Shown piece by piece: positions 1 to 36,300 of a stretch of DNA of 36,300 nt. This DNA is from Oscillospiraceae bacterium (GTDB lineage Bacteria > Bacillota > Clostridia > Oscillospirales > Ruminococcaceae): the NCBI GenBank assembly GCA_016288755.1, contig JAEELE010000109.1:1-36300 (forward strand), given 5' to 3'. The notes below the pieces were generated by a model that saw only the letters and a program-made list of their open reading frames with translations, did no database searches and had not been told where the DNA came from. The stretch's first letter is position 1; each line of letters begins with the position of its first letter. A program made the translations under genes and the position numbers.

Positions 1-664
1 CGTCATAGTCGGTGTGCAGCGGAGGCGCTCCTGCCGCTTCCTCGGAAAAGGGCGGCTGCAGCGAGACCTGCGTCAGATAATCGTTGAGGTCAAAGCGGTC
101 AAGACGGTGCAGAAAGCGCCCCATCTGCTGCTGCTTTTCGGGCGCAGCGCCCAGCAGATAGCGCCGCAGTGCCTCGGGGAGGTCTGCGGAACCGGTAAAC
201 TCGATGATCCCGTGCAAAGCGGCGATCGAGCGCGCATCACTGCCGGCAGCGGCAATATAGGTGCAGATGCCCTCTGCAAAGCGGGCGGGGTCGGCGGGGC
301 TGCGCTTGCCGGAGCGGATCTTCGAGAGATAGGACGGCATAAACCGCACATAGGGCGCGAGCTCGTTGAGCTGAATCTGCAGTGTGCGCAGCAGCATGTC
401 AAAATGCGCATGCACAAAGCCGGGCTTTCCCGCGCTGCATGCGCCGCGGACATTCTTCTGTTCGGCGTCACTGAGCGGCTTGCCGCATTTCTCAGCCAGC
501 GCGATCATCGCCTCTGCGATGCGGACTGCGGTTTCAGCGTCGGGCTCGCCCCTGCCCTTGCGCCAACGGCTGACCGACGATGCGGATATCCCCGCCTCCT
601 GCGCGACCGCCTGCGCCGTGACCGGGTATTGTTCCAGATAGTCGTTCAGGATTTTGCGGATCAT
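1..664 (-). CDS. HTH transcriptional regulator, C-terminus beyond window edge
   Basis: At least 221 residues are visible on the minus strand from the ATG at 664 and the frame is still open at position 1, so the gene is cut by the window. The N-terminus (about residues 1-55) reads as a Cro/XRE-like helix-turn-helix: a short helical start, then a turn around AGISASSVSRWRKG. A second HTH-like stretch (LAPYVRFMPSYLSKIRSGKR) lies near residues 100-120. An AGAGGGTG ribosome site precedes the ATG. It is divergent from the LRR-dockerin gene and shares its promoter region, so it may control that gene or itself. DNA binding is inferred from the HTH pattern; the ligand or signal is not visible. I do not recognise the family more precisely. 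Confidence 0.75.
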   Translation of the reverse strand, partial: MIRKILNDYLEQYPVTAQAVAQEAGISASSVSRWRKGRGEPDAETAVRIAEAMIALAEKCGKPLSDAEQKNVRGACSAGKPGFVHAHFDMLLRTLQIQLNELAPYVRFMPSYLSKIRSGKRSPADPARFAEGICTYIAAAGSDARSIAALHGIIEFTGSADLPEALRRYLLGAAPEKQQQMGRFLHRLDRFDLNDYLTQVSLQPPFSEEAAGAPPLHTDYD

Positions 665-686
665 GCGATCACCCTCTTTCGCTCCT

Positions 687-715
687 ATTGTACCATACAG
701 CGGCAAAAAAAGCAA
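687..715 (-). promoter_or_regulatory. Promoter of the divergent HTH regulator
   Basis: On the minus strand TTGCTT (710-715) and TACAAT (687-692) are separated by 17 bp, about 23 bp upstream of the regulator ATG. Confidence 0.6.
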
Positions 716-731
716 TGCCCCGAACCCGTAA

Positions 732-765
732 AATTGCAAAACTGTCAGTTGACAGTTTTGCAATT
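732..765. promoter_or_regulatory. Perfect palindrome, candidate operator
   Basis: Arms 732-747 and 750-765 are exact 16-bp reverse complements around a 2-bp centre (core CAAAACTGTCA). It sits between the two divergent -35 boxes, 3 bp from the plus-strand -35. This is the place expected for a dimeric repressor or activator; the neighbouring HTH protein is the obvious candidate binder (inference). Confidence 0.65.
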
Positions 766-768
766 CGC

Positions 769-797
769 TTGATTCTTCCGAAGAAATGTGCTATAAT
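769..797 (+). promoter_or_regulatory. SigmaA promoter of the LRR-dockerin gene
   Basis: TTGATT (769-774) and TATAAT (792-797) with a 17-bp spacer, about 90 bp upstream of the ATG at 889. Confidence 0.75.
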
Positions 798-888
798 GCA
801 AATACAGGCAGTGTGCATATATTTTCCATGCGCTCCGCCTGTGATTTGTATAAATTGAAGCACAACGATGCAACAAAGGAGGAATAAC

Positions 889-3800
889 ATGAAGCACAGG
901 CTATGTTCACGGCTGACCGCCGCGGTCATGACCGGCGCGGTCGCGTCACAGCTCATACTGCTGCTGCCGGTCTCCGTCTTCGCAGAGGAGGTCAGCGGCA
1001 CGACGCCCGACGGCTATGCGTACACGATCACCGACAACGACGTCACGATCGATCAGTACGTCGGCGAGGACAGGGAGACCGTCACTTCGCTGAACGTCCC
1101 CGCGGAGATCAACGGCAGAGCGGTCACGCGCCTCCAGAACTCCGTGTTCAGCGGCATGAAAACCGTCACGTCGCTGACGATGCCGGATACGGTCACCTTT
1201 ATCGGCGTGGGCGCTTTTTCAAACCTTGCGATCTCTGAGCTTCACCTGTCCGACAGCATTCAGGAGATCCGCGCAGGCTTTATCTCCGGCTGCGAGAACC
1301 TCAGGGAGATCACGATCCCGAAGGGGCTGCCGCTGGGGGGAACGGAGCTGGCAAACTATATGGGCGGCTGGGGCGCGACCTTCAAGGACAGCTATATCGA
1401 GACCTTCATCCTCGAGGACGGCATCGAGCATGTGCCGCGCTACCTGACGATGGGCGACGAGCACTGCAAATCGGTCGTCATTCCCGATTCCGTGAAGATC
1501 ATCGGCGAAAGAGCCTTCCGCGACAGCACCTTCCTGACGGACTACGCCGTTCCCGAGGGCGTGACCGAGCTTGAGTCGTATGCCTTCTACAACAGCGTCA
1601 ATCTCAGGTCGGTCACACTCCCCTCCACGTTGCAGAAGATCGGCAGCCTGGCATTCGGCGCAGACCCCGGACTGACCTCGCTCACGCTGCCCGAGGGTCT
1701 GACGGAGATCGGCAGCGAGTTCATCAAGGATAGCACGGGCATCACATCGCTGACGCTGCCCGCCACGCTGGAAACGGCAAAATGGGCGCTCAGCGGCTCG
1801 TCGGTCGAAACGCTGACGTTTGCCGACGGCACGGTCAGGCTTCCCGAACTGGTCGCTGCGGAGGACAAGGCACTGCGCAAGGTCATTCTGCCGCGCAGCG
1901 TGACCGATATGGGCTATCGCACATTTGAGAAGTCGGGCATTCTGGAATTCACTGTGCCCAAGCAGATCGAAACCGCAGACAGCCCCTTTTCGGGCAGTGC
2001 GCTCGCATCGGTCTCCTTTGAGGACGGGCTGAACAAGGTGCCGGATAATCTGTTCCGATATGCAGACAGCCTGAAAACCATCAACTGGAACCCCGATGTG
2101 ACCGAGATCGGCGAAAATGCCTTTAACGGATGCGCTGCACTGGAAACGGCAGAGATTCCGGACACGGTGCGGATCGTCGGCGCTCATGCATTTGCCAACT
2201 GTGATGCGCTGACCGCTGTCCGCCTGCCCGAGGGCGGCGCAAAGGTCGGCAACTACGCATTTGAGGACTGCGATGCGCTGGAATACGCCTATGTGCCGGT
2301 CATGGCATCGCCGGAGGACAGCTTCGGCGGCTACTACGACGGCTACGACTACGGCATCTTCCAGCACTGCAAGGGACTCAAAACGGTCGAGTTTGCGCCG
2401 GAGATCACCGTGATCCCCGCGAGCATCTGCTGCGGCTGCACCGCGCTGACCGAGATCAGATTCCCGTCCGCGCCGCAGGAGATCGGGAGCCGCTCCTTTG
2501 AAAACTGCACGGCGCTGGAATCGGTCACGATCCCGGACTGCGTGACCGTCATCAGGGATTTTGCCTTTGAGAATTGCTCGGCGCTCACGGACCTGCATCT
2601 GCCGACCTCGCTCAACAATCTCGGGCGGGAGGTCTTCGCCGACGACACGGCGCTGAAGTATCTCCGTTTCCAGTGCGAGCTGACAGAATACAGCGGGTAT
2701 TATCCCTTCAACGGTGCCGGCATCGAAACACTGGAGATCGCAGACGGCGTCACAAAGATCGGCGATACGACCTTTGCGGGCTTGCAGGAGCTGCGCACGG
2801 TCATCTTCCCGGACAGCGTGACCGAGATCGGCAAGAATGCCTTCTATGAGGCAAATTCCCTGACTGATCTCAAGCTGCCCAGGAATCTGGTCACCCTCGG
2901 TGACGGTGCCTTCATCAACTGCTTCAGCCTGACGGAAATCACAATCCCCAAGACCGTGGAGGGGGACAACTTCTGCGCATTCCAGGACACCGCCATTACG
3001 GATGTGTATTTCGAGGACGGCATGAAGGTCATTCCGGGCAATATGTTCGGGCGGATGCCGGTGCTGAAAACCGTGCATATCCCGGAATCGGTCACAGAGA
3101 TCGGCGACGGCGCTTTCTATGAGTGCCCGCTGCTCGATACGCTGGATATGAAGCAGACTGAGATCGAATTCGGTCCCAACTCCTTTGCGACCTGCGACAG
3201 CCTCTTTGACGAGCGTGTCACGATCTATGACGCGAAGAACACGCTTGCGACGCGTGTGGTCTCGCAGGAGGGCGAAAACGGTCTGATCCACTATACCGTC
3301 TACTACACGCTGAACCCGCGCTTTGCGGACAGATACACCGCGGGCGCCATCACTGTCTGGACGTCGGAGTCCAACAAGATCGACAGCAAGAGCCTCGCGG
3401 AGGGTCTGCTGGACGGCGAGCAGAGTGTCTGGCACCTCAACATTGACCTGAACGAGCCCAGCGGCGTGCTGCGCTTCTCCACGCGACCCGACCCCGGCGC
3501 GGACACAAGGGTCACGATCACCTACTGCATCAAAATGGACGGGCAATACTGGCACAGATGGTACGAGAAGGATATTGCCGTCGACAGCACCGCAAAGCCG
3601 CGCCTCACGCTGACCGCACCCGCGTCCGCCGGCATCAAGGACGGCAATGCGGAAATCACGGTCTTCGGCTTCTCGCAGCCCGGCGACGAGATCACGCTCT
3701 ATGTGAACGGCGAGGCGGCTGAAACACTCACCGCAAGCCCCTATAACGGCAAATATGTCACCAAGCTGAGCATACCCGCGGCAAGCGGCGACATGCTGAA

Positions 3801-6021
3801 GATCCGTGCGGAAGCCGCAGATGCAAAATCCGAGGAGAGCACTGTCATCTGCCGCGACGGGCTGAATGAGGTCAGACAGGTGATACTCACGATCCGCGGA
3901 CACAAGACTGTCACGCAGGATATCACCGACTGCTTCACCGAGGGCAGGGTCCCGACCTTTGCCTACAATCCGGCATATCCGCTGCACTTTGAGGTCACGC
4001 TCGCGGACAACAACTGTGCCGCAGTCGGCGTGGCATCGACGGTCAACGGCAAGACCTCCACGATCCCGCTGGAATTCAACGAGGCAACCGGCACATGGAT
4101 CGGCGAGGGCGCGTTCAATCCGATCGTGCCCGGCAAGCTCAGCATCATCGCGATCCAGGAGAAGCTCGACCCGATCATCCGCACCCCGCGCGGCGACGGC
4201 AATTACACCTACACGCTGAACGGACGCGATATCTCCGACGACAAGCCTGCCGAATCGGATGAATTCGACTGGTGGACGCCGTTCCTTGCGGAATCGAACC
4301 CGACGCTCATCGGCATCGGCGACAACGGCGCGATGATGGGCTACACCTTCGAGGTCGACGGCAAGAAGGGCGCGATCTCACACTATATCGGCAGGACCAA
4401 CACGGTCGTGCTCGACGGCGCACAGGTTACGGCAAAGCAGGCAGCGGCAGACCCCGAACAGTACGGCTTTGCGGAATCCGGCGCGCGCGTGATTGACGAA
4501 AACGGCAAGGTGCATGTGTACTATGTCAAGTACCTGAACGACAACGCATCTGTCGAGGCAATGGACGAATTCCTCTCCCTCGGCGATCCTGCCGAGCAGA
4601 GACCCGGCTGGCAGGGCTTTGTCCCGAAGGCACTGCGTTTCCTGCGGCTTGGATGGGAGAGCGGGATCAATGCCGCAACCTCTGCACAGGATATCCAGAA
4701 GGCATGCGGCACGGTCACGCTGGAAAAGATCCTCGGCGCAGATGAGGAGGACGACGGCTTTGTCGTCTCGACCGCGAACAACGTCGGCGATGCCTATATC
4801 GGCGACTGGATCACCAAGCAGGCGGACAAGGCAGGGCTCGGTGTGAAGGACCTCGGCGGCAAGATCGGCGACGGATTCACCTATCTCGACATTGCGAAGG
4901 AGACCTACAACGGCTACAAGCAGATGGAGCGCATCACCAACTCCAACGCGCCTTATGTCAACAAGCACCTCGACGAGATGTATACGATGTCGACGATGCT
5001 GACGATCGCCAAGGTGACGAATGTCGGTCTGGCGGCTGTCGCGGTCGGCGCCGTGACTGCGGCGTTCACCACGATCACCGCACCGGTCGCACTGACCATC
5101 GGCGTGATCGTCGGCGTGAGCTGGCTGGTCGGCAAGGGGCTCGGCATCCTGAGCGACCGCCTCGAAAAGATCATCAAGGGCGAGGCAGAATTGAACAACG
5201 TCGGCGAATACAAGGTGCTGATCGACCCCTCCGGCATTGTCTACGAATATCTGCCGGGCAACCCGATCGACGGTGTCACCGCAGAGATCTATTATCAGGA
5301 TGAAAACGGCAATGCCGTGCTCTGGAATGCAGTCGACTTCGATCAGATCAACCCGCAGATCACCGACATTGACGGGTGGTATGCGTGGGATGTGCCCGAG
5401 GGACTCTGGCAGGTGCGGCTCACCAAGGAGGGCTTCACCGATGCGCAGTCCGACTGGCTGCCGGTCCTGCCGGTGCAGGTCGGCATTGACCTGAACATGA
5501 CGAGCACACTGCCCGCACAGATCAAGGAAGCGGTCTCCGAAAACGGCACTGTCACCGTGACGCTGACCCGCCATGCACTCGACGCGACCGTCACCGCAGA
5601 TAGTCTCTGGCTCAGCGATGCGAACGGCAGCCCGATCCCCTGCACGCTGACCGCATTCAAGGAGGAGGGCAACGACACCGATGCTTCGCTCATCTACACG
5701 CTGGTACCCGACAGCGGCGATCTCAGCGGCGCCGTGCTGCACCTGACCTCCGGCGTTCAGAGCTATGCGGGCATCGCATCTGAGGCGCAGACATGCAAGC
5801 TCAAGGGTGCGGTCACGCCCGGCGACCTGACCGGCGACGGCGTTGTCAACATCGGCGATGCAGTGCTGATGGCACGCTATATCGCGGAGGATTCGGCACT
5901 GAATAGCGATGTCACTGCATATATCAGCGAGAGCGGCTGTGCCGATCTCAACGGCGACGGCAGCGTCACACTGCTCGACCATGCAGCATTGCTGCGCAGG
6001 CTCGCACAGGTCGACGGCTGA
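889..6021 (+). CDS. Secreted BspA-type leucine-rich repeat protein with dockerin
   Basis: A 1710-residue secreted protein. The start at 889 is chosen because AAAGGAGG ends 6 nt upstream; the in-frame ATG at 868 lacks such a site. Residues 1-32 form a signal peptide ending VSVFA. Residues of about 45-780 are BspA/LRR_5-type repeats (recurring pattern of LPxxVTEIGxxAFxxC). Next come beta-rich Ig-like regions and a hydrophobic Ala/Gly/Val segment near residues 1375-1415. A carboxypeptidase-regulatory-like domain (PSGIVYE ... DVPEGLWQVRL) starts around residue 1447. A type I dockerin occupies 1645-1710, with two calcium loops (DLTGDGVVN and DLNGDGSVT). The dockerin implies attachment to a cellulosome scaffoldin. 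LRRs of this type usually bind proteins or surfaces, so an adhesion or substrate-docking role is likely; no catalytic domain was recognised. Confidence 0.85.
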   Translation: MKHRLCSRLTAAVMTGAVASQLILLLPVSVFAEEVSGTTPDGYAYTITDNDVTIDQYVGEDRETVTSLNVPAEINGRAVTRLQNSVFSGMKTVTSLTMPDTVTFIGVGAFSNLAISELHLSDSIQEIRAGFISGCENLREITIPKGLPLGGTELANYMGGWGATFKDSYIETFILEDGIEHVPRYLTMGDEHCKSVVIPDSVKIIGERAFRDSTFLTDYAVPEGVTELESYAFYNSVNLRSVTLPSTLQKIGSLAFGADPGLTSLTLPEGLTEIGSEFIKDSTGITSLTLPATLETAKWALSGSSVETLTFADGTVRLPELVAAEDKALRKVILPRSVTDMGYRTFEKSGILEFTVPKQIETADSPFSGSALASVSFEDGLNKVPDNLFRYADSLKTINWNPDVTEIGENAFNGCAALETAEIPDTVRIVGAHAFANCDALTAVRLPEGGAKVGNYAFEDCDALEYAYVPVMASPEDSFGGYYDGYDYGIFQHCKGLKTVEFAPEITVIPASICCGCTALTEIRFPSAPQEIGSRSFENCTALESVTIPDCVTVIRDFAFENCSALTDLHLPTSLNNLGREVFADDTALKYLRFQCELTEYSGYYPFNGAGIETLEIADGVTKIGDTTFAGLQELRTVIFPDSVTEIGKNAFYEANSLTDLKLPRNLVTLGDGAFINCFSLTEITIPKTVEGDNFCAFQDTAITDVYFEDGMKVIPGNMFGRMPVLKTVHIPESVTEIGDGAFYECPLLDTLDMKQTEIEFGPNSFATCDSLFDERVTIYDAKNTLATRVVSQEGENGLIHYTVYYTLNPRFADRYTAGAITVWTSESNKIDSKSLAEGLLDGEQSVWHLNIDLNEPSGVLRFSTRPDPGADTRVTITYCIKMDGQYWHRWYEKDIAVDSTAKPRLTLTAPASAGIKDGNAEITVFGFSQPGDEITLYVNGEAAETLTASPYNGKYVTKLSIPAASGDMLKIRAEAADAKSEESTVICRDGLNEVRQVILTIRGHKTVTQDITDCFTEGRVPTFAYNPAYPLHFEVTLADNNCAAVGVASTVNGKTSTIPLEFNEATGTWIGEGAFNPIVPGKLSIIAIQEKLDPIIRTPRGDGNYTYTLNGRDISDDKPAESDEFDWWTPFLAESNPTLIGIGDNGAMMGYTFEVDGKKGAISHYIGRTNTVVLDGAQVTAKQAAADPEQYGFAESGARVIDENGKVHVYYVKYLNDNASVEAMDEFLSLGDPAEQRPGWQGFVPKALRFLRLGWESGINAATSAQDIQKACGTVTLEKILGADEEDDGFVVSTANNVGDAYIGDWITKQADKAGLGVKDLGGKIGDGFTYLDIAKETYNGYKQMERITNSNAPYVNKHLDEMYTMSTMLTIAKVTNVGLAAVAVGAVTAAFTTITAPVALTIGVIVGVSWLVGKGLGILSDRLEKIIKGEAELNNVGEYKVLIDPSGIVYEYLPGNPIDGVTAEIYYQDENGNAVLWNAVDFDQINPQITDIDGWYAWDVPEGLWQVRLTKEGFTDAQSDWLPVLPVQVGIDLNMTSTLPAQIKEAVSENGTVTVTLTRHALDATVTADSLWLSDANGSPIPCTLTAFKEEGNDTDASLIYTLVPDSGDLSGAVLHLTSGVQSYAGIASEAQTCKLKGAVTPGDLTGDGVVNIGDAVLMARYIAEDSALNSDVTAYISESGCADLNGDGSVTLLDHAALLRRLAQVDG

Positions 6022-6056
6022 ACGCAGAAAAATCCTGGCTGACACATGAACAAGAA

Positions 6057-6094
6057 GGGGAGTCCGCATCATAACGGTGCGGGCTCCCTGTTTT
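6057..6094 (+). terminator. Intrinsic terminator after the LRR-dockerin gene
   Basis: Stem 6058-6068 / 6078-6088 (11 bp, one G-T wobble) followed by a short T run at 6091-6094. It lies between two convergent genes and the T run serves the plus strand. Confidence 0.7.
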
Positions 6095-6121
6095 GTTGAT
6101 CGGCTTTATCCTGCAGCATGC

Positions 6122-8026
6122 TCATTTCAGGAGCAGCCGCTTGAGCAGCGTGAGGTCGGCGGCATTCAGACTGCCGCTGCCGTCGAGATCGCCTGCCCGC
6201 CAGTCTGCGAGCGCGGTATCGGGAATGCCGAGCAGCCACTTGCGAAGCAGGACCGCATCGGCAGTGCTGCAGACACCGTCTGCATTGAGATCGCCCTGCA
6301 CGTCTGCGGGAAAAAACGCCGCGCCGAGATCATTCTTCTCCGAGCACATTGCATCGAGCCGCACAGACCGTTCCCCGTCGAAATAGTAGAGGTCATAGTC
6401 TCCCGCCTGCGTGCTGCTGTAGATCATGCCGCTGCCCGCCGGACATGCGTCGGAGCAGTCGAAATCCGCTGCATTGAACGGTATTGCAGTGATTTGCGCG
6501 CCGTCGAGGCACATGATCTGATCGCAGTGATTCTCCGCGCTGTACCATTTTGTGAAATACAGCCGATTGCCGGATACGACCGGATAATATGCGGTCACTC
6601 CCGGCTCGCTGAACACGGTCTCGGTTTCGCGGGTATCGAGATCCATGCGGCAGATCGCGCCGATATGATCGGTATAGCGCGCAAAATAAACCGATCTGCC
6701 GTCTGCGGAAAAGCACGGCATCGCCTTCTCCGCACCGTCGTCGGTCAGCGGCGTGTACGCGCCGGTCTGCAGGTCGAGCAGCATGAGGTTATAGGTAAAA
6801 TCCGCGGTCACCCGACTGTAAACGCCGGATTTGAACACGATCTTCGTGCCGTCCGGCGAAAGCCGCGGGTCCTCATTGCGGTAGCCGCTGTTCTTCGTCA
6901 GATTCGTGATGCTGCCCGCATCGGAGAGAAAAATATCCCATTCATCTGCGGCGGGGTCGATCGCCATGAACACAAACTGATCGGGTCTCGTGCCGAAGCT
7001 GCCGTTCATCGCGTGCACAAAATCGCCGGTGATCTCCTGCACGGTCCCGTCCGGCGCGTGCAGAAAGAGCCTGCTGTCGCCGTCCGCATAGCGCGTGTAG
7101 CTGTGCCGGAGCACCCAGCCGCGCGGCAGCGTCACCGGCGGCTCTGCCCAGCCGTCATCGGGATAGGTCTCGTTCTGCGGAACGTCGCCCGGCTCGTGAA
7201 AGGGCGTGATCCTGACATAGTCGACCGCAAAAGCAGCCGTGTCAAAATCCGGCGTGCCTGCCCAATACCGCGGAAACCAGAGCCCCAGCCAGAAGCGTCC
7301 CGCACGGGTCGGGATGTGCGCGGTCTCCGTATGCGTCAGTTCGCCGTCAAAATAAAACTCGACGCGCGGTATCTCCGTCTCGCTCCCGGTGTGCCAGTCA
7401 AAGCGATAGGTGTGAAATGCACCGTCCGCCTGATCTCCGCAAAAGACCGATGATGTCATGTAGTCCTCCTCCGTTTCCCATGTCGTACAGAGGGCATGAC
7501 TGAGGCTGTATGCATCCGCATCATCGCGCCCGGGGAATTCAATGTCGATCTCGTGATTGATGATGCGCAGTGCCCCGTCCGAGTCGTCCTCCTCGTATTC
7601 AAAGGTCCACATCGCAGAGCAGCACCCGAGCTCCGGCGCGATTTTTGCGCGGATCTCATAGCTGCCCGAGGCGAAATACTGCTTTGTGGCGATCGCGGCG
7701 CCGCAGCGCTTTCCGTCCGCGCGCAGACTGCCGTCGCGGTTGATGCCGCGCAGATTGCCCCCGTAGCGGTTGCCGTGTCCGGTCAGAATCAGATCACCGC
7801 CGGAAACCGAGACATTTTCGGCGCGCACGCCGCCGTTGTAATCGACCGTTCTGCCGTCCTCCGTGACTGTGCCGCCCCAGTTTTTCTCGGCGATCAGCCA
7901 TACATCGGTGTTGAGCCTGCCGCCGCTGAAATCGTCAAAGAACACATCCTCCGCTGCGGACACCGGGTACGGCTGAGCAAGGAGCATCGCAGAGGCTGTC
8001 AACGCTGCAAGAATCCGTTTCATCAT
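6122..8026 (-). CDS. GH16 glucanase with beta-propeller and dockerin
   Basis: A 634-residue secreted enzyme. Residues 1-24 are a signal peptide. Residues of about 28-275 are a glycoside hydrolase family 16 domain with the catalytic motif HEIDIEF; E159 would be the nucleophile and E163 the acid/base. GH16 enzymes cleave beta-1,3/1,4-glucans, xyloglucan, galactans and related polymers; the substrate cannot be fixed from sequence. Residues of about 300-570 contain TolB/PD40-like propeller repeats (LSPDGTKIVFKS, FSADGRSVYFAR). The last 58 residues are a dockerin (DLNADGVCS, DLDGSGSLN). The start follows AGGGGG; either of two adjacent ATGs could be used (8026 or 8023). It is transcribed alone. The propeller is an unusual companion for GH16 and may bind carbohydrate or protein (inference). 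Confidence 0.85.
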   Translation of the reverse strand: MMKRILAALTASAMLLAQPYPVSAAEDVFFDDFSGGRLNTDVWLIAEKNWGGTVTEDGRTVDYNGGVRAENVSVSGGDLILTGHGNRYGGNLRGINRDGSLRADGKRCGAAIATKQYFASGSYEIRAKIAPELGCCSAMWTFEYEEDDSDGALRIINHEIDIEFPGRDDADAYSLSHALCTTWETEEDYMTSSVFCGDQADGAFHTYRFDWHTGSETEIPRVEFYFDGELTHTETAHIPTRAGRFWLGLWFPRYWAGTPDFDTAAFAVDYVRITPFHEPGDVPQNETYPDDGWAEPPVTLPRGWVLRHSYTRYADGDSRLFLHAPDGTVQEITGDFVHAMNGSFGTRPDQFVFMAIDPAADEWDIFLSDAGSITNLTKNSGYRNEDPRLSPDGTKIVFKSGVYSRVTADFTYNLMLLDLQTGAYTPLTDDGAEKAMPCFSADGRSVYFARYTDHIGAICRMDLDTRETETVFSEPGVTAYYPVVSGNRLYFTKWYSAENHCDQIMCLDGAQITAIPFNAADFDCSDACPAGSGMIYSSTQAGDYDLYYFDGERSVRLDAMCSEKNDLGAAFFPADVQGDLNADGVCSTADAVLLRKWLLGIPDTALADWRAGDLDGSGSLNAADLTLLKRLLLK

Positions 8027-8367
8027 GTTATCCCCCTTCGCATGTTTGATGCAGCCGCCGGTCTGTGAAAACCGACCCGACAGCGTGCATGCTTGCCGGA
8101 AAAACGGTACGGAACCATACGCATCCCGGAAAACTGTTCCTGAGAGAAATCAGAATATTTCGATTCGCTAAAAGAAAAATCGGTATCCCATTTCAGCAAG
8201 CGGCTGCGCGGGCAGATTATGAATGCGGCGAAAGCGCCAAGCCCCGCTGCACCTTCAACTCAGCGCAAAAAGCGAAAGCGGCGGAACATTTCCTCACACC
8301 GAATCTGACCTCCTACCTGCTCCCTCCTACCTCCTACCTGTTTTCCGATCTCTCTGAGCAACATTTT
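8027..8367 (-). other. Long 5' leader of the GH16 gene with purine-rich repeats
   Basis: No gene is visible here. If the promoter at 8375-8403 drives the GH16 gene, its leader is about 340 nt. On the minus strand 8308-8340 carries repeated GGTAGGAGG-like blocks resembling ribosome sites. A nine-codon frame (MFRRFRFLR) follows a GAGG near 8290. I recognise no riboswitch class. Confidence 0.35.
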
Positions 8368-8374
8368 CATCTGT

Positions 8375-8403
8375 ATTGTATCATGAAACACGGCGGAAGT
8401 CAA
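8375..8403 (-). promoter_or_regulatory. SigmaA promoter upstream of the GH16 gene
   Basis: Minus strand TTGACT (8398-8403), 17-bp spacer, TACAAT (8375-8380). It is the best minus-strand promoter upstream of the GH16 start. Confidence 0.65.
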
Positions 8404-8653
8404 TCACCGGATGCGGCGATGCCGTCGCTCCCTCTGTTTTCCGATTTCGCCGCATTATGCCGCTTTGGGCACTCTGCATAAAGCGGGCAGCAGAATGTTC
8501 ACAGGCTTCTGATGCGGGATCTGCATGGGGAGCGTGCAATTATCCGCCCGATGCTGTATAATGAAATCAGCAGGCTGCAGCAGTTTTGCCGCGCAGCTCA
8601 AATATCAGTTGAGCCGATTGACACGCGGTTGATTTCCTGCAAGAAGGAATCGC

Positions 8654-8682
8654 TTGCACACAACCGGCAGCTCTGCTAAAAT
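8654..8682 (+). promoter_or_regulatory. SigmaA promoter of the XRE regulator/GH44 operon
   Basis: TTGCAC (8654-8659), 17-bp spacer, TAAAAT (8677-8682). A second possible -10 (TATAAT, 8557-8562) lies upstream but has a poor -35. Confidence 0.65.
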
Positions 8683-8702
8683 AAACGCAGGGAAGGAAAA
8701 CC

Positions 8703-8740
8703 GCTCTGCCGTTCCGCTGCCCCTTCGGCGGACGCAGAGC
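8703..8740 (+). promoter_or_regulatory. Leader hairpin before the XRE regulator
   Basis: GCTCTGC (8703-8709) pairs with GCAGAGC (8734-8740), with an inner CCGC/GCGG pair. It fills most of the leader and ends 12 nt before the ATG at 8753, where no good ribosome site is seen, so it may affect translation (inference). Confidence 0.4.
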
Positions 8741-8752
8741 CGGTACAATGCC

Positions 8753-9637
8753 ATGAAAAACCGCAGCTTCCACATCAATCTCGCCAGCCGCCGCAAAGAG
8801 CTGCACCTGACACAGGAGCAGCTCGCACGGCGCTTGAACGTCTCACCGCAGGCGGTCTCCAAATGGGAAAAAAACAGCTTTCCGGATGCCGCACAGCTTC
8901 CGCGGCTTGCCGAAGCGCTCAACATTTCTCTGGATGCGCTCTTCGGACTGAACGATCCGGCAGAGGAGCCCGACCCCGAAGCGGTCATCAGCCGCATCTT
9001 CCGCAGCACCGCACCGGAGCAGCGCACCGCGCTGTTCATGCGAATGCTCTACACGGCGATCTGCACCTATGACCCGTCATGGGAGGAGATCAGCCGGCTG
9101 CCGGAGCGCTTTGCATGTGAGACCTTTGCGTCCCTCAAAACCGATACGGAGCTGATGCTGATGCGTCTGAATCCCGATCTGCGCTATGCGTTTTTTCTGG
9201 AGGTTCCCGAAGACGGCATCGGGCAGTATCTGGAGGATACGCTGCAGATCCGCAGATTCTTCCGGACTCTTTCAGACGAAAATGCGCTGCGCATGATTGC
9301 GTATCTCGGCAGCGGCACGCGCAACAAGATGTTTTCTGTTGCAGGCATTGCGCAAACGCTCGGCATCCCCGAAGCCGATGTGCAGAAGATCCTCGACCGT
9401 TTTGAACGCTTCGGTCTGGTCTGGCGCATGAAGGCTGATTTCGATGACGGTCAGCGCATTGTATACGGCAATACGCACAAAACACCGCTTGCGATGATTC
9501 TGATTCTCGCAAAGACGCTCACCAATTTCATCCGCAATGTCAATCCGAGTACAGATATCTGGCATCGCGGTGTCTTCCGCGGGAACGACGCGGGGGACAT
9601 TGAACCGCTCCCGTACTGGGAGGATGACGAACTGTAA
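8753..9637 (+). CDS. XRE-family regulator with C-terminal winged-helix
   Basis: A 294-residue cytoplasmic regulator. The ATG at 8753 is preferred because the XRE domain begins at once (INLASRRKELHLTQEQLARR, then VSPQAVSKWE) at residues of about 5-65, and because the promoter at 8654-8682 lies upstream; the frame itself is open further upstream. The middle is helical with no recognised domain. Residues of about 180-240 look like an ArsR-like winged helix (FSVAGIAQTLGIPEADVQKI). The GH44 gene begins 21 bp after its stop, so both are probably one operon and this protein may tune endoglucanase expression (inference). XRE proteins with long C-termini often sense ligands, but no ligand-binding fold is identifiable. 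Confidence 0.75.
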   Translation: MKNRSFHINLASRRKELHLTQEQLARRLNVSPQAVSKWEKNSFPDAAQLPRLAEALNISLDALFGLNDPAEEPDPEAVISRIFRSTAPEQRTALFMRMLYTAICTYDPSWEEISRLPERFACETFASLKTDTELMLMRLNPDLRYAFFLEVPEDGIGQYLEDTLQIRRFFRTLSDENALRMIAYLGSGTRNKMFSVAGIAQTLGIPEADVQKILDRFERFGLVWRMKADFDDGQRIVYGNTHKTPLAMILILAKTLTNFIRNVNPSTDIWHRGVFRGNDAGDIEPLPYWEDDEL

Positions 9638-9658
9638 CCGCATGAAAAGGGGAAAACC

Positions 9659-11905
9659 ATGAAAAAAGCACTCGCATTTCTCTCCGCGCTCGTGATGCTC
9701 TCGGCATCATCCGCAGCAGCTGTTCCGGCATCCGCAGCCGACAGCTACGACATGAATATCACCGTCGATCTCTCGGCGGCGGGCAAGGCGATCAGCCCGT
9801 ACATCTACGGCATCAACGAATACGGGCATCAGGACGACCTGAAAAAGGTCACGGCGACCGCCTACCGGCAGGGCGGCAACCGCATGACCGCCTACAACTG
9901 GGAGACGAACGCGTCCAACGCGGGCTCCGACTGGAAATACAGCTCCGACAACAATCTCTCGAATTCGGATGCCCCGGCTGACTGCGTGCAGCAGCTCTCA
10001 AGGGATGCCGCGAAGTACAATGTCGGCTACAAGCTGACGACGCTCCAGCTCGCGGGCTATGCCGCTGCCGACAAAAACGGAACGGTCACCGAGGCGGAGG
10101 CTGCCCCCTCCGACCGCTGGAACGAGGTCGTGCTCACCAAGGGCAGCGCCTTTGCGGAGACTCCCGATCTCACCGACGGCACGGTCTACATGGACGAGTA
10201 TGTCAACTACATCATCACAAAGCTCGGCGATTCGCAGTCGGCGACCGGCATTCAGGGCTATTCGCTCGACAACGAGCCCGCGCTCTGGCACAACACGCAC
10301 AGCCGCATCCACCCGAATCCTGTCGGCATGAAGGAGCTGAGCGACAAATCCGCCGAGATGGCAGAAGCCGTCAAGAAGCTCGACCCGAAGGCGGAGATCT
10401 TCGGTCCGGCGCTCTACGGCTACACCGCCTACGACCACCTTGCAGACACCGACAGCGATACCGAATGGGAAACGCTCAAGGAGGCGGGCGGCTATCACTG
10501 GTACATCGACTACTACCTCGACACCATGAAGCAGGCATCCGACAAGGCGGGCACCCGCCTGCTCGACGTGCTCGATATCCACTATTATTCCGAGTCCTGC
10601 CGCAACGGCACGGCGGACAGATTACAGTCCGTGCGCACGCTTTACGAAAAAGGCTTTGTCGAAAATAGCTGGATCGGACAGTGGTGCCAGACGAACATCC
10701 CGATCCTGCCGACCGTGCAGGCGTCGATCGACAAATACTATCCCGGCACCAAGCTCGGCATTACCGAGTACAATTTCGGCGGGGACGACGAGGTCTCCGG
10801 CGCGATCGCACAGATCGAAGCGCTTGGCTGCTATGCCGATGCGGGCGTGTATTTCGCGTCGATCTGGGGCGGCAGCGGCTATATCCTCTCGGGGCTCAAT
10901 CTGTATACCAACTACGACGGCAAGGGCGGCTCCTTCGGCGAAACGCTGATGCCGACCGAGACCGGGGATGTATCGAAATCCTCTGCCTATGCGGCGAAAA
11001 ATGCAGATGCTTCGACCGTGACGCTCGCACTGACCAACAAGGAGCTGTCTGCTGCCGAGCACGCAGTCATCACGCTCAGCGACGCAGAAAAGGTCTACAA
11101 AAAGGCTGCGGTCTACCTGATCGACAGCAGCACGACCGATATCCGCTATCTCGATGTGTATGACGTGGCAGACGGCAGGCTCGATCTCACACTGCCGGCA
11201 TATTCCGCGGCAATGGTCGTGATCTCCGACGATGACAACGCATTCGACGGTGCAAAGCCCGAGGAGAAAACGCAGAAGTCGACTGTTTATGAGGACCCGA
11301 TGAGCCTTGTCAACGAAAACGGCTTTGTCGAAATCCCGATCACCGATGCGGCACACCTGAAGCAAATCATCATCACCGGCGACGTGACCTCGAGTGCGGG
11401 CTCCTCGTGGGGCAATGCAGGCTGCGCGGTCTGCATCAATGCGGTCACGCCGGACGGCACGAAATTCTGGACCTCGAAGGGGTATTCGCTCTCGCTGGGC
11501 AGCGGCTCGAAGGCGATCGTCGACTTTGACGGAACGCTGACCGTGAAGGACAAGGAGACAGATACCGAGACCGAGGTGCCGGCGACCGTCGCAGACGGCA
11601 AGATCGAGCTGCAGAAATGGTGGGATGCCTCCGAGAAGCAGGAGGCGGAGATCGAAGACACGATCGCGGTGACATACACGAAGGTTGAGGTCGTGTATGA
11701 ATACACAGGTGCGGGCGAACGCACACCGGGCGATGTGAACGCCGACGGAGAAGTGACGCTTGCGGATCTGGTCGCGCTGCAGAAATTCCTGCTGGCGGAG
11801 ACCCGCACGCTTGCCGACTGGCAGGCAGCCGATCTGGACGGAAACGACAAGCTGAACGCCGCCGATCTGACTGTCTTAAAGCGGAAGCTGCTGGCAAAAG
11901 CCTGA
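9659..11905 (+). CDS. GH44 endoglucanase with CBM-like module and dockerin
   Basis: A 748-residue secreted cellulosomal enzyme. The signal peptide spans about residues 1-26. Residues of about 30-530 match glycoside hydrolase family 44 (endo-beta-1,4-glucanase/xyloglucanase). The acid/base is likely E206 in DNEPALW and the nucleophile E370 in GITEYNFGG; the GYSLDNEPALWH and IWGGSG segments are typical of the family. Residues of about 545-680 form a beta-rich module that may be a carbohydrate-binding domain; R. flavefaciens GH44 enzymes carry CBM76 there, but I cannot confirm that family. The last 58 residues are a type I dockerin (DVNADGEVT, DLDGNDKLN). AAGGGG precedes the ATG. It is probably co-transcribed with the XRE regulator and ends in a strong terminator. 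Confidence 0.9.
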   Translation: MKKALAFLSALVMLSASSAAAVPASAADSYDMNITVDLSAAGKAISPYIYGINEYGHQDDLKKVTATAYRQGGNRMTAYNWETNASNAGSDWKYSSDNNLSNSDAPADCVQQLSRDAAKYNVGYKLTTLQLAGYAAADKNGTVTEAEAAPSDRWNEVVLTKGSAFAETPDLTDGTVYMDEYVNYIITKLGDSQSATGIQGYSLDNEPALWHNTHSRIHPNPVGMKELSDKSAEMAEAVKKLDPKAEIFGPALYGYTAYDHLADTDSDTEWETLKEAGGYHWYIDYYLDTMKQASDKAGTRLLDVLDIHYYSESCRNGTADRLQSVRTLYEKGFVENSWIGQWCQTNIPILPTVQASIDKYYPGTKLGITEYNFGGDDEVSGAIAQIEALGCYADAGVYFASIWGGSGYILSGLNLYTNYDGKGGSFGETLMPTETGDVSKSSAYAAKNADASTVTLALTNKELSAAEHAVITLSDAEKVYKKAAVYLIDSSTTDIRYLDVYDVADGRLDLTLPAYSAAMVVISDDDNAFDGAKPEEKTQKSTVYEDPMSLVNENGFVEIPITDAAHLKQIIITGDVTSSAGSSWGNAGCAVCINAVTPDGTKFWTSKGYSLSLGSGSKAIVDFDGTLTVKDKETDTETEVPATVADGKIELQKWWDASEKQEAEIEDTIAVTYTKVEVVYEYTGAGERTPGDVNADGEVTLADLVALQKFLLAETRTLADWQAADLDGNDKLNAADLTVLKRKLLAKA

Positions 11906-11969
11906 ACAATCCAAAAGGCTGTGATTTGCCGAATGCGGACCGTCAAGACCCCAAGCCGTAATTCAGAAA

Positions 11970-12006
11970 GGACGCTGTGCATTTTTCGTGTGCAGCGTCC
12001 TTTTTT
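11970..12006 (+). terminator. Intrinsic terminator after the GH44 gene
   Basis: Stem GGACGCTG (11970-11977) / CAGCGTCC (11993-12000) followed by six T. Confidence 0.85.
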
Positions 12007-12017
12007 ACATTCACGCA

Positions 12018-12046
12018 TTGCATTTTTCATCGGAATGCGGTATAAT
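12018..12046 (+). promoter_or_regulatory. SigmaA promoter in front of a gene relic
   Basis: TTGCAT (12018-12023), 17-bp spacer, TATAAT (12041-12046), with an ATG at 12054. The promoter looks intact although the gene behind it is not. Confidence 0.6.
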
Positions 12047-12053
12047 AATCACA

Positions 12054-12209
12054 ATGAAAACTACTGCGAGTTTTCGCCGAACCTTTCAATGAAGATGGGC
12101 GTTTGGAAATACAGCGCAGCCGATCACAGCAGCGCATCGGCGAAATGCGGGACGGTCAGATCAGTGTCATCACCGGAATCCGGCGCTGCGGCTGAGTCGT
12201 TTTTGTGAA
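12054..12209 (+). pseudogene. Relic of the P-loop end of an AAA_14/DUF4143-type ATPase
   Basis: One frame reads GEMRDGQISVITGIRRCG and then hits TGA exactly where the P-loop Lys-Ser should follow. Skipping one base restores Ser-Phe-Leu. This matches the N-terminal P-loop (GIRRCGKS) of ATPases of the AAA_14/DUF4143 kind, common in gut Firmicutes. The ATG at 12054 leads to a stop after 12 codons in another frame, so several indels are needed. Nothing of the remaining roughly 400 residues is visible. A C-terminal fragment of the same broad family sits at 33851-34429, but there is no evidence that the two were one gene. Confidence 0.5.
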
Positions 12210-12347
12210 ACACCCGATTTTACGACCAAACAGATTGATGTAACCCAATATCCGTTTCGACAAGCCGTTTTCGGCTCATCAAAACAGAGCGTTTCGCGGT
12301 GCTTCACTTCTTCCGGGCAAAGTCTGCGGCCTTGACGGCATACCCAG

Positions 12348-12374
12348 CTCCGCAGTCGGGAGATTCCCGAAGCC
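12348..12374. repeat. Short hairpin repeat, copy 1
   Basis: Shares about 27 bp with 14224-14250 (core GCTCCGCAGTCGG, then A or G, AGA, then C or T, TCCCGAAGC). The core TCGGGA-GAT-TCCCGA can form a hairpin. Apart from this repeat the stretch 12210-12438 shows nothing I can assign. Confidence 0.45.
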
Positions 12375-12438
12375 ACGGAAATGAATTGCTCCCCAGCACT
12401 CTGTTCGTGAACGCGGAGGAGCGGTTTTGTTGCATGCT

Positions 12439-13407
12439 TTATGGTTGTCTGACAACGATCGTGTCGAGATCGGTGAACGTCTCCTGATTGCCCAGATTAT
12501 CGGTTGCGGTGGTGTAGGATCGGACTAGATACACGCCGTAGACCACGCCGTCGAGTGAGAGACAGTATTCGAGCTCGACATCGCGCTTGCCGCAGGTGAT
12601 CTTCTTGGACACTTCCTTCGCCTTGCGGTCGAGTGCCGAATAGCTTGCACCGGGCGCAATGTCATTATATGTGACGCCGAATGTGCGAATACTGCCATCT
12701 GTATTTAATTGTACACTAGCAACATTCGATGCTTTTTCGTCCATGCTGCCGTTGCGCATGAACAGCTCACAGGGGTAATACAGGCTGCCGATCTGTGCAT
12801 TGACGACCGTGGAATCCATCTGCACATAGCTTGCATATTCCGGTAGGACTGTTTGCAGCACCTGATTGGCGATCGCGAGCATTTCATCATCCGGCATTGC
12901 GTTTTCCGCTCTGTTTTTGAATTTGACGGCGATCTCCTGCGCATTGATGAATTTGCGCAGTCTGCCGTATTTGTCATAGCAGAGGGTCGCACCGGCGTTA
13001 TTCTGAAACTGATACCAGCTGTCGGTCAGATACCGTCCGGCGCCGTCGATCTCGGCATCTGCGGCGTATTCCTGTTCATAGCGTTCGTCAACCAGCCGGA
13101 ATTCTGCGGTGTCAATGCCGAATGCGGAGAGATCGGGCAGCTCAATGGTCTCGGGGGCGACCTCTGCCGGTGTAATCGGCTCTGCGGGCTTTCCTGCGAA
13201 TACGCCCGTAAATATGCAGACACCGAGCACTGCCGCGAGCACTGTACCGCCGGCGGCGATATATTTCAATGTATGCTTCATGACCGTGTAAAACCTCCGT
13301 GCGCGTTTCTGCCTCTGCGCGTCGGCAGCCATTGCGGCAGCGCGAAAATAAAATGCGCTGTCGGCATCCTTCACCGCGCGCAGAAACGTCTTTTCTGCCT
13401 GCTTCAT
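12439..13407 (-). CDS. Membrane-anchored anti-sigma-like protein
   Basis: A 322-residue protein with about 45 charged N-terminal residues (cytoplasmic), one membrane segment at about residues 47-68 (YIAAGGTVLAAVLGVCIFTG), and a roughly 250-residue external domain. The start at 13407 is chosen because ATGA overlaps the stop of the ECF sigma gene, a translational-coupling arrangement. The topology and the position directly behind an ECF sigma factor are those of an anti-sigma factor that holds the sigma at the membrane until an outside signal arrives (inference by context). I recognise no named anti-sigma domain (no zinc-binding HxxxCxxC). The external region may be the sensor. Confidence 0.65.
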   Translation of the reverse strand: MKQAEKTFLRAVKDADSAFYFRAAAMAADAQRQKRARRFYTVMKHTLKYIAAGGTVLAAVLGVCIFTGVFAGKPAEPITPAEVAPETIELPDLSAFGIDTAEFRLVDERYEQEYAADAEIDGAGRYLTDSWYQFQNNAGATLCYDKYGRLRKFINAQEIAVKFKNRAENAMPDDEMLAIANQVLQTVLPEYASYVQMDSTVVNAQIGSLYYPCELFMRNGSMDEKASNVASVQLNTDGSIRTFGVTYNDIAPGASYSALDRKAKEVSKKITCGKRDVELEYCLSLDGVVYGVYLVRSYTTATDNLGNQETFTDLDTIVVRQP

Positions 13408-13973
13408 AGATATCCCTCGTTTTCCAGCCATTTTCTGAGCTGATTGCGGGTGCGCAGGAGCGTCACCAGCACCTTGCTCTGTGTGAAATCAAACATTCCT
13501 GCGATCTCTTTGACCGAGCATCCCCTGCCGTAGCGCATGATGAACACGGAGCAGGCGTCGGGCGGGAGCGTGCGCAGAAAGCGGTTGACCGAATCGACGG
13601 TCAGACTGTAGTCCAGCAGTGTTTCTACATTCTCCGGCGACGCGAGCTGCTGCGCCGCGGGGCTGTCCAGCGGGAACTCCGGGAGACCGCCGCCGCGCTT
13701 TTGGCGTTTGCGGCTGCGCACACGCTCCAGCGCGAGATTGCGCACCGTCCTGCAGAGAAAGCGGAACAGGTCGTCGGGCTTCTGCGGCGGGATCGCATTC
13801 CACAGGCGAAGGAGTGCGTCGTTCAGCACCTCCTCGGCGTCCTGCTCACTGCCGAGAATCTGCGCCGCGAGCTTCCGGCAGGCGCCGCCGTATTTCTGTG
13901 AGAGCTGCCGCAGCGCCGCTTCGTTGCGCTCGGCAAATAATTCCAGAATTCGCTGATCGTCCGTATCCTTCAC
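13404..13973 (-). CDS. ECF-type RNA polymerase sigma factor
   Basis: 189 residues. Sigma region 2 lies at about residues 20-90 (ILGSEQDAEEVLNDALLRLW, then FRFLCRTVRNLALERVRSRK). Sigma region 4 lies at about residues 125-180, with the HTH YGRGCSVKEIAGMFDFTQSK. This is the two-domain layout of extracytoplasmic-function sigma factors, which direct RNA polymerase to stress or surface genes. The start is a GTG at 13973; an in-frame stop lies just upstream and no in-frame ATG is near, but the AAAGGA site is unusually close, so the start is uncertain. Its TGA overlaps the ATG of the membrane protein by four bases. I did not find a clear self-regulated promoter in the roughly 65 bp upstream. Confidence 0.85.
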   Translation of the reverse strand: MKDTDDQRILELFAERNEAALRQLSQKYGGACRKLAAQILGSEQDAEEVLNDALLRLWNAIPPQKPDDLFRFLCRTVRNLALERVRSRKRQKRGGGLPEFPLDSPAAQQLASPENVETLLDYSLTVDSVNRFLRTLPPDACSVFIMRYGRGCSVKEIAGMFDFTQSKVLVTLLRTRNQLRKWLENEGYL

Positions 13974-14039
13974 TTCCTTTCAGAGAGCCTCTCTATTTCA
14001 CATGATGCCAAAATCGGAGACAATATTACAGGCTGCATG

Positions 14040-14075
14040 AAAAAAACTGATCTCGCAAAGCATCTGCCCTGCGAG
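14040..14075 (-). terminator. Intrinsic terminator upstream of the sigma gene
   Basis: On the minus strand CTCGCA/TGCGAG (14070-14075 / 14052-14057) is followed by ATCAG and seven T (14046-14040). It ends a short transcript that starts upstream, or acts as an attenuator for the sigma operon. Confidence 0.6.
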
Positions 14076-14110
14076 GGACAATCAGCACGGCGTAATCCGT
14101 CTTTCATCGC

Positions 14111-14158
14111 TTACAGCATGCTCAATGATCCGTATGATCGTATCGGTGCAGTTTTCAT
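14111..14158 (-). CDS. Possible 15-residue micro-ORF
   Basis: ATG at 14158 with AGGAAG 4 nt upstream, encoding MKTAPIRSYGSLSML and ending in TAA at 14113-14111. A -10-like TATAAT lies just upstream and a terminator just downstream, so promoter, ribosome site, frame and terminator form a complete unit of about 130 nt. It could be a small peptide, a leader peptide for the sigma operon, or the stump of a lost gene. I do not recognise the sequence. Confidence 0.3.
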   Translation of the reverse strand: MKTAPIRSYGSLSML

Positions 14159-14176
14159 AGTGCTTCCTGTATTTCT

Positions 14177-14205
14177 ATTATACCATTTCTATGCTGTTTT
14201 GTATC
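14177..14205 (-). promoter_or_regulatory. Weak promoter of the micro-ORF unit
   Basis: Minus-strand TATAAT (14177-14182) is consensus, but the -35 at 17 bp (GATACA, 14200-14205) is poor. Confidence 0.4.
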
Positions 14206-14223
14206 GCACTTGGCGGCATATGC

Positions 14224-14250
14224 TGCTCCGCAGTCGGAAGACTCCCGAAG
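14224..14250. repeat. Short hairpin repeat, copy 2
   Basis: Second copy of the element at 12348-12374, same orientation. The two copies bracket the sigma/anti-sigma operon. Differences in the hairpin core keep pairing possible (G-U). Confidence 0.45.
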
Positions 14251-14325
14251 CACATTTCATGGTTATCTATAAAACATAATCGCCGTGAAAAAGAAATTGC
14301 TTTATCATGAGGCGTCCCCCGAAGC

Positions 14326-14365
14326 ATCGCCCCCGCCGTCTTTCCGGCGGGGGCGATCTTTTTTT
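14326..14365 (+). terminator. Strong orphan terminator
   Basis: 13-bp stem 14326-14338 / 14345-14357 (ATCGCCCCCGCCG and its complement) followed by seven T. No plus-strand gene ends nearby, so it may end an unseen small RNA or belong to a lost gene. Confidence 0.8.
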
Positions 14366-14529
14366 CTGTTCAAATGCATGACTGCACGCGGTTTCATTTC
14401 GTATTGCATGGGAACCGAATCAGTTGTTGTTCACTGCGCTTGCATTGTTCAATTTACATGTAACAGCGCAGATTCCAGAATATGCTTGAGGGCCGGTGTA
14501 TGCAATTCGTGTGAACTGTTCATGGGAAC

Positions 14530-14698
14530 CTGCCCCCACACCCCTGCCCGAGGGGTACTACCCCTCGGGGCTCCCGCTGCAAATTCCCATATCCCCCTTT
14601 TGGGGGATATGGGAATTTGCAATGGGATTCTCAAGGGACAACGTCCCTTGAGCGGGAGTCTGAGGGCGGAGCCCTCAGAACATCCCCGCAAATTCTGA
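14530..14698. repeat. Modular nested-palindrome element (copy A)
   Basis: Four consecutive perfect hairpins: 14547-14569 (9-bp arms), 14578-14621 (20-bp arms, TTTT loop), 14631-14651 (9-bp arms) and 14660-14678 (8-bp arms). In reverse orientation the module order and linker motifs (ACTCCCGC, GAATCCCATT, GGTAGTACC) match the element at 26627-26869. 14699-14964 shows no gene. Confidence 0.7.
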
Positions 14699-14964
14699 TT
14701 TGACGCAGGAACACAATACTTAAAAGGGACTTCAAGAAAACGGTTGCTGTTCGATCGCAGGGCATTCCGACAAGGCGCAACAATCATCGATTGTAATCCG
14801 CAAAAATGCTGAATGCGCCTTTCACGGAATGTCCATCCGCGGCACTGTTTTTTCAGAAGAGACTGCTGTCGGTGCCGCTCAGCTCAGAAAGCACCGTGCT
14901 GTCTGAGTTGTTTGTATGATAGCATATTTCTGCGGAAAAATCATGTAAAAAAATCTGCGAAGAC

Positions 14965-16194
14965 TCAGCCCTTCACGACACCGACAGTAAACAGCTTCTT
15001 GACGGGCTCTGTCAGATCGGCCTGCTGCTCCATGACCTGATCGATGTCCTTGTAGGCAAAACGTGCCTCCTCCGCGACATCCTGATGATTGTGCTTTGCC
15101 AGAACCACATTCTTTTCCTTCAGATCGTTCATGACCGACTGCACAGAGAAGCGCTCCATCGCGCCCGTCCGCGAGCAGGTGCGTCCGGCTCCGTGCGAGG
15201 AGGAGCAGAAGCTCTCCGGATTGCCCTTTCCGCGAACAATGTAGCTGTAGGAGCCCATTGCACCGGGGATGATCGCGAGCTCACCGTTTCCTGCACGGAT
15301 GGCGCCCTTCCGGTGCACATAGAGCGTTTTTCCGAAATGCTCCTCCAGCGCAGCATAGTTATGGTGACAGTTGATCTCCTCCGAGAATTCCGGCACAGCA
15401 TCAGTATACTTTGTCACCGCCTCAGAAAAGATCTCCTTGACCTTGCCGAGCATCGCCGAGCGGTTTTCATAGGCGAAATCCATGCACAGCTGCATCCATT
15501 TCAGATACCGCTTTCCCTCATCGGAATCCGCAGGAAGAAAGGGGAGCTTCCATGCGGGGTCGACAGCGGAATGCCACTTTTCGTTCAGCGCCGCTGCGAT
15601 CTTATTGAAATACTGTCCGACAATATTACCGAAGTGGCGGCTGCCGGAGTGCAGCATGATGCAGCACATACCGTTTTCATCCTCCTGCAGTTCGATGAAA
15701 TGATTGCCGCCGCCGAGCGTCCCGATCTGAAAATACCCTTCTTCGATCTGCGGGATCAGCGCGGAATCTGCTTCATAGTGCTGCATTTCCTCCTTTGCGC
15801 GGTCCAGCACGGCAGAGGGCTGCGCCGTCCGGTGATGTGCAAATCCGGTCGGAACGTTGCGGAGGATATTCCCGCAGATCATCTGCACCAGCGTGCCGCT
15901 GCCGGTCATTGTTTCGCGCAGAAGCGAAACAGGCACACCGGTCTCCACAAAGCCCATGCCGCAGCCGATATCGACACCGACCGCATTCGGGATCACCGCG
16001 TTCTCGCAGGCAACGACACCGCCGATCGGCATTCCCTTGCCGGCATGTGCATCCGGCATCAGCGCGATCCACTTCTTCGCAAAGGGGAGCTGCGCGAGAT
16101 GGGATGCCTGTTCCAGGCTTTTCGCGTCCGGCGCATGATCTGCGGACTGCCACACCTTGACCGGAAGCTGATGTTCATTTGCGATGACAAACAT
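14965..16194 (-). CDS. rtcB: RNA-splicing ligase RtcB
   Basis: A 409-residue cytosolic enzyme that joins RNA 3'-phosphate or 2',3'-cyclic phosphate ends to 5'-OH ends, using GTP and Mn2+. Family signatures are present in order: MPDAHAGKGMPIGG, GVDIGCGMG (metal-binding Cys), TLGGGNHFIE, LHSGSRHFGN, CHHNYA, and SHGAGR with H334 as the guanylylated histidine (E. coli H337). Length is usual for the bacterial form. The ATG at 16194 follows AAAGGGTG. It is divergent from two WYL regulators, with palindromes over both promoters, suggesting induced expression. There is no archease or RtcA beside it. Bacterial RtcB repairs tRNA and rRNA breaks, which fits the neighbouring tRNA-like RNA gene (inference). 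Confidence 0.95.
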   Translation of the reverse strand: MFVIANEHQLPVKVWQSADHAPDAKSLEQASHLAQLPFAKKWIALMPDAHAGKGMPIGGVVACENAVIPNAVGVDIGCGMGFVETGVPVSLLRETMTGSGTLVQMICGNILRNVPTGFAHHRTAQPSAVLDRAKEEMQHYEADSALIPQIEEGYFQIGTLGGGNHFIELQEDENGMCCIMLHSGSRHFGNIVGQYFNKIAAALNEKWHSAVDPAWKLPFLPADSDEGKRYLKWMQLCMDFAYENRSAMLGKVKEIFSEAVTKYTDAVPEFSEEINCHHNYAALEEHFGKTLYVHRKGAIRAGNGELAIIPGAMGSYSYIVRGKGNPESFCSSSHGAGRTCSRTGAMERFSVQSVMNDLKEKNVVLAKHNHQDVAEEARFAYKDIDQVMEQQADLTEPVKKLFTVGVVKG

Positions 16195-16228
16195 ATTGAC
16201 ACACCCTTTCGTGTTTGGTTCTGTTATC

Positions 16229-16258
16229 ATCATACCGTATGACGGACTATTTTACCAA
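16229..16258 (-). promoter_or_regulatory. rtcB promoter
   Basis: Minus-strand TTGGTA (16253-16258), 18-bp spacer, TATGAT (16229-16234). Confidence 0.5.
16230..16242. promoter_or_regulatory. Palindrome over the rtcB -10
   Basis: TCATAC-C-GTATGA, 6-bp arms, overlapping the rtcB -10. Compare TGATAC/GTATCA at 16309-16327 over the WYL promoter. Candidate WYL-regulator operators (inference). Confidence 0.45.
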
Positions 16259-16288
16259 TATTTTTTTCTGCGAACACGATGTTCCGGC

Positions 16289-16317
16289 TTGCGTTTTATT
16301 CTGATTTCTGATACAAT
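16289..16317 (+). promoter_or_regulatory. Promoter of the WYL regulator pair
   Basis: TTGCGT (16289-16294), 17-bp spacer, TACAAT (16312-16317). An inverted repeat (TGATAC 16309-16314, GTATCA 16322-16327) covers the -10 and the start-site region. Confidence 0.65.
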
Positions 16318-16357
16318 AACAGTATCAAAACCGTTCGCTGAAAGGGAGGCGGAGACA

Positions 16358-17641
16358 GTGGCAGGTTTTTCCGAACTGGTCAAGAATTTTGCAAAAACCA
16401 GAGACTATGTACTGGACTTCTTTATCTACGGCTTTAAGGTGCGCGGCGATTTTTCGCAGAAGAGCGCCCGTACATATGATGACGAGAGACGCCGTGTCGA
16501 AAGCTGGCTCGGCGGCTTTGTCCGTTATGATGATTCCCGGCGCGGAAGAAAGATCTCCATTACCGTTGACAGCGGGCATATTCCGGAAAATCCGCTCTAT
16601 CAGGCGTATGATGCACGCAGCTTCACCGATAACGATATCCGGCTGCATTTTCTGCTGCTTGACCTGCTGTATGACGGTCAGGCGCAGTCACTCCGGCAGA
16701 TCACGGATGCACTCATCGCTGAATACGAAGCAGTATTCGATGAACAGACCGTGCGCGGAAAGCTCAGGGAATACGTCTCCGAAGGCATCCTGACCGCGGA
16801 AAAACGCGGAAAAACAACCTGTTTCCGCCTTTCGCCGGATACCGTCGACGGCTTTCTGGAGCGTTTTCCCGGTCTGACACCGGCGGTCAAATTTTACTCA
16901 GAATGCGGCGAATTCGGCATTGTCGGAAACCGCATCCTGAAATCAGCGGGGCTGAAAAACGATCTGTTCCTGCATAAGCACGCATACATCGTTCATACAC
17001 TCGAAGATCCGCTGCTCTGCGATATCTGTGAGGCGATCTGCGCAAAACGCGGCATCATCCTGTCCGCCGGCACCACGCGCAAACGGGCTGTCTCAGACGC
17101 ATCGGAAACGGATATCTCCGAATATCGTGTCATTCCGCTCGGTATTTTCATATCCGAGCAGACCGGCAGGCGCTATCTGGCTGCGTTTGTGCCGGAATAC
17201 AGGCGCTTCAGCAGCTTCCGGCTCGATGCCGTCCGCAAGATCACACTCTCTGATGAGGCGGAGGATTATGACGCGATCATGGCAGCATTTCAGAAGAATC
17301 TTTCGCGCTGTTACGGCGTCTCATTCGGTCTGCGGAGAACCCCCGGCATTCAGGAGCCGCTGAAGGTTCTTTTTACCGCAGATGAAGAGACGGAGCAGTT
17401 CTTTATCGAACGTCTCTTCCGCGAAAAACGGAATGGAACCGTCACACAGATCGGCAAAAATCTCTTTCAGCTGACCGTGGATGCGTTTGACCCGCATGAG
17501 GTCATGCACTGGGCAAAAAGCTGCATCGGACGGATCGTATCCGTTTCCGGCGGCACCAAGGAGATACGGGAACGATTTACATCAGATATCAGAAGAATGC
17601 AGGCAATGTACGGAGGAAAGACAAATGACACTGTTCAATGA
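16358..17641 (+). CDS. WYL-domain transcriptional regulator, first of a pair
   Basis: A 427-residue protein starting at GTG 16358, with GGGAGG 8 nt upstream. Residues of about 1-75 and 85-165 are helical and winged-helix-like (KNFAKTRDYVLDFFIYGFKV; LRQITDALIAEYEAVFDEQT). A WYL domain follows in the middle (YRVIPLGIFISEQTGRRYLA, ending FSSFRLDAVRKI), then a WCX-like C-terminal extension. WYL domains bind single-stranded nucleic acid or nucleotides and control DNA-damage, RNA-repair or phage-defence genes (PafBC, BrxR/CapW families). The gene overlaps the next WYL gene by 17 bp, implying a co-expressed and perhaps heterodimeric pair. It is divergent from rtcB, the likely target (inference). Confidence 0.8.
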   Translation: MAGFSELVKNFAKTRDYVLDFFIYGFKVRGDFSQKSARTYDDERRRVESWLGGFVRYDDSRRGRKISITVDSGHIPENPLYQAYDARSFTDNDIRLHFLLLDLLYDGQAQSLRQITDALIAEYEAVFDEQTVRGKLREYVSEGILTAEKRGKTTCFRLSPDTVDGFLERFPGLTPAVKFYSECGEFGIVGNRILKSAGLKNDLFLHKHAYIVHTLEDPLLCDICEAICAKRGIILSAGTTRKRAVSDASETDISEYRVIPLGIFISEQTGRRYLAAFVPEYRRFSSFRLDAVRKITLSDEAEDYDAIMAAFQKNLSRCYGVSFGLRRTPGIQEPLKVLFTADEETEQFFIERLFREKRNGTVTQIGKNLFQLTVDAFDPHEVMHWAKSCIGRIVSVSGGTKEIRERFTSDIRRMQAMYGGKTNDTVQ

Positions 17642-18611
17642 GATCTACGGTGCATATTTTCGTATCGCAGAACGTGTGCTTGCGCGAAAAACCGTTTCGG
17701 ACAAGGAAATCCATGAGATCATCGCACGGGAAGGCTTCCGCGATTCGGTGCTGTTTGTGCCGCAGAAGCTGCTCCCGCAGTCAGACGGCTCCGACTGGGG
17801 GCTCCTGAAACGGAATCCTGACGGCTCCCTCTCCCGTGTCATGAAGCATCCGCCTGTGAAAATCCTGACGCTTCTGCATAAGCGCTGGCTGAAAGCAAAG
17901 CTGGCGGACCCGCGCATGACACTGTTTCTGCCGGATGAAGAATTCGCTGCGCTCTCTGCGGCACTGGCTGATGTCCAGCCGCTCTATCAGCCGGCGTGGT
18001 TTCGCTATGCAGATCGTTTCAATGACGGCGACCCGTATACAGACCCTGCATACAGAAGCATATTCCGTACCGTGCTCAATGCGCTGACAACACACCGTGC
18101 GCTCGATATTGATTACATCACAAGCAGAAACAAGCGCATTCACAGACTGTTTGTGCCGCTTCGCCTGGAATACTCCGGCAAAAACGACAAATTCCGTCTG
18201 TACTGCTGCAGCATGTCCCGCAGCGGACAGCCGAAGGGTGCTCTCATCAACCTCGGACGGATCACCGCTGTGAAAACGGCGCCTGTTCCGAAGAACGGCG
18301 TCCTGACGGTCGATGAGATCTTTGAAGCACGAAAATGCAGTCAGCCGGTCACGGTGCGAGTTACGCAGGAACGAAACGGAACGGAGCGCTTTCTGATGGA
18401 ATTTGCCTCCTATGAGAAACATACCGATTTTGATCAGGCGACAGGCACACTGACCGTGCAGCTTTGGTACGACCAAACGGATGAAACAGAGCTCCTGATC
18501 CAGCTCCTGAGCTTCGGTCCGGTACTGGAGATCCTCTCACCGCCGGCATTCCGGGCGCGGGCGGCAGCACGGGTCGCAAAACAGTATGAATTGCTGCACA
18601 AGCTGCAATAA
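17625..18611 (+). CDS. WYL-domain regulator, second of a pair
   Basis: A 328-residue protein starting at ATG 17625, with GGAGG 8 nt upstream inside the end of the previous gene (17-bp overlap). The N-terminal part is helical (KTVSDKEIHEIIAREGFRDS) and a WYL-type core lies at about residues 155-225 (ALDIDYITSRNKRIHRLFVP, then KFRLYCCSMSRSGQ). A WCX-like C-terminus ends at a helix rich in Arg/Ala. No clear HTH is visible, so DNA binding may depend on the partner encoded just upstream. Tandem WYL regulators of this kind recall PafB/PafC. A separate promoter follows before the DUF4062 gene. Confidence 0.75.
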   Translation: MTLFNEIYGAYFRIAERVLARKTVSDKEIHEIIAREGFRDSVLFVPQKLLPQSDGSDWGLLKRNPDGSLSRVMKHPPVKILTLLHKRWLKAKLADPRMTLFLPDEEFAALSAALADVQPLYQPAWFRYADRFNDGDPYTDPAYRSIFRTVLNALTTHRALDIDYITSRNKRIHRLFVPLRLEYSGKNDKFRLYCCSMSRSGQPKGALINLGRITAVKTAPVPKNGVLTVDEIFEARKCSQPVTVRVTQERNGTERFLMEFASYEKHTDFDQATGTLTVQLWYDQTDETELLIQLLSFGPVLEILSPPAFRARAAARVAKQYELLHKLQ

Positions 18612-18690
18612 ACTGAAACGAGTCCTGATTCCATCATCCGGGTGAGCAGGCGGGCGGCGATACGCCATGCACGCCGATATCAACCGAAGC
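18612..18690. repeat. Diverged intergenic repeat, copy 1
   Basis: Shares CTGAAAC, ATCCGGG, GCGGC, CCATGCAC and ATATCAA blocks in the same order with 26506-26600, and part with 28857-28935. Probably the remnant of a mobile or repeated intergenic sequence. Confidence 0.4.
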
Positions 18691-18704
18691 GTTCCGGTTA
18701 TCGC

Positions 18705-18733
18705 TTGTATTCCGAATGAAAACATGGTATAAT
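18705..18733 (+). promoter_or_regulatory. SigmaA promoter of the DUF4062 gene
   Basis: TTGTAT (18705-18710), 17-bp spacer, TATAAT (18728-18733). The 10-bp palindrome AATCATGATT (18734-18743) lies at the expected transcription start. Confidence 0.7.
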
Positions 18734-18778
18734 AATCATGATTCAGCGGCATTTCAATCAGACAGGAGAATTCCGATT

Positions 18779-21700
18779 ATGCAGACCATTTTTATTTCCA
18801 GTACCTTTCAGGACATGCAGCAGGAACGTGATCTGCTCCGTGACCATGTGCTGCCGCTGCTGAAGGCAGAAAGCAAACGGTTTGGCAGAAGCATTGAGCT
18901 TTGCGACCTCCGCTGGGGTGTCAATTCGCTCGGCATGGAAAAGGCGGACCGCGATATCAAGGTCATGCAGGTCTGCTTCCGCGAGATCGACAAGGCGAAG
19001 CCGTTTTTCGTCGTTCTGCTCGGCAGCCGCTACGGCTGGATTCCGGATGCAGAAATTGTCGGGAAGATTCTGAGCAGCAGCGAAATGCAGGACCCCGATT
19101 ATTTCGGAAAAAGTGCCACTGAAATGGAAATTCTCTACGGGGCGCTGAAATCCAAAGAGCCTGCGCGGGTTTTCTTTTATTTCCGGCAGATCACAAACGC
19201 CAAAAAATCGCTGTTCTTTGATAATCCTGATCTGCCTGCGATCATGAAAAGCGCGTCCAGATCGGATGCAGAGCACATCGAAGCCCTGAAAAAGCGAATC
19301 ATCAAGCAGTTTCCGAACAATGTGCGGACCTATCGGGTCACATGGAATGCTGAAAGGCAGGAATTTGACGGAATGGAGGCCTTCTGCGAAACAGTCATCC
19401 GGGATCTGACGGAGGCGATCCGCGAGGAATACGGAAACTGCGAAGCAGCCTCGGAATACGATGTGCAGCTCCATCAATACGAGTATGCGTGCAGCGAGCA
19501 TGTTTATATCGGGCAGGAGGAATTCCTGCGGGCAGTGCAGAACGGCAGCCTCCGGCAGGTATCCGGTCTGCTGCTTCCGGTATTTCAAAAGCAGATCTGC
19601 CTGTTGGTTTCATCCAATACCTTCGGGCTGCATCAGATCTTCAGCAATCTCTGTCAGCAGTGGGGCAAATTTGCCAATGTCATTCCCTATTGCTGCGATC
19701 AGTCCATGCGCTCGGGCTCCCTGCACAATCTGCTGGCGTATTATTCGGCAATGCTCAGCCGCCGGCTCGGAAAAGCGGAAGCCGCCGACCCGGATGAACT
19801 GCCCGCAGACCGATTCCGGAGACTGATTCAGGAAACCGATGATGCGGAAAACGGGACAGTCGTGCTGGCGATCCGCGGACTGGACTGCCTGGATGAACAG
19901 GAGCTGTTCCGGTGGCTGCCGCTGACGCCGCTCCGGCATATCCGTTTTCTGCTGTCAACCGGTCACAGCCCCGCAAGCCCGGCAGCATTTCAGGCACTCT
20001 CGCAGGAGGTCTATTTCCCGGATCAGGATATCATTGACCGCCGCGTCTTTATCCGCGCATATATGTCCTTCTTTCACAAGGAGGCAGATGCGCAGCTCTG
20101 TGATGCGATCCTCGAAAAATCTGCGGGAAAAGAAGAACAGTATATGGAGCTGCTCATGCAGCGGCTGATCGTTCTTTCAAAGCAGGATTTTCAGAATATC
20201 AAACGAAACGGCGGCGGAATCGCGCAGATCTCCGCCTATCTGATCGGCTTGACTGCCGATGCGCCGGATACGGCGGAGGCGCTCGCCGATGAACAGATCA
20301 GGCTGCTCAGGCAGGAAACCTCCCCCGATTTTACGGAAACGGCATTGGGCGCACTGACCGTCCTGCCCTTCGGCATCCCGCACGGGCTTCTGACGAAATT
20401 TGCCGCGTCCAGGCAGATTCCCTGCTCGCAGCTGGATCTGACGCTGCTCAGCCGCCGGCTTTCCTTTGCAGTGCGTGAGACCTTAGACGGCTTCTATCGC
20501 TATGCACCGACCGGTCTGCGAACGGATTACAGCCCGATCTCCGCCGATGCGCTTGCCGATACTGCGCACGAATTGGAGGCGTTTTTCAGCAGGATCGAAC
20601 AGGCGGCGGAACCGATGGATGATGACACACTGGAATGCTACCGCAATAACAGGCTGTTTCTTGCCGCACGCTGCCGGAACGATTCTGTGCTGCCGGTCTA
20701 TCTGGAGCGAACCGGACATCAGCAGGAGATGTTTGCACTGCTTCTGCCGCATCTTACCGTGAAGGAATCCGTCCGGGCATGGCTTTGCCGCAGTGTCGCC
20801 GCACTCAGCGAACAGGACATTGCATGGACCGTACACAAGCTCCACCGTGTGCTTGCCCTCGGGAAACGCATTCACGACCCGGAACTCGCCGTTCCGCTGA
20901 CGGAGGTCTGGAAGGCGATTGCTGACCGCGCCGGGGCACTTGTTTCGGAGCATCAGACCCGTGATGCCTATGAAAACTGGTTTTTGGCGCTGTTCCAGAC
21001 CGGAGAGGCGGCACATCTGCACGATCTGGCATGTGCTGCGGAATATCTCGAGCATGCGAAGCGCGTTTCCGGCGAGGCGTTTGAACGCTTCCCGAACCGC
21101 TTCTGGAAATATATGCACGGCATCCCGCTGACGCCCGAGGAAATCGCAATGGACAGGGACTGGATGCCGGAAGGCATGGAGCATCCGGGCGGCGATGCGC
21201 CGATGTTTGCCTTTGACTCCGAACTCTCCGACATGCACATGACACAGCTTTGGTCCGAGAAGGTCCGCATCATCAACAGTTATCTCGCAGCGATCTACCG
21301 CAGAAACGGCGACACGGAAAAGGCATCGGCGCTTGAGAAGGAAGTCGGGACCGTCACGCAGATGGACGACCCTGATCCCCTGAACCGCGGAAACCGCGAG
21401 CTGGTGCCCGGGATCTCGATCATCATGCCCGATGAGGAGCCCGGCAGGAGCCATCCGCATCAAAAAAGGCCGTACAAGCCGGATTATCGGAGGAACTCCG
21501 CGCTGGAGCTCTCCAAGGAAGCAGGGCGTCTGCTCAGTGCAATGCCGCCCGGAAAAGAAGAAGCTGCACAGAAAATACGGGAGTCCTCTCAGATTCTGCT
21601 GGAGATCTTTGAAGACGGCGAAACCTGTGAGCGGTATGACCTTCATGACGTTACGGAGGATCCCCAGAAAGCAGCACAGCGAATCCGGATCGAATGTGCA

Positions 21701-23458
21701 AGAGACCTGTCGCTGAATGCGTGTGATCTGATCCGTGCATTGGAGCTGCGGGAGGATCAGCCGGAGCTGCTCCGGGCGATCGAGGAAATGCTCCGCTGGG
21801 CTGAGGTGTACGACAGTCATGTCAACAATGTTCAGAGCAAGAATGATCTGGAGGAGAGCTATCTGCTCTCTGCGCAGGTATATGCGTCATTTGCGCGCTT
21901 CAGCTTCTATTTTGACAGGATCCTGCGCGACGTTTCACGGTATTATCATAACCGGCTGGAGACACATAAGCTCGGCAACAGGCCCTCTGAGCACAGCATG
22001 CGCCGTCTGGCGAAAGCAGACGAAATCCTGTTTGCACTCGCATCGGCATGTCCGGAACGCGGAGACGAAATCGCCGCGCTGATGCATGAGCACAGCAACC
22101 GATGCGTCATTGCCGAGGATATCAACGGCTCCGTCCAGCTCACAAGGGATATGGAAACGCTGCTGGAATGGATGTGGGAAAACGGATATTTCTGGAAGCA
22201 GCCGGAGTACAGCCTCGAAAGCAACTACATCAGCAACATGGACAATCACTCGATGCTCTGGGAGAAGTACGGTCAGCAGGATGCGCTCAGGGACTATGCT
22301 GCGCGCATGTCGAAAAACATCCTCAAGCTGCAGGAGCAGGAAAATGTCGAGCCTGCATGCAGGTGTATTTTCCGAAATGTTCATGCACTGATCGGCAGAG
22401 GGAAGATTCATGCAGCCGCGGACGCTGCCGAACCGATCATGCAGGCGTTTGACCGCTTCGGCACAGACGGCTTCCGTATTCCGGCGCTGCAGATGTGCAA
22501 TACGGTGATCGGTGCATACTCGGATGCAGGCCGCTGTGAGGAAGCCGTCCGCAATGCAGAACGTGCGCTCCGCATTTACAATGAGATCACGGACAGCGAT
22601 TACGATGCGGCTGCGTATCACACCAGCCGGAGCCAAATTGTCATGCAGACAGCATCGGAGCATGCACGAACCTATTTATTCCTCAGCATTTCGCTCTCGA
22701 GGGCAGGCAGAAAGGAAGAGGGCAAAAAAGCGCTGGAACAGGCTGCGGAAATCTTCCGAAGCTGTCCCGGTCTGGCGGATGCCGCCCCCGATCTGTTTGC
22801 AGGGGTACAGCGTTTTCTCCGGGAAGGTCTTCCCGATCCGGATGATTCTGATGTGCCCGCAGAAACGGAGCGTTTTCACAGCCAGCGGCGCCGCATCGAG
22901 GATGCATTTGCACGGAGCATGCGGAACGGTGTTCAGGAGACAGATCTGCAGGAGATCGAAAGCCTGATCGCGGAGCTGACCCGTCTGCCGGAATACGAAC
23001 AGTCGAAAACGCATTACACCATGGCGAAATATTATCATGTGCTGTCGCAGATGTATGCAGATGTGCGGAATAAAGCGAAACAGACCGAAATGCTCAAAAA
23101 AGCTGTCCGGGAAGCGCGAACCGACCGCGAGCCCTGCAGCCTGTATGCAGAGATCTTTTCGGATTGCGGCGCACTGGCTGATGAAACCGAACAAAAGCTT
23201 TCCTATCTGCATCTGTCTGTTTGTACCTTTGAAATGCTGGAGCAGCAGGGCGAGGAGATCGACCCGAACTCCTACGCAATGGCACTTTACAATTACGGAT
23301 TGGTCAGCGCCATGCACGGGGATCGGCGGCGTGCAAAGGAAATGACGGAAAAAGCGATCAAGGTCTGGACAAGCGCCGACCCGACCGGACGGGACCAGCG
23401 CGTGCAGGCGCAGCTTTCACAGGCAAAACGGCTGCTGCTTCGCATCATGCTGCAATAA
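18779..23458 (+). CDS. DUF4062 / degenerate STAND-NTPase-like / helical-repeat protein
   Basis: A 1559-residue cytoplasmic protein; ATG at 18779 with AGGAG 10 nt upstream. Residues of about 2-90 are a DUF4062 domain (FISSTFQDMQQERD, DLRWGV, LLGSRYGWIPD), as in vertebrate TEP1 and bacterial NLR-like proteins. Residues of about 260-420 align with the NACHT/STAND core of such proteins, but the P-loop position reads LLVSSNTFGLHQIF with no GxxxxGKS. The Walker B-like strand is VVLAIRGLDCLDEQE, with Arg replacing the usual acidic residue. ATP hydrolysis is therefore doubtful. A winged-helix/helical part follows, and residues of about 950-1559 are alpha-helical, TPR-like repeats (CEEAVRNAERALRIYNE; REMTEKAI-like repeats at the end). 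The layout is that of a sensor or scaffold. Next to rtcB, WYL regulators and a tRNA-like RNA, it may sense RNA damage or infection (inference). Confidence 0.8.
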   Translation: MQTIFISSTFQDMQQERDLLRDHVLPLLKAESKRFGRSIELCDLRWGVNSLGMEKADRDIKVMQVCFREIDKAKPFFVVLLGSRYGWIPDAEIVGKILSSSEMQDPDYFGKSATEMEILYGALKSKEPARVFFYFRQITNAKKSLFFDNPDLPAIMKSASRSDAEHIEALKKRIIKQFPNNVRTYRVTWNAERQEFDGMEAFCETVIRDLTEAIREEYGNCEAASEYDVQLHQYEYACSEHVYIGQEEFLRAVQNGSLRQVSGLLLPVFQKQICLLVSSNTFGLHQIFSNLCQQWGKFANVIPYCCDQSMRSGSLHNLLAYYSAMLSRRLGKAEAADPDELPADRFRRLIQETDDAENGTVVLAIRGLDCLDEQELFRWLPLTPLRHIRFLLSTGHSPASPAAFQALSQEVYFPDQDIIDRRVFIRAYMSFFHKEADAQLCDAILEKSAGKEEQYMELLMQRLIVLSKQDFQNIKRNGGGIAQISAYLIGLTADAPDTAEALADEQIRLLRQETSPDFTETALGALTVLPFGIPHGLLTKFAASRQIPCSQLDLTLLSRRLSFAVRETLDGFYRYAPTGLRTDYSPISADALADTAHELEAFFSRIEQAAEPMDDDTLECYRNNRLFLAARCRNDSVLPVYLERTGHQQEMFALLLPHLTVKESVRAWLCRSVAALSEQDIAWTVHKLHRVLALGKRIHDPELAVPLTEVWKAIADRAGALVSEHQTRDAYENWFLALFQTGEAAHLHDLACAAEYLEHAKRVSGEAFERFPNRFWKYMHGIPLTPEEIAMDRDWMPEGMEHPGGDAPMFAFDSELSDMHMTQLWSEKVRIINSYLAAIYRRNGDTEKASALEKEVGTVTQMDDPDPLNRGNRELVPGISIIMPDEEPGRSHPHQKRPYKPDYRRNSALELSKEAGRLLSAMPPGKEEAAQKIRESSQILLEIFEDGETCERYDLHDVTEDPQKAAQRIRIECARDLSLNACDLIRALELREDQPELLRAIEEMLRWAEVYDSHVNNVQSKNDLEESYLLSAQVYASFARFSFYFDRILRDVSRYYHNRLETHKLGNRPSEHSMRRLAKADEILFALASACPERGDEIAALMHEHSNRCVIAEDINGSVQLTRDMETLLEWMWENGYFWKQPEYSLESNYISNMDNHSMLWEKYGQQDALRDYAARMSKNILKLQEQENVEPACRCIFRNVHALIGRGKIHAAADAAEPIMQAFDRFGTDGFRIPALQMCNTVIGAYSDAGRCEEAVRNAERALRIYNEITDSDYDAAAYHTSRSQIVMQTASEHARTYLFLSISLSRAGRKEEGKKALEQAAEIFRSCPGLADAAPDLFAGVQRFLREGLPDPDDSDVPAETERFHSQRRRIEDAFARSMRNGVQETDLQEIESLIAELTRLPEYEQSKTHYTMAKYYHVLSQMYADVRNKAKQTEMLKKAVREARTDREPCSLYAEIFSDCGALADETEQKLSYLHLSVCTFEMLEQQGEEIDPNSYAMALYNYGLVSAMHGDRRRAKEMTEKAIKVWTSADPTGRDQRVQAQLSQAKRLLLRIMLQ

Positions 23459-23621
23459 ACCGGCGATCCTGTCAAGCGATCTGTCATGCGCTCGGTTCGC
23501 TCATTCGAGTCTTTGAGCCTGTGACACGCACATCCCAATCCCGGTTTCTTCGATATTTGTATCTGTTACAGCGCACCGGATACTGACAGATCGGCGGATG
23601 CGCTGTATCATCGGTGCAAAG

Positions 23622-23794
23622 AAAAAAGCGTACATAATGTACGCCTGAAAAACATATGAGAGCCTGTCGGCGGAGTTGAACCGCCGTCTTCCGGTGGATG
23701 AGACCGGTTATTCTCACTTTGAACTATACAGGCTTGCCGAGCGGTAAAACCGCATCTCCTTCGTGAGGCGAAGGCGCTTCATAAGCTATCGGCA
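23622..23794 (-). ncRNA. Structured small RNA with tRNA-like domain
   Basis: A complete minus-strand unit of about 172 nt. Domain 1 (23794-23735) is closed by TGCCGA/TCGGCA and holds three hairpins: GCTT/AAGC (23776-23786), CCTTCG/CGAAGG (23758-23774) and GCGGT/ACCGC (23741-23753). Domain 2 (23733-23661) has exactly tRNA length without CCA (73 nt). It has an acceptor stem GCCTGT/ACAGGC, T8, A9, a D-arm-like GTTC/GAAT, a 5-bp anticodon-like stem with loop CTCATCC (CAU after U33), a 5-nt variable loop and a T-arm with GGTTCAACTCC. Departures from a real tRNA are no G18-G19 pair, C37, an A7-G66 mismatch, one extra base before the anticodon stem, U73 and no CCA. I know no family with this double four-way-junction form. 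Confidence 0.7.
23628..23644 (-). terminator. Terminator of the small RNA
   Basis: GCGTAC/GTACGC hairpin followed on the minus strand by six T (23627-23622). Confidence 0.85.
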
Positions 23795-23799
23795 TCTTT

Positions 23800-23828
23800 A
23801 TTGTAACACGATATCTACATTTTGTCAA
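23800..23828 (-). promoter_or_regulatory. Near-consensus promoter of the small RNA
   Basis: Minus-strand TTGACA (23823-23828), 17-bp spacer, TACAAT (23800-23805). Start of transcription is expected near 23793. It is one of the best promoters in the window. Confidence 0.85.
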
Positions 23829-23846
23829 GCGCGAGGAGGGAACAAA

Positions 23847-24863
23847 TTGCGGGTATGTCTGATATGCAGGAAAAGGAATACTGACCGTTACGGGATCTGT
23901 GCGGAATGTCAGGCGATGAATGACGATATGCGGCAGATGTACCGTGATCTCAGGGGAATGCACGCACTTGTCACAGGAGGCCGCATTAAAATCGGCTACG
24001 CGGTATGCCTGCGCCTTCTGCGACAGGGCGCGAATGTGATCGCCGTCACACGCTATCCGAAATCTGCGCTCGAAGGCTATATGCAGGAGCCCGATTATGC
24101 GCTGTTCCGTGACAGGCTGACCGTCATCGGCTTCGACCTGATGCGTGTGGACCGGATCCCCGAGCTCGTTGCGCAGGCGGAGCGGCTCTGCGGCGGAAGG
24201 CTCGATATACTGGTAAACAACGCCGCGCAGACGGTGAAGAAATCCAATGCGTATTACGCTGCCCTGACCGCGCACGAAAACGCGCTGATGCTTGAGAACA
24301 GCAGTCTCTGTCCGATCGCGCCGCCCGACAGCTCCCTCTCCATCATGCCGAGCATTGTGCCGGTGGATTACAGCGAGACCGAACACGATAATTCGTGGGT
24401 CCGCAAGCCGGAGGAGATCTCTCCGCAGGAGCTTCTGGAGGTGCAGCTGATCAACGTCACCGCGCCCTTCATGCTGACAAACGGTCTTCGCCGCTGCCTT
24501 GCGAACGGCAATTCTCACAACCGTTTTGTCATCAATGTCAGCTCTGTGGAGGGCAGATTCCACACAAAGCAGAAGCTCGCCCGTCACGTTCATACCAATA
24601 TGGCGAAGGCTTCCCTGAATATGATGACGCACTCCATTGCGTCAGATTTTGCAAGTGACCGGATCTTCGTGTATTCCTGTGATCCGGGCTGGGTGTCAAA
24701 CCAGTTTCCGCCGGGATATGCGTTCAGTCAGGAATTCGAGCCGTATCTTTCCTATGACGACGGCGCTGCGAGAGTGCTGTATCCCGTGACCCTGCATCTG
24801 ACTGACGAAATCATAAAGGACAGCGGTCTGTTCTTCAAGGATTACAAAATCATTCCATACTGA
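23847..24863 (+). CDS. SDR-type oxidoreductase with N-terminal zinc ribbon
   Basis: A 338-residue protein. The start is a TTG at 23847, chosen because AGGAGGG lies 6 nt upstream and the protein then begins with a C4 zinc ribbon (C4-x2-C7, C18-x2-C21). A Rossmann fold follows: TGGRIKIG at 43-50 (nucleotide binding), LDILVNNAAQT (NNAG-type motif) and INVSSVEG (catalytic Ser). The YxxxK position reads TNMAK, so the usual catalytic Tyr is replaced by Thr. This is typical of a less-studied SDR subgroup with HTNMAKA and means that ordinary dehydrogenase activity is uncertain. The LRR gene starts 8 bp after its stop, so the two are co-translated. The substrate is unknown. Confidence 0.75.
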   Translation: MRVCLICRKRNTDRYGICAECQAMNDDMRQMYRDLRGMHALVTGGRIKIGYAVCLRLLRQGANVIAVTRYPKSALEGYMQEPDYALFRDRLTVIGFDLMRVDRIPELVAQAERLCGGRLDILVNNAAQTVKKSNAYYAALTAHENALMLENSSLCPIAPPDSSLSIMPSIVPVDYSETEHDNSWVRKPEEISPQELLEVQLINVTAPFMLTNGLRRCLANGNSHNRFVINVSSVEGRFHTKQKLARHVHTNMAKASLNMMTHSIASDFASDRIFVYSCDPGWVSNQFPPGYAFSQEFEPYLSYDDGAARVLYPVTLHLTDEIIKDSGLFFKDYKIIPY

Positions 24864-24871
24864 GGTGAACT

Positions 24872-26449
24872 ATGACTGTACACGAATATTTCAAGGACTC
24901 GGATGATCTGAAGGCGTCGGACGTATACGTTCCGCGCGAGCCTGAGCCACAAAAGGCAGAATGCGGTTATTTCGTTCCGCATTTTGATCTGACCCGTGAA
25001 CAGGCAAAGGCGCAGGGCTGGCATTACAGGATCAAGTCCGGCGGCAGACTGCGGATCACGCATTATACCGGCACAGAACGCGAAGTCGTGGCGCCCCATA
25101 GCATCGGCGGATATATCACGAACGAGATCGGAAAGGGAGCCTTTGCCGACGTGAATGCCGATATCATATTTTTGCCCGACAGCGTCAAGGAGATCGGTGA
25201 GGGCTGTTTTTCCGGGAGCAGCATCCGGCGTGCGGTGCTTCCGGAAGGCGTGACCGCGCTTCCGGACAAGTGCTTCTTCGGCTGCAAACAGCTCGAAAGC
25301 GTCCGGCTTCCCCGGTATCTGAGGGGGATCGGAAACAGGGCGTTCATGTACTGCGAAAAAATCAGGGAATTCACCGTCACAGACAGTATGCGGGAATTCG
25401 GCGAGGAGATCTTCCGTGCCAGCGGACTGGAGCAGTTTTATGCGAGGCGGGGAAAGCCCTTCCGTTTTAACGGCAGCATCTTCATCGGTACGCCGCTGCA
25501 CCTGAATCATTCTCTGATCATCGAGCCGACAACCGAAAACACGAACGATTACAAGGTGCTGCTCGTCGGCTCGATGAAGACTGTGCGCTTTCCCAAGGGC
25601 GCGCATGCGGTGTTCATGGATCAGTCCGTTCAGCACGGCTGCAGCCTTGATCTATCGAAATGCAGCAGCGTTGATTTCACCTACAATTCATTCGCCTGTA
25701 AGCGGAACAGCTGGGGCTTGGTCACTTCACACAGTCTGGTCAATATTATCATGCCATACGCTGCAAGAGCGTATCTCCCGTATTATGTGCACGCATATTA
25801 CCCCGACGGAAGCATATACCCGCACACAAGCTGGTTTACCGATGTGCGGATCACCGGAGACTCGGCGTATCTGAAGCCAAGGAACAACCGGATGCCGGAG
25901 TATTGCTTTACAGACCTTGATTTCAGGAAAAACGAGCTCAGGCGTCTTGTGATAGACGGCGGGACAAGCCGGATTGAGTATGAGCCCAATGCGATCCGAA
26001 GCGGCCGCATTCGAAGCGTTGCCGTCAAGGGCAATCTTCACGGCACCGGACCCCTGTTCGCAGACAGCTGCTGTAGGCTGGAACGGGTGACGCTCGGCGG
26101 GTTTACCGTTTGTATCCCGCCCGGAAACCGCAAAGTCCACAGGGTCCTGCTCGGTGCTTTCCGCGATGCGGACGGTTATCCGTGCAGATGCTTTGACAGC
26201 AGCGTGTACGACAGGGTCTTCACTGAGCCGCCGAAAAGCTGGGGCTGCTCCGAATTGAAAAGGCTGAGCCAAAGGCAGCTGATCATGATCGCCGTGGCTG
26301 TGCTGCGCAGCTCGCCGGCTCTGTTTCCGAATCGTGAGATGTATGCCGACTATCTCAGATCGCACAAACGCTATGCAGAACTGCTGTCCGGCAAGCTGCC
26401 GAATGAGTATGCGTTTATTCTGAAAAACTTATATGAGACGGGACTGTGA
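24872..26449 (+). CDS. Cytoplasmic leucine-rich repeat protein
   Basis: A 525-residue protein; ATG at 24872 with GAGGTG 5 nt upstream. It has no signal peptide or membrane segment, unlike the secreted BspA-type proteins elsewhere in the window. Residues of about 75-200 are LRR_5-type repeats (IIFLPDSVKEIGEGCFSGSS, VTALPDKCFFGCKQLESVRL). A second beta-rich stretch lies at about 230-430, and a helical C-terminus (about 455-525) contains LSQRQLIMIAVAVLRSS. It forms an operon with the zinc-ribbon SDR. Pairing an intracellular LRR protein with an SDR suggests a protein complex or modification system, but I cannot assign a function. Confidence 0.75.
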   Translation: MTVHEYFKDSDDLKASDVYVPREPEPQKAECGYFVPHFDLTREQAKAQGWHYRIKSGGRLRITHYTGTEREVVAPHSIGGYITNEIGKGAFADVNADIIFLPDSVKEIGEGCFSGSSIRRAVLPEGVTALPDKCFFGCKQLESVRLPRYLRGIGNRAFMYCEKIREFTVTDSMREFGEEIFRASGLEQFYARRGKPFRFNGSIFIGTPLHLNHSLIIEPTTENTNDYKVLLVGSMKTVRFPKGAHAVFMDQSVQHGCSLDLSKCSSVDFTYNSFACKRNSWGLVTSHSLVNIIMPYAARAYLPYYVHAYYPDGSIYPHTSWFTDVRITGDSAYLKPRNNRMPEYCFTDLDFRKNELRRLVIDGGTSRIEYEPNAIRSGRIRSVAVKGNLHGTGPLFADSCCRLERVTLGGFTVCIPPGNRKVHRVLLGAFRDADGYPCRCFDSSVYDRVFTEPPKSWGCSELKRLSQRQLIMIAVAVLRSSPALFPNREMYADYLRSHKRYAELLSGKLPNEYAFILKNLYETGL

Positions 26450-26505
26450 GGCAGAACCGATAACGGATCGCGGCGCCGATATTTGAGCAAACCGTCGGGT
26501 TGTGC

Positions 26506-26600
26506 TCGATGCCGGGAACGGCGAATCAGCTGAAACAGTGATCCGGGCGAATAGGGGAGCGGCTTCGATCCGGTATCCCATGCACACAAATATCAAACGA
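26506..26600. repeat. Diverged intergenic repeat, copy 2
   Basis: Shares GATGCCGGG, GGCGAATCA, CTGAAAC and GGCGAATAGGGGAGCGGCT with 28857-28935 in the same order, and other blocks with 18612-18690. Confidence 0.6.
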
Positions 26601-26624
26601 ATGAGGGAGCGCAGGCTCCCTCAT
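26601..26624 (+). terminator. Hairpin after the SDR-LRR operon
   Basis: ATGAGGGAGC (26601-26610) / GCTCCCTCAT (26615-26624), 10-bp arms with GCAG loop; only a short T tract follows. The same stem type recurs at 28936-28957. Confidence 0.5.
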
Positions 26625-26626
26625 TT

Positions 26627-26756
26627 CAGTCTGTAGATAAAGTGTCTCCGACGGATTGATATTGAGGGACTCCCGCACGCTTCGCTATGAGTTTGCAGGC
26701 AAACTCACCTCAAACTCCCGCGTAAGGGACTGCGTCCCTTACGAATCCCATTATGA
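26627..26756. repeat. Perfect 130-bp inverted repeat, left arm
   Basis: Base for base the reverse complement of 27906-28035, by direct comparison. It contains its own palindromes: TGAGTTTGC/GCAAACTCA (26688-26707) and GTAAGGGAC/GTCCCTTAC (26722-26742). Confidence 0.95.
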
Positions 26757-26869
26757 TGAAAATGGCGTATCAGCGTCAAAATCACATATAATGGGATTCC
26801 AAAGGGGTAGTACCCCTTTGGCAGGGGCGCGGGGACAGAGTCCCCGCAAAATGTGCCGCAGGCACATGA
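26757..26869. repeat. Modular nested-palindrome element, distal modules (copy B)
   Basis: Continues the left inverted-repeat arm with further hairpins: 26800-26820 (10-bp arms), 26829-26847 (8-bp arms) and 26851-26867 (7-bp arms). Module order matches copy A at 14530-14698 in reverse orientation. Confidence 0.65.
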
Positions 26870-26880
26870 AATATACTTTT

Positions 26881-27078
26881 TCGACAAGCAGAGTCGGCAA
26901 GTCGCAGCAGATACGCAAGCGGGTTCTGCTCCAAAGTGAAATGTCTGCCGTTGTTGAAAGCATCTGCTTCGTATTGGTTTGTGTTCGTGACGGAGAATTT
27001 ATAGAAGCTGTTGTGCAGCAGGATCGCCGTCAGCGCGTGGGTGTGCATCTGCGAGAGATTTTCTGCATTCAGCTCCAC
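26881..27078 (-). pseudogene. Fragment resembling an HD-domain protein
   Basis: The minus strand encodes about 66 residues with LSQMHTHALTAILLHNSFYK and, later, LEQNPLAYLLRLADSA. Both resemble the His-rich helix and the HPLAYLLRLADEL segment of HD-superfamily phosphohydrolase-like proteins. It has no start or end of its own and runs into repeat element B downstream. I read it as an internal gene fragment cut off by the repeat. The family call rests on two short motifs only. Confidence 0.35.
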
Positions 27079-27197
27079 GGATCGGTGTCCCCAATATCAA
27101 TCCGTCGAAGATACCAACGGTTATATTATACACTCATGCGGGAATTGGTAAATCGACAGCATATTGTCTTTCATTCGCGAAAAAATTGTGAAAGATG

Positions 27198-27226
27198 TTG
27201 ACTTGCGCGCCCTGATGTGCTAAAAT
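27198..27226 (+). promoter_or_regulatory. SigmaA promoter of the short dockerin gene
   Basis: TTGACT (27198-27203), 17-bp spacer, TAAAAT (27221-27226), inside the inverted-repeat-bounded segment. Confidence 0.7.
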
Positions 27227-27303
27227 TAAACTGGATTACGTTTTGAAAAAGCGTTTTCCCGGCATAATGCGATCGCTATCCCTGACAGCTTTGCAGATAC
27301 AGT

Positions 27304-27798
27304 ATGAATAATATGCACTTCGTGAAGGAGGTGATCGACTGTGTCCGCCTGATCTCCGGACACAGCGCTTTCCCGTTCCGGAGCCGTATCCGGAAGCAGT
27401 GCCCATTCAACGGAATATCGCACGAAATGAAGGAATGCAAAACCACGGTCACAACTGACAGCACCGGTACGACCACGGAAACCACAGTCACGACCGACAG
27501 CACCGGTACGACCACGGAAACCACAGTCACGACCGACAGCACCGGTACGACCACGGAAACCACGGTCACAACCGGTACGACCACAGAACAGCAGGCACCG
27601 AAGGACGGCGATGTCAACGGTGACGGAGAAGTCACGATTGCCGATGCCGTGCTGCTGGTGCGGTTTGTGACCGAGGACGGCACATTGACCGCCGAGCAGA
27701 TCCGCTGCATCATGGATCATAAGCCTGATCAGAACGGTGACGGTCAGGTCACGGTCATGGATGTGGCAGTGCTGCTGAAGGCGCTTTCCGAAAGCTGA
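27304..27798 (+). CDS. Short Thr-rich linker plus dockerin protein, possibly decayed
   Basis: Up to 164 residues. A Thr-rich linker made of 13-residue repeats (TTVTTDSTGTTTE) leads into a type I dockerin (DVNGDGEVTIADAVLLVRFV; second loop DQNGDGQVT). There is no signal peptide in this frame and no convincing ribosome site before the ATG at 27304, so the start is uncertain. A signal-peptide-like start (KKRFPGIMRSLSLTAL) lies in another frame just upstream (about 27244-27290), suggesting a frameshift or deletion removed the link between export signal and dockerin. A good promoter (27198-27226) and a hairpin terminator bracket it. It may be a 3' remnant of a longer cellulosomal protein. Confidence 0.55.
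   Translation: MNNMHFVKEVIDCVRLISGHSAFPFRSRIRKQCPFNGISHEMKECKTTVTTDSTGTTTETTVTTDSTGTTTETTVTTDSTGTTTETTVTTGTTTEQQAPKDGDVNGDGEVTIADAVLLVRFVTEDGTLTAEQIRCIMDHKPDQNGDGQVTVMDVAVLLKALSES
27442..27588 (+). repeat. 39-bp tandem repeats in the linker
   Basis: Three full units (27442-27480, 27481-27519, 27520-27558) plus a partial one. Each encodes 13 residues, so length change keeps frame. Confidence 0.9.
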
Positions 27799-27857
27799 CC
27801 TGATCCGGATGCGATCATAAAGGTCAGGCGGAAGAGATGATATGAGCATCAGAAGAA

Positions 27858-27884
27858 CCCCGCTGTTCAAACAGAGCAGCGGGG
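27858..27884 (+). terminator. Hairpin after the short dockerin gene
   Basis: CCCCGCTG (27858-27865) / CAGCGGGG (27877-27884); a loose T-rich tract follows. Confidence 0.55.
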
Positions 27885-27905
27885 TCCCATTTATCTCAAT
27901 TTACC

Positions 27906-28035
27906 TCATAATGGGATTCGTAAGGGACGCAGTCCCTTACGCGGGAGTTTGAGGTGAGTTTGCCTGCAAACTCATAGCGAAGCGTGCGGGAGTCCCTCAA
28001 TATCAATCCGTCGGAGACACTTTATCTACAGACTG
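27906..28035. repeat. Perfect 130-bp inverted repeat, right arm
   Basis: Exact reverse complement of 26627-26756. The enclosed segment is 1149 bp. The match ends abruptly on both sides. Confidence 0.95.
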
Positions 28036-28069
28036 TGATGCCCGTTCACTCGGGAACGGGAATCTGTTG

Positions 28070-28693
28070 TCATTCTGCGCCGAGGCTTTTCAGCAGGGCT
28101 TCTAAATCCAGAATCGTGACCTGACCGTCTTCGTTAAAATCCGGCCCGGCCCTGAGCATCCATTTGATCTGCGCATCGGTCAGCCAGATATCCTCCGAAA
28201 TAAACCGCGCCAGCAGCACGGCATCTGAAATGCCGATTTCGCTGATCTCGCAGGAAGGATTCAGGAGCGTCGCCCCGGCAAGCTGCTCGCAGCCTGCAAA
28301 GGCATATTTTGCGATGATCTCCGTGCTCTGCGGGATCGTGATATCGGTGATCTGCGACTCCCTGAACGCACATGCGCCTATCTCCCTGACGCCGCTGCCA
28401 AGATCAATCTCCGTGATCCCATTACAACAGCCGAACGCCCTGCTTTCAATGACGTCGAGAATGTCTGGAAATATCAGTGCCGTCAGCCCCGTGCACTGAA
28501 AGAACGCCTCGCTGCAGATACGGGTCAGGCTCTCCGGAAACCGGATCGCGGTCAGTCCCTCACAAAACCGGAAAGCGTGGGATTCGATCGTTTCAACGCT
28601 GCTGCCGAGCTGTATCTCTGCAAGCTTGTTGGTTGATGCGCGTAATGACGTGTTTCTGTTGCACAGAATCGCCGATTTAGGATGGGGAGTCAT
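28070..28693 (-). pseudogene. 5'-truncated LRR protein fused to a damaged dockerin
   Basis: The open frame holds about 207 codons. From about residue 27 it encodes LRR_5-type repeats (LAEIQLGSSVETIESHAFRF and onward), then a dockerin whose first calcium loop is missing: the text jumps from LRR sequence (NPSCEISEIG) into ISDAVLLARFISED. The second loop (DFNEDGQVT) is intact. No signal peptide and no ribosome site are visible at the 5' end, and the first 25 residues look unrelated to LRRs. It is probably the 3' end of a secreted LRR-dockerin gene, truncated and internally deleted. Part-dockerins can still bind weakly, but function is doubtful. Confidence 0.6.
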
Positions 28694-28856
28694 CCCGGGG
28701 AATATTCACAGGACACTGCGTCTGCGTGAAAGAGCCCCCTCACTGAAAACATTGACACAGGATATTCGCTTCTGCCTAGGGTTGGAAGCGGCGAAGGAAC
28801 GGTACATCGGAAAATGAATAGACAGAGAAGCAGCTGCTCCGGTCGTGGCAATCGAT

Positions 28857-28935
28857 GCCGGGCATGGCGAATCAACTGAAACGAAAATCGGGCGAATAGG
28901 GGAGCGGCTGCTGAACAGGATGCCGATAAATGAAT
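28857..28935. repeat. Diverged intergenic repeat, copy 3
   Basis: Same orientation and block order as 26506-26600 (GATGCCGGG, GGCGAATCA, GGCGAATAGGGGAGCGGCT), again ending at a GAGGGAGC hairpin. 28694-28856 shows no gene. Confidence 0.6.
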
Positions 28936-28957
28936 GAGGGAGCCCGAAGGCTCCCTC
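28936..28957 (-). terminator. Terminator of the Ig-array protein gene
   Basis: GAGGGAGCC (28936-28944) / GGCTCCCTC (28949-28957), 12 bp after the stop on the minus strand, then ATTCATTTAT. Confidence 0.6.
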
Positions 28958-28969
28958 GTTCGCGCAGGA

Positions 28970-30585
28970 TTATTTGACTGTCAGTTTTGCTGCGGTGGAG
29001 TTGGTGGTGCCGCTGTTGCCGTCGGTGATGACGCAGCGATACTGCCAGCCGTTGTAGGTCGACTTTGCGTTGATGCTCAGAGTTGCGGCGGTAGCGCCGG
29101 ATGCGCCGGAGTTCTTCCAGCCGTCGCCGGAATTGTACTGCCACTGATACTTGAGGTTCACGCCGGTTGCCGCGACCGTGAACTTTGCGGTCATGCCTGC
29201 CGTTGCGGTGACGCTTGCGGGCTGGGTCGTGATCTTGGTCTTGATCATCAGGGTCGCTGCAGACGAGGTGACCTTGTTGCTGTTGCCGTCTGTCACGATG
29301 CAGCGATACTGATAACCGTTGTACGCGACCTTTGCGCTGATGCTCAGGGTTGCGGTCGTTGCGCCGGATGCGCCGGAATTCTTCCAGCCGTCGCCTGCGT
29401 TATACTGCCACTGATAGCTGAGGTTCACGCCGGTTGCAGTGACCGTGAATTTCGCGGTGTCGCCGACTGCTGCGGAGACATTCGCGGGCTGCGCGGTGAT
29501 CGCCGCCTTGATCTTCAGTGTCGCCACAGAAGAGGTTGCCGTTGCGCTGTTCGCGTCAGTGATGACGCAGCGGTACTTCCAGCCGTTATAAGTGGTCTTC
29601 GCATTAATGCTCAGGGTTGCGGTGGTCGCACCGGATGCGCCGGAATTCTTCCAGCCGTCGCCGGAATTGTACTGCCACTGATATTTCAGTCCTGCGCCGG
29701 TTGCTGCGACCGTGAATTTCGCAGTGCTGCCGACGGTCGTGTTGACGCCGTTGGGCTGCGTGGTGATGGTCGTCTTGACCTTGAGTGTTGCTGCGCTCGA
29801 ATAAGTCTTGGTGCCGTTGGCGTCGGTGATGACGCAGCGGTACTTGTAGCCGTTGTAGCCGGCTGCCGTGTTGATGGTGAGCGTCGTGGTCTTGGCGCCG
29901 GTCGCGTTGGAGGTTGCCCAGCCGTCGCCCTTGTTGTACTGCCACTGGTAGGTGAGCCCTGCGCCCGTTGCCGCGACGGTGAACTTCGCCGCTTCGCCGA
30001 CCGGCTTGGTGAGACCTGTCGGCTGCGCGGTGATCTTCGTCTTGACCTTGAGCGTTGCCGCCGAGGAGGTCTGCGGCTGGTTGTTCGTGTTGTTGATGAC
30101 GCAGCGGTACTGGTAGCCGTTGTAGCCTGCCGCCGTGTTGATGCTGAGTGTGTTGGTCTTCGCGCCGGTGGCGTTGGAGGTCTTCCAGCCGTCGCCCTTG
30201 TTGTACTGCCACTGATACGTTAAGCCCACGCCGGATGCCGCCACGGTAAACTTTGCCACTTCGCCGATCGCTGCGGTGACGCTTGCGGGCTGCTCGGAAA
30301 TCTTCGTCTTGACCTTGAGCATGACCTCATTGGAGATCGTCTGCTCGCCGGATGCGCTTGTGACGATGCAGCGGTACTTGTTGCCGTTTCTGCCGGTGGT
30401 GATCGGGATGCTCAGGGTGTTTGTGGTCGCGCCGTCGCCGCCGGAATTCTTCCAGCCGCTGCCGCTGTTCATCTGCCACTGATAGGTGAGACCTTCACCC
30501 TCGGCGGTCAGGCTGAATTTCGCGGTGTAGCCCAGCACATTGGTCTGGTTGTGCGGCTGTGCGGTGATCTTCAGCTTGATCGGGG
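28970..30585 (-). repeat. Six tandem Ig-domain DNA repeats
   Basis: Units of about 265-270 bp with long identical blocks, notably around YQWQYNxGDGWK and TATLSINAK, indicating recent duplication or gene conversion. Confidence 0.8.
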
Positions 30586-32464
30586 AGAACAGGATCACCG
30601 AAGGAATGATTTCTTCCTGGGACTCAGTGATGACGCGCGCGTTGCCTTTCGAATTGAAGTATGCGCGGATGCCCTGCGGGGAGGACATTTCGCAGCCTTC
30701 ATAGTCAGCGCCGCCGTACCAGCCAAACATGACAGTGCAGTCTTCCTCTGTGGAAATGTTCAGCGTCGAATTGCGAACAACGAGCTTCTGGAAGTCACCG
30801 TTTGCGCTGACGCCGCTCTCTTTTCCGTAAATATCGGCATTGATGCCGCTGAATGTCAGTGTTTTTTCTGCGGAGTCTGAGCTATACCAGATTCCGTATT
30901 CGTTGCTGTCGACTGTCAGCTTGCCGGAGCCGGTGAAGGTCATGTTTTCCGACGAGTTGATCACGTCATATATGGAGAAGAAGGTTCTCAGTGTCGCGTC
31001 CTTGTCCACGCTGACCGTCAGATCCTCTATCGCGTTGTTCAGCAAAACCGCACCGGCGCTTGCGACATTGCCCTTGACATGCAGGGTATTTGTATCCTCG
31101 TCGTAGGAAAGTGCGCCGTTTCCGAAAATGTTATTTGCGGTGACGTCGTTGACGCGCTTGCCGGAGATAAAGAGCGGGAAATACCCGACCGTGCCGTTCC
31201 TGCGGATATCCACTTCATCTGCAGGGGATTGATCGCCGCTGTAGAAGCCGCCGGTGGTCTGGTCATTATGTGTATAATCATAGCAGTGATCCAGCGTGAC
31301 GCCGTCGCCGAAGCCGAAGATGGCGCCGCAGTTGCCGCCCGATGCATAGACCTTGGAATTGACGATCTTCAGGCTGTCATAATCGCTGTTCGGATAGTTG
31401 CCGACGATGCCGTACTGACCGTTCGCACTCACTTCGGTGTCGAGAATCTGCAGATTGGCGTCGCGGTCCACGTCGATTCCCGCAGTATACCCGGTGACAG
31501 ACAGCTTCTTGTCCTGTGCGCCCGTGATCACGGTATTTGTCGAGACCGCAATGCCTGCATGGCCCGTGGATTCAAGAGTTGAATCCGCAGTCGTGAAGAT
31601 CACGAGGCTGTTGACGCCCGTGTTCGAGATGACCGTGCTGCTGCAGGTGTAGTCGCCTCTGACAAAGAGCATTTTGCTGCCCGGGTCATAGGCGAAGACG
31701 CCGTTTCCGAGAACGTCGTTCTGATTGAGATCGGTCACCGGATCGCCCGCAATGTAGAGCGGATAGGTGACACCTGGCTTGCTGATCGTGACCTCCTTGG
31801 CTGCTTCTTCATCCAAGCCGATATAAGCACTGCCGATGTCTTTCGTCCGAATCTCTGCGCCCTCGGGAGAAGTGATTGCTGAGGCATACATCGAAATGCC
31901 GCTGCCGAAGTCGCAGACCGCGCCGTAACGGCCGGTCGCATGCACGCTGCTGTTTGAGATATACAGAGTCTCATTATACATGTCGGCGGTGATGCCGTAA
32001 GAATAGCCGAGTGCATCGACATCTGCGCCACGGAGTGTCAGCGTCAGGCTGCCTGATGCATAAATACCCGTATTGCCCTTCACGGTCAGCTTGCCCGGAC
32101 CGGTGATCGTGGTATCCGCTTCCAATAGGATACAGGTGTTAGAGCCGTTGTCCAGTGTGACATCCTGCGCGGTGTTGATTGTCAGACCGCTGATCTTGCT
32201 AACGATGATTCTTTCGGAATCATCTTGATAGCTGCCGTTGATATTCAGCGTGTTTGTGCCGGGCTGAAACGAGAAGATGCCGTTGCCGAGAATGTCATCG
32301 CAGTTGCCGGAATCAACCTGTGTGCCGGCAATGGTGAGGTCGTATGCCTCGCCCGCAGCCGCGGGGAGTGCCGGCAGTGCAGGCAGAGCCAGTGCTGCCG
32401 TCGCCAGCGCTGAGATGCCGCTCAGCAGTCTGCCGAAGAAGGACCGGGGTTTTGCATGTGTCAT
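28970..32464 (-). CDS. Secreted beta-helix and Ig-like array protein
   Basis: 1164 residues. The ATG at 32464 is preferred, with AAAGG 9 nt upstream; the ATG at 32473 abuts that site. A signal peptide covers about residues 1-37. Residues of about 38-625 comprise three related blocks of about 190 residues, each opening with a motif like LTIAGTQV ... ILGNGIFSF and continuing as parallel beta-helix-like repeats. Residues of about 628-1164 are six Ig-like domains of about 90 residues (AKFTVAATG, YQWQYNSGDGWKNSG, YRCVITD). There is no dockerin, LPXTG or membrane anchor, so it is released or held non-covalently. Adhesion or carbohydrate binding is likely; no catalytic site was recognised. Confidence 0.8.
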   Translation of the reverse strand: MTHAKPRSFFGRLLSGISALATAALALPALPALPAAAGEAYDLTIAGTQVDSGNCDDILGNGIFSFQPGTNTLNINGSYQDDSERIIVSKISGLTINTAQDVTLDNGSNTCILLEADTTITGPGKLTVKGNTGIYASGSLTLTLRGADVDALGYSYGITADMYNETLYISNSSVHATGRYGAVCDFGSGISMYASAITSPEGAEIRTKDIGSAYIGLDEEAAKEVTISKPGVTYPLYIAGDPVTDLNQNDVLGNGVFAYDPGSKMLFVRGDYTCSSTVISNTGVNSLVIFTTADSTLESTGHAGIAVSTNTVITGAQDKKLSVTGYTAGIDVDRDANLQILDTEVSANGQYGIVGNYPNSDYDSLKIVNSKVYASGGNCGAIFGFGDGVTLDHCYDYTHNDQTTGGFYSGDQSPADEVDIRRNGTVGYFPLFISGKRVNDVTANNIFGNGALSYDEDTNTLHVKGNVASAGAVLLNNAIEDLTVSVDKDATLRTFFSIYDVINSSENMTFTGSGKLTVDSNEYGIWYSSDSAEKTLTFSGINADIYGKESGVSANGDFQKLVVRNSTLNISTEEDCTVMFGWYGGADYEGCEMSSPQGIRAYFNSKGNARVITESQEEIIPSVILFSPIKLKITAQPHNQTNVLGYTAKFSLTAEGEGLTYQWQMNSGSGWKNSGGDGATTNTLSIPITTGRNGNKYRCIVTSASGEQTISNEVMLKVKTKISEQPASVTAAIGEVAKFTVAASGVGLTYQWQYNKGDGWKTSNATGAKTNTLSINTAAGYNGYQYRCVINNTNNQPQTSSAATLKVKTKITAQPTGLTKPVGEAAKFTVAATGAGLTYQWQYNKGDGWATSNATGAKTTTLTINTAAGYNGYKYRCVITDANGTKTYSSAATLKVKTTITTQPNGVNTTVGSTAKFTVAATGAGLKYQWQYNSGDGWKNSGASGATTATLSINAKTTYNGWKYRCVITDANSATATSSVATLKIKAAITAQPANVSAAVGDTAKFTVTATGVNLSYQWQYNAGDGWKNSGASGATTATLSISAKVAYNGYQYRCIVTDGNSNKVTSSAATLMIKTKITTQPASVTATAGMTAKFTVAATGVNLKYQWQYNSGDGWKNSGASGATAATLSINAKSTYNGWQYRCVITDGNSGTTNSTAAKLTVK

Positions 32465-32767
32465 GTTTTTCATCCTTTCTGTGTAATATAGTGTGTACCG
32501 GGTATTTCCGTGCATGTGAGGGGGTCGGCCTCTGTTTCCGACCGTGCATCCTTTCTCCGTTGTTTCCGGGCTGCACCGTGCGCCCCCTGACTGAGCGCAG
32601 CATGCAGTGATTAACACTATTATAACAGATTACTTACAGAAATTCAAGTGCTATGCATAGTTATTTTGCGCACAAAGTTCAGAAACAGGCAGTTTTCCGG
32701 TAATTATCGTACAATGTCTCCCCGCATGCACGGGGAGCTCTGTTCGTTTTTGCCGGATTCATGCCTT
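32465..32767. other. Intergenic region
   Basis: It holds the leader of the Ig-array gene and a CTCCCCG/CGGGGAG hairpin near 32717-32736. No gene is seen. A clear promoter for the Ig-array gene was not found. Confidence 0.4.
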
Positions 32768-32946
32768 TTACTGCTTCAGCGTCAGGCAGTTCAGACCGAT
32801 TGAACTGACATATTCCGCATGACCCATCACCCTCCGCAGACCGATGTGTGCGGTCGGATCCTCCTCCTTCCGGTGCCCATATAAACGCGGCGGTTATAGA
32901 CCGTTTCAAAGAAATCATACAGCGGGGAAACCTTGTCCCAGAACAT
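32768..32946 (-). pseudogene. Internally deleted methyltransferase-like relic
   Basis: A well-placed AAGGAG precedes the ATG at 32946. The first residues (MFWDKVSPLYDFFETVYN) resemble the N-terminus of class I SAM-dependent methyltransferases, but the frame stops after 38 codons. In another frame it closes with MGHAEYVSSIGLNCLTLKQ and TAA at 32770-32768. The core of the enzyme (about 150 residues, including the glycine-rich SAM motif) is absent. It starts 16 bp behind the permease fragment, so the two were probably an operon. Confidence 0.45.
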
Positions 32947-32962
32947 GATCATTCTCCTTCCG

Positions 32963-33850
32963 TTACTCACGGTTCTTCAAAATCTCTGCGGGCGAAATCC
33001 GGTTGATCTTCCCGATCAGCAGGCGGTTGATGATGAAATACACCAGAATGACCGCAGTGAAAATGATTGCGTACAGAAACCACGGGAATGCAAGTTTCAT
33101 CGAGCAGGCAACATTGCAGATAAAGCCCGGATAGATCGCATCCATGACTGCTTTTGCAAGCGGGACGGCCAGCAGTGCACCGACTGCAACAATCAGCAGA
33201 TTGCCGTTCAGATACAGCGCCCGTATTTCCTTCGGGCGGTACCCGAATATCTTAATCAGCGAAATTCCCGATGCGGCGCGGTCGATCATCACGCCCATCA
33301 TCAGATACATCACGACGCAGAAAATCACTGTACCTGCTGTAATCAGCGTTGCGACCAGCGGGAACATCAGCTCAACAAACACACTGGAACCGCGCGTGAT
33401 GTCCTCTTTTGTTGTGACAGAATACAGCCTGCCCTCGTCAATATCGAGTGCCTTGTCTGAATAGATCGTGTTGAAATAATCCTCATCCTGCCCGAACAGC
33501 GCGCGCATACTGTCAATGTCCATGAAGATTGTAAAACCAACTGAATAATCGCTGATGCCTGTCACAGTGAAGCTGAAATCTGTATCGGCGGCAAAATCTG
33601 AGAAGATTACGCGGTCGCCAATCTGATAGCCAAATCGCTCCACCAGCGAGGAATTGATGACTGCTTTATTCTTTCCTTTTTCCGGCTTTGCGTCGAAATA
33701 CTTGTTGTTGCTGTCAATTCCGATGACCGTTACGTCCAGCGAGTAGCCCATGCAGTCCGTGCTGAGCGTTTCGATATAAGCAGCCTCGCCGTCTTTCGCC
33801 GGCGTTTTCTCCGGATATTTATAGAGATACTGGTACTCGTATTTCGTATC
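32963..33850 (-). pseudogene. C-terminal fragment of an FtsX/MacB-type ABC permease
   Basis: About 295 residues on the minus strand, with an external domain (VTVIGIDSNNKYFDAKPEKG, IGDRVIFSDFAADTDFSFTV) and three membrane segments (VATLITAGTVIFCVVMYLMM, LLIVAVGALLAVPLAKAVM, FLYAIIFTAVILVYFIINRL), ending INRISPAEILKNRE. This is the typical C-terminal half of FtsX-family permeases of ABC exporters. The upstream half and the ATPase are missing: at about 33840-33850 the sequence switches to the antisense of an unrelated ATPase fragment. The open frame continues to 34261, but those residues are not permease. A permease without its N-terminal membrane helix should not function. Confidence 0.65.
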
Positions 33851-34429
33851 GCCGACTTTATCCGGTCTGCGGCCTGCCGCATCGGTCAGCTTCTGAACAT
33901 CCACGACATTGCCGCGGATGTCGGCATCTCGGATGATACGGCCAAGCGCTGGCTTTCGGTGCTGGAAAAATCCGATGTCATTTTCTATCTGCGCCCGTAT
34001 TCCAATAACCATCTGACACGGACAATCAAGACACCGAAACTTTATTTTTTTGATACCGGGCTTGTCGCATACCTGACACGGTACAGCACATCGGAAATTC
34101 TGGCAAATGGTGCGCTGAACGGTGCGATTTTGGAAAACTATGTGGTTTCGGAAATCCGTAAAACCTATTTCAATGATGCCAAGGAATGTCTGCTGTGGTA
34201 TTACCGTGACAAGGACGCTAAGGAGATCGACATGGTGATCGAGAGTGACGGGGAACTGCATCCGCTGGAAATCAAACGCTCGGTCAATCCGTCTGATTCA
34301 TTGGTGCGGGCATTTGAGGTTCTGGATAAGGGCAGTGTGCCGCGCGGAACAGGAGCGATTATCTGTATGCGTCCGGAGCTGTCTGCAATCAGTGCGCAGA
34401 ATCTGATTGTTCCGGTCTGGATGATTTGA
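33851..34429 (+). pseudogene. C-terminal fragment of an AAA_14/DUF4143 ATPase
   Basis: About 193 residues with the hallmark C-terminal half of this ATPase family: GQLLNIHDIAADVGISDDTA (winged helix), then RWLSVLEKSDVIFYLRPYSN, KTPKLYFFDTGLVAYLTRY and ENYVVSEIRKTYF. The nuclease-like core DAKEIDMVIESDGELHPLEI follows. The N-terminal P-loop half is gone and there is no start codon context. Family members are stand-alone ATPases of unclear role, often gained and lost. The fragment meets a permease fragment tail to tail at about 33850, marking a deletion or rearrangement point. Confidence 0.7.
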
Positions 34430-34486
34430 AAAACTGTCGGCGGACGCAGTTTGATTTCGTGATGATACCCTAGCCATGTAATGAAT

Positions 34487-34512
34487 GACCGGAGCCCCGC
34501 GGGGCTCCGGTC
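34487..34512 (+). terminator. Strong palindromic hairpin
   Basis: GACCGGAGCCCC (34487-34498) / GGGGCTCCGGTC (34501-34512), 12-bp arms, then ACTGTTTTG. It follows the ATPase fragment. Confidence 0.6.
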
Positions 34513-34561
34513 AACTGTTTTGTGCGGAATCTCAACCGGCTCTTTCTTACCCTCTCTATGC

Positions 34562-34585
34562 GGTTTCGTGTACGGTTTCGTGTAC
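34562..34585. repeat. Tandem 12-bp direct repeat
   Basis: GGTTTCGTGTAC occurs twice back to back (34562-34573, 34574-34585), near the probable attachment site. Confidence 0.7.
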
Positions 34586-34653
34586 GATTTGCCCGAAAAC
34601 AGTGCACACGAAGCGTATTTTCGTTTCCGAAACTGGAAATCAACCGCATAAGA

Positions 34654-34695
34654 AAACACCGTGGATACGCGTTTTTCATCGTATCCACGGTGTTT
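34654..34695 (-). terminator. Terminator next to the attachment site
   Basis: 16-bp perfect arms (34654-34669 / 34680-34695, AAACACCGTGGATACG) followed on the minus strand by TTTTC. It lies just downstream of the tRNA fragment and may be the old terminator of the tRNA gene or that of the integrase gene. Confidence 0.75.
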
Positions 34696-34703
34696 CTCAA
34701 AAG

Positions 34704-34723
34704 CGGAAAGAGAGGGATTCGAA
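34704..34723 (-). other. tRNA-Ser 3'-end fragment, probable attachment site
   Basis: The minus strand reads TTCGAATCCCTCTCTTTCCG: T-loop, 3' T-stem strand, 3' acceptor strand and G73, as in tRNA-Ser. The 5' T-stem strand upstream does not pair, so only the 3' end is present. With an integrase 100 bp away this is the usual scar of integration into a tRNA gene. The intact tRNA would be at the other end of the element, outside this window. Confidence 0.6.
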
Positions 34724-34821
34724 CACCATCGCAAGTTGTGAAAATGCCGTATTTGCGTGATTTTTCGTTGTGGGAACCAGTGAAATGGGAACTCGTGGGA
34801 ACTGCATGAGACGGTCATTAA

Positions 34822-35859
34822 TCAGCGAGGTGCTGAAACCCCAAGTAAATCCTCAAAGAATCCATCGATTTTTTCGTCCACATGTCTGCGCTCATCAGAG
34901 AAAGTATGCTGATATACAGCTTTCAGCGTTGCGTTTGTAGACCAACCGCCGCGCTCCATTGCGTACTTGTCAGGCACGCCGAGCATCAGCATAATGGAGG
35001 CGTTCAAATGTCGGAGGTCATGCAGCGTCAGTGTATATCCGTATTCAGCAGTCAGTTTGTCAAGATGATACTTGATGACCTGATAGTTCATGGGAACGAT
35101 GAACTCTTCATCTGACTGATGCGGAACAGCGTTAATCAGATTCATGATGTACTGCGGAACAACAAGCTTTCGCGTCGAGCTGTAGGTCTTGTTGACACTG
35201 CGAACGACATCTTTATTCGCCAAACTAATCTTGCTGCGCTGAACTGTCATCACACCATCCTTGATATCACCAAACTGAAGGCCACGAACCTCACTGATTC
35301 TCAAGGAGAGCCACATGGAAAGCATGCAGGGGAGTTCAATATCGGTTCCGCGAATCATGCAGATTACCTGTTCCGCTGTCGGCAGATTTTTGATAACCGG
35401 CTGCTTCGGAGGTAAAGTGACTTTCAGATTGAGATTAACGTCATACAATCTCACAGCGGTAATAATCAGATTTTTTGCTTCACGAATCGACTTGGAACAT
35501 TTTGTGAGTGCATCCTCATTGATCGCTTTCTGCATTGCGATGCTGTCTAACTCATGAATGTCAAGCGACATGACACTCTGCAAGCGATTATTGAGAATGT
35601 TTTCATACCCGTAGATCGTCGAAGGCGACAAAACATTCCGTTTCAGATCTATGTAGCCGCGGATTGCCTGTCTCACAGTAAACTTGCTCGGATCGGCCTC
35701 CTCCAGGCCGTTGGAAATGAGATATTCCATTGCCAGCCGTTCTGCTTCCCGTTTGGTAGATGCGGTGATGGATTTTTTTCTTTTGGTTCCGTTCTTGTCC
35801 TTACCAAGAAAAATCTGTACCCTCCAATTGCCGGAAGGTGTCTTTTTTGCAGTTGCCAT
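34822..35859 (-). CDS. Tyrosine recombinase (phage/ICE-type integrase)
   Basis: 345 residues; ATG at 35859 with AAAGGAG 6 nt upstream. Residues of about 1-60 are an AP2-like/arm-binding N-terminal domain (GNWRVQIFLGKDKNGTKRKK). Residues of about 60-160 are a core-binding SAM-like domain. Residues of about 165-345 are the catalytic domain, with Arg in SLRISEVRGL, His and Arg in LHDLRHLNAS, and the nucleophile Tyr in TLKAVYQHTF. It catalyses site-specific integration and excision through a 3'-phosphotyrosyl link. It lies next to the tRNA-Ser fragment and reads towards it, the standard layout at one end of a prophage or integrative element extending to the right. The gene looks complete. Confidence 0.9.
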   Translation of the reverse strand: MATAKKTPSGNWRVQIFLGKDKNGTKRKKSITASTKREAERLAMEYLISNGLEEADPSKFTVRQAIRGYIDLKRNVLSPSTIYGYENILNNRLQSVMSLDIHELDSIAMQKAINEDALTKCSKSIREAKNLIITAVRLYDVNLNLKVTLPPKQPVIKNLPTAEQVICMIRGTDIELPCMLSMWLSLRISEVRGLQFGDIKDGVMTVQRSKISLANKDVVRSVNKTYSSTRKLVVPQYIMNLINAVPHQSDEEFIVPMNYQVIKYHLDKLTAEYGYTLTLHDLRHLNASIMLMLGVPDKYAMERGGWSTNATLKAVYQHTFSDERRHVDEKIDGFFEDLLGVSAPR

Positions 35860-35902
35860 AGTTTACTCCTTTTTCAAGGCATACACTATAGCCCTCTCGA
35901 AT

Positions 35903-35931
35903 AGTATATACCTTTTCATCATATTTGTAAA
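35903..35931 (-). promoter_or_regulatory. Integrase promoter
   Basis: Minus-strand TTTACA (35926-35931), 17-bp spacer, TATACT (35903-35908). Confidence 0.65.
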
Positions 35932-36014
35932 GGGTTCTTCTGCACTTTTGTGATTTAAAGCAAAAACGAGTCAGCGATATATGCCTAGACTAGCCGTATT
36001 GACAAGACCGCTGT

Positions 36015-36251
36015 CTAAATAATCAGCAAAGTCTCCATCTCCACGCCCATTTTATCAAGCACAAGCTGCAACTGTTTCATGGTGAGGGCAGAGGGATCGG
36101 CGCGGTAATTGTAAAGTGTCCTTGATGTGATTTCAAGAATCTTGCAAAGCTGTTCATCGGTGATGCCGAGCAGATATTGCTGTCGGACGATATTACTCCA
36201 TACAACCGTCGCAATCGTCTGCGCTCTCGGTTTGCGGTTGTTGCCTTTCAT
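36015..36251 (-). CDS. Small helix-turn-helix protein of the integrated element
   Basis: 78 residues from the ATG at 36251, with GAGGGG 5 nt upstream; a GTG two codons earlier is less likely. The central part is a Cro-like helix-turn-helix (GITDEQLCKILEITSRTLYN) followed by a helix (MKQLQLVLDKMGVEMETLL). This is the size and fold of small phage or ICE regulators or excisionase-like proteins. It is in the same direction as the integrase with a 155-bp gap that holds the integrase promoter, so it may control excision or integrase expression (inference). Confidence 0.65.
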   Translation of the reverse strand: MKGNNRKPRAQTIATVVWSNIVRQQYLLGITDEQLCKILEITSRTLYNYRADPSALTMKQLQLVLDKMGVEMETLLII

Positions 36252-36300
36252 TTTCACCCCTCTTTTCCGGACAACAGTTTGGAAGCGGGCAATAGCGCGC

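What the first reader, a model, noticed from the sequence alone, without database searches (positions are those of the whole stretch)
23622..23828. New structured RNA: two tandem four-way junctions, one mimicking a tRNA
A minus-strand unit has a near-consensus promoter (TTGACA-17-TACAAT), about 172 nt of RNA and an intrinsic terminator. Almost every base falls in two domains, each a closing stem with three internal hairpins. The second domain is 73 nt with T8, A9, GTTCAA of a D-arm, a CAU loop after U33 and a GTTCAACTC T-loop, but lacks the G18-G19 pair, has C37, U73 and no CCA. It therefore looks like a tRNA mimic rather than a working tRNA. It matches no class that I recognise.
Basis: seen in the sequence. 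Interest (0 to 1): 0.85.

Follow-up and report, generated by a model that had tools for sequence, protein, structure and literature searches.

The report
Double tRNA-like RNA with enzyme partner
A small bacterial RNA built from two tRNA-like folds seems unable to work in translation, and it and similar tRNA look-alikes sit beside one particular NAD(P)-type enzyme gene in several bacterial phyla, which points to an undescribed RNA-enzyme partnership.

Summary
In detail: promoter, about 175 nt of RNA and terminator on the minus strand, folding as two four-way junctions. Covariation supports both: 14 of 38 pairs change on both sides in 7 sequences, 34 of 38 in 26 units. Domain 2 is called a tRNA by ARAGORN and Rfam, but the family is not ordinary tRNA: 12 of 26 units keep a 7-nt loop with U33 (62 of 63 ordinary tRNAs), 7 of 26 a GG in the D-loop (62 of 63), 0 of 26 encode CCA (37 of 63). 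New here: two neighbour genes. One is a zinc-ribbon SDR; the 9 of 396 family genomes with it are all among the 14 with strong RNA hits. The other is an LRR_5 protein whose 14 best matches in 11 RNA-bearing genomes all lie beside an RNA unit. Outside the family, 13 of 17 short-form SDR loci have tRNA or tRNA-like genes alongside, against 1 of 47 long-form loci (split made after seeing the data). I read it as a non-decoding tRNA-derived RNA serving that enzyme; the chemistry is unproven.

The parts
23800..23828 (-). sigma-70-type promoter TTGACA-17-TACAAT with extended -10 TG
   Evidence: TTGAC plus a TG just before the -10 stand upstream of 22 of 26 units
23622..23796 (-). predicted RNA of about 175 nt (start inferred from the promoter)
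   Evidence: fold z -4.28; R1/R2 model matches 143.2 and 131.9 bits (the window is in both models)
23735..23794 (-). domain 1 (D1): shortened tRNA-like four-way junction, 6-bp closing stem, D-like arm, anticodon-like arm, T-like arm with a 3-nt loop
   Evidence: no Rfam match up to E 10; likeness to tRNA judged by eye
23661..23733 (-). domain 2 (D2): tRNA-like cloverleaf, CAU triplet, no D-loop GG, no CCA
   Evidence: ARAGORN tRNA-Met, RF00005 42.3 bits, covariation
23626..23646 (-). intrinsic terminator stem-loop followed by a U tract
23847..24863 (+). divergent gene: zinc ribbon (CxxC...CxxC) + SDR oxidoreductase
   Evidence: Pfam adh_short 78.1 bits; family alignment; co-occurrence with the RNA
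24872..26449 (+). LRR_5 protein of the RNA-linked subfamily, directly after the SDR gene
   Evidence: Pfam LRR_5 78.1 bits; 14 best matches in 11 genomes all beside RNA units

Best explanation
The transcript is a dedicated noncoding RNA made of two tRNA-derived cloverleaf-like domains that no longer decode codons. It is the RNA partner, as ligand, carrier or substrate, of the zinc-ribbon SDR encoded next door, and in this lineage also of an LRR_5 protein. Shown by computation: the fold and its conservation, loss of decoding features in the family, promoter and terminator sequences, and linkage to the two protein families. Inferred: transcription, that the zinc ribbon docks the RNA, and the chemistry. 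My preferred chemistry is that the RNA, charged with an amino acid through a synthetase, presents that group to the NAD(P)-type SDR, as acyl carrier protein presents acyl groups to SDR ketoreductases (recalled). Loss of U33 while a triplet and A37 are often kept would bar such RNAs from the ribosome but leave synthetase recognition. I put the RNA-SDR functional module at about 0.65 and the carrier chemistry at about 0.25.
For: Covariation in two alignments. Unit search: strong hits (87 bits or more, 12 units) in 8 of 30 genus genomes, 14 of 396 family genomes at E up to 1.1e-8, own genome plus G965 among 295 order genomes, own genome alone among 299 phylum genomes. The SDR at E below 1e-40 occurs in 9 of 396 family genomes, all 9 among those 14 (hypergeometric 3e-15, relatedness ignored and the E cut set after seeing the noise floor). 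G965, found by the RNA model alone, has RNA / SDR / LRR in the window's order (SDR E 6e-148, LRR E 4e-18). An independent protein scan reached Bacteroidota, Campylobacterota, Actinomycetota and Armatimonadota: ARAGORN calls within 1.4 kb in 13 of 17 short-form SDR loci outside the family (two viral contigs and one Deinococcus plasmid included) against 1 of 47 long-form loci. Rfam RF00005 beside the SDR in 11 of 14 short-form genome loci, none anywhere in the 6 long-form loci given. Of 26 such elements, 15 keep U33 in a 7-nt loop, against 48 of 49 controls.
Against: Five of the 14 RNA-bearing family genomes lack this SDR at E below 1e-40 (G003, G484, G449, G220, G451), and in G246 and G343 RNA and SDR are on different contigs. 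The short/long split was made after I had seen where tRNAs lay, and the lengths are close (up to 370 against 378 residues and more). Aminoacylation is untested. Several D2s in the window's genus have lost a recognisable triplet, which speaks against synthetase recognition there. Elements with a GCU triplet lack the long variable arm that bacterial SerRS needs (recalled). More than half (15 of 26) of the elements outside the family still have a normal-looking loop. The SDR fold matches only generic NADP SDRs, and its catalytic Tyr (YxxxK, recalled) is Thr in HTNMAK, so activity itself is uncertain. Four short-form loci (L125, L160, L177, L201) have no tRNA call.
Confidence: 0.6

Rival explanations
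1. The RNAs are decoys or sentinels for tRNA-cutting or tRNA-modifying toxins within an RNA-damage or defence locus; the SDR and LRR proteins sense or process the damaged mimic.
For: The window also carries RtcB (14965-16233, -), two WYL-type proteins and a DUF4062-TPR protein; the Aquimarina locus has two RtcB genes near the SDR; triplets vary between units of an array.
Against: RtcB linkage is not conserved: of 19 RNA-bearing genomes searched, 16 have RtcB, and in the 15 other than the window's it is on another contig or over 100 kb from an RNA unit (assemblies are fragmented). No PADLOC match for the SDR, LRR or DUF4062 proteins. In several units of the genus the anticodon loop has degenerated.
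Confidence: 0.22
2. The RNA regulates the divergent SDR-LRR operon or other genes as a trans or antisense RNA, the tRNA-like fold serving for stability.
For: The RNA is divergent from the SDR in window, G007, G057, G211, G242, G356, G471, G488 and G965; some units lie just upstream of a metabolic gene on the same strand (L091, L073).
Against: It lies on the opposite strand and outside the SDR gene; in three of four Bacteroidota loci (L124, L126, L153) the tRNA-like genes are downstream of the SDR on the same strand; copy number varies.
Confidence: 0.08
3. Ordinary tRNA genes or decaying tRNA pseudogenes.
For: ARAGORN and Rfam call D2 a tRNA; the window loop is 7 nt with U33; two D2s in the G057 array score 64.8 and 67.5 bits with an intact D-loop.
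Against: 34 of 38 pairs show changes on both sides, so the fold is under selection; U33, D-loop GG and CCA are lost far beyond ordinary tRNAs; each unit pairs a conserved domain 1 with D2, and 23 of 26 units have a TTGAC element upstream.
Confidence: 0.05
4. A mobile element carrying the SDR integrates at tRNA genes, so the tRNA-likes are attachment sites.
For: tRNA genes are common integration sites (recalled); relatives occur in two IMG/VR contigs and three plasmid records; by eye, recombinase-like ORFs lie 2 to 3 kb from the SDR in both viral contigs (L200:8943-9788, L201:4019-5221); the window has an integrase at 34822-35859.
Against: Elements often come in close tandem sets, on either side of the SDR, many with non-standard anticodon loops; no integrase was recognised among the genes directly beside the RNA or SDR in the Pfam scans made, which covered only some loci; the window integrase is 11 kb away.
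Confidence: 0.05

Closest known systems
tRNA (Rfam RF00005)
   Same: Cloverleaf of D2, U8-A9-like bases, T-arm sequence, Rfam score above the cut-off
   Different: Joined to a second junction domain; U33, D-loop GG and CCA missing in many units; own promoter and terminator; linked to SDR and LRR genes
YrlA / bacterial Y RNAs (recalled)
   Same: tRNA-like module encoded beside its protein partner
   Different: No such Rfam match up to E 10; no Ro60/TROVE protein among 18 Pfam-scanned window proteins; one relative locus has a DUF2828/DUF7788 protein
Dedicated tRNAs used outside translation (such as peptidoglycan tRNA-Gly; recalled)
   Same: tRNA fold with features that would keep it off the ribosome
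   Different: None that I recall carries a second cloverleaf-like domain or is linked to an SDR
tmRNA
   Same: Contains a tRNA-like domain
   Different: No tmRNA found by ARAGORN in the window

Membership tests
tRNA RF00005 | Covariance-model score above the gathering cut-off | tested here: met
   42.3 bits against 29 for D2 of the window; in the family it is met by 12 of the 21 units scanned and not by the other 9 (L096, L097, L098, L099, L100-L103 and the first unit of L104)
tRNA RF00005 | 7-nt anticodon loop with U33 | tested here: not met
   Met in the window copy (loop CUCAUCC), but only in 12 of 26 family units, against 62 of 63 ordinary tRNAs of the same bacterial family
tRNA RF00005 | G18-G19 in the D-loop | tested here: not met
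   Absent in the window; 7 of 26 units in the aligned D-loop, 11 of 26 by the cruder positional rule used on the controls, which gave 62 of 63
tRNA RF00005 | 3' CCA | tested here: inconclusive
   Encoded in 0 of 26 units; ordinary tRNAs there encode it in 37 of 63, so it could be added after transcription
tRNA RF00005 | Aminoacylation and ribosomal decoding | not testable with these tools
   needs bench work
YrlA-type Y RNA | Match to a described RNA family | tested here: inconclusive
   cmscan of 501 bases at E up to 10 lists four families, none of this kind; I did not check that the library holds YrlA
YrlA-type Y RNA | Ro60/TROVE gene beside it | tested here: not met
   none among 18 window proteins scanned with Pfam; not every window ORF was scanned
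tmRNA | tmRNA call | tested here: not met
   ARAGORN finds no tmRNA in the window
classical SDR enzyme (partner protein) | Rossmann fold with a TGxxxGxG-type motif | tested here: met
   Pfam adh_short, Foldseek to NADP SDRs, best E 4.8e-13, TGGRIxIGY invariant in 10 of 10
classical SDR enzyme (partner protein) | Catalytic Tyr of YxxxK (recalled motif) | tested here: not met
   Thr in HTNMAK, invariant in 10 of 10

The most novel reading that the evidence does not exclude
An undescribed class of bacterial ribonucleoprotein enzyme systems, spread over several phyla, in which sets of tRNA-derived non-decoding RNAs act as interchangeable amino-acid carriers or specificity modules for a zinc-ribbon SDR oxidoreductase; in the window's lineage the RNA has evolved into a two-cloverleaf molecule with an LRR partner.
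Probability: 0.25. Interest if true: 0.95.

Novelty: categorically new. Interest (0 to 1): 0.82.

Why it matters
tRNAs have a few known jobs outside translation. A tRNA-derived RNA family that has shed decoding features, occurs in arrays with different triplets, and is tied across phyla to one oxidoreductase family would be a new way of coupling the tRNA scaffold to metabolism or stress. It also warns that automatic annotation can call such RNAs ordinary tRNAs. The pairing can be tested directly with pull-downs and small-RNA sequencing.

Tried and rejected
RtcB/RNA-repair link: RtcB lies 7.4 kb from the RNA in the window and near the Aquimarina SDR, but elsewhere it is not linked as far as the contigs show, so I do not build on it. 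Permissive ARAGORN (-ps85) gave no enrichment near SDRs (1.05-fold), which I put down to noise in GC-rich DNA; default ARAGORN and Rfam were used instead. A first automatic search for the anticodon arm mis-set 2 of 6 ordinary control tRNAs and was replaced by a more lenient one. Viral pattern scan: 76 loci whose R1 matches reach at most 43.1 bits, the range of ordinary tRNAs, so they were set aside. DNA search of the RNA in plasmids: none; in phages: one 36-base match, E 0.7, in a Streptomyces phage tRNA-Ile. The SDR in phage records at E up to 1e-25: none. Of three plasmid records with the SDR I fetched one, the best. Fold searches gave generic SDRs and LRR_5 proteins. A possible kissing of D1 and D2 loops, looked at by eye, showed no consistent complementarity. 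With R1 what appear to be ordinary tRNAs reach about 44 bits, with R2 about 58, so weaker hits were not counted; the cut for 'strong' was set after seeing that floor. In the SDR counts 7 partial rows under 330 residues were dropped (none with a tRNA near); loci L188-L199 of the scan (weak relatives) were not included. An LRR gene after the SDR in L072 was seen by eye but not confirmed by BLAST. Literature: nine searches, of which I saw listings and starts of abstracts; three returned nothing; one paper was looked at by passages (PMC8040213). Most subscription journals and bioRxiv preprints are not held.

Full report
Observation. The minus strand at 23828-23622 holds a TTGACA-17-TACAAT promoter with an extended -10, about 175 nt of RNA and an intrinsic terminator. 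The predicted fold is two consecutive four-way junctions and the terminator (z -4.28, 0 of 200 shuffles as stable). D1 (23794-23735) has a 6-bp closing stem and three hairpins, the last with a 3-nt loop. D2 (23733-23661) is a cloverleaf that ARAGORN calls tRNA-Met(CAT) and that scores 42.3 bits with Rfam RF00005. D1 has no Rfam match up to E 10. Transcription itself is not shown.

Conservation. BLASTN in 199 related genomes found homologues at E below 1e-4 only in the same genus (G002, G003, G007, G012, G025, G028). Seven aligned sequences (MAFFT; my structure string came from folds of the same sequences) pair in 93.5% of cells, with 14 of 38 pairs changed on both sides. No shuffle of 500 reached the observed paired cells, double changes or covariation score, whereas 364 of 500 reached the measure 'further pair types'; slid versions reach 53% paired at most. 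With 26 units aligned to the model, 94.5% of cells pair and 34 of 38 pairs change on both sides, covariation score 0.576 against 0.153 for the best slide, 0 of 500 shuffles on all five measures (that alignment is fitted to the structure, and the shuffles ignore relatedness). The weakest element is the D1 D-like arm, 74% paired. Folded singly, seven homologous units have z from -0.69 to -2.60, and some do not take the two-junction form as their lowest-energy fold.

Distribution. Model R1: strong hits (87 bits or more, 12 units) in 8 of 30 genus genomes, and hits at E up to 1.1e-8 in 14 of 396 family genomes. Refined model R2: own genome and G965, from another family, among 295 genomes of the order; own genome alone among 299 of the phylum. 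Units occur alone or in tandem: six consecutive units in G057 with triplets ACG, CGC, CUC, CCA, CUC and GCU; pairs in G007, G242 and G488; three in G211. Of 26 units, 23 have TTGAC in the 30 nt upstream and 22 have it together with a TG just before the -10.

Not a decoding tRNA. With a lenient rule, 12 of 26 units have a 7-nt anticodon loop with U33, against 62 of 63 ordinary tRNAs from other loci of the same bacterial family (Fisher 1.6e-8). A GG stands in the aligned D-loop of 7 of 26 units; by the cruder positional rule used for the controls the count is 11 of 26, against 62 of 63 (1e-12 and 3e-9). No unit encodes CCA; 37 of 63 ordinary tRNAs do. Loops of 4 to 6 nt occur in the genus. The compensatory changes show that the cloverleaf itself is kept. 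The window copy alone still has a 7-nt loop with U33, so the argument rests on the family, and two D2s of the G057 array look like good tRNAs (64.8 and 67.5 bits).

Protein partners. Divergent from the RNA is a zinc-ribbon SDR (23847-24863) followed by an LRR_5 protein (24872-26449). The SDR at E below 1e-40 occurs in 9 of 396 family genomes, and all 9 are among the 14 with RNA hits. In 7 of the 9 it is beside the RNA (window, G057, G211, G242, G356, G471, G488); in G246 and G343 it is on another contig. It is also beside the RNA in G007 and about 2 kb away in G028. The reverse is weaker: 5 of the 14 RNA genomes lack the SDR. The LRR protein, searched in 11 genomes chosen because they carry the RNA, gives 27 matches. 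The 14 best (E below 1e-24) all lie within about 1.5 kb of an RNA unit, one of them a weak unit of 47 bits (G471:C16); the other 13 (E above 1e-19) cover short stretches, 12 of them on contigs without a strong unit and one a second piece of the G007 gene. No LRR match to the window's protein was found by BLAST in the stretches held around the RNA units of G242, G220, G484, G343 and G451 or the three RNA loci of G246. G965, found by the RNA model alone, has RNA / SDR / LRR in the window's order, and the SDR of G246 is followed by an LRR gene.

Beyond the family. ARAGORN calls tRNA within 1.4 kb in 13 of 17 short-form loci outside the family and 1 of 47 long-form loci (2e-9, relatedness ignored; the 17 include two IMG/VR contigs and one Deinococcus plasmid). 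With Rfam, 11 of 14 short-form genome loci have RF00005 matches beside the SDR and 0 of the 6 long-form loci given have any. On a tree of 74 SDRs the label needs 9 changes against 18.6 when shuffled (0 of 500, quick tree, several long branches). Of 26 such elements, 15 keep a 7-nt loop with U33 against 48 of 49 controls, the exception being the G965 family member. Several keep the triplet and A37 while U33 is lost. The Campylobacteraceae elements are followed by CCA.

Mechanism. What the RNA does is inferred. Constant features are the tRNA shape, frequent loss of decoding marks and linkage to an NAD(P)-type enzyme with a zinc ribbon. The model that I prefer is an RNA partner of the SDR, perhaps an amino-acid carrier; a decoy or sentinel in RNA-damage defence is the main rival. 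The SDR model (pLDDT 75) resembles only generic NADP SDRs in the 50 rows shown, and its YxxxK tyrosine is a threonine in all ten aligned sequences, so the reaction cannot be read from the fold. The LRR model (pLDDT 85) resembles BspA-type LRR proteins.

Novelty. Nine text searches of the held library listed no paper that I recognised as describing such a system; I saw listings and starts of abstracts, and passages of one paper. A description in a subscription journal or a preprint cannot be excluded.

Noticed in passing
window 14965-23458: RtcB RNA ligase (-), two WYL-type proteins and a 1580-aa DUF4062-TPR protein in a row beside the RNA locus; looks like a conflict or RNA-repair island, but RtcB linkage is not conserved.
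   Followed up: partly
G000:C78:11-149 (L100): A second RNA unit in the window's own genome, near a contig end (107.7 bits).
   Followed up: no
window 868-6021 and 9659-11905: LRR_5 protein with a dockerin, and GH44 glycoside hydrolase with a dockerin: suggests a cellulosome-type bacterium.
   Followed up: no
L145:5180-5668: Sphingobacterium locus with a duplicated pair of tRNA-likes, one near-normal (57.5 and 58.7 bits) and one degenerate (29.6 bits), upstream of the SDR.
   Followed up: partly
L091:2761-4026 and L073:167-1633: RNA units lie just upstream, same strand, of a gene that reads by eye like a PLP-dependent sulfur amino-acid enzyme; not searched in a family library.
   Followed up: no
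L109:1803-4052 (-): An RNA-linked LRR protein whose C-terminus differs from the others and by eye recalls a CYTH domain; Pfam found only LRR_5.
   Followed up: partly
L091:6245-7762 (-): DUF2828/DUF7788 protein near the G242 RNA pair.
   Followed up: no
L200:8943-9788 and L201:4019-5221: Recombinase-like ORFs (by eye) 2 to 3 kb from the SDR in both viral contigs.
   Followed up: no
window 34822-35859 (-): Phage-type integrase near the end of the window.
   Followed up: no
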